From: Maribacter caenipelagi
GTDB lineage: Bacteria > Bacteroidota > Bacteroidia > Flavobacteriales > Flavobacteriaceae
DNA length: 64,000 nucleotides
NCBI RefSeq assembly: GCF_004364175.1
Contig: NZ_SNZW01000011.1
Span: 1-64,000 of the forward strand
Reading direction: 5' to 3'
The notes beneath the pieces were generated by a model, which did no database searches, was not told the DNA's origin, and worked only from the letters and a program-made list of their open reading frames with translations. The translations under genes and the position numbers were made by a program. Each line of letters opens with the position of its first letter. Positions within the stretch are counted from its first letter, which is position 1. Shown here one piece after another: positions 1 to 64,000 of this stretch.

Positions 1-95
1 GCAATTAGCAATTAGCAATTAGCAATTAGCAATTAGCAATTAGCAATTAGCAATTAGCAATTAGCAATTAGCAATTAGCAATTAGCAATTAGCAA
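1..95. repeat. Heptanucleotide tandem repeat (GCAATTA)13
   Basis: Thirteen perfect head-to-tail copies of GCAATTA fill bases 1-91, followed by a partial copy (GCAA). The array begins at the window edge, so its true length is unknown. A 7-bp unit runs through all three frames every 21 bases and places a TAG in each; the other strand gives TAA. The array therefore cannot be translated. It is a simple sequence repeat prone to slippage and shows none of the spacers a CRISPR would have. Confidence 0.95.
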
Positions 96-490
96 AAAAT
101 AAATTTTTCTATCTACAATACCTATTTAAATTCTAATTTCAATTCGTAATGCAACGCTGTTGTCAGTTCGAATGGTTTTTAATTCAATATGTTCATTGAA
201 TTAAAAAATGCCTGCCCGCCGGTTAGGAGGGTATCGAGAACCTTTTTGAACACGTAAGCTTCTCGATACTAATTTTCTCGTGCCTCAAAAATTCACTCGA
301 AGTGACAGTTACATAAGTCTTGCTTTAAACTTCATTGAGAAAATAGTGAGATTCATCTAAATTACGTAGCGCTCTTCACCATATTACACTAGCTAATATC
401 AAACCCAGCATTCTTGATTAGACATTAAAAAACAATTATAGTTGTCATAATGTAAAGTTTTATTTACTATTAGTAATCAATTATAGCATT
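96..490. other. Non-coding AT-rich stretch
   Basis: No convincing gene is seen here. A somewhat GC-richer patch around 210-305 contains 'tcgaga' and 'tctcgata' in opposite orientation and 'cactcgaagtgaca'. This wording resembles intergenic repeats scattered in flavobacterial genomes, but no second copy was noticed in this window. The promoter of the gene starting at 491 should lie in the last 60 bases, which are very AT-rich. Confidence 0.5.
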
Positions 491-907
491 ATGAATTTTC
501 AAATATTACCCAATAAGTTTAAATCAATAGGATTAATAATTTTCATCATTGGTTTTGTTATTCCATTTACAATAGGTTTTATAAATGGTTTATCGCAACC
601 CTTTAATTCTAATGAAACCAGTCGTTTAACAGAAAAGCTTCTTCAACCAAACCTTTTAAAGTGGCTAGATATTGTTACTATTTTTGGTATGTTAATCTAT
701 ATGCTCTCAAAAGAGAAAATAGAAGATGATTATATTACTAAACTGCGATTAGAATCTTATCAAATTACCACAATATTTTGTCTAAGCACCATCATTATTT
801 TTCATGTCATTAATAATGAAATGACATTTTATGTTTCTTACATGATATATGCATTTATGCTGCTATATTTAATAACATTTTCCCTTAAAAAGAGATTTGT
901 ACTATGA
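491..907 (+). CDS. Small four-helix membrane protein, XRE partner
   Basis: A 138-residue protein of unknown function with about four hydrophobic segments (roughly residues 12-32, 56-70, 90-108 and 112-132) joined by short polar loops. It begins with ATG at 491, and its TGA overlaps the ATG of the next gene by four bases, so the two are translationally coupled. Pairs of a small membrane protein and a 65-residue XRE regulator are common in Bacteroidota and Firmicutes; the membrane partner is usually an uncharacterised DUF. No catalytic motif is visible. Function is not assigned. Confidence 0.75.
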   Translation: MNFQILPNKFKSIGLIIFIIGFVIPFTIGFINGLSQPFNSNETSRLTEKLLQPNLLKWLDIVTIFGMLIYMLSKEKIEDDYITKLRLESYQITTIFCLSTIIIFHVINNEMTFYVSYMIYAFMLLYLITFSLKKRFVL

Positions 908-1101
908 AAAATTTGGTCAAAGTTGAAAGGGCAAGGCTAGATTTGACACAAGCACAACTTGCTGATACATTAGGAGTTTCAAGACAAACTATTCATGCGA
1001 TTGAAAAAAACAAATTTAACCCATCGGTAATTTTAGCACTTAAAATGGCAAAATTATTCAGTCTAACAGTTGAAGAATTATTCATTATAGATGAAGAATA
1101 A
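904..1101 (+). CDS. Short XRE-family transcriptional regulator
   Basis: A 65-residue protein that is almost entirely one Cro/C1-type helix-turn-helix (residues about 6-60), with the typical wording 'LTQAQLADTLGVSRQTIHAIE' split across the two helices. This compact class, resembling YozG/YdzF-type proteins, usually represses its own operon with the adjacent membrane protein. It overlaps the upstream gene by ATGA. No effector domain is present, so any signal probably comes from the membrane partner; that is inference. Confidence 0.9.
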   Translation: MKNLVKVERARLDLTQAQLADTLGVSRQTIHAIEKNKFNPSVILALKMAKLFSLTVEELFIIDEE

Positions 1102-1122
1102 ATCCAATAGAGCATTTACCTA

Positions 1123-1695
1123 CTACCCCAAAATATTAGCCACCAAATCCTGCAACTCCGCAACTACCTCATCTTCAAACCACGGATTCTTTCTTCGCCA
1201 AAAATGATTAACCGGTGAAGGATGTGGTAGTAAGAAAAACTTTGGTAGAAACTCTTTGTAATGCAAAACATTCTCCGTTAGGTTCTTTTTGGCTTGTTTA
1301 CCCAAATACTGGTCTTGGGAATATTTACCGATGAGCAGAATCAGTTTTACATTTTTAAACTGATTCCATACTTGTGAATGCCATAAAGGTGCGCATTCTT
1401 TTCTGGGTGGTAAATCGCCTGTCTTTCCCTTTCCAGGATAACAAAAGCCCATGGGCAGTACTGCAAAATTATCAGGATTGTAAAAGACTTCTTCGCTGAC
1501 ACCAAGCCACTCTCTAAGCTTTTTACCACTAGGATCATCCCACGCCTTATTTTCAACATGTGCTTTTCTGCCTGGTGCCTGACTTACCAATATAATTTTA
1601 GAATTATTTGTACCCGCAACAATAGGTCTTGGCTCTAAAGGCAAATGTGCCTTACAAACCTCGCAACCTCTTATTTCTGATAATAAATCTTGCAT
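1123..1695 (-). CDS. Uracil-DNA glycosylase family protein
   Basis: A 190-residue protein of the uracil-DNA glycosylase superfamily (COG1573-like). It shows 'VSQAPGRKA' near residue 38, corresponding to the GxxPG water-activating motif, a short cysteine-containing start (CEVCKAH), and the C-terminal 'HPSPVNHFWRRKNPWF' motif that in this superfamily supplies the DNA-intercalating histidine loop. The usual Fe-S cysteines of family 4 are only partly present (C11 and C14), so membership in a particular UDG family is uncertain. It probably removes deaminated or damaged bases. It stands alone on the minus strand and converges with the XRE gene. Confidence 0.85.
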   Translation of the reverse strand: MQDLLSEIRGCEVCKAHLPLEPRPIVAGTNNSKIILVSQAPGRKAHVENKAWDDPSGKKLREWLGVSEEVFYNPDNFAVLPMGFCYPGKGKTGDLPPRKECAPLWHSQVWNQFKNVKLILLIGKYSQDQYLGKQAKKNLTENVLHYKEFLPKFFLLPHPSPVNHFWRRKNPWFEDEVVAELQDLVANILG

Positions 1696-1790
1696 TGTAG
1701 AAATATAATATATCGCAATTTTTGTAAGCTATAGGGAGAAGCAAACTTTGATTGAACAGATTGCTTTGTACTAGGCAACGACGAATAATT

Positions 1791-2135
1791 CTATAATAAC
1801 TTTAGTGCTTCACCATCAAAAGACAAACCTTCAAAACCAGTTTCTATAAAATTTCGAATATTCTGATGAGAGCTTCCTTTTAAATCCAATAAGACCTCAT
1901 CAAAATAATATTGACCAAAACAAGCTAAGGTTTCCTCTTTTGAAAACCCCTCTTTAATAGCAAACGAAAATAATTTACACGAACCGGAGTTTTGACCCAC
2001 TTCGTTTCTAATAGCTCCGTTCGTATATGCCGTTGGTGTAAAACTGTATTTCGAATCAATCGCGACCATAGTGTCAGAAAAATTAATTTCTTTCGGTGAG
2101 GTCTTTAGTTTATTCTTGAACTCTTCTAATGTCAT
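1791..2135 (-). CDS. HopJ type III effector-family protein
   Basis: A 114-residue soluble protein matching the HopJ family in length and wording: 'FTPTAYTNGAIRNEVGQNSGSCKLFSFA' across residues 31-58 and 'CFGQYYF' near residue 75. The family is named after a Pseudomonas effector but is widespread in free-living Gammaproteobacteria and Bacteroidota without type III secretion. There is no signal peptide and no secretion system nearby, so an effector role is unlikely here. The cellular function is unknown. Confidence 0.85.
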   Translation of the reverse strand: MTLEEFKNKLKTSPKEINFSDTMVAIDSKYSFTPTAYTNGAIRNEVGQNSGSCKLFSFAIKEGFSKEETLACFGQYYFDEVLLDLKGSSHQNIRNFIETGFEGLSFDGEALKLL

Positions 2136-2247
2136 CGTTACCGGTTTTGGACTTAAATAGGATTATTTCTTAGATTTTGATATTCAAATATAACGAAACC
2201 CTATTTTTCACCTCTACTTTACCTTCGTTCAAATTCTCAAATCTATT

Positions 2248-2919
2248 TTACTTATTACCCCCAACAATTATAACGATTTCCCCTTTTGGTGGTTTCTCAG
2301 TAAAGTGTTTTAGAACTTCTTCTGCAGTACCACGAACAGTTTCTTCATATAGTTTAGTGAGCTCTCTTGAAACAGAAACGGGTCTTTCAGTACCAAAATA
2401 TTCCACGAAGTTTCCTAAAGTCTTTAATAGCTTATGCGGAGATTCATAGAAGATTATAGTACGTGGTTCTTCTGCCAATAATTTTAAACGTGTTTGCCTT
2501 CCCTTTTTTACGGGTAAAAACCCTTCAAAAACAAACTTATCATTAGGTAAGCCACTATTGACCAAGGCGGGTACAAAAGCTGTAGCACCAGGTAGACAAT
2601 CCACTTCAACTCCCGCTTCAACGCAAGCACGTGTTAATAGAAAACCAGGGTCAGAAATTGCCGGTGTACCTGCATCTGAAATTAACGCAATATTTTCTCC
2701 TCCCTTTAATTTTTCTACCAAAAAATCTACCATTTTATGCTCGTTATGCATATGGTGACTTTTCATTTGGGTACCAATTTCAAAATGATGTAACAATTTA
2801 CCACTGGTACGTGTATCTTCCGCAAGAATTAAATCTACCTCTTTAAGAACTCGAATCGCCCTTAAGGTCATATCCTCTAAATTACCAATTGGTGTTGGTA
2901 CTAAATACAGCTTTCCCAT
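2248..2919 (-). CDS. rsmI: 16S rRNA (cytidine(1402)-2'-O)-methyltransferase
   Basis: RsmI transfers a methyl group from S-adenosylmethionine to the 2'-O of C1402 in the 16S rRNA decoding centre. The tetrapyrrole-methylase fold is clear: 'LYLVPTPIGNLEDMTLRA' at the N-terminus, 'AEDTRTSGKLL', 'ALISDAGTPAISDPG' near residue 76, 'PGATAFVPALVNSGLP', and a C-terminal 'KPPKGEIVIIVGG'. The start is placed at the ATG at 2919 (223 aa), because an upstream ATG at 2958 would add a basic extension running through the terminator of the preceding gene. The neighbours tdk and alr are commonly linked to it in flavobacteria. Confidence 0.95.
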   Translation of the reverse strand: MGKLYLVPTPIGNLEDMTLRAIRVLKEVDLILAEDTRTSGKLLHHFEIGTQMKSHHMHNEHKMVDFLVEKLKGGENIALISDAGTPAISDPGFLLTRACVEAGVEVDCLPGATAFVPALVNSGLPNDKFVFEGFLPVKKGRQTRLKLLAEEPRTIIFYESPHKLLKTLGNFVEYFGTERPVSVSRELTKLYEETVRGTAEEVLKHFTEKPPKGEIVIIVGGNK

Positions 2920-2943
2920 ATATTTAAATCTCAATCTTCGAGT

Positions 2944-2970
2944 AAAAAAACCCAACACAGGTGCTGGGTT
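2944..2970 (-). terminator. Rho-independent terminator of the 230-aa gene
   Basis: The arms AACCCAACA (2949-2957) and TGCTGGGTT (2962-2970) pair with one G-T wobble around a four-base loop. Read on the minus strand, a run of seven T follows. The hairpin lies 23 bases beyond the stop at 2993 and just before the rsmI start, so it separates the two genes. Confidence 0.85.
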
Positions 2971-2992
2971 GCTGATACAAATATTGTATTAA

Positions 2993-3685
2993 TTAAGAGA
3001 ATCTACGAGATACCAATTCAATGAATCTTTCTTCATAAGGTTCTTTACCTGCCCAATTGTTATAGTCTGGCTTCACCATATTTTTTATAAATGAAATAGA
3101 GCGTTCTTCTGTGTCAATAGTATTTAATTGTGATAGTACACGGTTATAATCTTCCATTTTATCATTGAACAAATGCTTTACAAATGCCAAGCGATCGTTC
3201 AAATCTACTTTTACGTTACTTTTTGCCAAAAGATCATTTAATGATTTTGGTGCAGAATCTACTTGTTTAAAATCTTCCTTTCTTGGTGTAAAAAGCTCCT
3301 TGTCATTTTTCATTAAATCGGGCTTCGACATAAAATCTGCCAATACATCTTCTAACTCTTCGTTATCTGGCATTTCAGATATAAATCCTTTAATGGTATC
3401 CATCCCCGGATGCTTAACTATATCTTCTTCATGCGGATTACTTTCCGGCACTCCTGTATTTCCTTTCATTACGGCATTCGCCATTTCTTCGAATTTTGCC
3501 GCAATAGCATTTTTAGAAACATCAATTTCCATATCATTGAGTTCTACTTCAATAAACTTAAGCACAGCGAGTTTCTCGTATAGGTTTTTAGAAACCTCGT
3601 ACAAATTTGTTACATCATCTAAATTATCAGCAGTCAAAATTTCTGTAGATAACTTTCTCAATTCCAGTTTCAACTTATTTTTCAT
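2993..3685 (-). CDS. Conserved hypothetical helical protein
   Basis: A 230-residue soluble, acidic and mostly helical protein without signal peptide or membrane segment. The N-terminal 60 residues are heptad-like (leucine-rich, probable coiled coil), and a central acidic 'MPDNEELEDVLADF' region precedes a more conserved-looking C-terminal third ('DRLAFVKHLFNDKMEDYNRVL', about residues 163-183). It sits between rsmI and tdk, an arrangement I recall as usual in Flavobacteriaceae. No enzyme motif is recognised and no function is proposed. Confidence 0.8.
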   Translation of the reverse strand: MKNKLKLELRKLSTEILTADNLDDVTNLYEVSKNLYEKLAVLKFIEVELNDMEIDVSKNAIAAKFEEMANAVMKGNTGVPESNPHEEDIVKHPGMDTIKGFISEMPDNEELEDVLADFMSKPDLMKNDKELFTPRKEDFKQVDSAPKSLNDLLAKSNVKVDLNDRLAFVKHLFNDKMEDYNRVLSQLNTIDTEERSISFIKNMVKPDYNNWAGKEPYEERFIELVSRRFS

Positions 3686-3789
3686 CTCACAATTTTTACG
3701 GTAAAGACCTAAATAGCGGGTTTTTTAAATACCTTTATCATTCTTAAATAATAAACGAAAAACCCATTATTTTCGTCTAAAATTACAAA

Positions 3790-4434
3790 ATGTTTCTTGA
3801 AAACACAGTTAATCCTAAAGAACAATTCGGCTGGATAGAAGTCATTGCCGGGTCGATGTTTTCTGGAAAGACAGAAGAATTGATTCGTAGACTTAAGCGA
3901 GCACAGTTTGCTAAACTAAAGGTTGAAATCTTTAAACCTATGGTAGATACCCGATATGATGATGAAATGGTGGTATCGCATGATGCCAATGAAATTCGTT
4001 CTACGCCCGTACCAGCAGCTGCCAATATTCGTATTCTCGCAGATACTTGTGATGTTATCGGTATTGATGAAGCTCAATTTTTTGATGATGAAATAGTTAC
4101 TGTTTGCAATGACCTAGCGAATAAAGGTGTTAGGGTTATTGTTGCCGGATTAGATATGGACTTTAAAGGAAAACCCTTTGGTCCCATGCCTGCTCTTATG
4201 GCTACAGCAGAATATGTTACCAAAGTACACGCCATTTGCACACGTACTGGCAACTTGGCAAATTATAGTTTTAGAAAATCTAGCAATGATAATTTGGTCA
4301 TGTTGGGCGAAGTAAATGAATATGAACCTTTAAGCAGAGGTGCATATTATAAAGCTATGCTTAAAGAAAAGGTGAAAACGATGGATGTAAAATCTGAAGA
4401 AATCGATACCGTCAAAAAGAATGAAAATGGCTAA
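3790..4434 (+). CDS. tdk: Thymidine kinase (type II)
   Basis: Tdk phosphorylates thymidine to dTMP in the salvage pathway. The P-loop 'GSMFSGKT' is at residues 21-28, the 'DEAQFF' motif containing the catalytic Glu is near residue 94, and the thymidine-binding lasso follows at 'GLDMDFKGKPFGPMP'. The structural zinc of many type II kinases needs two CxxC pairs; here only one cysteine remains in the first pair ('AICTRTGNLA') and the second region reads 'SRGAYYKA', so the zinc site looks lost. Length (214 aa) is normal for Bacteroidota. It overlaps alr by 14 bases, indicating cotranscription. Confidence 0.95.
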   Translation: MFLENTVNPKEQFGWIEVIAGSMFSGKTEELIRRLKRAQFAKLKVEIFKPMVDTRYDDEMVVSHDANEIRSTPVPAAANIRILADTCDVIGIDEAQFFDDEIVTVCNDLANKGVRVIVAGLDMDFKGKPFGPMPALMATAEYVTKVHAICTRTGNLANYSFRKSSNDNLVMLGEVNEYEPLSRGAYYKAMLKEKVKTMDVKSEEIDTVKKNENG

Positions 4435-5533
4435 GGCAGAAGAAACCGTTTTAGAAATTGACTTAAAAGCTCTAGGTCATAACTACCGTTTTTTACGCTC
4501 TAAAATAAAGCCAGAAACCAAATTCATGGCAGTGGTAAAGGCTTATGCCTATGGTAGTGATTCTGTCGCTATTGCTACATATCTTCAAGGTTTAGGTATC
4601 GATTATTTTTCCGTAGCCTATGTAAATGAAGGCGTAACCTTAAGAAAAGGCGGTATTACTACTCCTATTCTAGTACTTCACCCACAAAAGGTTCATTTTA
4701 AAACGCTCATCGAAAATAATCTTGAACCTAGCATATATTCTAAAGCTATTTTATCTGATTTTATAACGGTGGCCAAAGAAATGGGTAAGACCAATTACCC
4801 TATTCACCTAAAATTTAATACGGGACTCAATAGACTAGGTTTTTCTGTTGATGAATTACCGGAAATCTCTACTCGTATTAATCATCAAAAAACAGTCCAG
4901 GTTATTGCGTTGTTATCGCACTTGGCAGCTACTGAAGATGCTAACGAAACCGACTTTACCAACCTTCAACTAGAACGGTTTGATGCTATTTGCCAAAAGG
5001 CAGATGCAATGTTTAAAACAAAGACTATAAAACATGTATTAAATACTTCGGGTATTATTAATTACGCACATGCGCAACATGATATGGTTAGAAGCGGTAT
5101 TGGTCTATATGGTTATGGTAATGAACCGCACGTAGATGATGAATTACAACCCGTAATGACCTTGAAAACGATTATTTCCCAAAAACACACCATCGCTACA
5201 GGAGAATCTGTTGGTTACAATCGTAAATACAAATCTGATCATAAAACCGTAACGGCTACCCTACCTTTGGGTCATGCAGACGGTATTGGTAGAGAATATG
5301 GCCATGGAAAAACGTATGTACTTATACATGATAAACCAGCTCCAATTATTGGTAATGTTTGTATGGATATGATCATGGTAGACGTTACCGATATTGAATG
5401 TGAAGAAGGAGATGAAGTGGAAATTTTTGGAAAAAACCTGTCTGCGAACGAATTTGCGGAAACAGCTAATACCATAACGTATGAAATACTTACGGGACTT
5501 TCTCAACGCATAAAGCGAGTTTTAATAAATTGA
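4421..5533 (+). CDS. alr: Alanine racemase
   Basis: This pyridoxal-phosphate enzyme interconverts L- and D-alanine for peptidoglycan. The PLP lysine is K40 in 'MAVVKAYAYGS'; the second catalytic residue is the Tyr in 'GESVGYNRKY' near residue 267; 'GNVCMDMIMVDVT' is the conserved C-terminal domain motif. At 370 aa it is a standalone Alr rather than the MurF-Alr fusion found in some Bacteroidota. Two starts are possible (4421 and 4427, both ATG); either overlaps the end of tdk. Confidence 0.95.
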   Translation: MKMAKAEETVLEIDLKALGHNYRFLRSKIKPETKFMAVVKAYAYGSDSVAIATYLQGLGIDYFSVAYVNEGVTLRKGGITTPILVLHPQKVHFKTLIENNLEPSIYSKAILSDFITVAKEMGKTNYPIHLKFNTGLNRLGFSVDELPEISTRINHQKTVQVIALLSHLAATEDANETDFTNLQLERFDAICQKADAMFKTKTIKHVLNTSGIINYAHAQHDMVRSGIGLYGYGNEPHVDDELQPVMTLKTIISQKHTIATGESVGYNRKYKSDHKTVTATLPLGHADGIGREYGHGKTYVLIHDKPAPIIGNVCMDMIMVDVTDIECEEGDEVEIFGKNLSANEFAETANTITYEILTGLSQRIKRVLIN

Positions 5534-5618
5534 GACGTTAACATTTTATTAAGGAATCAAATTTTTTAGTAAATTGCGTTACTTTTTAAAATTAACCATT
5601 AATATAAATTAAATAAAC

Positions 5619-6026
5619 ATGTTAAAAGAATTTAAGGATTTCATCATGACAGGAAATGTCATAGATTTAGCCGTAGCCGTATTACTTGCCGGTGCTATGG
5701 GATTAGTAGTAAGCGGTTTTGTTGGCGACATTATGATGCCAATAGTAGGACACTTTGCAGGAGGTGTAGATTTTGCTGATTTGAAAGTTGTATTAGACGA
5801 AGCTGTTGTTGCCGCTGATGGTGCAGTAACTAAACCAGAAAATGCAATTCTATATGGTAAATGGATCAATGCTATTATCAACTTAATTATCGTTGGTTTT
5901 GTATTGTTCATGATCGTTAAAGCTTATAACAAAACAAAAACTCCACCAGCTCCAGTTGAAGAGGCTCCAAAAGGACCAACAGCTGAAGAGTTATTGGCAG
6001 AAATAAGAGATGCTTTAAAAAAGTAA
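5619..6026 (+). CDS. mscL: Large-conductance mechanosensitive channel
   Basis: MscL is a homopentameric inner-membrane channel that opens on osmotic downshock. The N-terminal amphipathic helix 'MLKEFKDFIMTGNVIDLAVAV' runs straight into TM1 (residues about 15-45, with the 'GLVVSGFVGDIMMP' gate region). The periplasmic loop contains 'DLKVVLDEA', TM2 is about residues 85-107 ('INAIINLIIVGFVLFMIVKAYN'), and a cytoplasmic helical bundle ends the protein ('PTAEELLAEIRDALKK'). Length (135 aa) is standard. A strong terminator follows, so it is probably a single-gene unit. Confidence 0.97.
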   Translation: MLKEFKDFIMTGNVIDLAVAVLLAGAMGLVVSGFVGDIMMPIVGHFAGGVDFADLKVVLDEAVVAADGAVTKPENAILYGKWINAIINLIIVGFVLFMIVKAYNKTKTPPAPVEEAPKGPTAEELLAEIRDALKK

Positions 6027-6083
6027 TCTTAATAATACTCCCTAGTTCTAGGGTACCGTTGCACTGCAACTTACATTAATTAA

Positions 6084-6126
6084 AACCGTCAACTTTGTTT
6101 CGCTAACATTGTTGACGGTTCTTTTT
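6084..6126 (+). terminator. Rho-independent terminator after mscL
   Basis: The perfect 10-bp arms AACCGTCAAC (6084-6093) and GTTGACGGTT (6111-6120) are followed by CTTTTTT. A smaller palindrome, CCCTAG-TT-CTAGGG, lies just upstream, near 6040-6053. Confidence 0.9.
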
Positions 6127-6214
6127 TATAGCACACTTTCCAAATTACCTCACCATAAACAATTGTTATATTTTAAACAATTTGTTATATTTTGATTATT
6201 CTATTCTTTTTTAC

Positions 6215-6244
6215 TTGTGCAAGTACCAGTAATACGTATTTTTG
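6215..6244 (+). promoter_or_regulatory. Predicted promoter of asd
   Basis: TTG at 6215-6217 and TATTTTTG at 6237-6244 are separated by 19 bases, fitting the Bacteroidota sigma-A consensus TTG-N17-23-TAnnTTTG. The distance from the -7 box to the asd ATG is about 25 bases, leaving a short leader. Confidence 0.6.
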
Positions 6245-6268
6245 CCGCTTAATATAATTGTTTTACAA

Positions 6269-7258
6269 ATGAAAGTAGCTGTAATTGGTGCCACAGGCAT
6301 GGTTGGCGATGTAATATTGAAAGTATTGGCAGAACGTAATTTTCCATTAACGGAGTTATTATTGGTAGCCTCTGAACGTTCTGTAGGTAAAAAGATGACC
6401 TTTAAAGGTCAAGAGCATACGGTTATAGGCTTATCAGATGCTGTAGCCGCTAGGCCACATATTGCTATATTCTCTGCAGGTGGTGACACCTCTTTAGAAT
6501 GGGCTCCAAAATTTGCAGAAGTTGGTACTACCGTAGTCGATAATTCTTCTGCTTGGAGAATGGATCCGACCAAAAAATTAGTAGTTCCTGAAATCAACGC
6601 TCATGAACTTACTGCCGAAGATAAAATCATTGCAAACCCTAACTGCTCTACCATTCAATTAGTAATGGCTTTACACCCTTTACACAAAAAATATAAAATG
6701 AAACGTGTTATTGTTTCTACCTATCAGTCGGTTTCTGGTACTGGTGTAAAAGCGGTAAAACAATTGGAGAATGAAATTGCCGGGGTACAAGGCGAAATGG
6801 CTTACCCTTACCCAATTGGTAGAAATGCATTGCCTCACTGTGATGTTTTCATGGAAAACGGATACACTAAAGAGGAAATGAAATTAGCTCGTGAACCTCA
6901 AAAAATCCTAGATGATCGTACTTTTTCAATCAGTGCTACCGCAGTTAGAATACCTACCGCTGGCGGGCATTCAGAATCTGTAAATGTAGAATTTGAAAAT
7001 GATTTTGAATTGAATGAAGTCCGTCGTTTGTTAAATGAAATGCCAGGTGTAACAGTTCAAGATAATCCTGATACAAATACCTACCCAATGCCAATATACG
7101 CTCACGATAAAGATGAGGTTTTTGTGGGTCGTATACGTAGAGATGAAACACAAAGAAACACCTTGAATATGTGGATCGTTGCCGATAACCTCAGAAAAGG
7201 TGCGGCTACAAACGCTGTTCAGATTTCAGAATACCTAGTAGAAAAAGGCTTAGTTTAA
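6269..7258 (+). CDS. asd: Aspartate-semialdehyde dehydrogenase
   Basis: Asd reduces aspartyl phosphate to aspartate semialdehyde with NADPH, the branch point to lysine/diaminopimelate, threonine and methionine. The start at 6269 gives the canonical 'MKVAVIGATGMVGD' dinucleotide-binding N-terminus; an in-frame upstream ATG at 6242 would place the start inside the promoter box. The catalytic cysteine is in 'NPNCSTIQLVMAL' near residue 127, the active-site Gln in 'STYQSVSGTG', and the His in 'IPTAGGHSES'. Length (329 aa) is normal. It is monocistronic between a good promoter and terminator. Confidence 0.97.
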   Translation: MKVAVIGATGMVGDVILKVLAERNFPLTELLLVASERSVGKKMTFKGQEHTVIGLSDAVAARPHIAIFSAGGDTSLEWAPKFAEVGTTVVDNSSAWRMDPTKKLVVPEINAHELTAEDKIIANPNCSTIQLVMALHPLHKKYKMKRVIVSTYQSVSGTGVKAVKQLENEIAGVQGEMAYPYPIGRNALPHCDVFMENGYTKEEMKLAREPQKILDDRTFSISATAVRIPTAGGHSESVNVEFENDFELNEVRRLLNEMPGVTVQDNPDTNTYPMPIYAHDKDEVFVGRIRRDETQRNTLNMWIVADNLRKGAATNAVQISEYLVEKGLV

Positions 7259-7279
7259 TTTATACCCTTTACAACGTTA

Positions 7280-7317
7280 AAACCTTCAAAACTTAACTGT
7301 TTTGAAGGTTTTTTTAT
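7280..7317 (+). terminator. Rho-independent terminator after asd
   Basis: The 13-bp arms AAACCTTCAAAAC (7280-7292) and GTTTTGAAGGTTT (7299-7311) have a six-base loop and a following T run. The stem is perfect and suits termination on the plus strand. Confidence 0.9.
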
Positions 7318-7344
7318 GGTATTTTAGTGCAAACTGAACTACTC

Positions 7345-9501
7345 ATGAAAAAAATAATATCTACGCTATTCATCATTACACTTTTTTTTTCCTGTAAAAA
7401 CGAATCAAAACCTGAACCCATTATTGTGAATTATCCTGTTACCGCAAAAGTTGATACTGTAGATACTTATTTTGGCACCGAAGTTAAAGACCCTTATCGG
7501 TGGTTAGAAGATGATAGAAGCCCAGAAACAGAGGCTTGGGTAAAAGAACAGAATAAGACAACTTTCGGCTACTTAGAAAATATCCCATTCAGAACCGACT
7601 TAAAAAATCGACTAGAAAAACTATGGAATTACGAAAAACTAGGTTCTCCGTTCAAAAAAGGGGACTATACTTATTTCTATAAAAACGACGGACTCCAAAA
7701 TCAATACGTCGTATATAGAGCTAAAGGCGATGAGAAGCCCGAAGTGTTTTTAGACCCGAATACATTTTCTGAAGATGGTACTACATCTTTGGCGGGTTTG
7801 AGCTTTACAAAAGATGGGGCATTAGCAGCTTACCTTATTTCTGAAGGTGGTAGCGATTGGCGAAAAGCTATCATTCTAAATGCTGAGACTAAAGAAATAG
7901 TGGAAGACACTTTGATAGATATTAAGTTTAGCGGACTTTCATGGAAAGGGAACGATGGTTTTTACTATTCTAGTTATGACAAACCAAAAGGTAGTGAGCT
8001 ATCGGCTAAAACTGACCAACACAAAGTATATTATCATAAATTAGGCACCGCTCAAAAAGAAGACGAACTTATATTTGGCGGTACTTCTCTAGAAAAGCAT
8101 CGCTACATTGGGGCTAGCGTCACCGAAGACAACAAGTATCTATTAATAAGTGCATCTGTTTCTACCTCTGGAAACAAACTATTTGTTCAAAACTTAGAAG
8201 ATCCCAACGGTCTTCTAATACCCATGGTCGAAGACTCAGATTCTGACAACTATGTTATTGATAACATAGGTTCTAAACTATATATAGTTACCAATAGAAA
8301 TGCGCCTAACAAGAAAATTGTTACCGTAGATGCTAGTAACCCTGAAGCAAAAAATTGGGTAGATTTTATACCGGAGACCGAAAATGTACTTAGCCCTAGC
8401 ACAGGAGGAGGCTACTTCTTTACCGAGTACATGGTAGATGCCATTTCAAAAGTATATCAATATGATTATGATGGTATTCGTATTAGAGAAGTTAAATTAC
8501 CCGGCATAGGTTCGGTTAGTGGTTTTAGTGGTGAAAAAGATGATAAAGAACTCTACTTTTCTTTTACAAATTACAACACACCTGGGTCCACATATAAATT
8601 TGATCCGCCCAACGGAGAATATAAATTGTATTGGAAACCAGAGATAGATTTTAATCCTGATAACTATACTTCAGAACAGGTTTTCTATTCTTCAAAAGAC
8701 GGAACAAAAGTTCCTATGATCATTACCTATAAAAAAGGAACTGAGCTAAACGGCAAAAACCCAACCTTACTTTACGCCTATGGCGGATTCAATGTTAGTT
8801 TAACTCCGTCTTTTAGTATCGGAAACGCTGTTTGGATGGAGCAAGGCGGAATTTATGCCGTACCAAATCTACGTGGTGGTGGCGAATATGGTAAAAAATG
8901 GCATGATGCGGGTATTAAGACCAAAAAGCAAAACGTATTTGATGACTTCATTGCTGCCGCAGAATATTTAATAGCTAACAAGTACACCTCAAAAAAATAC
9001 TTAGCCATTCGCGGAGGTTCTAATGGCGGATTGCTAGTTGGTGCCACAATGACACAAAGACCGGACTTAATGCAAGTAGCATTGCCTGCTGTTGGAGTTA
9101 TGGATATGTTGCGCTATCATACATTTACCGCTGGAGCCGGATGGGCTTATGATTACGGTACCGCAGAAGACAATGATGAAATGTTTCAGTACTTAAAAGG
9201 ATACTCGCCTGTACATAATGTACAAGCGGGTACGGCTTACCCTGCTACTTTGGTTACTACCGGTGATCATGACGATCGAGTAGTACCTGCACATAGTTTT
9301 AAGTTTGCAGCAGAACTACAAGAAAAGCAAGTAGGCACGAACCCAACTTTAATACGTATTGAAACAAATGCAGGTCATGGAGCAGGAACACCTGTTAGTA
9401 AAACAATAGAGCAATACGCCGATATTTTCGGCTTTACACTCTACAATATGGGCTATACAGCGCTACCTAACCAAAGTGTTTTAAAAGAATTTAAAGAGTA
9501 A
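7345..9501 (+). CDS. Secreted prolyl oligopeptidase (S9A), lipoprotein
   Basis: A post-proline-cleaving serine endopeptidase of the S9A family. The start at ATG 7345 gives a signal peptide ending in the lipobox 'LFFSC' (Cys 17), so the protein should be a periplasmic or outer-membrane lipoprotein (718 aa). An N-terminal strand enters the seven-bladed propeller (about residues 70-430); the alpha/beta-hydrolase domain carries the nucleophile in 'GGSNGGLL' (Ser near residue 558), the Asp in 'GDHDDRV' near 642 and the His in 'NAGHGAG' near 675. The triad is intact. It forms a single-gene unit with a terminator at 9530. Confidence 0.95.
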
Positions 9502-9529
9502 TTACCTTCTTAAATCAATAATTTATTGA

Positions 9530-9559
9530 AAAATCCGTTTCATATTGGAACGGATTTTT
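9530..9559 (+). terminator. Rho-independent terminator after the prolyl oligopeptidase
   Basis: Perfect 10-bp arms AAAATCCGTT (9530-9539) and AACGGATTTT (9549-9558), loop TCATATTGG, with T residues continuing after the stem. Confidence 0.85.
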
Positions 9560-9586
9560 CAATTTTGCATTCCTAAGAATAAAAAC

Positions 9587-10576
9587 ATGTTACGAGTAGA
9601 GAATCTATCATTTTCATATGATAAACTTCCAATTTTAGAGTCCATCAACCTTCGTATCCAACGCGGAGAACATGTGGCTATAATTGGTGAAAGCGGATGC
9701 GGTAAAAGTACCTTGCTGAAACTTATGTATGGTTTGATGGATTTAGAGCAGGGTGAAATTTTCTGGGAAGATGAACAAATTTTAGGTCCGGCTTACAACT
9801 TAGTGCCTGGTATGCCATTCATGAAATATCTTTCTCAAGATTTCGATTTAATGCCGTTCATTACCGTTTCAGAAAACATTAGCCAGTATCTCTCCGTTTT
9901 TTATCCCGATGAATTAAAAGAAAGAACCGAAGAGCTGTTGGAGTTGATAGAGATGACAGAATTTGCAGACAAGAAAGTAAAAACTTTGAGCGGTGGTCAA
10001 CAACAACGTGTTGCCTTAGCTAGAGTACTAGCTCAAAAGCCAGAAGTACTACTCTTAGATGAGCCTTTCAGTCATATAGACAACTTTCTTAAAAATAGCT
10101 TACGCCGAAATATTTTCAATTACCTGAAAGAGAATCTCATTACCACCATCGTAGCTACCCACGACGTTCATGATGTTTTACCTTTTGCGGATCGTGCAGT
10201 TGTTTTACGCGATAAAGATATTATAGCCAGGGCACGGCCTATGGAGCTTTATAAAAACCCTAAAAACTTGTATGTAGCTTCACTTTTCGGCGAGGCCAAT
10301 ATGATTTCTATAGATGTGCTTAAAACGTATGCGAATACGAAAAGGAAAATAATAGTCTATGCTCACGAGTTTCGAGTTTCACCTTCTTCAGGATTAAAAG
10401 TGATCGTTGAAAAAGCATATCCGATGGGAAGCCATTATTTGACCGAAAGTAAGAACGATGAGAATGAAATCATCTTTTTTAATGCAGACCAGTTATTACC
10501 GAAAGGAAAGGTTGTTTTTCTAAATGTCGCCATTGAAACCATTAACCAACGTATACAAGAAGCGACTACCGCCTAA
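9587..10576 (+). CDS. ABC transporter ATP-binding protein (orphan)
   Basis: A nucleotide-binding subunit of the spermidine/iron/sulfate importer type. Walker A 'GESGCGKST' lies near residue 36, Q-loop 'YLSQDFDLMP', signature 'LSGGQQQR', Walker B 'VLLLDEP', and H-loop 'VATHDVHD'. The ~90-residue C-terminal extension ('RVSPSSGLKVIVEKAYPMG') resembles a TOBE-type regulatory domain. The start is the ATG at 9587 (329 aa) because residues before it are not family-like. No permease or binding protein is nearby, so the substrate cannot be inferred. Confidence 0.9.
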   Translation: MLRVENLSFSYDKLPILESINLRIQRGEHVAIIGESGCGKSTLLKLMYGLMDLEQGEIFWEDEQILGPAYNLVPGMPFMKYLSQDFDLMPFITVSENISQYLSVFYPDELKERTEELLELIEMTEFADKKVKTLSGGQQQRVALARVLAQKPEVLLLDEPFSHIDNFLKNSLRRNIFNYLKENLITTIVATHDVHDVLPFADRAVVLRDKDIIARARPMELYKNPKNLYVASLFGEANMISIDVLKTYANTKRKIIVYAHEFRVSPSSGLKVIVEKAYPMGSHYLTESKNDENEIIFFNADQLLPKGKVVFLNVAIETINQRIQEATTA

Positions 10577-10691
10577 AGAACCAGTTTTGAACATTTAACG
10601 CTTTAATTCAATCTTTTAACGACTAATTCAACTCGAAATAAACTATTTTTCAATACACTACGATAATGTATTGAAATAATGAATAAATTCG

Positions 10692-10757
10692 ATGAAAAAG
10701 TTACATTTTGTACTGGCTATTATCATTTTTACAATGATTCTTTTACCACTATTATAG
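10692..10757 (+). CDS. Possible 21-aa hydrophobic peptide
   Basis: An ATG at 10692 opens a 21-codon frame beginning MKKLHF and continuing as one hydrophobic helix to TAG at 10755-10757. Composition (two lysines, then nearly all hydrophobic) fits a single-span membrane peptide. There is no recognisable ribosome binding site or terminator and the surrounding 270 bases hold no other gene, so chance is a real alternative. Confidence 0.3.
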   Translation: MKKLHFVLAIIIFTMILLPLL

Positions 10758-10829
10758 GTCCTAAAAATAATCTTTAACGTATACTACTGTTCATATTTTT
10801 CATTGAAAAGTAGGAACATTTGTTTTGTG

Positions 10830-10837
10830 TATTTTTG
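10830..10837 (+). promoter_or_regulatory. Predicted -7 box of arfB
   Basis: TATTTTTG matches the Bacteroidota TAnnTTTG box exactly. A TTG at 10803-10805 lies 24 bases upstream, slightly outside the usual spacing. Transcription would begin within about ten bases of the TTG start codon at 10851, implying a very short leader. Confidence 0.45.
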
Positions 10838-10850
10838 TAAAAATTGAATT

Positions 10851-11252
10851 TTGAACCAAGAACAGCTACTTACCGAACTACAATTTAAAGCTATTAGAAG
10901 TAGTGGTCCTGGCGGTCAGCATGCAAATAAAGTTTCTTCAAAAATGGAACTTACTTTTGAATTGAATTCATCGAGCGGACTAACAGAACGAGAAAAGAAA
11001 AGAATTCAATTAAAATTAAAAAATAAATTGACCAAAGACGGATTGTTAATTTTGCAATGTGATGAATTTAGAAGTCAGCATAAGAATAAGGAACTAGTAA
11101 TAAAACGTTTTTTAAAATTAATAGAAAAAGCATTAGTCGTTCCCAAACCAAGAAAAAAAAGTAAACCGACACGGTCATCAATCGAAAAAAGACTGAAAGG
11201 CAAAAAAATAGCTTCCCTCAAAAAGGCCAATAGAAGTAAACCAGAATATTAA
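10851..11252 (+). CDS. arfB: Alternative ribosome-rescue factor ArfB (YaeJ-like)
   Basis: A codon-independent peptidyl-tRNA hydrolase that frees ribosomes stalled on truncated mRNA. It has the release-factor domain-3 core with 'SSGPGGQHANKVSSKMEL' (catalytic GGQ at about residues 20-22) and a long lysine/arginine-rich tail (residues 95-133) of the kind that enters the empty mRNA channel. There is no codon-recognition domain. The start is a TTG at 10851: an in-frame TGA lies at 10845, and the next Met falls after the GGQ motif, so TTG (or an even rarer ATT at 10848) must be used. Length (133 aa) matches ArfB. Confidence 0.93.
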   Translation: MNQEQLLTELQFKAIRSSGPGGQHANKVSSKMELTFELNSSSGLTEREKKRIQLKLKNKLTKDGLLILQCDEFRSQHKNKELVIKRFLKLIEKALVVPKPRKKSKPTRSSIEKRLKGKKIASLKKANRSKPEY

Positions 11253-11349
11253 CCAATAGCCTTAGTAAACCTATCTTAAATTTCTTGTTCTAGTAGATGA
11301 CATCTAGATTACCACTCTAATAGGGTTTCACTTTTAGTATTATTTGAGT

Positions 11350-12678
11350 TTATGCAAAAATTGTATACAAGATAAAAACTGTAATAGCCCCCGTAAGCCC
11401 CAGCAAGCCACTACCTAAACTAAACAACCGATACCCCGTATTTACGTTCATTCCACTCATTTGGGTAACCACCCAAAAGAAACTATCGTTGGCGTGAGAA
11501 ACTACCGCCGACCCCGCACCGATTACAATTACCACCAAGGCTTTTTGTATTTCAGAATCAAAGCCAAGTGAACTCATCATAGGCATAATAATGGATGCTG
11601 TTGTAACCAAAGCCACTGTTGAAGAACCTTGAGCTGTTTTAATAGCCGCGGCCAAAACAAAAGGGAGAAAAATACCCATATTGTAATCGGTTAAGGTCTG
11701 TCCTAAAATATCTGCTATACCCGAGTTTTGTAAAATTTTTCCGAATATACCACCAGCTCCGGTAATTAAAATAATTGAGGCAGCATCTTTAATGGCTTTA
11801 CCCACCCAACCCGATGAAGACAGCATATCATAATTTAATTTTTTCGGCAAAAGCAAGCATAAAAAAATTCCGATTAATAAAGATATTACTGGCTCTCCCA
11901 CAAAGTTGATGAAGTCTATAAATCCATTGTCCAATCCTGTTTTTACGGGATTAAGAACAGATTTTAAAACTATAAGCACAATAGGAACTAATATTGGAAT
12001 AGAAGCTTTTAAGGCACTCGGAGAACCTTTTATTTCCTTTTCAACCACTTCAGCATTTTCAACATCTGGCTCTATATATGTTTTTGAAGCATATTTCTTC
12101 GCAAAAATAATACCTACGATCAGCGCTATAATACTTGTGGGAAAACCGAAGGCAATTACCAGTCCTAAATCTGCCCCTAAAATACCTGCAGCCGCAATTG
12201 GACCTGGAGTTGGCGGCACCATAGTATGTGATGCCATAAGGCCTAACCCTAGTGCAATTGCGGGTCCGGCAATTGAAATTTTTGCTTTTTTAGAAAGGCT
12301 TTTATTCAGCGGATGTAATAGCATAAAACCACTATCGGCAAAAACCGGAATAGAAACAATATACCCGATAATACCCATGGCGGTTGGTACTCTTTTAATT
12401 CCTATAATTTTCAATACCTTTTCGGCGATGGCGAAAGCGCCTCCTGTATTTTCTAAAAAAGCACCTATGATAACCCCAAGGACAATTATCAAACCTATTT
12501 TACCTAGCGTACCCCCAAACCCTTCATTAATCGAAACTATTATATCAGCATAGGGCATACCGGCAAAAATTCCATATAAAATAGAAATAAGGAACAGCGC
12601 CAAAAATGCATGAATTTTTAGTTTGGTCGTTAGTATAATAATCGCAATGACCGCAATAATGAGGTAAAATATTTCCAT
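11350..12678 (-). CDS. GntP-family gluconate/sugar-acid permease
   Basis: A 442-residue inner-membrane H+ symporter with about 12-14 hydrophobic segments over its whole length. Family features include 'GLGLMASHTMVPPTPGPIAAAGILGADLG' spanning about residues 147-175 and 'GAGGIFGKILQNSGIAD' in the second half, typical of gluconate and related aldonate or hydroxyacid permeases. It starts three bases after the dehydratase gene ends, so both are on one transcript. The pair suggests uptake and dehydration of a sugar acid; the exact substrate (gluconate, arabonate, xylonate or other) is not readable from sequence. Confidence 0.9.
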   Translation of the reverse strand: MEIFYLIIAVIAIIILTTKLKIHAFLALFLISILYGIFAGMPYADIIVSINEGFGGTLGKIGLIIVLGVIIGAFLENTGGAFAIAEKVLKIIGIKRVPTAMGIIGYIVSIPVFADSGFMLLHPLNKSLSKKAKISIAGPAIALGLGLMASHTMVPPTPGPIAAAGILGADLGLVIAFGFPTSIIALIVGIIFAKKYASKTYIEPDVENAEVVEKEIKGSPSALKASIPILVPIVLIVLKSVLNPVKTGLDNGFIDFINFVGEPVISLLIGIFLCLLLPKKLNYDMLSSSGWVGKAIKDAASIILITGAGGIFGKILQNSGIADILGQTLTDYNMGIFLPFVLAAAIKTAQGSSTVALVTTASIIMPMMSSLGFDSEIQKALVVIVIGAGSAVVSHANDSFFWVVTQMSGMNVNTGYRLFSLGSGLLGLTGAITVFILYTIFA

Positions 12679-12681
12679 AGT

Positions 12682-14403
12682 CTAGTGTAAATCTCGTTCT
12701 ACTTTAGACCCAGAACCACCAACTAGAAAATCTAAGTCGGCACCTTTATCAGCTTGTTCTACATGATCAATATACATTTTAACATATCCTCGTTTTGCCA
12801 AAGGTTCTGGAGCTATCCACTCCTTTTTACGTTTGATCAGTTCTTCTAACTCAACATCAAGATGTAATGTGCGTTTTTCAACATTCAGTTCTATCATGTC
12901 TCCATTTTTTACAAAAGCTAATGTGCCACCTACTGTCGATTCTGGTGAAACATGCAGAATTACTGTCCCTGCAGCTGTTCCGCTCATTCGTCCATCAGAA
13001 ATACGAACTATATCTGTTATTCCCCTTGCCAATAACTTCTTCGGAAGGTCTACATTACCTACTTCAGGCATTCCCGGGTATCCTTTTGGTCCAACTCCTT
13101 TTAAAACAATAACACTGTTCTCATCTATTTCTAAATCAGGATCGTCTATTCGCTCATGGTAATCTTCCATGCTTTCAAAAACAACCGCCTCACCTCGATG
13201 TTGCATTAACCGCGGCGTTGCAGCAGATGGTTTAATAACTGCTCCATTTTCGCACAGATTTCCTTTCAACACGGCAATTCCAGCCTTATCTTGAAAAGGC
13301 TTTTCTAAAGTTGCTATTACATCTATATCATAACAGACCTCTTTTTCATAATTATCAGTAATGCTCTTACCATTTACAGTAATGGCTTCATTATGTAATA
13401 ATGGTTTTAATTCTTTCATGACAACCGGCAAACCACCTGCATAAAAGAAATCTTCCATTAAATATTTTCCCGAAGGTTTTAAATTTACAAGTAAGGGTAC
13501 TTTACTACCTACCTTATCAAAATCTTCTAAATTCAATTTTACTCCAATCCTACCCGCTATTGCCGTAAGATGAATAATAAAATTTGTTGAGCCGCCTACT
13601 GCAGCGTTTGTAATTATAGAATTTTCAAATGCTTCTCTTGTTAATATTTTAGAAAGTGTTAAGCCTTCCTTTACCATTTCTACAATTCGCCTGCCAGACA
13701 ACTGTGCGAATAATTTTTTTCTAGAATCGACTGCAGGTATTGAAGAAAAACCCGGTAACGTCAACCCTAATGCCTCACACATAGTTGCCATGGTCGAGGC
13801 AGTACCCATAGTATTACAATGACCAATACTTCTTGCAACACACACCTCGGCTTCTTTAATATCTTCGGCAGAATATCCTCCAATTTCTTGACGTTCTTTT
13901 ATCATCCAATTCATAGAACCTGAACCAATTTTCTCACCTCTAAAACGACCACTCAACATAGGTCCACCTGGCACTACAATGGTAGGTAAGTCTACACTGC
14001 AAGCGCCCATAATTATTGAAGGTGTTGTTTTATCACACCCTGTTAACAAAACGATACCGTCTAATGGATTGGCACGGATAGATTCTTCCGTATCCATACT
14101 TGCCAAATTGCGAAATAACATGGTGGTGGGTTTCATAATAGTTTCTCCCAAAGACATCACCGGAAACTCAAGTGGAAAACCTCCTGCTTCTAAAATTCCT
14201 CTTTTAACAACCTCTGCAAAATCTCGTAGGTGGCCATTACATGGTGTTAATTCTGACCAAGTATTACAAATACCTATAACAGGTTTGCCTTCAAAATAAT
14301 CATCGGGATACCCCTGGTTTCTTAACCACGATCGATGCACAAATCCCATTTTATCGTTACCCCCAAACCACTCACTACTGCGTAATTTCTGCTTCTTATC
14401 CAT
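12682..14403 (-). CDS. IlvD/Edd-family dehydratase, probable sugar-acid dehydratase
   Basis: An iron-sulfur dehydratase removing water from a 2,3-dihydroxy acid to give a 2-keto acid. The Fe-S ligand regions are visible: 'PCNGHLRDFAE' near residue 54, 'TGCDKTTPS' near 122 and 'IGHCNTMGTASTM' near 193. The C-terminal half shows 'PKGYPGMPEVGN' and 'DGRMSGTAAGT'. At 573 aa, and placed with a GntP permease rather than ilv genes, it resembles aldonate dehydratases (arabonate/xylonate class) more than branched-chain IlvD; the true substrate is uncertain. No regulator is adjacent. Confidence 0.88.
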   Translation of the reverse strand: MDKKQKLRSSEWFGGNDKMGFVHRSWLRNQGYPDDYFEGKPVIGICNTWSELTPCNGHLRDFAEVVKRGILEAGGFPLEFPVMSLGETIMKPTTMLFRNLASMDTEESIRANPLDGIVLLTGCDKTTPSIIMGACSVDLPTIVVPGGPMLSGRFRGEKIGSGSMNWMIKERQEIGGYSAEDIKEAEVCVARSIGHCNTMGTASTMATMCEALGLTLPGFSSIPAVDSRKKLFAQLSGRRIVEMVKEGLTLSKILTREAFENSIITNAAVGGSTNFIIHLTAIAGRIGVKLNLEDFDKVGSKVPLLVNLKPSGKYLMEDFFYAGGLPVVMKELKPLLHNEAITVNGKSITDNYEKEVCYDIDVIATLEKPFQDKAGIAVLKGNLCENGAVIKPSAATPRLMQHRGEAVVFESMEDYHERIDDPDLEIDENSVIVLKGVGPKGYPGMPEVGNVDLPKKLLARGITDIVRISDGRMSGTAAGTVILHVSPESTVGGTLAFVKNGDMIELNVEKRTLHLDVELEELIKRKKEWIAPEPLAKRGYVKMYIDHVEQADKGADLDFLVGGSGSKVERDLH

Positions 14404-14466
14404 ATTACTAAATAGACAATAAATTATATGCCGGGATTAAGATAACAAAATATTCTGAACGAATTT

Positions 14467-14937
14467 TTAGTGAATTGTTAGTATCGTGGAGCTTTTGCCA
14501 TTAAAATGAAATACATCGCCCACAGACTTGCCGAATATTAATTTTCCGATTGGAGTTGCTGCAGAAATACAATATGCAGCTCCAGATGCGTATTTAAATT
14601 CACCAGCGGAAATAGCTATATAATACGTTGCGGTATCTGTGATAACCAAACTACCTAACCCTACCGTTGGGGTATTTCTATCTTTTGGTACTTTTGAAAG
14701 TAGTTGTTGGGTTTTTTCCAGTTCTGCGAGTTGCTGACCCAGTTTTTCTCGCTCTAACTGTATCATGGCGCGACCTGTTTCGTGCTTATCGCCAGCACTA
14801 CTTTTTGTTTCTGACGTTAAAGCCGTTTCCAGCTCTTTGATCTGACCCTGTATTCTAGTCAACCTATCGTTAACGAAATGAACACAAAAATCGTAAGCGT
14901 CATTTTTTAGAATATCAAGTGATTCAGTTTCCTTCAA
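14467..14937 (-). CDS. GreA/GreB-family transcription factor-like protein
   Basis: A 156-residue protein with a coiled-coil-like N-terminal half (residues about 20-75) and a C-terminal Gre-type domain: 'VGLGSLVITDTATYYIAIS' and 'AISAATPIGKLIFGKSVGDVFHFNG', the latter the conserved 'sPlG.al.G...GD' motif. It differs from canonical GreA in its divergent coiled-coil tip and probably acts on the RNA polymerase secondary channel; activity is inferred from fold only. It overlaps the upstream lipoprotein gene by 14 bases. Confidence 0.8.
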   Translation of the reverse strand: MKETESLDILKNDAYDFCVHFVNDRLTRIQGQIKELETALTSETKSSAGDKHETGRAMIQLEREKLGQQLAELEKTQQLLSKVPKDRNTPTVGLGSLVITDTATYYIAISAGEFKYASGAAYCISAATPIGKLIFGKSVGDVFHFNGKSSTILTIH

Positions 14938-15535
14938 TGTGGTAAAGATCTGCCAGTTTATAGATCAAGTAATTTACAATTTGATTATCACTTTCACCAG
15001 CACTTATCATTTTTTGAATCTCGATTTCATTTTCAGCTTTAAAATAGTCCAAATCACCAGAGCGGTCATCGCTAAAAATATTCCACGACTTTAGTCCGCT
15101 GAGCATTGCTTTATGTGCTTCGTAACGCTTTGTAATTGACTGAACTCTCTTTTTGTCAACCTTTACGGTTGCTTTTTCATCATGTAAAAGTTTATAGTCT
15201 GCAGTTATTTTTGCATCTGCCTTTTCTGCTTCGGTAATAATTTTGAAATATGCCTGAGATACTAACGATTCATATATATTATTAAAACCTGCATCTATGA
15301 CCTCATCTTTAGCTAGCGCAACATTTGCATCTGTACTGGCGTATAAATCGTCGTTGGCATATGAATTATCAGTTAATAATGATTTTTTCCATGCTTCACT
15401 TTTTATATGCTCTTTCCAGACTTTTGCATATTCTCGTTGGTAGTGGGTTTTCGACAATCCGCAGCTAGTAAGGCAAAGCGCTGTCATAACAACTGTAAGC
15501 ACAGCTGAAATATTTCTTATAAAAAATGTTTTCAT
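14924..15535 (-). CDS. Hypothetical lipoprotein
   Basis: A 203-residue protein with a clear lipoprotein signal ('MTALCLTSCGLSK', Cys near 25). The mature part is charged and helical, with no recognised domain. It shares 14 bases with the following Gre-like gene, so they are coupled although one product is exported and the other is cytoplasmic. No function is proposed. Confidence 0.75.
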   Translation of the reverse strand: MKTFFIRNISAVLTVVMTALCLTSCGLSKTHYQREYAKVWKEHIKSEAWKKSLLTDNSYANDDLYASTDANVALAKDEVIDAGFNNIYESLVSQAYFKIITEAEKADAKITADYKLLHDEKATVKVDKKRVQSITKRYEAHKAMLSGLKSWNIFSDDRSGDLDYFKAENEIEIQKMISAGESDNQIVNYLIYKLADLYHIEGN

Positions 15536-15705
15536 ATAGTATAATGCTATTACAAACCATCTTATAAGTCTACTGTTCTAGGTAAACCGATAAGTGCATT
15601 TTTGGGTAATAGATAATCAAAGGGGACGTACAATTTAAAAATAAAAATAAGAGTATCGATGCCTTTTGGATAAGATTTAAAAAAACAGGTTAAACGGAGA
15701 ACGGA

Positions 15706-16821
15706 CTAGTCGAACAAATTTGCCAACTTCTTACCAATGGTGCTGCCTATGGCAATACCCATACCCCCAAGACGGACTCCGCATGCCACATTACCAGACA
15801 CTTGTTTTACTATTGGTTTCTTTTGTTGCCCAACACCCATAATACCACTCCAGCTGTAATCGATTTCAAAATGTTGCTCTGGTAAAATAACTGTTCTTAA
15901 TAGTTCTTTAAGCCTATTTTCTACTAAAGAAGTCGTTCCAAATTCAGCCGTTTCTTCTGTTTTAAAATCTAAATTACGACCACCACCCAACAAAATACGG
16001 TTATCAATATTTCTGAAATAATAGTAGCCTTCTTCTAAATGAAAGGTGCCTTTAACATGTAAGTCTTTAATAGGTTTCGTAATCAAAACCTGTGCTCGTG
16101 CCGGTTTCACATTCTCCGATAATAATTGAGCAGCAAAACCATTTGTTGCTATCAGTAGTTTCTTGGTTGTAAATTCTAGATCATCTGTTTTAACCATTAC
16201 TTCTGCACCTGAATCTTTAAAAGAATGTACTTCGGTTGAATTTACAATTGTGATCCCTTTTTGCTGTGCTAATTGCACCAAAGATGTCATCATCTTACCG
16301 GTATCTATTTGCCCTTCAAAAATCTGAGAGATATAGTTGGTATTGATTCTATTGAAATTGAAGGTATTTGAAGTGGTCTTAAAGACATCTTCTTTAAAAA
16401 CGGAATGAAGTAACTCGTTTACCGACTTTAATTCTTTTAGACAGCGCTCGTATAATTCTAAATCCTTGTTTAAAAATAACTCGTGTCCGCCATAATTCTG
16501 ATACCCAATTGCGGTATCTCCTAAAAGATGACGCAAAGTATGTATACCGTCATATCTTTCTTTCACCAGATCAATTACCTCTTGTTCCGAGTGTATTTTT
16601 AAGTCCGATAAAATTTCAGAAATACTACCAAAACAGGCAAATCCGGCATTTTTGGTGCTCGCACCTTGAGGAAGTTTCCCTTTTTCCAAAATGAGAATAC
16701 GTGCCTTCGGATGTTTTGCCTTTAATTCTATTGCACAATTTAAACCTACAATACCACTACCGATGATTGTAAAATCGATATTCGAAAACCACGACGTACG
16801 TTCCCAGTAACTTAGATTCAT
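15706..16821 (-). CDS. FAD-dependent amino-acid-oxidase-like oxidoreductase
   Basis: A DAO-family flavoprotein (371 aa from the chosen start). The dinucleotide-binding motif 'FTIIGSGIVGLNCAIEL' is near residue 15, followed by 'LEKGKLPQGASTKNAGFACFGS'. A mid-protein 'TGKMMTSLVQLAQQKGI' and C-terminal 'SWSGIMGVGQQKKPIVKQ' plus 'CGVRLGGMGIAIGS' complete the FAD site. It probably oxidises an amino acid or related amine. The start at 16821 is preferred because an ATG at 16875 abuts the terminator of accC. It appears to be monocistronic. Confidence 0.88.
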   Translation of the reverse strand: MNLSYWERTSWFSNIDFTIIGSGIVGLNCAIELKAKHPKARILILEKGKLPQGASTKNAGFACFGSISEILSDLKIHSEQEVIDLVKERYDGIHTLRHLLGDTAIGYQNYGGHELFLNKDLELYERCLKELKSVNELLHSVFKEDVFKTTSNTFNFNRINTNYISQIFEGQIDTGKMMTSLVQLAQQKGITIVNSTEVHSFKDSGAEVMVKTDDLEFTTKKLLIATNGFAAQLLSENVKPARAQVLITKPIKDLHVKGTFHLEEGYYYFRNIDNRILLGGGRNLDFKTEETAEFGTTSLVENRLKELLRTVILPEQHFEIDYSWSGIMGVGQQKKPIVKQVSGNVACGVRLGGMGIAIGSTIGKKLANLFD

Positions 16822-16875
16822 AACAGCATTTTGATTGCGATATAAGATAGAAAAATCAATCTTAAAAACGGACAT

Positions 16876-16904
16876 AAAAAAACTCCAACATTTCTGTTGG
16901 AGTT
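16876..16904 (-). terminator. Rho-independent terminator after accC
   Basis: Perfect 10-bp arms (16881-16890 and 16895-16904, read on the minus strand as AACTCCAACA and TGTTGGAGTT), a four-base loop and a T run on the minus strand. The stop of accC is only six bases upstream. Confidence 0.92.
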
Positions 16905-16909
16905 CGTTA

Positions 16910-18262
16910 TTAACTTTCTGGTTGAGGATCCATTTTAAAATCGTTCATGAAGGCTGTTGTATAATTACCAGCCAAATAATCTGGATGGTCCATTAATTGC
17001 CTGTGAAACGGAATGGTGGTCTTAATTCCTTCAATTACAAACTCATCTAAAGCACGCTTCATCTTGTTAATTGCTTCTTCTCTAGTTTGGGCAGTAGTAA
17101 TCAACTTAGCGATCATTGAATCGTAATTTGGAGGAATACTGTACCCACTATAAACATGAGTATCCATTCTTACCCCATGACCACCTGGCGTATGCAAGGT
17201 TGTAATTTTACCTGGTGATGGTCTAAAATTGTTATATGGGTCTTCCGCATTAATTCTACACTCGATAGAATGTAATTTTGGAAGGTAATTTTTACCTGAG
17301 ATCGGCACACCTGCAGCTACAAGTATTTGTTCACGAATTAAATCATAATCAATAACTTGTTCTGTAATTGGATGCTCTACTTGAATACGGGTATTCATTT
17401 CCATAAAATAGAATTTACGGTGCTTATCTACCAAAAACTCAATAGTACCAGCCCCTTCGTATTTTATGTATTCTGCAGCCTTAACCGCAGCTTCACCCAT
17501 TGCTTCTCTTAACTTATCTGTCATGAAAGGTGACGGAGTCTCCTCTGTCAACTTTTGGTGACGACGTTGAATAGAACAATCTCTTTCTGATAAATGACAT
17601 GCTTTACCGAATTGATCACCAACAATTTGAATTTCAATATGTCTTGGCTCTTCAATCAACTTTTCCATGTACATACCACCATTACCAAAAGCAGCAGTTG
17701 CTTCGTTAACGGCACTATCAAAAAGCTCTTCCATTTTGTCTTCAGACATTACGGCGCGCATACCCTTACCACCACCACCGGCTGTAGCTTTAATCATTAC
17801 AGGGTAGCCCATTTTCTTGGCTATCTTCTTGGCATCCGCAACATCTTTCAAAAGACCTTCTGAACCAGGTACACAAGGTACACCAGCTTCTTTCATGGTT
17901 TCTTTGGCCGTAGCCTTATCTCCCATTTTGTCTATTTGATCACCAGAGGCACCAATAAATTTTATATCATGTTCTGCACATATACGTGAGAACTTTGAGT
18001 TTTCTGAAAGAAAACCATAACCTGGGTGAATAGCATCTGCATTTGTAATTTCTGCAGCTGCAATTATATTAGGGATCTTTAAATAAGATTCGCTACTAGC
18101 AGCAGGACCAATACATACAGCTTCATCTGCAAAACGTACATGTAAACTTTCTTCATCTGCCTTACTATATACAGCTACCGTTTTAATACCCATTTCTTTA
18201 CAGGTACGAATAACACGCAAAGCGATTTCTCCCCTATTGGCAATCAGTATTTTTTTAAACAT
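16910..18262 (-). CDS. accC: Acetyl-CoA carboxylase, biotin carboxylase subunit
   Basis: AccC carboxylates the biotin of BCCP with ATP and bicarbonate, the first half-reaction of malonyl-CoA synthesis. The N-terminus '[21 protein letters not shown]', ATP-grasp glycine loop '[12 protein letters not shown]' near residue 160, '[12 protein letters not shown]', and '[16 protein letters not shown]' with the metal- and substrate-binding residues are all present. Length (450 aa) is normal. It is the last gene of fabH-accB-accC, 84 bases after accB. Confidence 0.98.
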
Positions 18263-18346
18263 CTTTTAAATTTTAAGTTCTTGGTTCCATAACATTCTTA
18301 AACACCGTTTAGCAACGGCATCTAACAATAACTACTCAAAATTTAG

Positions 18347-18838
18347 TTAAGAAGGATCTACCAAAAATAATGGTTGATCAAACTCTACCGGTGAAGAATC
18401 ATCAACTAATATCTTAACGATAGTACCAGAAACTTCTGATTCAATGTCATTGAACAATTTCATTGCTTCAATTACACAAAGTACATCTCCTGTACTAATA
18501 GACTGTCCTACCTCAACAAAAACAGGTTTGTCTGGTGAAGGTTTTCTATAAAAAGTACCAATAATCGGAGATTTTATAGTGATATATTTATCATCTTCAG
18601 CTTGTTGCTTTTCAGCTTCTGTAGCTCCGGCTGCTACCTGAGTTTCTACTGGTGCAGGGGCTGCAGCAGGCATAGCTGGCTGAGCCATAGGCATTGTGTG
18701 CACGTAAGTGGGCTCAGAATTTGTTGATAAGCTTCCTGTACGAATGGTGATTTTAATATCATCCGTTTCCAGTTTTACCTCGCTAGCGCCAGACTTGGCA
18801 ACAAACTTGATAAGGCTTTGAATTTCTTTAATATCCAT
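18347..18838 (-). CDS. accB: Biotin carboxyl carrier protein of acetyl-CoA carboxylase
   Basis: AccB carries the biotin prosthetic group. The biotinyl lysine lies in '[13 protein letters not shown]' near residue 129 within the C-terminal lipoyl-like domain ('[16 protein letters not shown]' onward). The N-terminal region '[24 protein letters not shown]' and the proline/alanine-rich linker (residues about 50-75) are typical. Length is 163 aa. It lies 33 bases after fabH. Confidence 0.97.
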
Positions 18839-18871
18839 ATTTTCTAAGTTATAATTGGTAGTTGTTGTTAG

Positions 18872-19864
18872 TTAATACGCCCATTTCAAGTAGATAGAAC
18901 CCCATGTAAAGCCACCACCGAAGGCTGCAAATACTAAGTTATCACCCTTTTTAAGCTGTTTTTCGTAATCAAATAATAACAGTGGCAAAGTTGCTGAAGT
19001 AGTATTACCGTAACGTTGAATATTCATCAACACTTTTGAGTCATCTACACCCATTCTTTTTGCAGTAGCATCAATAATACGTTTATTCGCTTGATGTGGC
19101 ACTAGCCAGTCTACATCTTCTTCCGTAAGGTCATTTCTATCCATGATCTTCGCTGCTACATCTGCCATATTAGATACGGCAAATTTGAACACGGTTTTTC
19201 CCTCTTGAAAAATGAAGTGTTTTTTGTTGGTCACACTTTCTATAGTGGCCGGCATTAATGATCCGCCACCTTCCATACCTAAGAATTGTCTTCCGCTACC
19301 GTCTGCTCTTAAATACTCATCTTGTAAACCAAGACCTTCTGTATTCGGTTCAAAGAGAACTGCACCAGCTCCATCTCCAAATATGATACAGGTGGTACGA
19401 TCAGTATAATCAATAATAGATGACATTTTATCTGCCCCTATAAGTAGTACTTTTTTATATCTACCGGTTTCGATATGACCGGCAACCGTTGACATGCCAA
19501 AAAGAAAACTTGAACAAGCAGCTAATAAATCATAGGCAAAAGCATTAACAGCTCCTATTTCTGAAGCAACGAATGCTGCCGTAGAAGCCACCATACTGTC
19601 GGGCGTTGCCGTAGCAACTACAACAAGGTCTATTTCTGAGGCTTTCAGCCCCTTCTTCTCCATTAGGTCTTGTGCCGCTTTAATGGCTAAATACGACGTA
19701 CCTTCTCCCTCTTCCTTCTTTAAGACCCTTCTTTCTTTAATGCCCGTTCTGGTAGTGATCCATTCGTCATTGGTTTCAACCAAATCCTCAAGCATTTTGT
19801 TAGTCATTACAAACTGGGGAACATAGCCTCCTACCGCGGTAATAGCTGCTGTAATTTTGGTCAT
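18872..19864 (-). CDS. fabH: 3-oxoacyl-ACP synthase III
   Basis: FabH condenses an acyl-CoA starter with malonyl-ACP to begin fatty acid chains; in Bacteroidota it often takes branched starters. The triad is visible: Cys in 'LAACSSFLFGM' near residue 115, His in 'DWLVPHQANKRI' near 254 and Asn in 'QRYGNTTSATLPL' near 284. Length (330 aa) is normal. It heads a likely fabH-accB-accC operon and has an unusually long hairpin in its leader (19906-19940), which may be regulatory. Confidence 0.97.
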   Translation of the reverse strand: MTKITAAITAVGGYVPQFVMTNKMLEDLVETNDEWITTRTGIKERRVLKKEEGEGTSYLAIKAAQDLMEKKGLKASEIDLVVVATATPDSMVASTAAFVASEIGAVNAFAYDLLAACSSFLFGMSTVAGHIETGRYKKVLLIGADKMSSIIDYTDRTTCIIFGDGAGAVLFEPNTEGLGLQDEYLRADGSGRQFLGMEGGGSLMPATIESVTNKKHFIFQEGKTVFKFAVSNMADVAAKIMDRNDLTEEDVDWLVPHQANKRIIDATAKRMGVDDSKVLMNIQRYGNTTSATLPLLLFDYEKQLKKGDNLVFAAFGGGFTWGSIYLKWAY

Positions 19865-19905
19865 ACTTTATTTGCTTTCTTGTAAAAAACTTAAAAAACC
19901 TGTCA

Positions 19906-19940
19906 AAAGTCATGAAAATTAGTGATTTTCAACGACTTTT
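19906..19940 (-). promoter_or_regulatory. Long inverted repeat in the fabH leader
   Basis: The arms AAAAGTCATGAAAAT (19906-19919 plus the next base) and ATTTTCAACGACTTTT (19925-19940) pair over seven inner and seven outer bases with one small internal bulge, around a TAGTG loop. The structure lies about 42-77 bases upstream of the fabH ATG. No terminator-grade T run follows, so a leader hairpin or a repressor operator is likelier than a terminator. Confidence 0.5.
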
Positions 19941-20042
19941 TGGGTAAAGTTATCGGGTTTTTGAAAAATTGCAATTAATAGCCACACCTCTGTTACTCCT
20001 TAATTTATCTGAGTAACAAGATCCTAAAATAGAAATTGGGCT

Positions 20043-20077
20043 AAAAAAAACTCCCTCCTTCAAATGAAGTGGGAGCT
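20043..20077 (-). terminator. Rho-independent terminator after rpmF
   Basis: On the minus strand the sequence downstream of rpmF forms a CTCCC...GGGAG stem extended imperfectly inwards, and ends in a run of eight T. It separates the rpmF operon from fabH. A further inverted repeat, GTTACTC (19992-19998) with GAGTAAC (20011-20017), lies between this terminator and fabH. Confidence 0.75.
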
Positions 20078-20097
20078 TAGTATAATGTAAAAGGGTC

Positions 20098-20295
20098 TTA
20101 AGCTTCTGCTTCTTCAGTTTTATCAACCAAAACTTGACCTCTATAATGTAATTTTCCTTCGTGCCAGTGAGCTCTGTGAAATAGGTGAGTCTCGCCAGTT
20201 GTAGAATCTGTAGCCAAAGTAGGAGCTACTGCCTTATAATGTGTTCTTCTTTTGTCTCTCCTTGTCTTGGAAATTTTTCTCTTAGGATGTGCCAT
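20098..20295 (-). CDS. rpmF: 50S ribosomal protein L32
   Basis: A 65-residue basic ribosomal protein with the conserved N-terminus '[21 protein letters not shown]' and 'HLFHRAHW' mid-region. The zinc-ribbon cysteines of some L32 proteins are absent, so this is a C-minus form. It follows the YceD-family gene by seven bases, the classic yceD-rpmF pairing, and ends at a terminator. Confidence 0.97.
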
Positions 20296-20302
20296 TTAAA
20301 CC

Positions 20303-20833
20303 TTATTTATCCGTTAATAGTTTCTTTAATTCGTCCCAACGGGGATCGTTTTCTTCTTTGTCTGATCTTTTCTCTTTTGGTTGAAGCTCGTTTAACCTGT
20401 CTAACACTTCAGATTCTAAAGTGCCATCTTCAATACCAGGATGAATTCTTTTTTGTGGAACTGCCAATACTAGCATTTCATACACATACTGCGCAATGTT
20501 CAATTGGTGTTCGTTATGCGGAAGAATCAATATTTCATCATTCTCATCATTATACTCTTCACCAAACTTAACCACCAAATGTAAATCTCCGCTTATAGCC
20601 TGATCATACGGTTCGCTAGTTATGTCACAATCAACATTCACTGTTCCTGATGCTTCCAAATCAACCTCCATCATTGTACTTGTTTTATGAAGTACTACAT
20701 CTAAATTGATGTTGGTAGCGTTGAATTCATCGTATCCAAAAGAATCAAAGAACGTATTATCAATCTGGTAATTAAAGTTGTGTTTCCCTTGCTTCAATCC
20801 TGAGAAAAGAATATTGAACTCCTTTTGCTTCAT
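20303..20833 (-). CDS. YceD/DUF177-family protein
   Basis: A 176-residue protein of the DUF177 family, implicated in 23S rRNA accumulation and ribosome assembly in bacteria and plastids. It carries the family signature 'ASGTVNVDCDITSEPYDQAISGDLHLVVKFGEEYN' across residues about 67-101, with only one of the usual cysteine pair. The C-terminal 'PRWDELKKLL' helix is typical. The start at 20833 is chosen because residues before it look like untranslated leader. Confidence 0.9.
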   Translation of the reverse strand: MKQKEFNILFSGLKQGKHNFNYQIDNTFFDSFGYDEFNATNINLDVVLHKTSTMMEVDLEASGTVNVDCDITSEPYDQAISGDLHLVVKFGEEYNDENDEILILPHNEHQLNIAQYVYEMLVLAVPQKRIHPGIEDGTLESEVLDRLNELQPKEKRSDKEENDPRWDELKKLLTDK

Positions 20834-20955
20834 CTCGTACACACTTAAATTAACACTAATCGCCCACAAAAGGCGGGTGCAAAGATACTATAATTTTGAT
20901 AAAAGACAATAGTTATCAACTATTTATCTTTATAACTTTTTATTCGAACCAAAAA

Positions 20956-22008
20956 TTAACGTTCCCGCTTTAAACGTTGCTTTTTTAGTACGTCTTTCGT
21001 AAGCTCTTCATACTCGGTTCTGTTCTTGAAAATCTTCAGCGCCATAAAGACCGCTTCTTTAAACGAACTTTCGTCAGCCACCCCTTTTCCTGCTATTTCA
21101 TAGGCAGTACCGTGATCTGGCGATGTTCTAACTTTACTTAGACCTGCAGTAAAATTCACGCCTTGACCAAATGATATTGTTTTAAAAGGAATCAACCCTT
21201 GATCATGATATGCAGCCAAAATTGCATCGAACTTTTTATAGCCATCAGACCCAAAAAAACTATCTGCTGAATACGGACCATATACTAAATGACCCATATT
21301 TGACATTTCTTTAATAACCGGCTTCATTACTTCATCGTCTTCTTTACCGATTACACCATTATCTCCGCTATGCGGATTTATACCTAACAAAGCGATTTTT
21401 GGCTTACGAATACCAAAATCCATCATTAAAGATTTTTCTATCGTATTGATCTTATCGCGTATTAACCTAGGGATTATTGCTGCAGATACATCTTTTACCG
21501 CTACATGATCTGTAAGCAAGCCGACCTTTAAAGTATCAGTTACCATAAACATCAAACTTTCACCATCTAACTCTTGTGCTAAAAAGTCGGTATGGCCAGG
21601 GAATTTAAATTCTTCTGACTGAATATTGTTTTTATTGATCGGTGCCGTTACCAATACATCTATGTCTCCCTTTTTTAAGGCATCTACTGCTGCTCTTAAA
21701 GATTTAATAGCATATTCGCCACCATCTTTGGTCGCCTGCCCAAAATTAATTCTAGGGACTTCTTTCCAAACATTTACGATATTGATCTTATTATCTATCG
21801 CTTTTGAAGCATCTGGTATTCCATTGAAAACAATACTTAGATTCAATTGTTTCATTTGAAACGAAACCGTCTTATTAGAGGCAAAAATAACGGGAGTACA
21901 AAAATCTAACATTCTGCTGTCTTCGAATGTTTTTAATGCTACCTCACAACCTATTCCGTTCAAGTCTCCTATAGAGATACCTAACCTAATTTTCCTGTTT
22001 TCCTCCAT
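20956..22008 (-). CDS. pdxA: 4-hydroxythreonine-4-phosphate dehydrogenase
   Basis: PdxA oxidises 4-phosphohydroxy-L-threonine in the DXP-dependent route to pyridoxal phosphate. Landmarks are 'GISIGDLNGIGCEV' at the N-terminus, 'TAPINKNNIQ', 'FPGHTDFLA' with a metal-binding His, 'INPHSGDNG', and 'AAYHDQGLIPFK' with another metal-binding His. The start at 22008 gives 350 aa, the usual length. Its promoter should lie in the 138-base gap to the divergent ribE. Confidence 0.96.
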   Translation of the reverse strand: MEENRKIRLGISIGDLNGIGCEVALKTFEDSRMLDFCTPVIFASNKTVSFQMKQLNLSIVFNGIPDASKAIDNKINIVNVWKEVPRINFGQATKDGGEYAIKSLRAAVDALKKGDIDVLVTAPINKNNIQSEEFKFPGHTDFLAQELDGESLMFMVTDTLKVGLLTDHVAVKDVSAAIIPRLIRDKINTIEKSLMMDFGIRKPKIALLGINPHSGDNGVIGKEDDEVMKPVIKEMSNMGHLVYGPYSADSFFGSDGYKKFDAILAAYHDQGLIPFKTISFGQGVNFTAGLSKVRTSPDHGTAYEIAGKGVADESSFKEAVFMALKIFKNRTEYEELTKDVLKKQRLKRER

Positions 22009-22146
22009 GATAATCTGTACCTTTGTAACCCCACGTAAAACCACAAAAATGGTTTTGACCTCCCCAAAGGAGAGGTAAGGTGGTTATCCCATTTATACAT
22101 TGGGATATAAATAATGAAGCACAAAATTACTTAAATTAAACGACAC

Positions 22147-22731
22147 ATGTTTACGGGAATTATTGAAACATTAGGTAAGGTTACTTCTCTTGAAGCCAAA
22201 GGCGGTAACTTAGATATTACTATAGAATCTAGCTTAACACCTGAACTGAAAATAGATCAAAGCGTAGCACATAACGGCGTTTGTTTAACCGTTGTTAGCT
22301 TAACGGATACTACCTATACCGTAACAGCTATTGCCGAAACATTGAATAAAACCAATCTTGACACACTTAGAACTAATGACTTGGTAAACTTGGAACGCGC
22401 CATGATTTTAGGGTCTAGGTTAGATGGACATATTGTTCAAGGCCATGTAGATCAAACTGGCGAATGTACTAGTGTAAAAGAAGATAATGGCAGTTGGATT
22501 TTCTCTTTCACTTATGATGACGCAACAGGAAACCCAACTATTGAAAAAGGCTCTATTACTATAGACGGTACAAGTTTAACGGTAGTGAATTCTGGTAAGA
22601 ATACTTTTGAGGTTGCTATTATACCCTATACGTACGAGCATACACGTTTTAATACCTACAAACCGGGAACTATTGTAAACCTGGAATTTGATGTTATCGG
22701 AAAGTACGTTGCTAAGTTGATGGCAAAATAA
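22147..22731 (+). CDS. ribE: Riboflavin synthase alpha chain
   Basis: It dismutates two 6,7-dimethyl-8-ribityllumazine molecules to riboflavin. The two lumazine-binding repeats are visible: 'MFTGIIETLGKV' and 'VAHNGVCLTVVSL' in the first, 'GHIVQGHVDQTGECT' and 'ITIDGTSLTVV' in the second. Length (194 aa) is normal. The 102-base gap upstream holds an inverted repeat TATCCCA (22085-22091) / TGGGATA (22101-22107), but no FMN riboswitch fits there. Confidence 0.97.
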   Translation: MFTGIIETLGKVTSLEAKGGNLDITIESSLTPELKIDQSVAHNGVCLTVVSLTDTTYTVTAIAETLNKTNLDTLRTNDLVNLERAMILGSRLDGHIVQGHVDQTGECTSVKEDNGSWIFSFTYDDATGNPTIEKGSITIDGTSLTVVNSGKNTFEVAIIPYTYEHTRFNTYKPGTIVNLEFDVIGKYVAKLMAK

Positions 22732-22735
22732 TCTG

Positions 22736-23824
22736 CTATACCTTAATAAATATTTTTTTCTGATATAAAATGTAGCCCACAAGGCTATAAAATAGCACTA
22801 CACTCAGTCCATATAAAAGGGATGATGTTTCTAGTGCAAAAAAATCGTGCACATATACTGCTTGAAATAACCAACCATGTAATGAGGTATCGCCAATTTG
22901 TATTTGCCCCATTACTTTACTGATAAAACTCGACAAGAAATAAATAACAATGGCATTTGCACCTGCATATCTGAAAATTGAACCAAATTCTATTTTCTTT
23001 ACATCGGTCAAATAATAGACCAATGCTAAAATTAAGTTTGCCCAACCTGCGGTTACCAACACGAAACTACTTGTCCAGAGTGCTTTGTTGATGGGGAAGA
23101 CAAAATCCCAAATGTGCCCTATAATAAGTAGACTACCACCCAATCCCATTAAAATGGTGGCTTTCTTTTCTTGTTTACTGGTTAAGATGAGTCCTGTGAA
23201 CACTCCCAATAAAGAGCTTGCAATTGAGGGTATGGTACTTAGCAATCCTTCTGGGTCATAATCTGCTTTGTAATTGTGAGACCCAAAGACTTTTACGTCT
23301 ACCCAATTGGCTAGATTATTAGGTGCTCTTTCCAATGTTGAGACCACACCTTCAACAGGAACAAAAGTCATTATCAACCAATACCCTATCAGTAATATTG
23401 CGGTAACCCAAATTAACTTTTTCCAGCTCAGGTTAATGAACAATACAGCTGCAAAAAAGAACACTACACCAATGCGTTGCAGCACACCCGGAAAACGAAT
23501 ATCGCTGAACTTTTTAAAGAACGGATAGTGAATTAGAAACGCTCCTAAGAAAAGTCCCAATGCAATTAATTTAAATGCTCTTATGGCAATTTTTTTATAT
23601 GCTTTTGTATCTACAGTTCTGTTTTTATAAGAGAACGCTATCGATGTACCTACGATGAACAAAAAGAACGGAAAAACTAAATCGGTCGGTGTATAGCCAT
23701 GCCAATCGGCATGTAAAAAAGGAGAATACACATTAGACCATGTTCCGGGTGTATTTACCAAGACCATTAACAATATGGTAGCTCCTCTAAAAATATCGAC
23801 CGATAAAATTCTGTCTTTTATCAT
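22736..23824 (-). CDS. HGSNAT/NagX-like membrane acyltransferase family protein
   Basis: A 362-residue polytopic membrane protein with about ten hydrophobic segments, of the DUF5009/DUF1624 group related to heparan-alpha-glucosaminide N-acetyltransferase. The N-terminal 'RILSVDIFRGATILLMVLVN' and 'FLHADWHGYTPTDLVFPFFLFIVGTSI' (about residues 36-62, with the conserved His and Asp) are diagnostic. The family is thought to acetylate sugars across the inner membrane, and in Bacteroidota it accompanies amino-sugar or glycan catabolism. It lies eight bases after the sodium:solute symporter gene, forming a two-gene operon. Confidence 0.88.
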   Translation of the reverse strand: MIKDRILSVDIFRGATILLMVLVNTPGTWSNVYSPFLHADWHGYTPTDLVFPFFLFIVGTSIAFSYKNRTVDTKAYKKIAIRAFKLIALGLFLGAFLIHYPFFKKFSDIRFPGVLQRIGVVFFFAAVLFINLSWKKLIWVTAILLIGYWLIMTFVPVEGVVSTLERAPNNLANWVDVKVFGSHNYKADYDPEGLLSTIPSIASSLLGVFTGLILTSKQEKKATILMGLGGSLLIIGHIWDFVFPINKALWTSSFVLVTAGWANLILALVYYLTDVKKIEFGSIFRYAGANAIVIYFLSSFISKVMGQIQIGDTSLHGWLFQAVYVHDFFALETSSLLYGLSVVLFYSLVGYILYQKKIFIKV

Positions 23825-23831
23825 CTTTATA

Positions 23832-25643
23832 CTATAAGATGTTTCCTTTTAATCGGTTCCATGCCTTTACCAGCAAAAAGCCTGCAATTGCAGAAACAAC
23901 AGTTAAGACTATAGCTTGTGTTGTTCTACCATAGATCCAATAACCAGTAGCGAACATTATAGAATAAATTAGAATTACCCCTAACAACATTGCTGTTATA
24001 CCAGCGGGTACACTCCACTTTTCTTTATCCTTTACAATTTCTACTGCATCGGTTTTTGCATCGGCAACTACTTTAGACCAACCTGGTCCACCTGGTTGAA
24101 TCTTCTTGTAGAAACTTCTCAAGGTATCTTTAGATTCTGGCTGTGTCATAAATGTTGCTATTAACCAAATCGCCGTAGTCAACACTACAATAAATATGTA
24201 TTCTGACCAGTCTGGCAAAAGTCCAGTTTCCGTGGCAAATAGATACGCACCAACGGGAGTCAATTTTAATATAATTGAAATAATACCTGATGCGAACATC
24301 GCCGTAATTTCACTCCATGCGTTAATTCTCCACCAGAACCATCTTAAAATAAATATGAGTCCGGTACCTGCACCAAAAGCAAGAAGGACATCAAATAACT
24401 GAAGTGCATTTTGAAGCAATAATGCCAATGCAGCACTGAATATCATTAAAACAACCGTAGATATTCTACCTACTGCCACCAATCTTTTCTCAGAGGCATT
24501 CGGATTTATCTGTTGCTTGTAAAAGTCATAAACAATGTATGAAGAACCCCAATTTAATTGGGTACTAATGGTACTCATATACGCTGCTACTAAAGATGCT
24601 AATACTACCCCAAGCAATCCGCTAGGTAGTTTTGTCAACATTGCCGAGTACGCTAAATCATGCCCTAATTTATCTGCCGTCACATTTGGAAAAGCTTCTT
24701 GTATGCTTGCCAAATCCGGATAAACCACTATTGATGCCAATGCCACCAAAATCCATGGCCATGGTCTTAAGGCATAATGCATAATATTGAAAAAGAACGT
24801 TGCGCCAATTGCATGATTTTCATCTTTTGCCGCCAACATACGTTGCGCAATATAACCACCACCACCTGGCTCTGCACCTGGGTACCAAGAACTCCACCAT
24901 TGCACGGCTAGGGGTATTATAAATAAGGTAATCAATGCTTTTTTATTACTAAAATCTGGAAGTATGTTTAGTTTAGAAGCCACATTTTCATTTGCCATTA
25001 AAGCTTCAACACCTCCAACTTCAGGTATATTCACCAAGTAATAAGCAGCACCTATCGCACCTGCCATAGCTACAAAGAATAAAAGGAAATCGGTATAAAC
25101 CACACCTTTAAATCCGCCAAGGGCGCTAAAAGTTACTGTAATTAATCCTGCACTTACTACCGTCTGCCAAGGCTCTAACCCTAGCATAATGCTTCCTATT
25201 TTTATAGCTGCCAATGTTACCGCAGACATGGTAATTACATTAAAGATCACCCCTAAATAAACAGCTCTAAACTTTCTTAAAAAGCTAGCAGGTTTTCCGC
25301 CATAGCGCATTTCATAAAATTCTAAATCTGTATTTACATTCGACTTACGCCACAATTTTGCATAAACGAAAACGGTCAACATACCTGTAATCAAAAAACA
25401 CCACCATACCCAGTTACCAGATACTCCGTTAGTACGTACAATATCTGTCACCAAATTGGGTGTATCTGTTGAAAATGTCGTCGCTACCATTGAAAGACCC
25501 AAAAGCCACCATGGCATAGTACGACCCGATAGAAAAAACTCTGATGAATTTTTACCCGATGTTTTTGATACGTAAAACCCTATGCCTAAGACAAGGGAGA
25601 AAAAAACTATAATAAAAGTATAGTCTAGCGTACTGAGTTCCAT
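23832..25643 (-). CDS. Sodium:solute symporter (SSS family)
   Basis: A 603-residue inner-membrane transporter with about 14 transmembrane segments and the SSS hallmarks 'SEFFLSGRTMPWWLLGLSMVATTFSTDTPN' (around residues 34-63), 'SALGGFKGVVYTDF' and 'SLVAAYMSTISTQLNWGSSYIVYDFY'. Sodium-driven uptake of a sugar, sialic acid or similar is expected. Partner acyltransferase 22736-23824 suggests a glycan-derived sugar; no glycoside hydrolase is adjacent to confirm this. Promoter region is shared with the divergent TSUP permease. Confidence 0.9.
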   Translation of the reverse strand: MELSTLDYTFIIVFFSLVLGIGFYVSKTSGKNSSEFFLSGRTMPWWLLGLSMVATTFSTDTPNLVTDIVRTNGVSGNWVWWCFLITGMLTVFVYAKLWRKSNVNTDLEFYEMRYGGKPASFLRKFRAVYLGVIFNVITMSAVTLAAIKIGSIMLGLEPWQTVVSAGLITVTFSALGGFKGVVYTDFLLFFVAMAGAIGAAYYLVNIPEVGGVEALMANENVASKLNILPDFSNKKALITLFIIPLAVQWWSSWYPGAEPGGGGYIAQRMLAAKDENHAIGATFFFNIMHYALRPWPWILVALASIVVYPDLASIQEAFPNVTADKLGHDLAYSAMLTKLPSGLLGVVLASLVAAYMSTISTQLNWGSSYIVYDFYKQQINPNASEKRLVAVGRISTVVLMIFSAALALLLQNALQLFDVLLAFGAGTGLIFILRWFWWRINAWSEITAMFASGIISIILKLTPVGAYLFATETGLLPDWSEYIFIVVLTTAIWLIATFMTQPESKDTLRSFYKKIQPGGPGWSKVVADAKTDAVEIVKDKEKWSVPAGITAMLLGVILIYSIMFATGYWIYGRTTQAIVLTVVSAIAGFLLVKAWNRLKGNIL

Positions 25644-25719
25644 AAGTTGGTTTTAGGTTGATTGTTAAAGATATATTATTTTAGGACATTTTTATATCTA
25701 AATACGCTAAACGTACCAC

Positions 25720-26475
25720 GTGCTTCTATCAATAACTACTGAAATTACCCCAACCGCTTGGATCCTTGCTTCAATTGCGACATTTATTATAGGATTATCA
25801 AAAGCGGGCATTAAAGGTATTGCTGTTTTGAACGTTACTATAATGGCTTTGGCATTTGGTGCAAAACAATCTACAGGTATGGTCGTACCCTTACTTGTTC
25901 TTGCCGATATTTTTGCCGTTATCTACTACAATAGATACACGCAATGGAAGTATGTTTTTAAAGTACTACCGTGGATGGTTTTCGGATTACTCATTGGTGT
26001 TTTCATTGGAAATGAATTACCCGAGAAGTTTTTTAAAATAGGTATGGCGACCATAATTATCATTACCGTAGTTATGATGTTTTATTGGGATCGTAAAAAA
26101 GATAAGAACGTACCTTCGCATTGGACATTTGCCGGAGCAATTGGTACCATTGCAGGAATTACGACCATGGTCGGCAATTTAGCCGGGGCTTTTTCAAATA
26201 TTTACTTTTTAGCCATGCGCTTACCTAAAAATCAATTTATAGGTACCGCCGCCTGGTTATTCTTGATCATAAACATTCTTAAACTCCCCTTCCACTTTTT
26301 CATCTGGAAAACTATTACATTAGAATCGTTAACCTTAAACCTAATGCTTTTACCAGGAATTCTATTGGGTTTCTTCGTTGGTGTAAAGTTCATCAAATAC
26401 ATTAAAGAAGCATTTTTCAGAAAGATGATTCTGGTACTTACTGCCGTGGGTGCGGTTCTGATTATGCTTAGTTAG
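25720..26475 (+). CDS. TSUP-family permease (TauE/SafE-like)
   Basis: A 251-residue membrane protein with eight or so hydrophobic segments. Family features are 'FIIGLSKAGIKGIAVLNVTIMALAFGAKQSTGMVVPLL' (residues about 22-59) and 'AGIGTIAGITTMVGNLAG'-like wording in the second repeat. TSUP proteins move sulfite, sulfoacetate or other small anions; the substrate is not identifiable here. The start is a GTG at 25720, since no ATG precedes the first membrane segment. Confidence 0.85.
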   Translation: MLLSITTEITPTAWILASIATFIIGLSKAGIKGIAVLNVTIMALAFGAKQSTGMVVPLLVLADIFAVIYYNRYTQWKYVFKVLPWMVFGLLIGVFIGNELPEKFFKIGMATIIIITVVMMFYWDRKKDKNVPSHWTFAGAIGTIAGITTMVGNLAGAFSNIYFLAMRLPKNQFIGTAAWLFLIINILKLPFHFFIWKTITLESLTLNLMLLPGILLGFFVGVKFIKYIKEAFFRKMILVLTAVGAVLIMLS

Positions 26476-26792
26476 AGTTGTATCTATAGGTTTGATTTAT
26501 TTTGAAAATAGCTTTGGATGATGTAAATCTTACAATTGGATTAATAAGGTTTTAATTTCTACGTAACTTTAATAAATGTAAATAGCTTAAAAAAGTTATT
26601 AACTCTTATTATAGTACTTGAAAAGTAATTTACGGGAAACCTTAATTATATGGCGGTTCTCAAAGAGTGACCTAAATTGTATAATAATATCAAAAAAAAT
26701 TATATCGATAAATTTTAATTTATACATTTGCCATAAGTATAACAATTACAAAACATTTTTAAAATAGCTTGATTAAACAAACTATTTTAAAT
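26476..26792. other. Intergenic AT-rich DNA
   Basis: No gene is seen. A TACATTTG box at 26723-26730 matches TAnnTTTG, and about 30 bases downstream a hairpin AAAATAG (26761-26767) / CTATTTT (26782-26788) follows. A short unannotated transcript is possible but not supported further. Confidence 0.4.
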
Positions 26793-26823
26793 AAAAAAGA
26801 CCACAATTGAATTGCAGTCTTTT
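26793..26823 (-). terminator. Rho-independent terminator after a 27-aa ORF
   Basis: AAAAGAC (26795-26801) and GTCTTTT (26817-26823) close a hairpin with inner CAATT-G-AATTG pairing; read on the minus strand the stem is followed by TTTTTTATTT. It lies 22 bases beyond the stop codon of the small minus-strand ORF at 26845-26928, supporting real transcription there. Confidence 0.7.
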
Positions 26824-26844
26824 GTTTAAATGTTAATGAGTAAA

Positions 26845-26928
26845 TTAGGGCTTTTTCATATTTCGTAGTTTCTCTAGAACTACAAAAATTGCCGCTAGAA
26901 TTTGAAATAACCAAACGAGTTTTTCCAT
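26845..26928 (-). CDS. Putative 27-aa single-span membrane peptide
   Basis: The frame opens with ATG at 26928 and ends with TAA at 26845. The product begins MEKLVWLFQILAAIFVVLEK and then ends in a short basic tail with KKP at the C-terminus. One hydrophobic helix (residues 4-18) is followed by charged residues, the layout of small regulatory or stress membrane peptides. AAAGAAA lies just upstream of the start, and a terminator lies 22 bases after the stop. No homologue is recognised. Confidence 0.5.
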   Translation of the reverse strand: MEKLVWLFQILAAIFVVLEKLRNMKKP

Positions 26929-26953
26929 TTTCTTTAAAAGGTAATCTAAGGTC

Positions 26954-27103
26954 TTAAGTAAAATCATCTAAGAGCCAAATGGTGTGAGATACCTTTTGGC
27001 TTTTTTCATTTGTATTTCCTTCTTTACAAACTCTACCGTCTTCACAGATTGGCTTTAATGAACGTTCTGCCCTATTACAATCTGCAGTACTACAAAGGTA
27101 CAT
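26954..27103 (-). CDS. Putative 49-aa cysteine-rich small protein
   Basis: The frame opens with ATG at 27103, eight bases after AGGTGG, and closes with TAA at 26954. The product begins MYLCSTADCNRAERSLKPIC and has four cysteines at residues 4, 9, 20 and 26, spacing that could bind a metal or form disulfides. The open frame continues a further 12 codons upstream of the ATG. It lies 25 bases before the 27-aa ORF and shares its terminator. It could be a genuine small protein or the 3' remnant of a larger gene; I recognise no family. Confidence 0.4.
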   Translation of the reverse strand: MYLCSTADCNRAERSLKPICEDGRVCKEGNTNEKSQKVSHTIWLLDDFT

Positions 27104-27528
27104 TTTGTGCCACCTGATAAACGTATTAAGCTCTTTTAGCTTTTAACAGGGTTATCAACAATTACATGTTTCAAAAAGAACAATTTGTTAAATACAAATA
27201 TCAAAAACTTACTTCAACACACTTAAAAACAACAATTTAAGTATACATATATAAATGCATAAATTAAGTTTGCTTAAATAAATACTTCTCCTAAAAAAGA
27301 TTTAAATTAATTTTTAGGTGATTTTCACATAACTAAATCATTTACATTTTAACCTATATTCTTCAAAGTATAATTAGTAATTGTTCAAGAAAACCTAAAA
27401 GCGTAAATTAGGCTAAAGAAACGACCATCGTCCCTAACCCAATAAAGTCCACATATTTCATATTAGGGTTAATCTTTAACCCACGTAACCAGTAATTTAG
27501 CAATACTAACCTAGAAATACTGCTACAC
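27104..27528. other. Intergenic region before the GH3 gene
   Basis: No gene is seen. An inverted repeat CCTAAAAA (27290-27297) / TTTTTAGG (27311-27318) stands out in very AT-rich DNA and could be an operator or a weak bidirectional terminator. The promoter of the GH3 gene should be in the last 100 bases. Confidence 0.45.
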
Positions 27529-29052
27529 ATGAATATCATAGGAAATTTTATAAAAGGAGTTATCGATATTACCGACAAAATTACTGGTGATGACAACCCT
27601 ATTGAAGATCAAAAAGCAGTGCTGAAAAACCTTTTAGAAACAGCAAAAGATACTTCTTTTGGTAAAGCCTATGAGTTTAAAGATATTCTAGAAAGTGATT
27701 ATCCACAGCAAGCATTTCGTGATGCCGTGCCTTATTTCGATTATAATCAAATCAATGAAAAATGGTGGCATAAATTACATGAAAATCAGACCGATGTAAC
27801 GTGGCCTGGTAGTCCAGATTATTTTGCATTGAGTTCTGGTACTACTGGTAAAACAAGCAAACGCATTCCGGTCACCGATGCTATGATAAATACTATTAGG
27901 CAGGCAGGAATCAAGCAAGTTTTGGCAATTTCTAATTTTGACCTTCCGGCAGATTTCTTTGAAACGGGAATTTTAATGTTGGGGAGTTCTACAGATTTAG
28001 TCGAAAACAATGACCATTTAGAAGGTGAGATTAGCGGCATAAGTGCAAGTAACATACCATCGTGGTTTAGCGGATACTACAAACCTGGAAAAGAAATTGC
28101 CAAAATTGATGACTGGGACGAACGTGTAGCAAAAATTGCCGAAAAGGCTGCCGATTGGGATATTGGCGCACTTAGCGGAATTCCTTCTTGGATAGAACTG
28201 ATGCTAAAAGAAGTTATTAAAAAACATAACCTCAACAACATTCACGAGATTTGGCCCAACTTGCAGGTATATACATCTGGGGGAGTAGCATTCGGTCCGT
28301 ACGAAAAGAGTTTTAATGCCTTAATGGGTAAACCGGTAACGGTAATTGACACCTATTTGGCTTCCGAAGGGTTTATCGCTTTTCAAGCTAGACCAGAAAC
28401 CGACGCCATGAAATTGGTTACGGATAATGGAATCTACTTTGAATTTGTTCCTTTTAATCCTGATTATATTTTAGAAGATGGGTCACTTGCACAAGATGCT
28501 CCGTCACTTACTCTTTCTGAGGTTGAAACCGGTCAAAATTATGTATTGATTATAAGCACCGTTAGTGGTGCATGGCGTTATTTGATTGGTGACACTATTG
28601 AGTTTACTGATGTAGAGCGTGCTGAAATAAAAATTACGGGTCGTACCAAGTTCTTTCTAAATACGGTAGGTTCTCAATTATCGGTTAATAAACTTGATGA
28701 TGCCCTACAAGATATTATGGAAACTTTTGATATCGAAGTCCCTGAATACACCCTTTGTGCAAAGAAGTATGAAGACGGATTTTACCACACTTGGTATTTA
28801 GGTACTACGGCGACTCAAGATGCCGAAGTTATAGCTCAAAAACTAGATGTGTCTTTAAAAGCTGCAAACAAAAACTATAAGGTTGCCCGTTCTAAAGCAC
28901 TTAAAGGAGTAAAAGTTTTTACTATTAATCCCGATATATTTTACGATTGGAACGATAGCAATAAAAAGAAAGGCGGACAAGTAAAAATGGAACGCGTAAT
29001 GAAAGAAGAAAAGTTTGCCGAATGGGAAGCTTTTGTTGAAAAACATCATTAA
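27529..29052 (+). CDS. GH3-family acyl-adenylating protein
   Basis: A 507-residue member of the GH3 branch of the adenylate-forming superfamily, best known from plant jasmonate/auxin-amino acid synthetases. The nucleotide-binding P-loop-like motif 'YFALSSGTTGKTSKRIPVT' lies near residue 98-116, and 'VYTSGGVAFGPY' and 'WRYLIGDTIEFTD' are the further motifs expected. Bacterial members have no established substrate; ligation of an acyl group to an amine through an adenylate is inferred. It stands alone, converging with the protease gene 12 bases away. Confidence 0.88.
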   Translation: MNIIGNFIKGVIDITDKITGDDNPIEDQKAVLKNLLETAKDTSFGKAYEFKDILESDYPQQAFRDAVPYFDYNQINEKWWHKLHENQTDVTWPGSPDYFALSSGTTGKTSKRIPVTDAMINTIRQAGIKQVLAISNFDLPADFFETGILMLGSSTDLVENNDHLEGEISGISASNIPSWFSGYYKPGKEIAKIDDWDERVAKIAEKAADWDIGALSGIPSWIELMLKEVIKKHNLNNIHEIWPNLQVYTSGGVAFGPYEKSFNALMGKPVTVIDTYLASEGFIAFQARPETDAMKLVTDNGIYFEFVPFNPDYILEDGSLAQDAPSLTLSEVETGQNYVLIISTVSGAWRYLIGDTIEFTDVERAEIKITGRTKFFLNTVGSQLSVNKLDDALQDIMETFDIEVPEYTLCAKKYEDGFYHTWYLGTTATQDAEVIAQKLDVSLKAANKNYKVARSKALKGVKVFTINPDIFYDWNDSNKKKGGQVKMERVMKEEKFAEWEAFVEKHH

Positions 29053-29064
29053 AATTTGTTTCTC

Positions 29065-29694
29065 TTATTCTTCAAGAGTCGCATCTCTCTCTTCAACCAA
29101 TAACATAATTTCTTCTGGAGACAGGTACAGGTTTTTAATACGGTCTACATATGCTTGCGTTAATCCTGCTTTCTTTAAAATGAACTCTTTAGTGGCAAGA
29201 ATATAACTTTCCATACCGTGTGTAACCGCAAAAGAATCTGCGCGGCGTTCTGCCGCTCGTATATAATTCTCTGAGGTTACGTATTTAAAGCCAAATCCTA
29301 TTAAATTAAACCCACTTCGCTGCTGGTAATCCATAACATGACCGAGTTCATGACCTAACCACCCTATCATAATTTCTGACGGAATGTCTTTGGTATAGTA
29401 CACCGAATCGGCAATCTTTATTCTTTCACTAATCAATATTTTATAAGACCTATTTTTTTTTGATTTGAAAACACTCCAAAATGAAGGTTGTGCCTGCATG
29501 GTTGACTTTTTAATATTCTTTTTAAACTTGAATTCAATTTTGGTATTGGCAAGTTCAGGATAGTGAGAAAGAGCAATTTTTGCTTCTTCAGTTATTTCAT
29601 TAGGTATTGTATGTTGTGCAGATGCAACCATATTGTAACTTAATAGTATTAAGATTAAATAGTTCAATTTTTGTATATGTAGGAGTTTTATCAA
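29065..29694 (-). CDS. Secreted zinc metallopeptidase-like protein
   Basis: A 209-residue protein with an N-terminal signal peptide (hydrophobic residues about 9-26, then 'ASAQHT') and a zincin motif 'GWLGHELGHVMDYQ' near residue 115; the third ligand is probably the Glu of 'IRAAERRADSFAV' downstream, a layout resembling M48 or M78-like peptidases. It is likely periplasmic. The first four bases of its coding strand overlap the end of the cardiolipin synthase gene, so it is translated from the same message. Confidence 0.8.
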   Translation of the reverse strand: MIKLLHIQKLNYLILILLSYNMVASAQHTIPNEITEEAKIALSHYPELANTKIEFKFKKNIKKSTMQAQPSFWSVFKSKKNRSYKILISERIKIADSVYYTKDIPSEIMIGWLGHELGHVMDYQQRSGFNLIGFGFKYVTSENYIRAAERRADSFAVTHGMESYILATKEFILKKAGLTQAYVDRIKNLYLSPEEIMLLVEERDATLEE

Positions 29695-31115
29695 AGTAGC
29701 GGACTAAAAAATTTGGCGAGACCTTCTAAAAATTTACTGAACGGTGATCTATTTTTAAATTTTTCTAAATCTACCTTCGCCTCTTCGGTACAATGTTTTG
29801 TAAATAGCCCTTCTATTTCAGAAGCTTTTTCTTTATCATACAAAATAGCATTAGTCTCAAAATTGTGCTCAAAGCTTCGATAGTCAAAATTACCTGAACC
29901 TACAGATACTATTTCTCCATCGATAATGATGACCTTACTGTGCGAAAAATCAGGTCTCAAGTAAATATTGGCACCCACTTCTAACAATGCTTCAAAAGTG
30001 GAAAACATACTATATTGAGCCAATAAAGAATCTGATATTTTAGGGGTCAATAAGGTAACTTCTATTCCGCTTAGCGCTGCTATTCTAATGGCTTCTAAAA
30101 CCGGTTCGCCGGGAATAAAATACGGATTAGCAATACAAATACGTTTCGTTGCAATATTGATCATTGCCAAGTATTGCTGCATGATTGCCGGATATCTAGA
30201 ATCTGGTCCGCTTGAAATTATCTGTGTTACCGTATCACCTTGAGGTTCAACTTTTGGAAAATATTTGTCTTGAAGCAACAATTCTTCCTTACCCGCAAAA
30301 TGATAATCTTTCACAAATACACGCTGTAAACTGTTTACCGCAGGACCCTCAATTTTTAGATGCAAATCTTGCCACACACCAAGTTCAGATATTGGTTTCA
30401 TGTATTTATCAGACACATTAAATCCGCCGGTAAAACCAACATTACCATCAATGATTATAATTTTTCTATGATTTCTATAATTAAGGGTAAATAATAGATT
30501 TCCGAAACGAATTGGCATCGTCGGAAATGCCTTGACCCCAATATCTATAAACCGTTTTACTCTTTTGCCACGCATAGAATTGCTTCCAAAAGAATCGTAC
30601 AACATTCTAATTTCAACACCTTCTTTAACCTTTTTCTCAAATAGCTCGTAAAACCTATCTAAAAGCATGCCCTCTGCTAAAATGTAATATTGTAGGTGTA
30701 TAAAATCTTTCGCTTCTTCTATGGCTTTAAATATAGCTCCAAACGTTTCTTCACCACTATTTAACAAGGTGATATTATTACCTTCATAAGGAGCGAAATA
30801 ACTGTTTTTTCGAATGAGCGATGCTAATTTATCGTGTTTATAGTCTTCAAATTCATGTACACTCTGCTCACCGCCCTCAAGTTCTTTATGGGTTTCTGAA
30901 TACAGTCTTCTTTTTTCGGTCTGCTTTAATTTAAAGAGTTTAAATTTTCTTCTGTTAATACCGAACAAATAGTATAACAACGGACCTAAAAAAGGAAAAA
31001 TTATCACAGTTAAAGACCAACTAACCATCTTGGTCGCTCTAGATCCATTAAAGATAATATTGACTATACTCCATAAAGTTACCGCTATGTAAGCAAGCCA
31101 AAAAACAGTATTCAT
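29691..31115 (-). CDS. cls: Cardiolipin synthase
   Basis: A phospholipase D-superfamily enzyme that condenses two phosphatidylglycerols to cardiolipin at the inner membrane. Two N-terminal membrane segments (residues 2-22 and 32-52) precede two HKD motifs, 'HRKIIIIDGNVGFTGG' near residue 217 and 'HSKVIIIDGEIVSVGSGNFD' near 395. Length (474 aa) matches the ClsA class. It is followed by the metallopeptidase gene with a four-base overlap. Confidence 0.95.
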   Translation of the reverse strand: MNTVFWLAYIAVTLWSIVNIIFNGSRATKMVSWSLTVIIFPFLGPLLYYLFGINRRKFKLFKLKQTEKRRLYSETHKELEGGEQSVHEFEDYKHDKLASLIRKNSYFAPYEGNNITLLNSGEETFGAIFKAIEEAKDFIHLQYYILAEGMLLDRFYELFEKKVKEGVEIRMLYDSFGSNSMRGKRVKRFIDIGVKAFPTMPIRFGNLLFTLNYRNHRKIIIIDGNVGFTGGFNVSDKYMKPISELGVWQDLHLKIEGPAVNSLQRVFVKDYHFAGKEELLLQDKYFPKVEPQGDTVTQIISSGPDSRYPAIMQQYLAMINIATKRICIANPYFIPGEPVLEAIRIAALSGIEVTLLTPKISDSLLAQYSMFSTFEALLEVGANIYLRPDFSHSKVIIIDGEIVSVGSGNFDYRSFEHNFETNAILYDKEKASEIEGLFTKHCTEEAKVDLEKFKNRSPFSKFLEGLAKFFSPLL

Positions 31116-31263
31116 AATTAATTATTTTGTTCCTTAACAAGATACTATAATTTGCTTAAGCCCTAGTTTGATTAAACCTATCAAGATACTTTTAGTATCA
31201 AAAGAGTTAATTACTACCTCTAGTTGTGAGTACTTTTAAAAAAAAGTAATGGGAGTAATCGCT

Positions 31264-31659
31264 ATGGACAAAAAACAGATAACCTTATATTATAGTTCGC
31301 AAAATTCAATTGGTAAGCAATTGAACGCCTATGTTGAATCTTCGGGTAAAGATCATTTAACCATAGATATTTCTAAGACGAACGTTACGGGCACGCAATG
31401 GGCTGAATTAGCTGACGGACTCAACAAAAACATTTCTGACTTGGTGAATACCGAGCACCCAGATTTCAAAGAAGCATATGGTAAATCATCTGTTGATCTT
31501 GATGATGACGGTTGGTTGAAAATTTTAAATAAGAACCCTAGTTTTCTGAAAAATGCCATTGTTATAAAAGGTAAAGACTTTATTGAGCTTACAAGTGCAT
31601 CAGACTTTAAGCAATATATGGACCCCGATAGTGCGGGTATAGAAAAGCCTTATAAGTAA
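31264..31659 (+). CDS. ArsC/Spx-like thioredoxin-fold protein lacking the catalytic cysteine
   Basis: A 131-residue protein with the ArsC-family layout: 'KQITLYYSSQNSIGKQLNAYVE' at the start where arsenate reductases have YxxxxC, and a C-terminal 'LKNAIVIKGKDFIEL' where they have the 'RPIV' arm. There is no cysteine anywhere in the protein, so arsenate reduction or an Spx-type redox switch is impossible as sequenced. The start at 31264 has GGGAG seven bases upstream; an in-frame ATG at 31249 adds five residues. Function is unknown, possibly a binding role. Confidence 0.75.
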   Translation: MDKKQITLYYSSQNSIGKQLNAYVESSGKDHLTIDISKTNVTGTQWAELADGLNKNISDLVNTEHPDFKEAYGKSSVDLDDDGWLKILNKNPSFLKNAIVIKGKDFIELTSASDFKQYMDPDSAGIEKPYK

Positions 31660-31740
31660 CAGCGTTTTCAAATAGCATATAACTTATTTTGAAACATAAG
31701 GTTTTCTGAACTTCTAACTACATTGCTTTAAATATACCTT

Positions 31741-33297
31741 ATGTCCAAAATTTTAAAATGGCTTGTTTTCGTTAGTATTTTCTGCATTGGTGGGTATATG
31801 CTTGCCGAATGGAAAATGAAAAAAGAGGTCATTAGCTTTTTAGAAAGAAAAGTGCCCGATCATATAGATTTTTCATACGATCGATTGACCATTAGTCTTA
31901 TGAAAGGCAACATAGCGTTCGAAAATGTAGCCGTAGTTAGTTTGGGCAAGCAGACTTCTTCTTGCGAAATAAAGGTGAATGCCGAAATGCTCTCTATCGA
32001 AGGATTTGACTATTGGAAAATTCTATTTCAGAACGCTATCTACATTAAATCTCTAACCCTTAACAAACCTCATCTAAGTTTCAAGACATGCCCAAAAGAA
32101 TCAGATAATGTAGTTGCCAATAAAAGCAACCCCATTAATCTTTTGAAAGAGATATTTGTTGAAGAAATTATATTCGATGCCGGTAAGATTGAAATTTGGG
32201 ACTCTAATGAAGAAGTAGCACTCATTGCAGTTAATCAAATAAACCTTTCCCTTAAAAAAGTAGCTACCGATCCCGATGTTATAAAAAAATATGTTCCGTT
32301 CACATTTACCGATTACAACATCGAAATTCAAAACTTCAACGCTCCATTAGGTGAATTTGAAAAGCTTGAAATGGCATCATTGGTTATGAATAATGCTACT
32401 ATCGATATTACAGATATAGTACTTTCTACTATATATTCTAAAGTTGAATTAAGTAGGGAAATTGCCTATGAAAGAGATCATATTTATTTATCTATTCCTG
32501 AGATAAAAGTAGATGAGCATAATTACTTGGTTTCAAACGATTCGCTACACGTAAACTTCAAAGAACTTTTGCTATCACAGCCTAAATTAGAAATATATCG
32601 TGATAAATCTAGATTAGAAGATTTTACAAATAAGCCACTTTATGGTAAATTATTGCAAAAACTGCCTTTTAAAGTAGCAATTGACTCCGTTTTTATCGAA
32701 AAAGGGGCAATTGTCTATGAAGAGAATATTCCTAATAATGTTAAGGCAGGTGCATTGAGTTTTGAAAATTTAGATGCCGAAATCACTAATTTATCCAATA
32801 AAACAAATGTTGAAGAGCCTGTTCAAATTCAGCTTAATGCCGATTTAATGGGGACAGGGAAATTTCATCTTAATTGGCAATTTGATGTTTATGATCCCCG
32901 AAGTACTTTTCTAATTTCTGGCGGATTATCTAATTTCAACACCTCAAGTCTAAATGATTTTCTTGTACCCAATTTAAGAACCCAAACTACAGGTACTATC
33001 GACCAGCTTTACTTTACCATTTCTGGTGACGAGTATGTTGCTACGGGAGATATTAAAATGAGGTACGAAGATTTTAAATTTCAGGTACTTAATAAAGAAA
33101 GAAACGGAGTAAAGAAAGTACTTTCATTTATAGGTAATTTATTTATAAACGATGGATCAAAAACAGATGATGATGGGTACAGATATGGTGATATAGAGAC
33201 CGAACGTGTACAGAATAAATCATTTTTTAATTATCTGTGGATCAACTTACAAGATGGTCTTTTAGATGTACTAACAGGAAATGGAAAGAAAGATTGA
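31741..33297 (+). CDS. AsmA-like membrane-anchored protein
   Basis: A 518-residue protein with one N-terminal membrane anchor (residues 4-24) and a beta-rich periplasmic remainder. Wording such as 'FSYDRLTISLMKGNIAFENVAVV' and 'FRVSG'-type short repeats ('GTIDQLYFTISGDEYVATGDIKMRYEDFKFQVL') resembles the AsmA/DUF748 superfamily, large proteins linked to outer-membrane lipid homeostasis. Membership is inferred from pattern, not certain. A bidirectional terminator follows. Confidence 0.7.
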   Translation: MSKILKWLVFVSIFCIGGYMLAEWKMKKEVISFLERKVPDHIDFSYDRLTISLMKGNIAFENVAVVSLGKQTSSCEIKVNAEMLSIEGFDYWKILFQNAIYIKSLTLNKPHLSFKTCPKESDNVVANKSNPINLLKEIFVEEIIFDAGKIEIWDSNEEVALIAVNQINLSLKKVATDPDVIKKYVPFTFTDYNIEIQNFNAPLGEFEKLEMASLVMNNATIDITDIVLSTIYSKVELSREIAYERDHIYLSIPEIKVDEHNYLVSNDSLHVNFKELLLSQPKLEIYRDKSRLEDFTNKPLYGKLLQKLPFKVAIDSVFIEKGAIVYEENIPNNVKAGALSFENLDAEITNLSNKTNVEEPVQIQLNADLMGTGKFHLNWQFDVYDPRSTFLISGGLSNFNTSSLNDFLVPNLRTQTTGTIDQLYFTISGDEYVATGDIKMRYEDFKFQVLNKERNGVKKVLSFIGNLFINDGSKTDDDGYRYGDIETERVQNKSFFNYLWINLQDGLLDVLTGNGKKD

Positions 33298-33320
33298 ACC
33301 GAAATATTATAAAACTAAAA

Positions 33321-33352
33321 AAGCCAGGTAGTAAACTACCTGGCTTCTCTTT
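33321..33352. terminator. Bidirectional terminator
   Basis: Perfect 11-bp arms AAGCCAGGTAG (33321-33331) and CTACCTGGCTT (33336-33346) with a four-base loop, preceded by A residues and followed by CTCTTTT. It serves both the AsmA-like gene on the plus strand and the small lipoprotein gene ending at 33371 on the minus strand. Confidence 0.9.
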
Positions 33353-33370
33353 TCATAGCAATATTTCATA

Positions 33371-33553
33371 CTAGTTGTCATCAGTAGCATCTTCTACTGC
33401 GTCTTCAACTTCATCAGCTCCATCTTCGATTTCATCTCCAACATCGTCCATTCCTTCTTCAATCTTCTCTCCTGTAGTTTTTTCTTCTCTACAGCTTGTT
33501 GCAATGCTCATTGTAGCAAATGCAAATACGATCATTAATAGTGACTTTTTCAT
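33371..33553 (-). CDS. Small acidic lipoprotein
   Basis: A 60-residue protein with a lipoprotein signal ('MSIATSCREEK', Cys 21). The mature 39 residues are extremely acidic, with near-repeats of 'DDVGDEIEDGADEVEDAVED' and no aromatic residues. Similar small acidic lipoproteins are common, variable and uncharacterised in flavobacteria. It is likely attached to the inner or outer membrane, and an ion-binding or amphipathic helical role is only a guess. Confidence 0.8.
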   Translation of the reverse strand: MKKSLLMIVFAFATMSIATSCREEKTTGEKIEEGMDDVGDEIEDGADEVEDAVEDATDDN

Positions 33554-33777
33554 AATATAGATTTTAATAATTAGGTTAACATTTAAATATTTAGGTATAA
33601 AGGTTTACTTGTTAACGAAATAGTTTCCCATACCTGTCATTGCAAATATGAAGGTTTTAACAGAGAGCGCTTAGTTATAAAAAAATGAATATTAACTCAT
33701 CTACGAAAACCGCATATGTGTCAATTAACATTTTAAAAGTGTCAAGGTTATTCTCTTTTTTCTAGTTTTTTTGTAAG

Positions 33778-33795
33778 GTACAATTGCCATTGTAC
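33778..33795 (+). promoter_or_regulatory. Inverted repeat upstream of the AraC gene
   Basis: GTACAAT (33778-33784) and ATTGTAC (33789-33795) form a perfect 7-bp inverted repeat around TGCC, 14 bases before the start codon at 33809. The position suits an operator or leader hairpin controlling the regulator gene. Confidence 0.45.
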
Positions 33796-33808
33796 ATAAA
33801 ATAAAACA

Positions 33809-34846
33809 ATGAAAAAGTTAACCATAAATAGTTCTAAGTCTAGCGATATGTTTACTCAAATACATGAATGTATACAGGGTAATCTTGTAGAAGATTGGGG
33901 TGAAAGTGTTTTAACTTTTAATACTACTATTGGTAAAGGAGCATTAAGAACCATCGATTTTAATTGGGGAGTGTCTCTTATTGATTGTAATATAAAACTG
34001 AATGAAGAAACTAAGATTGTTTTTGACACTAAAGACCTAGCACCAATTGAGTTCATTTTTATTACAAGCGGGTATTTTGAGTATAGTGAGAACAATACAG
34101 ATTCTTATACCAGATTAGAGCAATTTCAGAATACGATTATATCGCATAAACGAGATGCCGAAAAAACATTTTTGTTTCCGAAGAACGAGAATTTAAAAAT
34201 CAATTTTATACGGATTAACCGTCAAGAATATTTAAAAAAGAAACATAATAATGTCTCTCAATTAAATCAATTGTTGGTGTCATTATTTAATGATAGTAAA
34301 GGAGAGGCTACTTTTCAACACGGTGGCAGTTTTAGTTTACGAATTGCAGATGAAATCAAGTTACTAAACGATATAGATACAACTAACGGATTGCTAAGGT
34401 CTCTTTCACTAGAAGGCAGGCTTTATCTTATTCTATCGCTACAGTTATTAGAACATAAAAATTTTGAAGAAAACATGAATTTACCTGAAGCTATTTCTAA
34501 AGAGGATATTCTAAAGATTCACAAGTTGACTACCTATATATTAGAGCATATTTCCGAAACTATATCTATAACAATATTAAGCGCAGAATCTGGATTAAGC
34601 CCCAAGAAACTACAATTAGGATTTAAGATTCTGTATTCTAAAACCGTTAACGAATATGTAAGGCAGTTGAAATTAGAAATCTCGAAAGATTACCTTAAAA
34701 ATACCGATTTATCGGTATCTGAAATTGTATATGCGATTGGAATAAAGAGTAGAAGTTACTTCTCTAAAATATTCTTTGAAGCTTATGATGTTCTGCCAAC
34801 AGACTATAGAAAGCATTTAAAAAATAAGAATGCTTCTTTGCGCTAA
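33809..34846 (+). CDS. AraC-family transcriptional regulator
   Basis: A 345-residue regulator with an N-terminal sensing region of about 220 residues and a C-terminal pair of helix-turn-helix motifs: 'ISITILSAESGLSPKKLQLGFKILYSKTVNEYVRQ' (about 248-282) and 'LSVSEIVYAIGIKSRSYFSKIFFEAYDVLPTDYRK' (about 300-334). The sensing part has no recognised ligand motif. Its stop codon overlaps the stop of the convergent SRAP-like gene by four bases. Confidence 0.92.
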   Translation: MKKLTINSSKSSDMFTQIHECIQGNLVEDWGESVLTFNTTIGKGALRTIDFNWGVSLIDCNIKLNEETKIVFDTKDLAPIEFIFITSGYFEYSENNTDSYTRLEQFQNTIISHKRDAEKTFLFPKNENLKINFIRINRQEYLKKKHNNVSQLNQLLVSLFNDSKGEATFQHGGSFSLRIADEIKLLNDIDTTNGLLRSLSLEGRLYLILSLQLLEHKNFEENMNLPEAISKEDILKIHKLTTYILEHISETISITILSAESGLSPKKLQLGFKILYSKTVNEYVRQLKLEISKDYLKNTDLSVSEIVYAIGIKSRSYFSKIFFEAYDVLPTDYRKHLKNKNASLR

Positions 34847-35535
34847 TTTTCTGGATACTCATAGGGCATTAACATGCTGTCATACGAAATATCTTGATTA
34901 AATAGATTTTTTGCAATAGGTCTTATTTCTAAATCTGTTTTATGTGGCGGCTGCAATATCATTTGCGCCCTTTCTATTTTAGTATCTTCTGAAAGCCATT
35001 CATATTTATCTTCATGGTCTATAATTACGGGCATATAATCTACTAGGTTTTGGTAATTTACTACATCTTTTTCGAGCGGACCAGTTAGTAAAGAACAGGT
35101 AATAAACCCATCATCTAGAACGGTATAAATTCCTGCTAAGTATAATATTCCACCATTTTTACTACTCACGTGGTATGGATATATTTCTCCGTTTTTCAAT
35201 ACAGAAGTAAAGAAACCAGTAACGGGTATTATACACCGACAGTTCTTAAACGAATCATGATACCACATATTCGAATCTATTTTTTGGGCAGAGATGGTCA
35301 AGGTATTGGTCAGCTTTTGAAAGAGCTCCCAATCATCGTTAAAAGTACTCGGCAACAAACCCCAGATGGCCAAATTAACAGCATTAGGCTCATTCATTGT
35401 AATTATGGGTATTGAGACTTCGGTCAAGCCGCTAATAACTACTTGCGGAGTGTATAAATTTGGATATTTGAACAAAGCATTTACATCTCGCTCTATCTCC
35501 TTCATCTTTGCTGTATTCGAAATTTTAAAATACAT
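34843..35535 (-). CDS. SRAP-family (YedK/HMCES-like) protein without active-site residues
   Basis: SRAP proteins crosslink abasic sites in single-stranded DNA through Cys2. This protein has the family scaffold ('AIWGLLPSTFND', 'DSFKNCRCIIPVTGFF', 'PYHVSSKNGGILYLAGIY', 'TCSLLTGP', 'MPVII'), but the four functional residues are replaced: the start reads MYFK instead of MCxx, the 'NARxET' Asn/Glu segment reads 'TISAQK', 'GFYEW' reads 'GFFTS', and the His of 'HxRMP' is missing in 'LVDYMP'. It is open over its full length (230 aa), so it looks like a maintained pseudoenzyme rather than debris. An upstream ATG at 35544 would add three residues. Confidence 0.85.
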   Translation of the reverse strand: MYFKISNTAKMKEIERDVNALFKYPNLYTPQVVISGLTEVSIPIITMNEPNAVNLAIWGLLPSTFNDDWELFQKLTNTLTISAQKIDSNMWYHDSFKNCRCIIPVTGFFTSVLKNGEIYPYHVSSKNGGILYLAGIYTVLDDGFITCSLLTGPLEKDVVNYQNLVDYMPVIIDHEDKYEWLSEDTKIERAQMILQPPHKTDLEIRPIAKNLFNQDISYDSMLMPYEYPEN

Positions 35536-35649
35536 ATCAATCATTTGCTTTAAACATAAAGTTCGTCAAATAACCATAGCTCTCTTATTGCAGAAACATA
35601 AAAAGATAACGCATTAAAAAAGAGGTTGATATTTCCTAAAAATAAGCAC

Positions 35650-35676
35650 AAAAAAAGAGGCTAAAAATAGCCTCTT
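35650..35676 (-). terminator. Rho-independent terminator of the DUF2383 gene
   Basis: AAGAGGCTA (35655-35663) and TAGCCTCTT (35668-35676) pair perfectly with a four-base loop; the minus strand continues in a run of T. It lies 22 bases beyond the stop at 35699. Confidence 0.9.
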
Positions 35677-35698
35677 CTAGAATTCGTAAAACATGGAT

Positions 35699-36148
35699 TT
35701 ATCTAATGTCTTCTAACATTTTAATATTTGAAAGTCCGTTTTTAATAGCCTCTTTTTGACTTCTTAAAATGGTAGCGGTCGTTGAAGGCAACGATGTGTC
35801 TTCTAAAACATCTTCATATTCTTCTATAGCTGCTTTTTCGCCTCTAATAGCCTCTTCTAACATTGCTTCTGCGTTGTCTAGAGAGAATAGTGCTTTTACA
35901 TCCATCCAGGCTCTATGTGCCTTACCAGCCATGCTATCGCCTTTATCAATTTCTTGCCCAAATGTTTTGATTTCTGCCTTTAATTCATGGCCAAAATCGT
36001 AACGTTGCTTTGCCTTTGTTTCGAAAAAAGCTTTCAATTGAACATTATCAGTGTTTTCAGCTGCCTTCTTAAATCCTTTTTCGGCATCATATGTTTTTTC
36101 TAAAAGTTCATTCAACTTGTTTCCTACTTCTTCTGTATATGTACTCAT
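35699..36148 (-). CDS. DUF2383/PA2169-type four-helix protein
   Basis: A 149-residue all-helical protein of the ferritin-like PA2169/DUF2383 family. 'TYDAEKGFKKAAENTDNVQLKAFFETKAKQR' (about 19-49) and 'EAIRGEKAAIEEYEDVL' (about 103-119) give the helix pairs; metal-ligand Glu residues are present, but a di-iron site is not certain. It often lies near stress and envelope genes in flavobacteria. Function is unknown; an osmotic or oxidative stress role is inferred from its neighbours. Confidence 0.88.
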   Translation of the reverse strand: MSTYTEEVGNKLNELLEKTYDAEKGFKKAAENTDNVQLKAFFETKAKQRYDFGHELKAEIKTFGQEIDKGDSMAGKAHRAWMDVKALFSLDNAEAMLEEAIRGEKAAIEEYEDVLEDTSLPSTTATILRSQKEAIKNGLSNIKMLEDIR

Positions 36149-36197
36149 TTTATATAGTTTTAATGATGTGATTTTTATTTAGAGATGTTAATCACAA

Positions 36198-36440
36198 TTA
36201 CATCTTGTAAAATTTATTTCTATTCTTAAAATCTTGTAATTTTCTCTTTAACTCGGTAACATCTTTACCTTTTGCCTTATCTGAATACATTAATACATGC
36301 TCCATATCAATTTCGCAAAACGCATCTTCTTGATTACTGCTGTTATCATTGTTCATATTGTCAACGACAAAATCTCTTAACAATAAGCCGATGAATCCTA
36401 ATCCTATTATAATAGATATACCTGCAATTAATTGTATCAT
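36198..36440 (-). CDS. Small single-span membrane protein
   Basis: An 80-residue protein: an N-terminal membrane helix (residues 4-25), an acidic asparagine-rich linker, and a basic helical tail ('VTELKRKLQDFKNRNKFYK'). No family is recognised. It sits 50 bases after the DUF2383 gene on the same strand (transcribed before it), so the two may be cotranscribed. Confidence 0.7.
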   Translation of the reverse strand: MIQLIAGISIIIGLGFIGLLLRDFVVDNMNNDNSSNQEDAFCEIDMEHVLMYSDKAKGKDVTELKRKLQDFKNRNKFYKM

Positions 36441-36707
36441 CTGTTTAGTTTTGATGACAAATATATATTCGATTATATGTACTTTTTATCTTGAAAAAAT
36501 ATAGCATTAACTCCTTTCAATAGGGTTAATTTTCAAAGCTTTAAGGTTAAAAATATAATGCCCTTGCCACACAATAAAGAAGAAAATTATAGAACTTGTA
36601 GTATAAAATTAGTTCTCAAGTTTGTGCTACTCTAAATGGTTTTTTCCATCACTTGGTTCTCCAAAATACTAGCGGTGATGGAAAGCACAAACGATAAAAG
36701 AATTTGG

Positions 36708-36920
36708 ATGATAAGAAAAGGTACAACAGTAAAATGGTCTTGGGGTAATGGCACTGCCAAAGGTAAAATTATAGAAACATATACTTCAAAAACAACAAAG
36801 ACCATCAAAGGAAATGAAGTTACAAGAAATGGTAGCGATGATGATAAAGCACTTTACATACAACAAGAAGATGGCGACTATGTTCTAAAGAGCGAAAGCG
36901 AAGTTGAACGTGCCGATTAA
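36708..36920 (+). CDS. DUF2945 (hypervirulence-associated TUDOR-like) protein
   Basis: A 70-residue protein with the family pattern 'IRKGTTVKWSWGNGTAKGKIIETYTSK', then 'GNEVTRNGSDDDKALYIQQEDGDYVLKS'. The start at 36708 is chosen because the family begins with the lysine-glycine motif; upstream in-frame ATGs at 36636 and 36678 would add non-family residues. The fold is a small SH3/TUDOR-like barrel; its ligand is unknown. Confidence 0.88.
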   Translation: MIRKGTTVKWSWGNGTAKGKIIETYTSKTTKTIKGNEVTRNGSDDDKALYIQQEDGDYVLKSESEVERAD

Positions 36921-36942
36921 TTTACATATAAGATTTCAACCA

Positions 36943-38019
36943 CTACTTCTTTGTATCTAAATTCAATAACGGATTAAAATCTGCTATTACCTTAATTAAT
37001 ACTTTTTCTGCTGCAGTTTGATATTCTGAATAAGAAGTGATTTCTACGCTCTCAAAAATATCGCTCAGTTCTCTCTTTTCATACTTATTGACTACAAATG
37101 GATGCACATAGTATTTCTTACATACATTTCTAGTATTACCCAATGCTTTAGCAGTATCATCAAATGCTTTTATAACATTCTTTTTAATTTCACTCTCAGC
37201 ATCAGAAGGTTCATTTTCTATAAGCGATTCAAAAAATATTAGCGTACCAGACCATGTTCTAAAATCTTTCGCAGTAAAAAGCTCTCCGCTTATATCTTGT
37301 AAATACTCATTGACCATACCACTGTCAACTCCCGTTTTAATACCATCTTCATCAAAGAATTGAAAAAGATCCCAACCCGGTATTTCTTCGCATTGCAATA
37401 CTAACTTGCGTAATTTTCTATTATTTAAAGAGATACTATGTTTTTTCCCTTTCTTACCGGTAAATTCAAACTTTAGCTTATTCTTACTGGTTTTTAAATG
37501 CCTTGTTCTTAAGGTTGATAAGCCATAAGTTTTATTTCGTTTTGCATATTGCTGATTACCTATACGAATATGGGTTTCTTCCATTAACCTTACAATTAGT
37601 GCTAGAACTTTTTCTTTAGGCCATCCTTCTAATTGTAAATCTTCATCTACCTTTTTTCTGATAATGGGTAAAGCTTCCCCAAATTGATGCATTCTTAAAA
37701 ACTTGGTTCTGTTTCTCACCCGTAACCACAAATCGTGATAACGGTATTGAAGTCTATGTTTCATATCAAAACCTACTGCTTGTAAATGTGCGTTGGCTAT
37801 CGGTGCAATTTTTACATCTTGCCATGCCGGTGGAATTACCAGTTTTTTAATTCTAGATAATTCAGCTTCTTTACTGAGTGGTTTATTCTTTAGTAGATAC
37901 AGAAATTGGTCTTTCTCTTTAATGCGCAGAATAGATAGTGCTTCTCTATTTACATATTTTAAATGCATATGTGCAGCGACATCATGTGGTTCACTCGCCA
38001 GTAGTTCTGAATAATTCAT
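36943..38019 (-). CDS. DNA topoisomerase IB
   Basis: A poxvirus/eukaryote-type IB enzyme that relaxes supercoils through a 3'-phosphotyrosine. At 358 aa it has the N-terminal 'GKEEAR'-less bacterial form with 'IPPAWQDVKIAPIANAHLQAVGFD' (about 61-84), catalytic core residues in 'RIGNQQYAKRNKTYGLSTLR', 'KAKDFRTWSGT' region ('FTAKDFRTWSGTLIFFE') and the nucleophile Tyr in 'VCKKYYVHPFVV' near residue 311. Such enzymes are sporadic in bacteria and often cluster with stress genes, as here. Confidence 0.93.
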   Translation of the reverse strand: MNYSELLASEPHDVAAHMHLKYVNREALSILRIKEKDQFLYLLKNKPLSKEAELSRIKKLVIPPAWQDVKIAPIANAHLQAVGFDMKHRLQYRYHDLWLRVRNRTKFLRMHQFGEALPIIRKKVDEDLQLEGWPKEKVLALIVRLMEETHIRIGNQQYAKRNKTYGLSTLRTRHLKTSKNKLKFEFTGKKGKKHSISLNNRKLRKLVLQCEEIPGWDLFQFFDEDGIKTGVDSGMVNEYLQDISGELFTAKDFRTWSGTLIFFESLIENEPSDAESEIKKNVIKAFDDTAKALGNTRNVCKKYYVHPFVVNKYEKRELSDIFESVEITSYSEYQTAAEKVLIKVIADFNPLLNLDTKK

Positions 38020-38272
38020 CTATTATTTTTTTTGGTCTAACAGTGCACAAACCGAAAAATTTTGTTCATTATTTTCTGCACAAGTTCAAACAAAAATAAT
38101 GAATCGGGTTGCTATATACGTGTTCTATAAAACTCTTTTGTAGTCTAAAAACTTCTTTTATCAATCTTATAAATCACTTATACAAAGTTCGATTGCGGTA
38201 GAATTTTTACTATACGGATTCTTTTTAATCGCTGAAGTTATATACCTTTCCTTATATAAATATCCATTGCTT

Positions 38273-38878
38273 ATGAAAGGAGAACCAATGTTAATATGTA
38301 TACCAGACATAAGCGGCTTTACCGAGTTTATGAGCGAAACAGATTTTGAATTAAGTTCTAAAATCATTCCTGCGCTTCTAAATCAAATTATCTACACGAA
38401 TAAAATCGGACTTAAAGTTTCTGAAATTGAAGGCGATGCCGTTCTGTTCTTTAAAACCGGAGAAATGCCAAGCTTAGAAAAGCTTATTGAACAGTGCCGC
38501 ATTTTTTATACAGAGTTCTACATAGAGCTAGATGCCCTCAGAAAAAAGTATAGAAAAAATAAAGATGCCGAATCGATACCCGATATACTCGGCTTAAAAA
38601 TCATACTACATTACGGTAAAGAAATTGCTTTGACCAAAGTTGGCAACAGCATAAAACTCTTTGGTGAAGACCTTATAATTGCTCACAAGCTTTTAAAAAA
38701 CAAAGTAAGGTTAAGCGAGTATCTACTGTTGACCGAAGGTTTGACCAATTATTACAAAGAGAACAATTTAAACGATCAGTTCGATTGGGGCTCATTAAAG
38801 CAAAATTCTACAGAGTACGATCACGTGGGTGAAATTAACTACTCATATATCAACTTAAAACCTTTGGTAGAAGAATAA
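38273..38878 (+). CDS. DUF2652 protein with class III cyclase-like fold
   Basis: A 201-residue protein whose N-terminus reads 'MLICIPDISGFTEFM' and then 'KVSEIEGDAVLFF', the two segments that carry the metal-binding Asp residues in class III nucleotidyl cyclases (D12 and D55 here). The later substrate-specifying residues of true cyclases are not evident, so catalysis is unproven. The start at ATG 38273 is preceded by a TTG in frame at 38267. It lies 7 kb from an HD-PycTM protein, discussed separately. Confidence 0.82.
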   Translation: MKGEPMLICIPDISGFTEFMSETDFELSSKIIPALLNQIIYTNKIGLKVSEIEGDAVLFFKTGEMPSLEKLIEQCRIFYTEFYIELDALRKKYRKNKDAESIPDILGLKIILHYGKEIALTKVGNSIKLFGEDLIIAHKLLKNKVRLSEYLLLTEGLTNYYKENNLNDQFDWGSLKQNSTEYDHVGEINYSYINLKPLVEE

Positions 38879-38951
38879 GTCTCCCATTTTTCAAAACTGT
38901 AAAACGTTCATCATTGAGTCTTCTGAGTCAATGATAATCTTCAATATTATT

Positions 38952-38959
38952 TAATTTTG
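38952..38959 (+). promoter_or_regulatory. Predicted -7 box of dps
   Basis: TAATTTTG matches TAnnTTTG and lies 24 bases before the ATG at 38984. No good -33 TTG is at the usual distance. An imperfect inverted repeat, CATTGA (38912-38917) with TCAATG (38928-38933), lies just upstream and could be an operator. Confidence 0.5.
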
Positions 38960-38983
38960 TAATAGATTAATTAAACAAAAATT

Positions 38984-39451
38984 ATGAGCTATTTAGATAT
39001 AAAATCAAAAGATATTAAGCCAATAGTAGATGAATTGAACACACTACTGGCAGATTACAATTTATATTACCAAAACCTAAGAGGATATCACTGGAATGTT
39101 TCTGGAAAGAACTTTTTTGATCTTCATATTAAGTTTGAAGAACTATATACCGATGCAAGAATAAAGATTGATGAAATCGCTGAGCGTATCTTAACCTTAA
39201 GACATAACCCAACTAGCGAGTTTTCTAAGTATTTTGAAATGTCTTCAATAAAAGAGACCTCTTCTCTAATTGCTGATACTGACATGGTTGATCATATTTT
39301 AAATCAACATGAAGCTCTATTGAAGCAAATGAATAAAGTTATTAAGAAAGCTGAAGCTGGTGGAGATGAAGGAACTATTGATATGATCGGAGCATATATC
39401 GGTGAAATCGAAAAAGTAAGTTGGATGCTTGACGCCTGGTCTAAAGAATAA
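38984..39451 (+). CDS. dps: Dps/ferritin-like DNA-starvation protein
   Basis: A 155-residue four-helix protein that forms 12-mers oxidising and storing iron and shielding DNA. The ferroxidase ligands are in 'NLRGYHWNVSGKNFFDLHIKFEELYTDA' (about 36-63), where the His, Asp and Glu lie at subunit interfaces. 'DEIAERILTL' follows. There is no lysine-rich N-terminal tail of the E. coli type, so DNA binding may be weak. A clean terminator follows. Confidence 0.94.
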   Translation: MSYLDIKSKDIKPIVDELNTLLADYNLYYQNLRGYHWNVSGKNFFDLHIKFEELYTDARIKIDEIAERILTLRHNPTSEFSKYFEMSSIKETSSLIADTDMVDHILNQHEALLKQMNKVIKKAEAGGDEGTIDMIGAYIGEIEKVSWMLDAWSKE

Positions 39452-39472
39452 AATTACAATAAATACAGTATA

Positions 39473-39502
39473 AAAAAGCACCTCTTTAAAAAGGTGCTTT
39501 TT
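39473..39502 (+). terminator. Rho-independent terminator after dps
   Basis: Perfect 11-bp arms AAAAAGCACCT (39473-39483) and AGGTGCTTTTT (39492-39502). Confidence 0.93.
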
Positions 39503-39540
39503 GCTTTCAACTAGATTGCCAATGCAATCTTCATTGTATA

Positions 39541-39735
39541 TTATTTTACGACTTTACGCATTAAATATAACATACCAAATTTTTTGGCTGCAGAGAATGC
39601 GGTCGATACCCAGTTATACGGACTCAAATCTTCTTGTACATCTTGTTTCAATCCTTTTAGCTCTTCTAAAGCAATTTCCCGCTCTAATTTCAAGCGCTTT
39701 AAATTGAACTCTATTTCCTCAAAATTTTTGTACAT
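39541..39735 (-). CDS. Small helical protein of the YtxH-holin operon
   Basis: A 64-residue protein with a charged N-terminal helix ('FEEIEFNLKRLKLEREIALEELKGL') and a weakly hydrophobic C-terminal segment. Small proteins of this type (DUF6327-like) sit third in the YtxH / holin-X / small-protein cassette of flavobacteria. It starts six bases after the holin-X-like gene ends. Function is unknown. Confidence 0.75.
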   Translation of the reverse strand: MYKNFEEIEFNLKRLKLEREIALEELKGLKQDVQEDLSPYNWVSTAFSAAKKFGMLYLMRKVVK

Positions 39736-39741
39736 ATCTTC

Positions 39742-40089
39742 TTAATTAAAGAATTTAACAGATAGCTTTTTTACTAGCATGTTGTCAATTTTACCTCTAA
39801 AAACATAAGCTAAAATTAAGAACACTATAAACAAAGCTCCGGCAATTAAACAAGCGCCTACCATACTCTCAAGAACATTCGCCAAGAAAACGACACCGGC
39901 TACAGTTATAAATATAAGTGCCAAAAAAGCAAGACCACCTATAACTGCCATTTTTAGCAGCATACCGGTGGTCATTGTTAATTGTTGAAACACTTTTAGC
40001 CTGTAGTATTCTTGGGTTTTCTTATAGTAAACCTCTCCTACATCAATTGCCTTATTAGACGTTTCGTTAAGTGATTCAATAACTCCCAT
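39742..40089 (-). CDS. Phage holin-X / actinobacterial holin-like membrane protein
   Basis: A 115-residue protein with an amphipathic N-terminal helix and two membrane segments (about 45-68 and 74-96) separated by a short turn. This matches the Phage_holin_3_6/holin-X superfamily seen in stress-operon YtxH cassettes of Bacteroidota, where there is no prophage, so a true holin role is not expected. It abuts the YtxH gene directly. Confidence 0.82.
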   Translation of the reverse strand: MGVIESLNETSNKAIDVGEVYYKKTQEYYRLKVFQQLTMTTGMLLKMAVIGGLAFLALIFITVAGVVFLANVLESMVGACLIAGALFIVFLILAYVFRGKIDNMLVKKLSVKFFN

Positions 40090-40422
40090 TTATACTGTTT
40101 TCTGCAGTTTCTTATTTTTTGTTTTCAACTCAGACAATTTCTTCTCTAAAGTTGAAATTACATCTTCTGTTTTGTAGCTTAAATCAGATACTAAAGATTC
40201 TACTCTCGTATCTAAAGTTTCTCTTTCATCGATCATTTTAGAAGCAACTCTGTTTTTAAGATCAACTGCACTGTCTGCAAAATTATCTCTTGTAGCAGCT
40301 GCTTGATCAGCAATCAATCTTCTTGTGTTCTCACCTTTATCTGGTGCGTAAAGAATTCCTAAAGCTGCACCTATGGCAGACCCTGCAATAATTGCTAATA
40401 ATGTATTTCCACTATTGTTCAT
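40090..40422 (-). CDS. YtxH domain-containing protein
   Basis: A 110-residue protein with one N-terminal glycine/alanine-rich membrane segment and the YtxH signature 'AIIAGSAIGAALGILYAPDKGENTRR' (about residues 10-35), followed by a helical tail rich in charged residues ('VISTLEKKLSELKTKNKKL'). YtxH proteins are general-stress induced in Bacillus. It heads a tightly packed three-gene operon running to 39541. Confidence 0.9.
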   Translation of the reverse strand: MNNSGNTLLAIIAGSAIGAALGILYAPDKGENTRRLIADQAAATRDNFADSAVDLKNRVASKMIDERETLDTRVESLVSDLSYKTEDVISTLEKKLSELKTKNKKLQKTV

Positions 40423-40604
40423 ATTATATATTTTAGATTAAACGTTTTTTTTATACATGATAAACTATTACTTATCGTGCCTTACAAATGTCTATAATAA
40501 AGGGACAACTACTTAACTCAAAACCTTTTAATATTGACGTTAACAATAGCTTAAAAGGGTTAAGAATTATATGAAACGAATTAATGCATCAAACTCTTTA
40601 CCTC

Positions 40605-40612
40605 TAAATTTG
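40605..40612 (+). promoter_or_regulatory. Predicted -7 box of the dehydrogenase gene
   Basis: TAAATTTG matches TAnnTTTG and ends four bases before the ATG at 40617. If this box is used, the mRNA would start at about the start codon, meaning leaderless or nearly leaderless translation. Confidence 0.4.
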
Positions 40613-40616
40613 TAAC

Positions 40617-41978
40617 ATGAAAGAATATCAAACTAAGAACCCGTTCAACGGTGAGGTTGTAAATACATATACACAAGACAGCACTGTCGATATTGAAGAA
40701 AAATTAAAAAAAGCTTTAGCTATAGAAGCCTCTTGGGCAGCTATGGAAATTGAAGATAGATGCGAACTTCTCACCAATGTAGCAGAACTGCTTATAGAAC
40801 GTAAAGAGGAATATGCAGAGCTGATGACACAAGAAATGGGAAAACCATATTCGCAAGGAATTTCTGAAATTGAAAAATGTGCTTGGGCTTGTGATTTCTA
40901 TGCACATAATGCCGAGGATCTTTTGGCTGATGAGGTAATTGAAACCGATGCCGATGAAAGTTTTATAAGCAATGACCCATTAGGCTGTATTCTCGCAGTA
41001 ATGCCATGGAATTATCCTTTCTGGCAGGTAATTCGCTTTGCGGCCCCAACTTTAACGGCAGGTAATACCGCCTTACTTAAACATGCACAAAACGTAACCG
41101 GTTGTTCTATGGCAATTGAAAAGTTATTCTTAGATGCAGGTTATCCTGAAGGATGCTTTCAAAGTTTAAAAGCGGGTCATGAAGAAATTGAGAAACTTAT
41201 TGCTAATGACGGAATCAAAGCCGTAACCTTAACCGGAAGCGAAAAGGCTGGTAAATCAATAGCGGCTACGGCAGGAAAGAATCTAAAGAAATCTGTTTTA
41301 GAGCTTGGCGGAAACAATGCATGTATTATTTGGGAAGATGCCGATTTAGACCAGCACATCGATACCATGGTGACCGCACGTATGCAGAATACGGGTCAAA
41401 GCTGTATTGCCGCGAAACGCTTTATAGTTTGTGAAGAAATTTATGATTCTTTTCTAGAGAAATTTACTGAAAAAGTAAAGTCCCTTAAAAGCGGTGATCC
41501 TATGAAAAAAGATACGTTTATAGGTGTTATGGCTCGTGAAGATTTAGCCGAAGAACTTCAAAAACAGGTCAATGATTCTATAAAAAAAGGTGCTAAAGTA
41601 GTATTGGGCAACATGCGAAATGAAGCCTATTTCTCTCCAACCATACTAACGAATGTTACCGCAGAAATGCCCGTATTTAAAGAGGAAACTTTTGGACCCG
41701 TTGCTGCAATTACCAAAGTAAAGAATAGAAAAGAAGCCATTGCACTAGCTGCAAATTCTAGATTAGGACTTGGCAGTATGTTATTCACTGAAGATATTGA
41801 TGCGGCCATGAACGTTATATCAGATATACCCGATGGAGCATTCTTTATAAACGACATGGTTAAATCTGATCCTCGATTACCATTTGGTGGTACAAAAGCA
41901 TCAGGCTACGGTAGAGAATTATCTAGAGAAGGTATATTAGAATTCGTAAACAAGAAAACAGTATATATTAAAAAATAA
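40617..41978 (+). CDS. NAD(P)-dependent succinate-semialdehyde dehydrogenase-type aldehyde dehydrogenase
   Basis: A 453-residue aldehyde dehydrogenase of the GabD/Sad class. Catalytic residues are present: Asn in 'MPWNYPFWQ' near 137, Glu in 'VLELGGNNACI' near 231 and Cys in 'NTGQSCIAAKRF' near 265. It oxidises succinate semialdehyde or a related short aldehyde; its exact substrate is inferred only from class. It is the first gene of a pair with a 56-aa membrane protein five bases downstream. Confidence 0.92.
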   Translation: MKEYQTKNPFNGEVVNTYTQDSTVDIEEKLKKALAIEASWAAMEIEDRCELLTNVAELLIERKEEYAELMTQEMGKPYSQGISEIEKCAWACDFYAHNAEDLLADEVIETDADESFISNDPLGCILAVMPWNYPFWQVIRFAAPTLTAGNTALLKHAQNVTGCSMAIEKLFLDAGYPEGCFQSLKAGHEEIEKLIANDGIKAVTLTGSEKAGKSIAATAGKNLKKSVLELGGNNACIIWEDADLDQHIDTMVTARMQNTGQSCIAAKRFIVCEEIYDSFLEKFTEKVKSLKSGDPMKKDTFIGVMAREDLAEELQKQVNDSIKKGAKVVLGNMRNEAYFSPTILTNVTAEMPVFKEETFGPVAAITKVKNRKEAIALAANSRLGLGSMLFTEDIDAAMNVISDIPDGAFFINDMVKSDPRLPFGGTKASGYGRELSREGILEFVNKKTVYIKK

Positions 41979-41982
41979 AGTT

Positions 41983-42153
41983 ATGACACAAAATACACAA
42001 GAGACCAAATTTGTAAAGGAACCAGAAGAAGAAACAAGAGAATATATTCTTCAAAAGAATAAAAAGACTAAAGTTGGCATTACCATTCTAGTCTCTTTTT
42101 TAGTGATACTTATTATTGGTATCATCGTTTCAAATGTGTTCTTTACCAATTAA
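41983..42153 (+). CDS. 56-aa single-span membrane protein
   Basis: ATG at 41983 and TAA at 42151-42153 bound a 56-residue product: a glutamate-rich cytoplasmic start ('VKEPEEETREYILQ'), a basic 'KNKKTK' motif, then one membrane helix (residues 31-51). The positive-inside layout, the five-base spacing from the dehydrogenase stop and the absence of overlap with anything else support a real gene. Confidence 0.7.
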   Translation: MTQNTQETKFVKEPEEETREYILQKNKKTKVGITILVSFLVILIIGIIVSNVFFTN

Positions 42154-42191
42154 AGATTACTATTTCAACTATTCTAACTTCAAAACAATTC

Positions 42192-45100
42192 ATGATCAAC
42201 AGATCCTTTCAAAATTTTAGGAAATACTATACCAAAAGCAAATCTTTTAGCTTAGCTATTCTTTTTCTGCTATTTCACTCATGTGCAACATTTAAAGAGC
42301 AGAATTCTTTAAATGTTGACGATATAAATGTCAACAACGACATTACTTATACATTTTATATTGCTGGTGGATTAGGGAACTCCTCTTCTCAACCAAACGA
42401 GACTCTTTTACAACGTTTTAAAACAGAACTTGATAACGCTTCTGAAAATAGTACTTTGGTTTTTACAGGTGATAATATCTCACCAGATACAAATAATTGG
42501 CAAACCGATAGCCTCTTGATTCAAAAACAGTTAGACCTTTCTTCAGATTTTAAAGGCGAGACCGTGTTTTTACCTGGTAACAATGAATGGAAAAGTTATA
42601 AGCTTAATAAAATTGAAAAGGTAGAAAATTATCTAAAAGAAATAGAGAGAAAAAATACGGCGGTAGTACCCAATAATGGCTGCCCAATAGACTACCGTGT
42701 TATTAATGACGATTTAGATTTAATACTTATAGATTCAAAATGGTTTGTTTCTAACTGGTCTAGAATTGAAGATATCAATAGTAAGTGTTCTGATATTATT
42801 ACCCGAAGAAGGTTTATGGAAGAGCTAGAGGGTTACATTGGTGATGGACAAGGCAAAAACATAGTCATAGCCATGCACCACCCTGTATTTACGAATGGAA
42901 CTTATGCCGGTAAAACTACTGTTAAAGACCATATGACTCCTTTACCAATTTTAGGGACGATTAAGAATGCAGTAATGGATCTTGGCGCATTTAATCCTGA
43001 GCACGTAAATTCAAGAAGATATAATTATTTACGTATTGCTGTAAGTGCATTGGCACAAGCAAATGATAGAATAACCCTAATTTCAGGTCATGAAGAAAGT
43101 TTACAGCTATTAGTAGGTGGTGGAATTCACCAAATAGTTAGTGGTTCTTTAGGCGAAACAAGTGCGACCAAATTGGGTCCGGGTAGAATTACCGCTATTG
43201 GTGGTTCTATTGAATATCAAGGTGAATATGCTCATGGCGAAAGAGGCTTTGCCAGGTTGGATTATTTTAAAGACGGTAGTTCTAACGTTACTTTTATCTC
43301 AGAAAATGATTTGTCTTCTGACAAAACCTTTTCCGTTTTACCCAAAAAAGTTAAAGAAAAGGAATTCACACAGTTTACTTCCAATAATAAGCAAACTGAA
43401 GAAAAAAAAATTCTAGACGACCCAAAGGATTTTAATAAAAGTGGTTTCTATAAGTTTTTGTGGGGTGAGCGATACCGCAAATATTATGGTACAACCGTAG
43501 AATCTCCAAACGTTCAATTAGATACGCTTTATGGTGGTCTATCAGTAGTTAAAGAAGGTGGTGGCCACCAATCTTTTTCTCTTAGATTAGAAGACAAAAA
43601 TGGAAAACAATACGCAATGCGCTCCCTACAAAAGAGTGCACTGAAATTTCTAAAGTTTAAACTTCCCGGTATTGCATATAATACTGAAGATTATCAAGAT
43701 ACCTGGGCAGAAAAAGCTATCTCAGATTTTTTTACAACTGCCCATCCATACATGCAACTGGTAATAAACCCTTTGGCTAAATCTGTAGACATCAATCACT
43801 CTGATACTGATTTGTTCTATGTACCAAAACAAGATAGTTTAAAACAGTTTAATGAAAATTATGGCGACGAGCTTTACTACATTGAACGCAGACCTTCTGA
43901 AGAACAAGCTCATTATAAAGGTTATAGAAGAAATATCAATGGCGCATCTGGTGAGGTAACCGATTATGAAAGCACGACAGATATGCTTGAAAAGATCAAA
44001 AGCGATGAATCATATTCTGTAGATGAAAGAAGCTTTATAAGAGCTCGAATATTCGACATGCTCATTGGTGATTGGGATCGTCATCAAGATCAATGGAGGT
44101 GGATAGAGTATGAAAGCCCAGATGGTGAAAAAGAATTTATGCCAGTGCCTAGAGATAGGGACAATGCTTTTCCAAGGTTTGACGGTAAGGTGATACCATT
44201 TTTACAATGGTTTATGCCAGGTACGCGAAACTGGGAGACTTATGATGAAGATGTTGACAATGTAAAATGGCTCAACCTATCTGGAAATGTTTTAGATAGA
44301 ACGTTGACAACTGCTTATGGTCCTGATGTATGGATAGAAGAAGCTAAAGCCATTCAAAATGGGATGACAAGCCAAGTTATTGAAAACGCGTTCAATCACC
44401 TACCTACTTCGGTACAAGATGAAACTTCTGAATATATTAAAGAAAGTTTGAAAAAGCGCTTGGCCACTCTACCTGAAACTGCCGAAGATTATGCCATATA
44501 CCTCAATAAAATTGTTACCGTTACCGGTACCGAAAAAGATGATATCTTCAGCATAACGCGTTTAGAAAACGGAAATACAAATGTTGATGTTAAAAGAATA
44601 TTATCAGATGAAAAGAATGAACTAATATATTCTAGAATATTTAATGACAGTCTAACTAAAGAGATATGGATTTATGGTTTAGGTGATAATGATGTATTTG
44701 TTGTAGAAGGAGATAACAGTCCTAACACTAAACTACGCATCGTTGGTGGTTACGGTAAGGATACCTATAATATTTCAAATAAGAAAAAAGTGAAATTATA
44801 TGATTGGGAACATGAAAAAATAAATTTTGAGAACTTACAGCCGAAAACCTTATTAACCGACAACTATAAAACCAACACTTTTCATTTTAGGTATTTTAAG
44901 CCTAATACAAACGTATTGGTACCAACTTTAGGTTTCAGAACCGATGACGGTATGTTTATAGGCGCATCGAACACTTATACTCAATATGGTATTGACGGTA
45001 ATTCATTTAGACAGAAACATACTGTTAGTGCCAATTACTATTTTAAATTTAAAGCTGCTGAACTTTTTTATTCTGGTGTATACGGAAGTGTTATGCCCGG

Positions 45101-45932
45101 GTGGAATTTTGAAATGGATGCATATTTTGCCAATGACCGTTATGTAAAAAACTTCTTCGGTTTTGGAAATGAGACCATAAACAATGAAGACGCCTTAAAC
45201 AGAGATTATTATAGGGGGCGAATTAGAACGATCAAAGCAAGTGCTGGACTGGCATATTATAGTCTTCGTATTAAAGGTTTGTTCGAGTCTTTTAAGGTTG
45301 ATGATAACCCTGATCGTCTATTTAATTCTAGTAATTTAGAAGATGCAGTTTTTGAAAACCAAAACTATGGTGGAGCAGAATTGACCGGTGAATATGACCG
45401 TGATGATGCTGGTGATTTTCCATCAAAAGCAATCTATTTTGGTTTTTCTGCCGGTTACAAAATGAACCTAAATAATAACGCTAATAAATTTGGCTATGCT
45501 TCTTTAAAAGTTGGTCTTGACCATAAGTTAGAGCCTAAAGGAAATCTGGTCTTAAGTACAACTGCAGCGTATAAGGGTCTTTTTGATTATAACGATGTTT
45601 ACTTTTACCATACCCCCTCTATTGGTGGTGGAAACGGTTTACGTGGATTTAGAGACGAACGTTTTACGGGGAAGTCATATTTCTACCAATCATCAGATAT
45701 AAAACTTAAACTTAAGCGTTACGTTACAGCCGTATCTCCTGTTACGATTGGTATGTATGGCGGGTTTGATTATGGTAGGGTGTGGTTACCTAATGAAGAC
45801 TCTAATATATGGCATACATCACAAGGTGGCGGCTTTTGGATCAGCAGCTTAAAAGCACTAACCTTCAATATAGGCTACTTCAACTCTAAAGAAAGTAACT
45901 TGATTCAGGTTGGTTTCGGTTTGTCCATTTAA
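42192..45932 (+). CDS. Metallophosphoesterase - CotH/Fam20-like kinase - outer-membrane barrel protein
   Basis: A 1246-residue lipoprotein ('LFHSC' lipobox, Cys near 33). Residues about 50-330 form a calcineurin-like phosphoesterase ('FTGDNISPD', 'FLPGNNEW', 'AMHHPVF', 'LISGHEE'). The middle part contains 'LRLEDKNGKQYAMRSLQK' (about 460-478) and 'IFDMLIGDWDRHQDQWRW' plus 'MPVPRDRDNAFPRF' (about 620-660), which resemble the catalytic Asp and DxD-type metal site of CotH/Fam20 kinases. The last 340 residues are a BamA-like outer-membrane barrel ('HTPSIGGGNGLRGFRDERFTGKSYFY'). The whole is a membrane-anchored phosphate-transfer/phosphatase hybrid; activity is inferred. Confidence 0.87.
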   Translation: MINRSFQNFRKYYTKSKSFSLAILFLLFHSCATFKEQNSLNVDDINVNNDITYTFYIAGGLGNSSSQPNETLLQRFKTELDNASENSTLVFTGDNISPDTNNWQTDSLLIQKQLDLSSDFKGETVFLPGNNEWKSYKLNKIEKVENYLKEIERKNTAVVPNNGCPIDYRVINDDLDLILIDSKWFVSNWSRIEDINSKCSDIITRRRFMEELEGYIGDGQGKNIVIAMHHPVFTNGTYAGKTTVKDHMTPLPILGTIKNAVMDLGAFNPEHVNSRRYNYLRIAVSALAQANDRITLISGHEESLQLLVGGGIHQIVSGSLGETSATKLGPGRITAIGGSIEYQGEYAHGERGFARLDYFKDGSSNVTFISENDLSSDKTFSVLPKKVKEKEFTQFTSNNKQTEEKKILDDPKDFNKSGFYKFLWGERYRKYYGTTVESPNVQLDTLYGGLSVVKEGGGHQSFSLRLEDKNGKQYAMRSLQKSALKFLKFKLPGIAYNTEDYQDTWAEKAISDFFTTAHPYMQLVINPLAKSVDINHSDTDLFYVPKQDSLKQFNENYGDELYYIERRPSEEQAHYKGYRRNINGASGEVTDYESTTDMLEKIKSDESYSVDERSFIRARIFDMLIGDWDRHQDQWRWIEYESPDGEKEFMPVPRDRDNAFPRFDGKVIPFLQWFMPGTRNWETYDEDVDNVKWLNLSGNVLDRTLTTAYGPDVWIEEAKAIQNGMTSQVIENAFNHLPTSVQDETSEYIKESLKKRLATLPETAEDYAIYLNKIVTVTGTEKDDIFSITRLENGNTNVDVKRILSDEKNELIYSRIFNDSLTKEIWIYGLGDNDVFVVEGDNSPNTKLRIVGGYGKDTYNISNKKKVKLYDWEHEKINFENLQPKTLLTDNYKTNTFHFRYFKPNTNVLVPTLGFRTDDGMFIGASNTYTQYGIDGNSFRQKHTVSANYYFKFKAAELFYSGVYGSVMPGWNFEMDAYFANDRYVKNFFGFGNETINNEDALNRDYYRGRIRTIKASAGLAYYSLRIKGLFESFKVDDNPDRLFNSSNLEDAVFENQNYGGAELTGEYDRDDAGDFPSKAIYFGFSAGYKMNLNNNANKFGYASLKVGLDHKLEPKGNLVLSTTAAYKGLFDYNDVYFYHTPSIGGGNGLRGFRDERFTGKSYFYQSSDIKLKLKRYVTAVSPVTIGMYGGFDYGRVWLPNEDSNIWHTSQGGGFWISSLKALTFNIGYFNSKESNLIQVGFGLSI

Positions 45933-45985
45933 TACTAGTTTTAATTTTTGTACTTTTCTAAAGCGCACATCATACCAAAAATACC

Positions 45986-47197
45986 ATGTCTAAAATAGTT
46001 TCTAAAGCAGAAGTATTTGCCACTAATTTACTGAGTGACAATGATAACCCAAGATACCTATACCATAATCTTAGGCATACACAACGCGTTGTAAACAGTA
46101 CTAAAGAACTTATTGAAGGCGAAAAAGTTAACGAGATCGAAAGCGAAATTCTCTTAGTTGCTGCTTGGTTTCATGATCTTGGTTATACTATTTCTTATGA
46201 AAATCATGAAGAAAATAGTTGCCAAATGGCTAAAGACTTTTTAGCTGAGCATGATAATAATGACTCATTTATGGATACTGTTTGTAGCTTGATTATGGCT
46301 ACAAAAAAAGATTACGAACCTAAGAACGAATTAGAGAAAATTATTCGAGATGCAGATTCTTCGCATTTTCACGTAAAGAATTTTGTAGCTACGACCGAGT
46401 TATTACGAGAAGAGATTTCTTTAAATGGCAAGAAAAATTATTCTTCTGCAGAATGGCGAGAAGGTAATATTGCGCTATTACGTTCCAAGCATAGATTTTA
46501 CACCGATTATGCTATTTCCAATTGGCAAAAAGGTAAAGACAAGAACATTAAGAAGCTCATTAAAGCAAAAAAGAAGCATAGTGAGTTGATTAAAAAGGAG
46601 AGCTTAAAAGCAAAGTTTAAAGGAGAATTACCTGATAGGGGAATTCAAACATTGTATAGGGTTACCTTACAAAATCATTTAAAACTTAGTGATATTGCCG
46701 ATACGAAAGCGAATATTCTACTTTCGGTCAATGCTATTATTATTTCTATGGCATTGGCAAATCTGGTTCCTAAGCTTGACAACCCCTCTAACGATTATCT
46801 GTTCTACCCAACATTTACTTTTATTATTTTTAGTGTAGTATCTATGGTGATGTCAATCTTAGCCACTAAACCGAATATAACTTCTGGACAATTTACAGAA
46901 GAAGAAGTCACTACTAAAAAGGTAAACTTATTGTTCTTTGGTAACTTTCATAAAATGAAATTAGAACAATACAGTTGGGCAATGTCAGAACTTATTAAAG
47001 ACAAAGATTATATCTATAGTTCATTGACAAAAGACCTCTACTTTTTAGGAATTGTTTTAGAAAGAAAATATCGAATTTTAAGATGGACGTATACCGTATT
47101 TATGGTAGGAATAATTATTTCGGTAATTGTTTTTGGTATTGCCCTTAAGTTCTATGGGCCGGAAAGAGTATTAGAACTACCCGTAATGCAGCCTTAA
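45986..47197 (+). CDS. HD-domain phosphohydrolase with Pycsar-effector (PycTM/DUF5706) membrane module
   Basis: A 403-residue protein. The N-terminal 200 residues are an HD domain with a full metal set: H31, H63-D64 and D124. Residues 225-260 carry 'LYRVTLQNHLKLSDIADTK' leading into the first membrane segment, the signature of the Pycsar effector transmembrane family, followed by two further hydrophobic segments (about 268-291 and 372-394). PycTM effectors permeabilise the membrane on binding cyclic UMP/CMP. Here an HD phosphohydrolase replaces the separate cyclase; a cyclic-nucleotide link is inferred, not shown. Confidence 0.85.
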   Translation: MSKIVSKAEVFATNLLSDNDNPRYLYHNLRHTQRVVNSTKELIEGEKVNEIESEILLVAAWFHDLGYTISYENHEENSCQMAKDFLAEHDNNDSFMDTVCSLIMATKKDYEPKNELEKIIRDADSSHFHVKNFVATTELLREEISLNGKKNYSSAEWREGNIALLRSKHRFYTDYAISNWQKGKDKNIKKLIKAKKKHSELIKKESLKAKFKGELPDRGIQTLYRVTLQNHLKLSDIADTKANILLSVNAIIISMALANLVPKLDNPSNDYLFYPTFTFIIFSVVSMVMSILATKPNITSGQFTEEEVTTKKVNLLFFGNFHKMKLEQYSWAMSELIKDKDYIYSSLTKDLYFLGIVLERKYRILRWTYTVFMVGIIISVIVFGIALKFYGPERVLELPVMQP

Positions 47198-47245
47198 TAA
47201 AACGGCTGTTATTAAATTGGAATTAGATTAAACTTATTGCATAGT

Positions 47246-47371
47246 TTAGACTCCGAAATTCATTAAAAGTATGCATGTTAAAATTCCGATTGCAGCTATT
47301 ACGATAGTGAACTTTAAAGCTTTTGCAAATGCGGGCTCTTTAGTTTGATTATTTACGTTTACCCTGGTCAT
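47246..47371 (-). CDS. 41-aa single-span membrane protein
   Basis: ATG at 47371 and TAA at 47246-47248 on the minus strand. The product begins MTRVNVNNQTKEPAFAKALK and then forms one membrane helix (residues 20-38) containing a single Cys. It lies alone between convergent and tandem genes and has no recognised family. Clean polar-then-hydrophobic composition supports coding. Confidence 0.5.
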   Translation of the reverse strand: MTRVNVNNQTKEPAFAKALKFTIVIAAIGILTCILLMNFGV

Positions 47372-47511
47372 GAGTGGTTATTTAGAATTATACCACAAAT
47401 TTATGATGAAACAGTCTAGCGTTTTAACCTCATAAATGAATTTCTTGTCTCCATTGCATTTTATCTAACTCATTGGCCGTATCTGAAGTATAATTTTTCA
47501 AATGGTTGTTT

Positions 47512-48948
47512 TTAACTCATTTGAATCATTGCTTTCTTAAATGTAGCTTTTGGAGCAGAACACATTGGGCATTCATATGCTTCATCAATATCTTCAAATT
47601 TGGTGCCTGGGGCAATATTAAATGCTTCATCACCGAAAGTCGCATCATAAACCGTTAAGCAGTCTTGACATTGATATAGCGATTGGGTTGCTTCTACAAC
47701 TTCAACACTAGTTTGTTCTTCATCGTCTTCGGCACGACCTAGTTGATCAAAGTACATTTTACTCAATTCCATCAACAACCCAGGTAATTCGATTTTATCT
47801 ATGTCTTGAGCATAGGTAATATACTTCTGACTATTCGGGTCAAAATGCTCAAAATGTAACACGTTATATGTGGGGCGGACTTCAAATTCTTTAACAATAG
47901 TGGGCAAACTATTCTTTTCAATAATCACCGAGGCAAAGTGAGAACGTTTACCCACCTCATTGCTGATACCAAAAGTAAGACCATAGGTACTAATATCATT
48001 TTGATCAAAACTCCTAACTAAAAACTTCTTTAATTCCAACGCCTCGCCATCATCAATAGGCACATGCCAATTCATCTCTAATTGAGAATGCCTAACATTG
48101 ATCCCTCTTTTACCTAAAAAGCGCTCTAAGGCGGGTCTACTAGATTTCTTTATACCTTTTACTACAAATGATTTCCATGGGGTGATACAGATTTTACCAA
48201 TACTGTTATCTAAACAAAAACCGCAGAATTCTTTTAAGAAGGATAGGTCATATTTATTATTTCTCCAGTAAAGACCAAGCCAATACATATCTGAACCCAA
48301 ACGGTTCATGCCCTCATAATAAGGAAAGGTCTGAAAAGGAACCTTCAGCTCCTTTTCCATCGTTTTATTATTGGTCTCTAAGTTCTTGTTAATCACAAAG
48401 AACAACTCATCTATATCGGTAATGTCCTCATAAATTTCTTCGATCTGTTTTGAAATCGAATTGATATCCCAACTATAAATAAGAACTGGATAAAATGCCG
48501 ATGATTTCCAATGCGGAAGCTTAATGTTCAAATACCAATAATCTTCTTGTTCAGATGCTATAAAGTTGAGGTTTCCACTAAAAATAGGAACCAAACGTTG
48601 TTTTGGATCTGTAATATTGATTTTCAACTTGGGTAAAAAGTCAAATCCTTCTAAAATATATAGATAGGTAGATCCTTTAAGCCAGTGGGTCATATCAAAA
48701 ATATCAGCAGAAACATAAGAACTTACTATGTTCTGAAAGGTTCGATTGGCAATAATATCGGTATTGAATTTCGAAATACTTTCTAGCTGTTCTTCTTTTG
48801 CATCTTTTAGCGGAAACAAAATATCTTGTCGAGACCCAAAATTTACACTTGTAAGTCCGGCCGCCTCTAACATGGTGATAATATCTTTCAATTCACCAGG
48901 CGAAGTAACACCTCCTTTTATCAGTATTCTATGAAGATCATCATTCAT
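47512..48948 (-). CDS. Rubredoxin protein with siroheme-reductase-like N-terminus
   Basis: A 478-residue protein. The C-terminus is a rubredoxin: 'YQCQDCLTVYD' and 'YECPMCSAPKATF' supply the FeS4 cysteines (about 430-470). The N-terminal part reads 'LIKGGVTSPGELKDIITMLEAAGLTSVNFGSRQDILFP', and later 'ICITPWKSFVVKGI', like the ferredoxin-like half-domains of sulfite/nitrite reductases, but the four cysteines needed for siroheme/4Fe-4S are absent. It probably carries electrons to or from the nitrate reductase 12 bases upstream. The start is ATG 48948; a TTG at 48957 is also possible. Confidence 0.85.
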   Translation of the reverse strand: MNDDLHRILIKGGVTSPGELKDIITMLEAAGLTSVNFGSRQDILFPLKDAKEEQLESISKFNTDIIANRTFQNIVSSYVSADIFDMTHWLKGSTYLYILEGFDFLPKLKINITDPKQRLVPIFSGNLNFIASEQEDYWYLNIKLPHWKSSAFYPVLIYSWDINSISKQIEEIYEDITDIDELFFVINKNLETNNKTMEKELKVPFQTFPYYEGMNRLGSDMYWLGLYWRNNKYDLSFLKEFCGFCLDNSIGKICITPWKSFVVKGIKKSSRPALERFLGKRGINVRHSQLEMNWHVPIDDGEALELKKFLVRSFDQNDISTYGLTFGISNEVGKRSHFASVIIEKNSLPTIVKEFEVRPTYNVLHFEHFDPNSQKYITYAQDIDKIELPGLLMELSKMYFDQLGRAEDDEEQTSVEVVEATQSLYQCQDCLTVYDATFGDEAFNIAPGTKFEDIDEAYECPMCSAPKATFKKAMIQMS

Positions 48949-48959
48949 ATCTCGCAATT

Positions 48960-51900
48960 TTAATTCGCTAAAACCAGCTGTTTCTTTAATAAATCTTTTA
49001 TTTCGGGCTTACAACTACCACAGCCCAAACCTGCGCCTGTTTCTGAACATAACTTATTGAAATCTGAGCATCCGCCGTTAATCGCATCTACTACATTGCC
49101 TTCACCTACCTGACTACAAGAGCAAACCAATTTTCCTTTAAGCGGTACAGAAGTAGATGCACCACGTAAAAGTTCATTTCGCTTTTCTGAAAGTTCTATT
49201 TCTTCTTCTATCAACCTTTTAAACTCGGCGAATTCATTTTTATCACCCATCAAAATGGCGCCTTTTAACGTATCATCTTTAACTATACATTTCTTGTAAA
49301 AACGCTTACTAACGTCCATTAAAATAATTTCTTCATATGAAGTATCGCCTATGGGTGAATTAACCATACCGATACTGCAGAGATCCAGATTTTCGAACTT
49401 TAAAATGTTCATCAATACCGAACCGTTGTAAATACTACTAAAATCTCCGAGTATAAAATTGGCGGCAATATCTGCTTGCTGTTCGGCAGCTGAGGTAATA
49501 CCGAAAAGTGAATTATTAAACTCCGCAATTTCTCCTAAAGCAAATATCGATGGGTCACTACTTTGTAAGTATGAATTTACCACCACGCCTCTTCTCGTCT
49601 TAATTCCCGTAGGCTTTGCCAGTTCAATATTTGGTCTTGTACCAATTGCATACACAATGGCATTACACTGAATGGACCGTCCTGTTTTTAGATTTACAGA
49701 TAAGCTATGTTTTTGGTCTTTATCTTCAAAAACAGTACTTACCTCATTATCAAAATATAAATTTATACCGCGCTCTATGACATCTTCTGCTAATAGGCGA
49801 CTGGCAACGTTATCTAATTGGCGTTCCATTAATCGTGGCGCTCGTTGTATAATGCTAATATTAATATCTATTTTCTTTAGGGCGGCAGCGAGTTCCAATC
49901 CTAAAAGTCCGCCACCAACGATAACCACATTTTGATCTTTAGCCTGTAAGCCTGTTTCAGCTAAATATTTTCTAAGTTTATCGGCATCACCTCTTTCTCG
50001 CATGGTAAAACGACCAGGTAATCGTATCTGTACATCGCTAGGTATAAATGCTCTACTACCTGTAGCCATTATAAGCAAATCATAGCTATGCTCTTTTCCG
50101 TCGGAATCTAAAACAGTTTTATTCTCCGCATCAATATTGTCGATTCCAATACCCTTATGTAAAGTCACCTCCAGCTTTTGCAACTCCCCTTCCTTTAGCT
50201 TTTCAAGTGCCTCCCAAGAAAGTTCATCACTTACATATTCTGGAAGTAATACACGGTTGTAAAAGGGATCTTTCTCTTTTGAAAATACATGTAACTCGTC
50301 TATACTATTTTTCTCTCTGTACGATTGTATAAAGCGGTATGCCGCAGCACCTGCACCAATAACAACCACTTTCTGTTTTTCTTTTACAAACTTTGTAACC
50401 TCAACGGCACAATACTTAAAATCCGGCTCTTTAGATATGGGGTCGACCAAGTCATTGGTCAAGTTATTTGCCCTACCAAAATCATTGTTCAATACTTTAC
50501 CCCAATGCATTGGCAAGAAAACAACAGATTCTCGTATATCATAATTAAGCTGCACTTTTACCTGTACTTTCCCTCTTCTGCTTTTTACTACCGCAATATC
50601 ACCTTCTTTAATTTTGCGCAGATAGGCATCTACAGCATTCATTTCTAAATAAGGCTGTGGAATGTGGGTCAGCAATCTTTTTACCTTACCAGTTTTGGTT
50701 CGGGTATGCCATTGATCACGAACCCTACCGGAATTCAATATTAGCGGATATTCGTTATCGGTTTCCTCAGATTTGTTGTAAAGTGTATTAGGTGCATTAA
50801 AATGTGCTTTTTTATCGTTAGTAAAGAACTTACGATCCGTAAATAACCTTGGTGTTCCCTTATGTGTTTTATGTGGCACTGGCCACTGAAAACTACCTTC
50901 GTTGATCAACCTATCATATGACAAGCCAGAGATATCTATTTCGGTACCTTTTGTCAATAAACAGTGCTCGTCATAAACTTCACTGCTATTATTATAATCA
51001 AAACCTTTATAACCCATTGCCTGTGCAAATCTCCATATGATCTCTGCATCTGGCAATGCCTCACCAGGGGCGTCAATAACCTTTGGCAAATAACTAATTC
51101 GCCTTTCTGAATTGGTCATGGTACCCTCCTTTTCTAGCCAACCTGCAGCCGGTAATAGAAGATCGGCAAATTTAGTCGTCTCTGAATTATGAGAAATATC
51201 TTGTACCACTACAAATTTTGCCTTTTTTAATGCTCTTTCTACCTTATTAGCATTAGGCATACTCACTGCAGGATTGGTACAAACGATCCAGACTGCTTTT
51301 AACTTACCTTCGTCAAGGGCATCGAACATTTCTGTTGCCGTGTAGCCTGGCTCGGCTTGTATTTCTCCACCTCCCCAGAAATCGGACACTTCTTTTCTAT
51401 GCGTCGCATTACCTAAATTTTTATGTGCTGCCAACAAGCTGGCCATACCACCAACTTCTCTACCGCCCATGGCGTTTGGCTGACCTGTTAGTGAAAAAGG
51501 GCCTGCACCAGGTTTGCCTATTTGCCCCGTTAAAAGTGACAAATTTAGTAATGATACATTTTTGGCAACACCGATTACACTTTGGTTCAGCCCCATTGTC
51601 CACATGCTTATGAACTTTTTAGCATTGCCTATGTATTCGGCAGCCTTTCGAATATCACCAACAGGAATATCACACTTTTTAGCAGCTTCTTTAAGGCTTA
51701 GGGTAAATGCCATTTCTTTACAAGCATCAAAATTTGCAGTATGCTTTTTTATAAAGGCGGTATCTATTTTTCTTTTCTCAATTAATCTACGTGCTATGGC
51801 ATTGAATAAAATAACATCTGTACCCGGTAGAATTTGTAAATGTAGATCTGCACCTGCACAAGTCTGTGTTTTACGAGGGTCTACTACAATTATCTTTACA

Positions 51901-52490
51901 TTCGGGTTTTCTTCTTTATGCTTTTCTAATCTTCTATATAAAATAGGATGACACCACGCCGGGTTCGCCCCTGCAATCAAAAAGCAATCTGCTAGTTCTA
52001 TATCTTCATATGAAATAGGTACCGAATCTTCACCTAAAGTTTTTTTATAACCCACTACTGCAGAACTCATGCACAACCTAGAGTTGGTATCTATATTGTT
52101 CGTGCCAATAAACCCTTTTGTCAATTTATTTATCAGATAGTACTCTTCTGTTAAACATTGTCCCGACACATAAAAACCTACACTATCAGGACCGTGTTTG
52201 GCTATAATACTCTTGAATACGGCAGCGGCACGTTCAAAAGCGGCATCCCAAGAAACGCGTTGTAAAGGGTGGTTACGGCTCCACTTCATTTCTGGATATA
52301 GAATTCTATCTGTAGTATCTTGAGCTACGTAGTTTAAATTACGCCCCTTGGTACAAAGCATACCCTTGTTGGATGGATAATCTGGATTACCATCAACGGA
52401 AATTGTTCCTTTTGCATCTACATCTACCAATATACCGCAGCCAACACCGCAATAGGAACATATTGTTTTATGAGTTTTATTACTGTTCAT
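48960..52490 (-). CDS. Assimilatory nitrate reductase fused to FAD/NAD(P)H and BFD-like [2Fe-2S] modules
   Basis: A 1176-residue cytoplasmic nitrate reductase. Domains in order: a [4Fe-4S] site 'CSYCGVGC' with Cys at residues 11, 14, 18 and 46; a Mo-bisMGD catalytic domain to about 690, with the Mo-ligand Cys in 'NSRLCMSSA' near 150; an FAD domain from 'VVVIGAGAAAYRF' near 707; an NAD(P) domain 'VVIVGGGLLGLEL' near 852; and a C-terminal BFD-type [2Fe-2S] domain ('VCSCSQVGEGN' to 'GLGCGSCKPEI', 1121 onward). It thus joins the catalytic NasC-type chain with the NasB-like electron-input chain in one polypeptide. The start is ATG 52490; an earlier ATG at 52529 adds 13 residues. Confidence 0.93.
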   Translation of the reverse strand: MNSNKTHKTICSYCGVGCGILVDVDAKGTISVDGNPDYPSNKGMLCTKGRNLNYVAQDTTDRILYPEMKWSRNHPLQRVSWDAAFERAAAVFKSIIAKHGPDSVGFYVSGQCLTEEYYLINKLTKGFIGTNNIDTNSRLCMSSAVVGYKKTLGEDSVPISYEDIELADCFLIAGANPAWCHPILYRRLEKHKEENPNVKIIVVDPRKTQTCAGADLHLQILPGTDVILFNAIARRLIEKRKIDTAFIKKHTANFDACKEMAFTLSLKEAAKKCDIPVGDIRKAAEYIGNAKKFISMWTMGLNQSVIGVAKNVSLLNLSLLTGQIGKPGAGPFSLTGQPNAMGGREVGGMASLLAAHKNLGNATHRKEVSDFWGGGEIQAEPGYTATEMFDALDEGKLKAVWIVCTNPAVSMPNANKVERALKKAKFVVVQDISHNSETTKFADLLLPAAGWLEKEGTMTNSERRISYLPKVIDAPGEALPDAEIIWRFAQAMGYKGFDYNNSSEVYDEHCLLTKGTEIDISGLSYDRLINEGSFQWPVPHKTHKGTPRLFTDRKFFTNDKKAHFNAPNTLYNKSEETDNEYPLILNSGRVRDQWHTRTKTGKVKRLLTHIPQPYLEMNAVDAYLRKIKEGDIAVVKSRRGKVQVKVQLNYDIRESVVFLPMHWGKVLNNDFGRANNLTNDLVDPISKEPDFKYCAVEVTKFVKEKQKVVVIGAGAAAYRFIQSYREKNSIDELHVFSKEKDPFYNRVLLPEYVSDELSWEALEKLKEGELQKLEVTLHKGIGIDNIDAENKTVLDSDGKEHSYDLLIMATGSRAFIPSDVQIRLPGRFTMRERGDADKLRKYLAETGLQAKDQNVVIVGGGLLGLELAAALKKIDINISIIQRAPRLMERQLDNVASRLLAEDVIERGINLYFDNEVSTVFEDKDQKHSLSVNLKTGRSIQCNAIVYAIGTRPNIELAKPTGIKTRRGVVVNSYLQSSDPSIFALGEIAEFNNSLFGITSAAEQQADIAANFILGDFSSIYNGSVLMNILKFENLDLCSIGMVNSPIGDTSYEEIILMDVSKRFYKKCIVKDDTLKGAILMGDKNEFAEFKRLIEEEIELSEKRNELLRGASTSVPLKGKLVCSCSQVGEGNVVDAINGGCSDFNKLCSETGAGLGCGSCKPEIKDLLKKQLVLAN

Positions 52491-52535
52491 TTTATCAATG
52501 ATAAAGAATGGTTCAGAAGTATACTGCAAATTATA

Positions 52536-52561
52536 AAAAGTACGTATAAATACGTACTTTT
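52536..52561 (-). promoter_or_regulatory. Palindromic operator TACGT-N6-ACGTA before nitrate reductase
   Basis: The core TACGTATAAATACGTA (52541-52556) sits in an 11-bp inverted repeat, AAAAGTACGTA / TACGTACTTTT, with a TAAA spacer. Its 5-6-5 spacing is that of Crp/FNR-family sites. It lies about 51-66 bases before the ATG. A perfect-arm copy also precedes the MFS-regulator operon at 63339. Confidence 0.65.
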
Positions 52562-52675
52562 TTATCGTAAATGTTTTGGATTAAATCGAGTGATCCGTAA
52601 TTATTCTGCTTTAAGACTGAGAATGGATCAATAAATAGGAAAGTGAGGTGTTGAAATGTTAAAGTAAAGTATCCT

Positions 52676-52948
52676 TTATTTGAACTTTTGTTTATGATGT
52701 AACACCCTTAGTATATAAACGGCATCATTATGAATAATAAAATGGATTGAATATCTAAACGTATTAAAATGAGCCCTTCGAACATTTCGATAGTAAATCT
52801 GATAAAGAAATGGGTTGGCTTTTAAATATGCTATTTGGCTTTTAAAATCATTATCAAATGTATCCTCTAAACCAGATACTTTATAATGACATTTTGCAAT
52901 TAAGAGATCCTTCTCGGCATCTTTTGATACATTAATTTTATATGCCAT
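52676..52948 (-). CDS. RelE/ParE-family toxin
   Basis: A 90-residue RelE/ParE-superfamily toxin: 'VSKDAEKDLLIAKCHYK' start, central 'FKSQIAYLKANPFLYQIYYRNVRRAHFNTFRYSIHF' (about 42-77) and a terminal 'VLHHKQ'. RelE members cleave mRNA at the ribosome and ParE members inhibit gyrase; the residues here do not decide between them. Its start overlaps the antitoxin end by 11 bases, the normal antitoxin-toxin order. Confidence 0.88.
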   Translation of the reverse strand: MAYKINVSKDAEKDLLIAKCHYKVSGLEDTFDNDFKSQIAYLKANPFLYQIYYRNVRRAHFNTFRYSIHFIIHNDAVYILRVLHHKQKFK

Positions 52949-53177
52949 TCCTACTCATTACTTCTTCAATAGAGGAAAATTCTATTTCATTATTATCAAA
53001 TTTATTCAATAAATCATCCATCATATCGGTATACTCCTTTGAGGGTACTTCTAGCTTTTTAGCCTGCTCTATAGCTAAAAATTCTAAGTAGTTTTTAAGG
53101 CTGCGATTTTGCCTTTTTGCTTCCGCTTCCAAAGCAGAGATAATTGTTTCATCTAAGTGTAATTCCTTACGTATCAT
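52938..53177 (-). CDS. ParD-like/ribbon-helix-helix antitoxin
   Basis: A 79-residue antitoxin with an N-terminal ribbon-helix-helix ('KELHLDETIISALEAEAKRQNRSLKNYLE', about 4-32) for DNA binding, and an acidic C-terminal tail that would wrap the toxin. It is first in the operon and is preceded by a perfect 13-bp inverted repeat at 53187-53217, a likely autoregulatory operator. Confidence 0.86.
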   Translation of the reverse strand: MIRKELHLDETIISALEAEAKRQNRSLKNYLEFLAIEQAKKLEVPSKEYTDMMDDLLNKFDNNEIEFSSIEEVMSRNGI

Positions 53178-53186
53178 AATAGAAAT

Positions 53187-53217
53187 ATATTTATACGTAC
53201 AATTTACGTATAAATAT
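53187..53217 (-). promoter_or_regulatory. Perfect inverted repeat before the toxin-antitoxin operon
   Basis: ATATTTATACGTA (53187-53199) and TACGTATAAATAT (53205-53217) are perfect 13-bp arms around CAATT, 10-40 bases before the antitoxin start. This is the expected place for antitoxin autoregulation. The inner TACGTA halves match the nitrate motif, but the spacing is one base longer (TACGT-N7-ACGTA). Confidence 0.65.
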
Positions 53218-53355
53218 CGAATTTAATACAATTTTATCCTTTATTTATATTTTACTGAAGTTATGAGCTTTAAATTCTAGATTGTAAGAAATCATGTCAA
53301 AGACTAGCACCGGCATGGGCCTGCACCTATAAATTTTTTAGTTCGAGCGCCTAAA

Positions 53356-53784
53356 TTAAACCCTATAATAGTCTCCTTTCCAACTTTTGATACTCGATTT
53401 AATTTCTTTGGCAGAAAGTTTTTCTTTTAAAGCTTTTTCCATCAAGGATAAAAACTCATCATCGCTAGCGAAACGTAAGGCAATTATTTGCGACATTCTC
53501 AAATCTGAAGGAAGTAGTTTTCCGGTCATAACATAATGTCTCATATTTTCTTCAGCTCTAATAGCTCTATCTTGTGCTTTTAAAGGAAATGTTCTCACAT
53601 ACCACGCCATCAGAATCAAGATAATGGCAATTAACACCGTTAAAGATGCTAAATACAAGTTTTCTGATGTGGTTCTAAAAAGATGATATACCGACCCAAC
53701 TAATAATGCAACTAAGGCAACAAATAACACGCCGTGAAAACCTGTTACTAGTTTTGCGTGATTTTTAAAATTCTGATTTTTCAT
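53356..53784 (-). CDS. DUF6526-family membrane protein
   Basis: A 142-residue protein with two N-terminal membrane segments (about 14-34 and 41-62) and a charged cytoplasmic tail including 'TFPLKAQDRAIRAEENMRHYVMTGKLLP' (about 65-92). This is the pattern of the DUF6526 family, common in Bacteroidota and uncharacterised. It is a single gene with no visible partner. Confidence 0.8.
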   Translation of the reverse strand: MKNQNFKNHAKLVTGFHGVLFVALVALLVGSVYHLFRTTSENLYLASLTVLIAIILILMAWYVRTFPLKAQDRAIRAEENMRHYVMTGKLLPSDLRMSQIIALRFASDDEFLSLMEKALKEKLSAKEIKSSIKSWKGDYYRV

Positions 53785-53945
53785 TTTATAATTTTTGATA
53801 AAGATACTTGTATAATACGATTTTGCTCAAGTTGTTAGTAGTGGTGTGAAGCCAATTGATGCGAAAACGTACGTCTAACTATAAACGTTGTAGTTTTAGC
53901 ATGAATGAAAGATGAAAAAAATTCGTTTTAAAGAGAATAAAATCT

Positions 53946-54021
53946 CTAAATCAAATTATACTTGTGTGCCTTTTAGAAAGGTCAATTAGGTTTTTTACAT
54001 CCATCTTACGCATTAAATTAA
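53946..54021 (-). pseudogene. Remnant of the response-regulator 3' end
   Basis: 76 bases match the last 77 bases of the NarL-type gene (54523-54599), with about six substitutions and one deleted T. On the minus strand the remnant encodes 'LMRKMDVKNLIDLSK', then shifts frame at the deleted base. It is separated from its source by the lipoprotein gene. It records a duplication or rearrangement of this segment, and no functional product is expected. Confidence 0.8.
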
Positions 54022-54036
54022 TGCCTGTTGTTTAGT

Positions 54037-54489
54037 TTATTGAGACACTAAGATGGTATAACTTCCATTTTCCTCATTCAATTCAAATTCAGCGTTTTCA
54101 ATTCTTAGGTCATTATATCTCGTGAACTCGCAGCAATCTTCAGAAGTTCGTTCGGCCTCAACTATTAAATTTAAAATATCAATGCCGGACACATTTATTA
54201 ATACGTCTACCTTTTCGGACTCCCAGCCTATTGAGTTTAATTGAATCAAGTTTACATTATTCTCATCGATAAAATCAAATTCTAAATTTGAATTGTCGGC
54301 AAGGTTTGTCACACTAATTTCATTAGAATTAAAGGTCTCATTGGTAAAAAGATTTTCCATTGTCGTTTTGTCCACCAATTCAAAAGTGAATCCATTTGGG
54401 GGTGTAAAGCAATCTTTATCCTCACAATCATCGCAAGAATTAAAAATCAATACGAAAGCTACAAGGGCTATGAGGATATTATTTTCCAT
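54037..54489 (-). CDS. Hypothetical lipoprotein
   Basis: A 150-residue protein with a short signal peptide ending in 'IFNSC' (Cys near 19) and several early cysteines ('CDDCEDKDC'). The remainder is acidic, beta-rich and without a recognised domain. It lies between the response-regulator gene and its decayed copy, so it may have arrived in or been spanned by the same rearrangement. Confidence 0.65.
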   Translation of the reverse strand: MENNILIALVAFVLIFNSCDDCEDKDCFTPPNGFTFELVDKTTMENLFTNETFNSNEISVTNLADNSNLEFDFIDENNVNLIQLNSIGWESEKVDVLINVSGIDILNLIVEAERTSEDCCEFTRYNDLRIENAEFELNEENGSYTILVSQ

Positions 54490-54522
54490 TTAGAATTTTT
54501 CTTATAATATCGTAAGATTTTT

Positions 54523-55194
54523 CTAAATCAAATTGTGCTTCTGTGCCTTTTTAGAAAGGTCGATGAGGTTTTTTACATCCATCTTACGCATTAGATTAAA
54601 ACGATGTGTTTCAATAGTACGTTTACTGTTTTGAAGTTTTTCTGATATCTGTTGATTGGTTAAACCAGACAATACCAACTCTAATACCTTAAGCTCTTTG
54701 TTGGTTAAATCAAAAACATTATCAGCACTTTTACGAGGTGACTCTTCTATAACAACCTCTTTTTTTGCTCCCAATAAGTTATTTACCAAAACATTGCTTA
54801 TGTCTCCACTAAAATATTTACCACCTTCTCTAACGGTGTGTATTGCCTTAATGAATTCTGATTTATCGGTATCTTTCAATAAATACCCATTAGCACCTGA
54901 ACTAATAGATTTTAATATGTATTCTTCTGAATCGTGCATGGAAAGTATAATGGTCTTCACCTCAGAATTGCTTTTGGTCAATTCAGCTACGGCATCAATA
55001 CCGTTCATGACGGGCATTCTAATATCGATGATTAAAAGATCAGGATTTACCTTCCCTACCAATTCAATAGCTTCTTTACCGTTCGATGCTTCACCAATCA
55101 CCTCCAAATCAGATTCGGATTCTAATAAAGAACGGATTCCGTCCCTAACCAAGGCATGATCATCTGCCAATACTATTCTTGTTATTTCACTCAA
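54523..55194 (-). CDS. NarL/FixJ-type response regulator
   Basis: A 223-residue two-component regulator. The receiver has 'VLADDHALVRDG' with the acidic pocket, the phosphoacceptor in 'LLIIDIRMPVMNGIDA' (Asp near 56) and 'ANGYLLKDTDKSEF' with the conserved Lys. The LuxR-type HTH follows in 'LTNKELKVLELVLSGLTNQQISEKLQNSKRTIETHRFNLMRKM' (about 167-209). No histidine kinase is in the window. Its position in the nitrate locus suggests a nitrogen or respiratory signal; that is inference. Confidence 0.93.
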   Translation of the reverse strand: MSEITRIVLADDHALVRDGIRSLLESESDLEVIGEASNGKEAIELVGKVNPDLLIIDIRMPVMNGIDAVAELTKSNSEVKTIILSMHDSEEYILKSISSGANGYLLKDTDKSEFIKAIHTVREGGKYFSGDISNVLVNNLLGAKKEVVIEESPRKSADNVFDLTNKELKVLELVLSGLTNQQISEKLQNSKRTIETHRFNLMRKMDVKNLIDLSKKAQKHNLI

Positions 55195-55198
55195 AATT

Positions 55199-55214
55199 TA
55201 GGTAATTATACGTA
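55199..55214 (-). promoter_or_regulatory. Near-match of the TACGT-N6-ACGTA motif
   Basis: TAGGTAATTATACGTA differs from the motif at one position and lies 5-20 bases before the response-regulator ATG. At that distance it would fall in the leader and could act as a repressor site; it may also be chance. Confidence 0.35.
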
Positions 55215-55245
55215 CCGTGCTAAATTACATATTTTAAAAACAACA

Positions 55246-55281
55246 ATACGGTCTACACAACCAATGCTGCATAGACCGTAT
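55246..55281 (-). terminator. Terminator of the nrtABCD-porin operon
   Basis: The 9-bp arms ATACGGTCT (55246-55254) and AGACCGTAT (55273-55281) enclose an 18-base loop. On the minus strand the stem is followed by TGTTGTTTTT. It lies 25 bases after the porin stop. Confidence 0.75.
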
Positions 55282-55305
55282 AACTAACTAAATTCTTGTA
55301 AAACT

Positions 55306-56589
55306 CTATTCTTTTTTGGTATTCAAAAACTGAGGCTTAATAGTTAACTGTACCCAAGCCCAATTTTGGCTACTTGCCGCTAAATCTTCTGTAACCCCTT
55401 TAAGTTCATACATACCATCTGCAGCGAACATTTGAGAATACCCGATTGCCAAACCGTAACCATTGAACTTTTTAGCAAACACCAAATCAATCTCCGTACC
55501 CAAAGATTTTTCACCGCTTGGCAATTCTTGTTCTCCACTAAAATTTAAGACTTTAACCAGTAAGCTAGATTTCTTTCCTAAATCGAATTTTGCACTTGCG
55601 TGAATGTCAAACAGACCTACTGAATTGGCATGGTTACCTACGTAGAAATAATCCATAAATCCGTTAAACTTATGATTGGTTCCGTATAGTGGAAAAAATG
55701 CCTCTGTTTTGTCTGTAGTATCTGCTTTGTTTCCGCTAATAACTTCTGTACCTAAACCTAAAACTACCTTATCACTAGCCTTATACCCAACCTCTAAACC
55801 TAGTAAATATGCACCGCCAACCTTTACTTCGTTCTGTCTTTCTCCCGTTTGTAAAAATAGGTTGGCATTTGCACTGAAACTGCCCGCTTTATATGCTAAG
55901 TGTGTACCAATTGTTTGCAAACTACTTACACCGTCTGCAGCACCGTCGGTATCAAAATTTTGGAAACCGTTGTTCAATGCCAAAATGCTCCCAGAGAATT
56001 TATCCCATTGTTGTTTTGCATATACATATTGCATGGTTTTATAGGTAAAAAAACCAGATGTATTGTAGGCTGTACCTACAGATTGAAAACCCGTAGGGTT
56101 ATCAAAATCTTGACTAAAAGCAAGACCTACATCTAACATGAACTTGTCTTTTTTATACTTTAAAAGTCCCGCATCATGGTTTCTGCCTTGTTGAGCCCAA
56201 TCCAATCCGCCAAAAATACGTTGGTCATCATAAGAGATAACTTGTCTACCCAATTTTGTAGACCACCCTTTACCTAAATTTATATTTGCCCATGCTTCGA
56301 ATACAGCAAAAGAATCATTTTGATCATCTGGTAGAATTTGTCTATTCTCTCCCCAAACCATCACATCTTGTATACTTAAATAAAACTGATACGCCTCAGA
56401 TTCATATTTCGCATTTAATCGAGCTCGTGTAGAAATGGCGAAACCTGCATCTGCGGCATCGGGTATTAAATTACCAAAACCATGTCTGTATTCTGTTCTT
56501 GGTCTAAATTGCCCGTCTAGCGTAAATTGTGCATACATGGCATTCGCCGTTAGAAACAATAGGGTAATGATTAGATATTGCTTTTTCAT
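55306..56589 (-). CDS. Alginate-export-family outer-membrane porin
   Basis: A 427-residue outer-membrane beta-barrel with an N-terminal signal peptide (cleavage after 'NAMYA'). It has the repeated aromatic-terminated strands and 'LDGQFRPRTEYRHGFGN' start typical of alginate_exp porins, which in flavobacteria also serve small anions. As the last gene of the nrtABCD operon it probably admits nitrate or nitrite through the outer membrane. Transport specificity is inferred from position. Confidence 0.85.
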   Translation of the reverse strand: MKKQYLIITLLFLTANAMYAQFTLDGQFRPRTEYRHGFGNLIPDAADAGFAISTRARLNAKYESEAYQFYLSIQDVMVWGENRQILPDDQNDSFAVFEAWANINLGKGWSTKLGRQVISYDDQRIFGGLDWAQQGRNHDAGLLKYKKDKFMLDVGLAFSQDFDNPTGFQSVGTAYNTSGFFTYKTMQYVYAKQQWDKFSGSILALNNGFQNFDTDGAADGVSSLQTIGTHLAYKAGSFSANANLFLQTGERQNEVKVGGAYLLGLEVGYKASDKVVLGLGTEVISGNKADTTDKTEAFFPLYGTNHKFNGFMDYFYVGNHANSVGLFDIHASAKFDLGKKSSLLVKVLNFSGEQELPSGEKSLGTEIDLVFAKKFNGYGLAIGYSQMFAADGMYELKGVTEDLAASSQNWAWVQLTIKPQFLNTKKE

Positions 56590-56624
56590 AATCGTAATTT
56601 TTAAGTAAATGATTGAGTTATTTG

Positions 56625-57449
56625 TTAGTGTTCTAAAAAGTCTATTAGGTGTTTTCTGTACGTGTAATAATCATCGTTCTCCAAAACGGATTTACGAGTT
56701 CGTGGTCTTTCAAAATCTATGGAAAGGATATCGCCAATCTTGGCACTTGGGCCACTGGTCATCATAATGACGCGATCTGCCAGAAAAATAGCTTCATCAA
56801 CATCATGTGTAATCATGACCGCAGTAATTTTCTCCTTGTTCCAAATTTCTATAAGAATATCTTGTAATTCTCCCCTAGTCAGTGAGTCTAACATTCCAAA
56901 AGGCTCGTCTAATAACAATACTTTTGGCTTAATAGCGAACGCCCTGGCGATACCGACACGCTGTTGCATACCTTGAGATAATTCCGAAGCCTTTTTATGG
57001 AAGGCATTCTCAAGGCCTACTTTTTGCAAATAGTATTTTGCAATATCTTGACGTTGGCTTTTGGTTGCATGCGGAAAAACTTGGTTTACACCTAACAATA
57101 CATTCTGCAAGGCGGTCATCCAAGGCATTAGGCTTGGGGACTGAAAAATGACCCCTCTATCTGGTCCGGGACCTTTTACAGGATTTCCCAGTACGGAAAT
57201 ATTGCCTCCAGAAATCGGATTTAGACCTGCGATCATAGAAAGCATTGTTGTTTTTCCACAGCCAGAATGCCCTATTATGGTTACAAATTCTTCTTTTAAA
57301 ATCTGTAAATTCAAATCTTCAAGTACCACATAATCTCCCTTTGATGTCGGATAAACTTTCTTCAACTTAGAAAGGTCTAGCATAACTTTAGACGGGTAGA
57401 TAATGCCATTCTCTGAATATACTTCGTTAGCTTGTTGTGTCGTGTTCAT
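56625..57449 (-). CDS. nrtD: Nitrate/nitrite ABC transporter ATP-binding protein
   Basis: A 274-residue nucleotide-binding subunit. Walker A 'GHSGCGKTT' near residue 59, signature-like '[14 protein letters not shown]' (LSQG in place of LSGG), Walker B '[13 protein letters not shown]' and '[15 protein letters not shown]' H-loop are all present. It forms a pair with the second ATPase of this operon. Only 35 bases separate it from the porin gene. Confidence 0.94.
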
Positions 57450-57460
57450 ATACTCTTTCT

Positions 57461-58300
57461 TTAGGCTACAAAGCTTTTAGGAGTGAGCTCTGGTAATTTA
57501 TATTCTACGTCAGAAACTGTTTTTCTTTCATCACCTATGTCCATTAAATATTCAATAATGGAGTTTCTTGTTTTCTTGTACTCAGGATTATCGTTCATTG
57601 CCGTTTTATCCCTTGGTCTTTCAATGTCGATTTTAAACTCTGGTCCCAACGTTGCATTTGGTCCTGGTTTTAAAGGAATTATTCTATCTGCCATATAAAT
57701 ACCTTCGTCAACATCATTGGTAATCAATAAAGCAGTACGCTTATCTTGACTCCAGATATTCAAAATCTCATCTTGTAAGTTGCCACGTGTAAGAGCATCC
57801 AAAGCACCTAAAGGTTCATCCATAATGATCATTTCTGGATTCATAGCCAAGGCACGTGCAACCGCAACTCTTTGTCGCATTCCACCAGAAAGCTCTTTAG
57901 GTCTTTTATTTATTGCAGGACTAAGGCTTACCATTGCTACATATTCCTTTACCCTTTTCATCAAGTCTTTTTTACGCTCTTTCGGGAAAGCTTCTTTTAC
58001 TGCCATGTAAATGTTTTGACCTACCGTTAACCATGGTAAAAGCGAATAATTTTGAAAAATTACACCGCGCTCATGACTCGTATCGGTTACGGGTACTCCT
58101 TTAAAAAGAACTTCTCCGCTCGTTGGTTGCAGGAGTCCGTTAATAAGGTTTACCAAAGTGGTTTTTCCACTTCCCGTAAAGCCTACAATAGCTACAAACT
58201 CCCCTTCATCCATAGTAAGGTTGATATTGGAAAGTACCTCTGTACTACTATCTCCCTCACCATAGGTTTTGTATATATTATTTAGTTCTAAATATGCCAT
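57461..58300 (-). CDS. nrtC: Nitrate/nitrite ABC transporter ATP-binding protein
   Basis: A 279-residue ATPase with 'GFTGSGKTT' (Walker A), '[14 protein letters not shown]' (signature) and '[15 protein letters not shown]' (Walker B). Cyanobacterial NrtC carries an extra NrtA-like regulatory domain at its C-terminus; it is absent here, so nitrate inhibition of the kind described for cyanobacteria is not expected. It lies 19 bases after nrtB. Confidence 0.93.
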
Positions 58301-58319
58301 ATTCTAACTTTTGATAGCG

Positions 58320-59420
58320 TTATGCCATTTCGTTTTTATTGAAAGAAACCATGTTCTGTACTGCTAACATCAACCTGTCTAACAAAAAGCCAATGATACC
58401 GATGACGAACATTGCGACGATAATTTTTGAGTTGGAATCGTTTGCCCCGTTCTGAAATTCTTCCCAAACGAAAAGACCTAATCCTTGACTTTGTGCCAAA
58501 AGCTCAATAGCAATCAATACCATCCACGCCACGGATAGCGTAATTCGTAATCCCGTGAAAATTAACGGTAAAGAAGAAGGCAAAATAACCTTGAATACTT
58601 TTTGAAAAGTTCCCAACTTTAATATTTTGGCAACATTGATGTAGTCTTTATCTACAGATGCCACGCCCATCGCCGTATTGACCAAAGTTGCCCACATGGC
58701 ACAAAGACCCACACTTATAAACGAGATAACAAAAGCATTATCTGAACTGTCGCCGATATATAATGTTTTTACGATCATAAAAACCAATAGGTACCATACT
58801 ACAGGAGACACAGGTTTAAAAATTTGAATAAACCAGTTAAATGCACTTCTTAATGATGGACTAAGGCCTATAATTATCCCAATAGGTACTGCGATAAACA
58901 TTGCTAAAAGAAAACCGGCAAATACTGTTTTTATACTTGTTAAAACTATATCTACAAATGAGGCTCTACCCGTATATACAATTGGATCTTTACCTTGAGA
59001 AATCATTTTCTCATTAGTAACCGCCATTTTCTCTGCGAATGCAGCCTTATCGGCACGAATAACCTGGTGGTCTGCGACTAAAGATTTTAACGATGCCCAT
59101 ACTTGAGAAGGTGATGGTAATGTATTTGGCTGACAACTACTGTCGCCAGATTCTATACACGCGCGCTCTGCAGCGGCTGCTTCTTCTCCTCTTTCTTGTA
59201 GAGCTTTTTCAACCCTGTAATCTGCTTCTTTATTGTAAAGCGCTTTTGAACCCATTTGCCATAAACCAATGAACAATAAGATGGACAAAAGAGTTATACC
59301 AGTATTTTTCAAAGATTTTATAATGCCATCTTTTTTAATACTTGGCGTAAGTTTTGAAAGTATTTGCTTCAAACTAGAAGACAAACTTTTTTCGTTTTTT
59401 AAGACCATTTCTTGTTCCAT
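58320..59420 (-). CDS. nrtB: Nitrate/nitrite ABC transporter permease
   Basis: A 366-residue inner-membrane permease with six or seven hydrophobic segments and the EAA-type loop 'GVASVDKDYINVAKILKLGTFQKVFKVILPSSLPLIFTGLR' (about 257-297) contacting the ATPases. Compared with cyanobacterial NrtB it carries about 100 extra N-terminal residues, including a charged periplasmic-like insertion. It follows nrtA by 33 bases. Confidence 0.94.
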   Translation of the reverse strand: MEQEMVLKNEKSLSSSLKQILSKLTPSIKKDGIIKSLKNTGITLLSILLFIGLWQMGSKALYNKEADYRVEKALQERGEEAAAAERACIESGDSSCQPNTLPSPSQVWASLKSLVADHQVIRADKAAFAEKMAVTNEKMISQGKDPIVYTGRASFVDIVLTSIKTVFAGFLLAMFIAVPIGIIIGLSPSLRSAFNWFIQIFKPVSPVVWYLLVFMIVKTLYIGDSSDNAFVISFISVGLCAMWATLVNTAMGVASVDKDYINVAKILKLGTFQKVFKVILPSSLPLIFTGLRITLSVAWMVLIAIELLAQSQGLGLFVWEEFQNGANDSNSKIIVAMFVIGIIGFLLDRLMLAVQNMVSFNKNEMA

Positions 59421-59453
59421 ACTGTTTAATTTAAGGTCAATGATTTAAAGTTC

Positions 59454-60842
59454 TTATTTCTTGTCTTTGTTACCGATCGAGAAACTATTGATATACCCAA
59501 TTGGATCCTTAGCATCATAGCTCGTTCCATCTATAAAGTCTGAAGTTGCTGCTTTGTAACCATCTGTATCAGGAACATCTGCTGCTGGTATCTGACCCTC
59601 TGCCACTAAAATATCTGCGGCTTTTTTCCATATATCTGGTCTGTAGATATCTTTAATCGTACTCGCATACCAATCAGAAGATTTAGATTCAGGAATCTGT
59701 CCCCATCTACGCATTTGAGTTAAGAACCATATTCCGTCAGAATAGAATGGATACGTTGCATTGTATTTGTAGAAAACATTGAAATCTGGCATTTCACGCT
59801 TGTCGCCTTTTTCAAATTCAAAGGTACCTGTCATAGAGTTTGCCAAAACTTCTTTTGGTGCGCCTACATACTGTGACATGGAAAGTATTTCTACCGCTTC
59901 AGCTCTATTAGAAGGTTCGTCTAACCACTTACCAGCTCTGATCAATGCTTTAGTTACCGCTATGGCAGTATTAGGATTTTGCTCTACGAATTCCTTCGTC
60001 ATTACAAACACCTTCTCTGGGTTGTTTTTCCAAATATCATAGTTTGTAGTAACCGGTACACCAATACCTTTAAAAACTGCTTGTTGGTTCCAAGGCTCAC
60101 CTACGCAGTATCCGTAAATAGTACCGGACTCTAATGTAGCTGGCATTTGTGGCGGAGGAGTTACCGATAACAACACCTCGGCATCTATTTGCCCTTGAAC
60201 ATTGTCTGCAGTATACATACCTGGGTGAATACCCGCTGCGGCCAACCAATAACGCAATTCATAATTGTGCGTAGATACCGGGAAAACCATTCCCATTTTA
60301 AATGGTTTGCCTTCATTTTTATAGGATGTAATTACTGGTTTTAAAGCATCTGCTTTAATTGGGTGAATTGGCTTACCATCTGAATCTGCTGGTACATTTG
60401 GTTTCATTTTAGACCAAACATCGTTAGATACGGTAATTCCGTTACCATTTAAATCCATAGAAAACGGAGTAACCAATTCTGCTTGTCTACCAAAACCTGC
60501 TCCTGCAGCAATTGGCTGACCTGCCAACATATGTGAACCATCTAATTGTCCGTCAATTACACGATCTAAAACATTTTTCCAGTTAGATTGTGCTTCTACA
60601 GAAACAAAAAGTCCTTCTTCTTCAAAAAATCCTTTTTCTTTAGCAATCGCCAAAGGAGCCATATCCGTTAGTTTTATAAAACCAAATGTTAACTGTGGCT
60701 TTTCAATATCTAGCATTTTAGTTTTTGAGGCTACAGCTTCTTCTGAAGCCGCTTCTGCTTTCTTACTTTTTGTATCTCCACATGCCGTAAATACCAAGGC
60801 GAGGGAAAGTGTTAGAATAGATGAAGTAAAAATGTTTTTCAT
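59454..60842 (-). CDS. nrtA: Nitrate/nitrite-binding lipoprotein
   Basis: A 462-residue periplasmic solute-binding protein tethered as a lipoprotein ('LVFTACGDT', Cys 21). It belongs to the NrtA/CmpA family: '[28 protein letters not shown]' (about 50-77), '[19 protein letters not shown]' and '[15 protein letters not shown]'. It should capture nitrate, possibly nitrite, for NrtBCD. It begins the operon, and motif-like sites lie 20-57 bases upstream. Confidence 0.94.
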
Positions 60843-60862
60843 AATCTTATAATTTAGTGTTC

Positions 60863-60898
60863 TACGTATTAATACTTATTTCTACAAATATATACGTA
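60863..60898 (-). promoter_or_regulatory. Two degenerate TACGT-N6-ACGTA sites before nrtA
   Basis: TACGTATTAATACTTA (60863-60878) has one mismatch to the motif; TACAAATATATACGTA (60883-60898) has one perfect half and two mismatches in the other. Both have the 5-6-5 spacing and lie 21-56 bases before the nrtA ATG, overlapping the likely promoter. Confidence 0.5.
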
Positions 60899-60992
60899 AC
60901 TGCATTTTTCATTAATGATATAAGCGATGTTTAAACCTCTTTTTATAACATGTTAAAACACCTTGATTAACCATATTAAAAACTGCCAAAAG

Positions 60993-61017
60993 ATAGTTTT
61001 TGCGCATAAAAAACTAT
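60993..61017 (-). terminator. Possible AT-rich terminator after the Crp/FNR gene
   Basis: ATAGTTTTT (60993-61001) and AAAAACTAT (61009-61017) pair perfectly over nine bases. The hairpin is AT-rich with no strong T run after it, so termination is not certain. Two extra TACGTA hexamers, at 61058-61063 and 61083-61088, lie nearby without a partner half-site. Confidence 0.4.
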
Positions 61018-61091
61018 AAAACAGTATATTATGATGTTTAAAATATATGGTGTTAACTACGTAAAGAGGAGAATTAAAGAAGTACGTACTA

Positions 61092-61850
61092 CTAGCTGTC
61101 CAAATAGAAATTATGCTCTGAAATTTCTTTTTTAAGCAATTCAATATTAGAAATACCAACTCTTTTACCTTTGGTAAGTAATAACCCTTCTTTTTTAAGA
61201 ATAGAGAACATTCTAATTACTTGTTCTTCTGTAGTACCGGCATAGTCTGCGTACTCTCGTCTACTTAATAAAAGGGAAGAAAATCCGTTGGTTTGCCCAA
61301 ACTTTCGATTCATATATAATAAAGTATCTATGACACGTTCTCTAACCGTCATTTGCGATAACGATTTTACTCGGATTTCGCTGCGATTTAGTTCATTCGC
61401 GTAGAACAACATAAAATCATAGGTTAGTCCAGGTGTTTCCCTTAGGGTTTCTTGAAGTAATTCTTTGGAGAAATAACATAGTGTACAATCTACCAAAGCA
61501 ATGGCACTTATGGGGTAGGTCTCTTCTGTACCAAAACCTCTATGCCCAATAATTTCTCCCGGAGTGGCGAAACGAACTATTTGTTCTTTACCATGAAGGC
61601 CGGTTCTTAATACTTTTACCTTGCCACTTAACAGAAAAAACAACCCGGTAACAGAAGCGCCTTCCATAATAAACTGCTGTCCTTTTTTGCACTTTATTTC
61701 CTTTCTAGTCTGAACTAGCTTATCTATATTCGGAGAATCAATATTTTTTCTAATAAGGCAATTTTGATTGGTACATATACTACAGGCGCTATCAATCATT
61801 CCCGATTCATTAGGTAAATGATTTGATATGTAGTCTGTACCAGTGCGCAT
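61092..61850 (-). CDS. FNR-like Crp-family transcriptional regulator
   Basis: A 252-residue Crp/FNR regulator. The cNMP-type sensor domain spans about residues 38-150, and the winged helix about 170-235 with recognition helix 'GTTEEQVIRMFSILKKEG', which keeps the Glu and Arg that contact DNA in Crp. Four cysteines, C23, C26, C31 and C122, sit almost exactly where FNR ligates its oxygen-sensing 4Fe-4S cluster, so redox or oxygen control is likely. It follows the MFS gene by 12 bases, so it is probably autoregulated from the sites at 63339. Confidence 0.9.
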   Translation of the reverse strand: MRTGTDYISNHLPNESGMIDSACSICTNQNCLIRKNIDSPNIDKLVQTRKEIKCKKGQQFIMEGASVTGLFFLLSGKVKVLRTGLHGKEQIVRFATPGEIIGHRGFGTEETYPISAIALVDCTLCYFSKELLQETLRETPGLTYDFMLFYANELNRSEIRVKSLSQMTVRERVIDTLLYMNRKFGQTNGFSSLLLSRREYADYAGTTEEQVIRMFSILKKEGLLLTKGKRVGISNIELLKKEISEHNFYLDS

Positions 61851-61862
61851 AGAAATACTATT

Positions 61863-63290
61863 TTATATAGAACTTGTTGCTAATTTTATTGCAGGCTTCG
61901 TCGATTTTGCCAATTCTTCCTTCACCTGTTTTTCGTCTTCTGCAGAGAATTTAATAGCCAAAGTTGTCAGTGCGGTAACAATTACAAATCCGCCAATAAT
62001 AAAGTAGCCGCTAGAAACTGCTCCTGATGCAGCTGCAGATTGTGCCGCCTTCATAGCTTCTTCTCCTAAATTTGCATTTGTCGCTAAAGCATTGGTTTCT
62101 GCCAATGCAGATTTAGATTTCAATAAAAGTGCCGCTAAAAAAGCACCTACATTACCGCCTGCACCAACAATACCAGATATGGAACCAATTGCTTTTTTGT
62201 TTATAAATGGTACTACGGAGAATGTTGCACCTTCTGCCATTTGTACCGTTAAACTAAAGGCTATTAAAAATACGATACCCATTGCAAAACTCGTAGCCAT
62301 AGAAAATGTTGAAAGCATAACCCCTTCAAGTGCCAGTATTACGGTCAAGAAAAGTACCCTTCCACGTAATCCTTTTAATCTCCCAAATCGATCTCCGAAA
62401 AAACCACCCAAGGTTCTTGCAAAAATATTCATGAGTGCAAATGAAAGTACCAGATTACCTGCAGTGGATCTTGTTAATCCAAACGTGTTTTGCAAGTAAT
62501 CATCCATAGTGCCGTATACAGTAAGTTCCATTCCAAAAGATGCCGCGTATACAATGAAAAGAATCCACACTCTATAATCTTTTAATACACTTACAAATGA
62601 TTCTTCATCTTTTTTAAGCTTCGGCATTTTGCCAGCTTCTTTCAATTCCTTAAAGTTTCCCTCCGGAGTATCTTGGGTAAAAAAGTAATATACAACACCC
62701 ATTATCATGGCAATAACACCAGCGATAATCATAGAATATCTCCAAGCAATTTCATCTGCAACTCCAAAACTTACCACTGCAGCAGCAATTAATGGCATAC
62801 CCAGACGATTGGCACCACCTCCTAAATTTCCCCATCCTGCGGAAGTAGCATTCGCGGTACCAACAATATTGGGAGCGAACAATATAGAAGTATGAAACTG
62901 GGTAATTACAAACGATGCTCCAATAAAACCTATAAACAATCTACATATTAAAAATTGAGTAGGTGTTTGTACAAAACCGATCAGAATTACGGGTATGGCC
63001 CCTAAAATCAACAAATAGGTATAACATAATCTAGGGCCATATTTATCACAAAGCTTACCAATTAATAGTCTAGCGAAAACGGTTCCCGTAACCGCCAATA
63101 TAATAGAGTTCCATTTTTGATCGGGAGTCAACCCTAAATCCTTTACCACATCTGGCATGAAAGGAACTATACCAAACCATGCAAAAAAGCATATAAAGAA
63201 TGCTATTGATGTTATCCAAAAAGTACGGATTGGCATACTTTTTAAATAAGTTAACTTTAAAGTAGTCGATTTTTTGGATTGATTTTCCAT
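61863..63290 (-). CDS. MFS nitrate/nitrite transporter (NNP family)
   Basis: A 475-residue transporter with 12 membrane segments. The NNP-family nitrate signature 'GWGNLGGGANRLGMP' lies near residue 152, and the second-half conserved loop appears as 'GGFFGDRFGRLKG'. There is a ~35-residue hydrophilic C-terminal tail. It imports nitrate in parallel with NrtABCD. First gene of a probable operon with the FNR-like regulator; two palindromic sites lie just upstream. Confidence 0.93.
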   Translation of the reverse strand: MENQSKKSTTLKLTYLKSMPIRTFWITSIAFFICFFAWFGIVPFMPDVVKDLGLTPDQKWNSIILAVTGTVFARLLIGKLCDKYGPRLCYTYLLILGAIPVILIGFVQTPTQFLICRLFIGFIGASFVITQFHTSILFAPNIVGTANATSAGWGNLGGGANRLGMPLIAAAVVSFGVADEIAWRYSMIIAGVIAMIMGVVYYFFTQDTPEGNFKELKEAGKMPKLKKDEESFVSVLKDYRVWILFIVYAASFGMELTVYGTMDDYLQNTFGLTRSTAGNLVLSFALMNIFARTLGGFFGDRFGRLKGLRGRVLFLTVILALEGVMLSTFSMATSFAMGIVFLIAFSLTVQMAEGATFSVVPFINKKAIGSISGIVGAGGNVGAFLAALLLKSKSALAETNALATNANLGEEAMKAAQSAAASGAVSSGYFIIGGFVIVTALTTLAIKFSAEDEKQVKEELAKSTKPAIKLATSSI

Positions 63291-63338
63291 GATATATTTT
63301 GTTTCGTTTAAAAATCAATACAAACCTAAACTATTTTA

Positions 63339-63394
63339 TACGTAATTATACGTAGTTTTGAACAATTTACTTATTTACTACGTACTATTGCGTA
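63339..63394 (-). promoter_or_regulatory. Paired TACGT-N6-ACGTA sites before the MFS-regulator operon
   Basis: TACGTAATTATACGTA (63339-63354) matches the motif fully; TACGTACTATTGCGTA (63379-63394) has one mismatch. They lie 49-64 and 89-104 bases before the MFS ATG at 63290 and 40 bases apart centre to centre, the spacing of about four helical turns, which would allow two dimers on one face of the DNA. Confidence 0.65.
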
Positions 63395-63537
63395 ATATCA
63401 ATAATTACAGCTTTCTAATTATTGTATTCAGAATTTCAATAGGAAGAAATTCAATTATTATTAATTTCGTATTTAAAATAGGAGTTGTTTTATTTGAATT
63501 TTAAGTAGACCTAATTGTTTGGCAGCAGAAAACTACA

Positions 63538-64000
63538 TTAGATAGCATCATGTAATATGCGTTGCACTTCTTCTTCAAAAAAGGATGGGTGATCAGCTAC
63601 TACATCACCTATCACAATAATTCCGTGCATATTTATTTCTATAGATGATATGTGCTGATGAATGGTGTCTAAAGTAGCCACAACACATCTTTCATTTGGT
63701 GTTGTTCCATTTTGAATTACAGCAACAGGTGTCATTATACCCCTGTATTTACTGACCTCATCAATAATTTTATCTAATTTCCTTATCCCCATTAAAATCA
63801 CCATAGTAGTCGATGACTTAGCAGCATATTGCAAATCTTGAGAGAATGTACCATCTTTTTTGGTCGCGGTCATTACCCAAAAACTACTGCTGACGCCTCT
63901 TTTGGTCATGGGTATTCCTTGACTAGATGGCACGGCTATAGAACTTGAAATACCAGGTATAATACTTACAGGTATTCCAAATGATTCTATATATTCTATC
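63538..64000 (-). CDS. cobA: Uroporphyrinogen-III C-methyltransferase, C-terminal part (partial)
   Basis: The gene runs off the right edge of the window; only the last ~154 codons are visible. They show 'FGIPVSIIPGISSSIAVPSSQGIPMTKRG' (split here over residues 6-34 of the visible part), 'ATKKDGTFSQDLQYAAKSSTTMVILMG' and 'GIIVIGDVV', the SAM-binding and C-terminal signature of SUMT/CobA. The enzyme makes precorrin-2 for siroheme, the cofactor of nitrite reductase, which probably lies further upstream outside the window. Confidence 0.88.
   Translation of the reverse strand, partial: IEYIESFGIPVSIIPGISSSIAVPSSQGIPMTKRGVSSSFWVMTATKKDGTFSQDLQYAAKSSTTMVILMGIRKLDKIIDEVSKYRGIMTPVAVIQNGTTPNERCVVATLDTIHQHISSIEINMHGIIVIGDVVADHPSFFEEEVQRILHDAI

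Follow-up and report, generated by a model that had tools for sequence, protein, structure and literature searches.

In the 64,000-nt stretch of Maribacter caenipelagi DNA analysed here (the window; GCF_004364175.1, NZ_SNZW01000011.1, positions 1–64,000), a 16-bp palindrome that precedes the nitrate-assimilation genes, here and in other marine flavobacteria, is most probably bound by a nitrate-sensing two-component regulator of the NarL/FixJ type, and not by the FNR-like protein encoded in the same locus. Taken together, our comparisons make it highly likely that the palindrome serves the response regulator as its operator, that a PilJ–PAS histidine kinase is the partner of this regulator, and that the nitrate genes are thereby controlled, mainly by repression. 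A dimer of the response regulator would sit on two inverted TAMGTAT heptamers 2 bp apart (TAMGTAT-WW-ATACKTA), an arrangement that would combine the 7-2-7 geometry of NarL with a FixJ-like half-site, and would control nrtABCD, the NarK-type MFS gene, nasA, nirB, and the gene of the regulator itself (Table 1). Bacteroidota play a major part in breaking down algal matter in the ocean. In the open-access literature, we found no description of the control of nitrate assimilation in this phylum, nor of an operator for nitrate regulons or NarL there.

Table 1. Genes, operators, and promoter elements of the nitrate locus (window coordinates)
Feature	Positions	Strand	Remark
Nitrate reductase partner protein, C-terminal rubredoxin domain	47512..48957	-	–
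Assimilatory nitrate reductase, C-terminal part like NirB N-terminal part	48960..52490	-	Start taken at inner ATG
Operator before nitrate reductase, TACGTATAAATACGTA	52541..52556	.	51 nt ahead of ATG at 52490
NarL/FixJ-type response regulator, likely palindrome binder	54523..55194	-	Response_reg and GerE domains
Operator before response regulator gene, one mismatch	55199..55214	.	5 nt ahead of TTG start
Alginate_exp-type porin, possible outer-membrane channel	55306..56589	-	Downstream of nrtD
nrtABCD nitrate ABC transporter genes	56625..60842	-	Names inferred from sequence and order
Operator before nrtA, TACGTATTAATACTTA	60863..60878	.	Centre +10.5 from inferred transcription start
nrtA -7 promoter box TATATTTG	60885..60892	-	Inferred +1 at 60880
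Lone half-site TACGTA abutting nrtA -7 box	60893..60898	.	TACGTA or TACTTA here in many aligned nrtA promoters, by view, uncounted
Candidate FNR-like site, ATC-N8-CAT (one mismatch to ATG-N8-CAT)	60915..60928	-	Centre -41.5 of nrtA
FNR-like regulator with N-terminal CxxCxxxxC	61092..61850	-	Cysteines conserved in 66–68 of 69 orthologs
NarK-type nitrate/nitrite MFS transporter	61863..63290	-	TIGR00886, 310.8 bits, slightly below cut-off 311.7
MFS gene -7 promoter box TAGGTTTG	63321..63328	-	Inferred +1 at 63316
Operator before nitrate MFS gene, TACGTAATTATACGTA	63339..63354	.	Centre -30.5 from inferred start
Second, weaker operator before MFS gene, one mismatch	63379..63394	.	Second upstream site also in L018, L025, L026

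The original prediction placed perfect copies of TACGT-N6-ACGTA at 52541 and 63339 and one-mismatch copies at 55199, 60863, and 63379, and knew of no further complete pair in the window. A scan allowing at most one mismatch returned exactly these five sites with the same mismatch counts, against 1.02 expected from dinucleotide shuffles; none of 100 shuffles contained five or more. Without mismatches, four matches to the pattern are listed for the whole 4.28-Mb genome, three of them in the nitrate locus: the two perfect sites of the window and a sixth site at C1:64390, just outside the window, which precedes nirB. The fourth match, at C1:907094, differs in its core. The outcome of the genome-wide scan proposed at the outset depends on the form of the pattern: perfect and strict sites cluster at the nitrate locus, but the one-mismatch form has 79 occurrences, compared with 115 of the reversed control pattern, and, showing no enrichment, was dropped as a genome-wide search tool. 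The strict core TAMGTA-N4-TACKTA is found at five places, four within the nitrate locus and a fifth, which we set aside, inside a mutarotase-like coding frame; as the reversed control also occurs five times, the count is not enriched and the clustering alone is telling. The site before the response regulator gene has the same placement in close Maribacter relatives, and the second upstream MFS site is also present in three other loci (L018, L025, and L026). Of 80 related loci, 76 have the porin gene next to nrtA, and the remaining 4 are short contigs.

Conservation before orthologous nitrate genes, observed directly in the aligned promoters, extends across many flavobacterial genera. The strict core precedes nrtA in 83/84, the nitrate MFS gene in 34/39, and nasA in 32/44 orthologous promoters, nirB in 40/40 related promoters, the response regulator gene in 16/46 promoters of our set, and the FNR-like gene in 32/68. 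Because the core is so frequent before nrtA, nirB, the MFS gene, and nasA and was found in only 1 of 243 control promoters, the proposal that the palindrome marks a nitrate regulon is supported. As judged from these promoters, the motif is better described as inverted heptamers, TAMGTAT-NN-ATACKTA. Of 253 promoters, 205 have a spacer of exactly four, where shuffles give 0.1, and among the 244 strict sites the central two bases are A or T in ~98% or more and the flanking T..A is present in 64%, giving the two inverted heptamers with 2-bp spacing typical of NarL. The NarL heptamer itself, TACYYMT, was not recovered, since the two perfect sites of the window have G at position 4 of each of their four heptamers (as do, by construction, all 244 strict sites). 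FixJ selects the consensus GTAMGTAG and its fixK site reads TAAGTAATTTCCCTTA, according to the available text of PMC4999443; the available text of PMC13327599 places GTACGTAG in a FixJ-bound fixK promoter. While the match of the TAMGTA core to the FixJ half-site is given by the construction of our pattern, the core is followed by T in 84% and by G in 5% of the 244 sites and preceded by A in 52% and by G in 9%.

The response regulator consists of a receiver (PF00072, E 4.9e-29) and a LuxR-type helix–turn–helix (PF00196, E 1.1e-16), and its gene lies between nrt and nasA. Over its full length the protein is closest to NarL among solved relatives; by overall helix–turn–helix score, EsrB (E 5.6e-11) and SsrB (E 6.1e-10) are both closer than FixJ (E 1.1e-7). 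The recognition helix is near-invariant among relatives, with 1 of 30 response regulators (L148) outside the pattern used, and resembles that of FixJ, SPRTVEVHRANVMAKM. The co-occurrence is exact: among 119 family genomes, the response regulator was observed in the same 29 as nasA. All 38 tested genomes that have no copy within reach of the nrt locus contain the gene elsewhere, and of the 30 such genes fetched, 24 are preceded by a strict site. From conservation, geometry, co-occurrence, and positions we infer that the response regulator binds the palindrome. The nirB operon, which lies immediately outside the window, encodes a PilJ-type histidine kinase with PilJ, PAS, HisKA_3, and HATPase domains. 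Among the kinases whose sensor was reached, 31/31 have the nitrate P-box motif AGxxR and 30/31 the longer INxAGxxR, which matches the P-box in the available text of PMC8199190. With a PilJ sensor, a P-box, and PAS in place of HAMP or GAF, the protein belongs to the Bacteroidetes nitrate/nitrite-sensing kinases and, judging from gene neighbourhood, is very probably the partner of the response regulator.

The sign of the control was approached through promoter positions. The type of -7 box and its location at -12 to -5 were taken from the available text of PMC9723704, and starts were placed using the exact TAnnTTTG nearest to the site. With this choice, which favours short distances, and with a box in range in only 8/31 nasA and 20/41 nirB promoters, the site centres lie mostly at -18.5 (67 promoters), about -30.5, +4.5, and +10.5 to +13.5 (75 nrtA promoters). 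The sites overlap core promoters, most of them spanning the promoter or falling immediately downstream of it, which suggests that binding is mainly repressive. Unlikely, though not unreasonable, is activation by the palindrome-bound response regulator, in the manner of NarL at napF and yeaR: nitrate would be expected to switch nitrate genes on, two nasA sites are centred at -40.5 and 15 MFS sites at -30.5, and upstream half-sites and second sites occur before nirB and the MFS gene, but ordinary activators are not known to work from -18.5 or from +10.5 to +13.5. A precedent for the repressive reading is NarL, which favours sites of the 7-2-7 type and, bound to one close to the start of transcription, represses frdA (PMC4549865, available text).

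Family genomes without the response regulator still carry the strict pattern (mean 2.4, in one genome 19), and the sequence is thus not exclusive to this protein. Another conserved regulator of the same genomes, unlinked to the locus, could then read the same palindrome. We consider this improbable given the exact co-occurrence of the response regulator with nasA, its linkage, the sites before its own gene, and the pairing of a FixJ-like helix with a FixJ-like half-site.

The FNR-like protein was originally proposed to bind TACGT-N6-ACGTA through an altered recognition helix. Its gene belongs to the locus, strict sites are found before that gene, and the span of 16 bp is that of CRP sites. Nevertheless, this assignment now seems very improbable, and we rejected it because the protein is missing from genomes that keep the sites: 7 of the 12 tested genomes, three of them labelled as MAGs (G005, G006, and G012), have no ortholog and their best paralogs, where any exist, are 23–33% identical, and the protein is likewise absent from 7 of the 29 family genomes in which nasA and the response regulator occur together. 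The site is thus not confined to genomes with the protein in either set. Three Winogradskyella loci (L047, L056, and L062) have a changed helix, TNEQVTR or TDEQVTR, but the usual palindrome. Of the Crp/FNR geometry originally noted, the span stands, equalling the 5-6-5 of CRP, but it equals the 7-2-7 of NarL too.

A better candidate for the site of the FNR-like protein is ATG-N8-CAT, present in 56 of 74 nrtA promoters with the protein versus 0 of 8 without. Of the 55 exact copies, 51 are symmetric sites centred at -41.5 relative to the start inferred from the -7 box, the class II position. Probably the protein serves nrtA as a class II activator in its own right. Covariation of its helix with this site is suggestive and not clean: loci with TNEQVTR, TDEQVTR, or SDEQVIR show two to three mismatches, yet one to two occur also in several loci, including Maribacter, whose helix is the usual TEEQVIR. 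Cysteines C23, C26, and C31 (window-frame numbering) are found in 66, 68, and 68 of 69 orthologs and C125, the putative central cysteine, in 60; this would be the set of three N-terminal and one central cysteines of FNR proper, an oxygen-sensing 4Fe-4S protein, with a putative cluster. By eye, the HcpR and NsrR motifs in the available text of PMC1274295 match neither palindrome. A role of the palindrome as a hairpin in the leader RNA is scarcely credible and was rejected: the nrtA copy does lie within the inferred leader, but positions 3 and 14 are non-complementary in 91 of 244 sites, and nearly all box-scored sites at nirB, nasA, the MFS gene, and the FNR gene are upstream of the inferred start.

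It would be paradoxical for the response regulator to repress nitrate-uptake genes if nitrate activated the kinase in the way known from E. coli. A tentative reading, to which we give somewhat less than even chances, is that marine flavobacteria control nitrate assimilation through a NarL-family regulator of inverted sign that would repress nrtABCD, narK, nasA, nirB, and itself from TAMGTAT-N2-ATACKTA operators across core promoters until nitrate, through the HAMP-less PilJ–PAS kinase, relieves the repression. The nrtA promoter would then be a two-input gate, activated by the Fe–S FNR-type protein at -41.5 and blocked by the response regulator at about +11, and, if true, the high-affinity nitrate transporter would answer to nitrate and to a second input, redox or some other signal. 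The available text of PMC8199190 lists signalling by the Bacteroidetes nitrate-sensing kinases as open; to this class the analysis adds an operator, a gene list, a candidate pair of sensor and regulator, and a sign of control that can be tested. A plausible assignment is corrected as well: one of the best sites is followed by an operon with a regulator gene of its own, but that regulator is an unlikely binder.

CRP sites have 16-bp two-fold symmetry. The present system shares this symmetry and an FNR-like gene with those of the CRP/FNR family (FNR, HcpR, and NtcA), but the FNR-like regulator is dispensable for site conservation and likely has its own site, ATG-N8-CAT at -41.5. As in NarX–NarL and NarQ–NarP of E. 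coli, there is a regulator with receiver and GerE domains and a PilJ-type sensor with a nitrate P-box, and the sites are inverted heptamers with 2-bp spacing as described for NarL in the available text of PMC4549865 and PMC4886647. Unlike in E. coli, the heptamer is TAMGTAT and not TACYYMT, the kinase has PAS and no match to HAMP or GAF, assimilation is controlled, and the sites mostly overlap the core promoter. Rhizobial FixL–FixJ resembles the system in the recognition helix, in the TAMGTA core of its half-site GTAMGTAG, and in a 16-bp fixK site beginning with TAAGTA (PMC4999443); in contrast, FixL senses oxygen, and FixJ sites are imperfect palindromes from which fixK is activated (available text of PMC4999443 and PMC13327599). 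The narHK/narRR class of Bacteroidetes, in the available text of PMC8199190, likewise has a PAS-containing, HAMP-less nitrate-sensing kinase and a regulator near nitrate genes; that text gives no operator, regulon, or sign of control, and the present analysis adds a candidate for each.

A scan of the window returned exactly the five palindromes of the original prediction, against 1.02 expected, and five or more arose in 0/100 shuffles. Across the 4.28-Mb genome, the form with at most one mismatch showed no enrichment (79 matches vs. 115 for the reversed pattern used as a control). The perfect TACGT-N6-ACGTA is listed in four places, three of them within the nitrate locus, and the fourth has a core differing from the nitrate-locus sites. 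The strict form TAMGTA-N4-TACKTA is found in five places, four within the nitrate locus and the fifth inside a mutarotase-like frame; as the reversed form also has five matches, the clustering is informative and the number is not.

Conservation ahead of orthologous nitrate genes was checked in 80 loci around nrtA (the best 80 of 518, from Maribacter, Zobellia, Cellulophaga, Polaribacter, Algibacter, Winogradskyella, and others) and in ten additional 20-kb stretches out of nine family genomes, searching for the strict site at most 200 nt upstream of a gene. It was nearly universal before nrtA and nirB (see table), whereas control promoters had it in 1/243, all these figures being counts from nonindependent kin species rather than probabilities. 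When half-site spacers from 0 to 30 were tried, 4 alone dominated (205/253 promoters; shuffled mean 0.1), and we read the lesser peaks at 24 to 28 as extra half-sites. The palindrome is a real, conserved marker of a nitrate regulon. Of the other genes of the locus, the porin after nrtD, possibly a nitrate channel, recurs in 76/80 related loci.

Positions and promoter counts of features (window coordinates unless stated)
Feature	Position	Details
Nitrate reductase	48960-52490	C-terminal region matches N-terminal part of NirB
90-aa frame upstream of nitrate reductase	52676-52948	presumably a RelE/ParE-type toxin look-alike
Response regulator	54523-55194 (-)	receiver and GerE domains
Outer-membrane porin	55306-56589	Alginate_exp type
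ATG-N8-CAT, window copy	60915-60928	one mismatch
AAAAAGAGGTTT-like block	60933-60944	
Perfect palindrome ahead of nirB	C1:64390	on the window's contig, just outside window end
Kinase	nirB operon, just outside window	PilJ, PAS, HisKA_3, HATPase domains
DUF4202 protein	L016:7436-8026	in one of the nrtA loci
Strict site upstream of nrtA		83/84 promoters
Strict site upstream of nirB		40/40 promoters
Strict site upstream of cobA		31/32 promoters; divergent from nirB, site mostly common to both
Strict site upstream of MFS gene		34/39 promoters
Strict site upstream of nasA		32/44 promoters
Strict site upstream of FNR-like gene		32/68 promoters
Strict site upstream of response regulator		16/46 promoters
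Strict site upstream of controls		nrtB 0/77, nasB 0/35, kinase 0/30, cysG-like 0/17, porin 1/84
Palindrome centre	-18.5	20 nirB, 14 MFS, 23 FNR, 5 nasA, 5 nrtA promoters
Palindrome centre	-27.5	6 regulator promoters
Palindrome centre	-30.5	15 MFS promoters
Palindrome centre	-40.5	2 nasA promoters
Palindrome centre	+4.5	5 regulator promoters
Palindrome centre	+10.5 to +13.5	75 nrtA promoters

The FNR-like protein, originally proposed as the binder, is disfavoured. Its gene (E up to 1e-60) accompanies the response regulator in 22 of 29 family genomes and is absent from the other genomes of the sample; the remaining 7/29 lack it and keep strict sites, which in all seven, each with regulator and nasA, stand before nirB, MFS, nasA, nrtA, or the regulator. 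Fourteen loci have no FNR-like gene in reach; the 12 of their genomes that were searched for one included 7 with no ortholog (best identity 23-33%, or none), three of these 7 being MAGs (G005, G006, and G012), and all 7 retain palindrome sites. Every strict site falls within the nitrate locus in G001 (5/5), G002 (5/5), G004 (3/3), and G005 (3/3).

The 244 sites of the strict set give the consensus TAMGTAT-WW-ATACKTA, with T at position 7 in 84%, A at position 10 in 73%, and A or T at the two central bases in about 98% at least, that is, two inverted heptamers with 2 bp between. A CRP-type 5-6-5 reading is geometrically possible but unneeded.

The likeliest role of the palindrome is as an operator for the NarL/FixJ-type regulator encoded in the locus. 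Among solved proteins NarL comes nearest to this regulator when the full length is compared. Its recognition helix, SKRTIETHRFNLMRKM, can be aligned with that of FixJ, SPRTVEVHRANVMAKM, although EsrB and SsrB score nearer than FixJ over the HTH; the comparison of sites covered NarL and FixJ. The helix is near-invariant in 37 regulators of the loci and in 29/30 others. The regulator (E up to 1e-55) and nasA (E up to 1e-250) occur in the identical 29/119 family-sample genomes, and strict sites number a median of 8 per genome with the regulator vs. 1 without (P 1e-10, Mann-Whitney); the reversed control differs less (means 3.4 and 2.0, P 2e-4). For 38 of the 43 loci without a regulator in reach the genome was tested, and 38/38 have one elsewhere, with a strict site upstream in 24/30 of those fetched. 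The regulator was not found in two palindrome-rich family genomes, G129 and G150, whose TACGTAGTTCTACGTA-like palindromes (9 and 19 strict matches) may be either another regulon or a repeat.

In the FNR-like protein, cysteines that could carry an Fe-S cluster are conserved, and we infer that the protein binds another element. When nrtA promoters were aligned on the palindrome, another inverted repeat, ATG-N8-CAT, came to light ahead of a TAnnTTTG box that hardly varies; PMC9723704 places this type of box at -12 to -5. Where the genome has the FNR-like gene, 56/74 nrtA promoters contain the repeat, against 4.5 in shuffles, and N8 is far commoner than any other spacing (runner-up 14/74). With the start set from the box, its centre lies at -41.5 in 51/55 cases, the position of class II CRP/FNR activators. 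It occurs in 0/8 promoters of genomes without the gene, weaker evidence than the count suggests because these promoters are otherwise rearranged too. Many nrtA promoters also have a conserved AAAAAGAGGTTT-like block upstream of the repeat, missing by eye from those 8.

Palindrome centres, measured from the nearest exact -7 box, a choice that favours short distances, fall into the groups tabulated, with a few others. PMC4549865 describes repression of frdA by NarL through a 7-2-7 site at -4/+6. Given these positions and this precedent, the bound regulator would, somewhat more probably than not, act as a repressor. Nitrate might then lower kinase activity and relieve repression, or control by the regulator might be dual.

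The kinases whose sensor was reached carry AGxxR in 31/31 and INxAGxxR in 30/31 cases, described as the nitrate-binding motif in an excerpt of PMC8199190, where the Bacteroidetes class is called narHK/narRR and lacks HAMP and GAF domains; that excerpt gives no operator for the class, and searches of an open-access library found none. In most loci that extend this far, nirBD and the kinase gene flank a gene for a DUF4202 protein, which was not seen in locus L096. With NarL, which prefers 7-2-7 sites (PMC4549865) built on the heptamer TACYYMT (PMC4886647), the flavobacterial site has the arrangement in common. With FixJ, the likeness is one of core sequence: the core of the consensus GTAMGTAG equals the half-site, whose TAMGTA is set by the strict pattern, and the fixK site TAAGTAATTTCCCTTA is likewise 16 bp (PMC4999443). 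The kind of system is already known; new here are its operator, gene list, and repressor-like layout.
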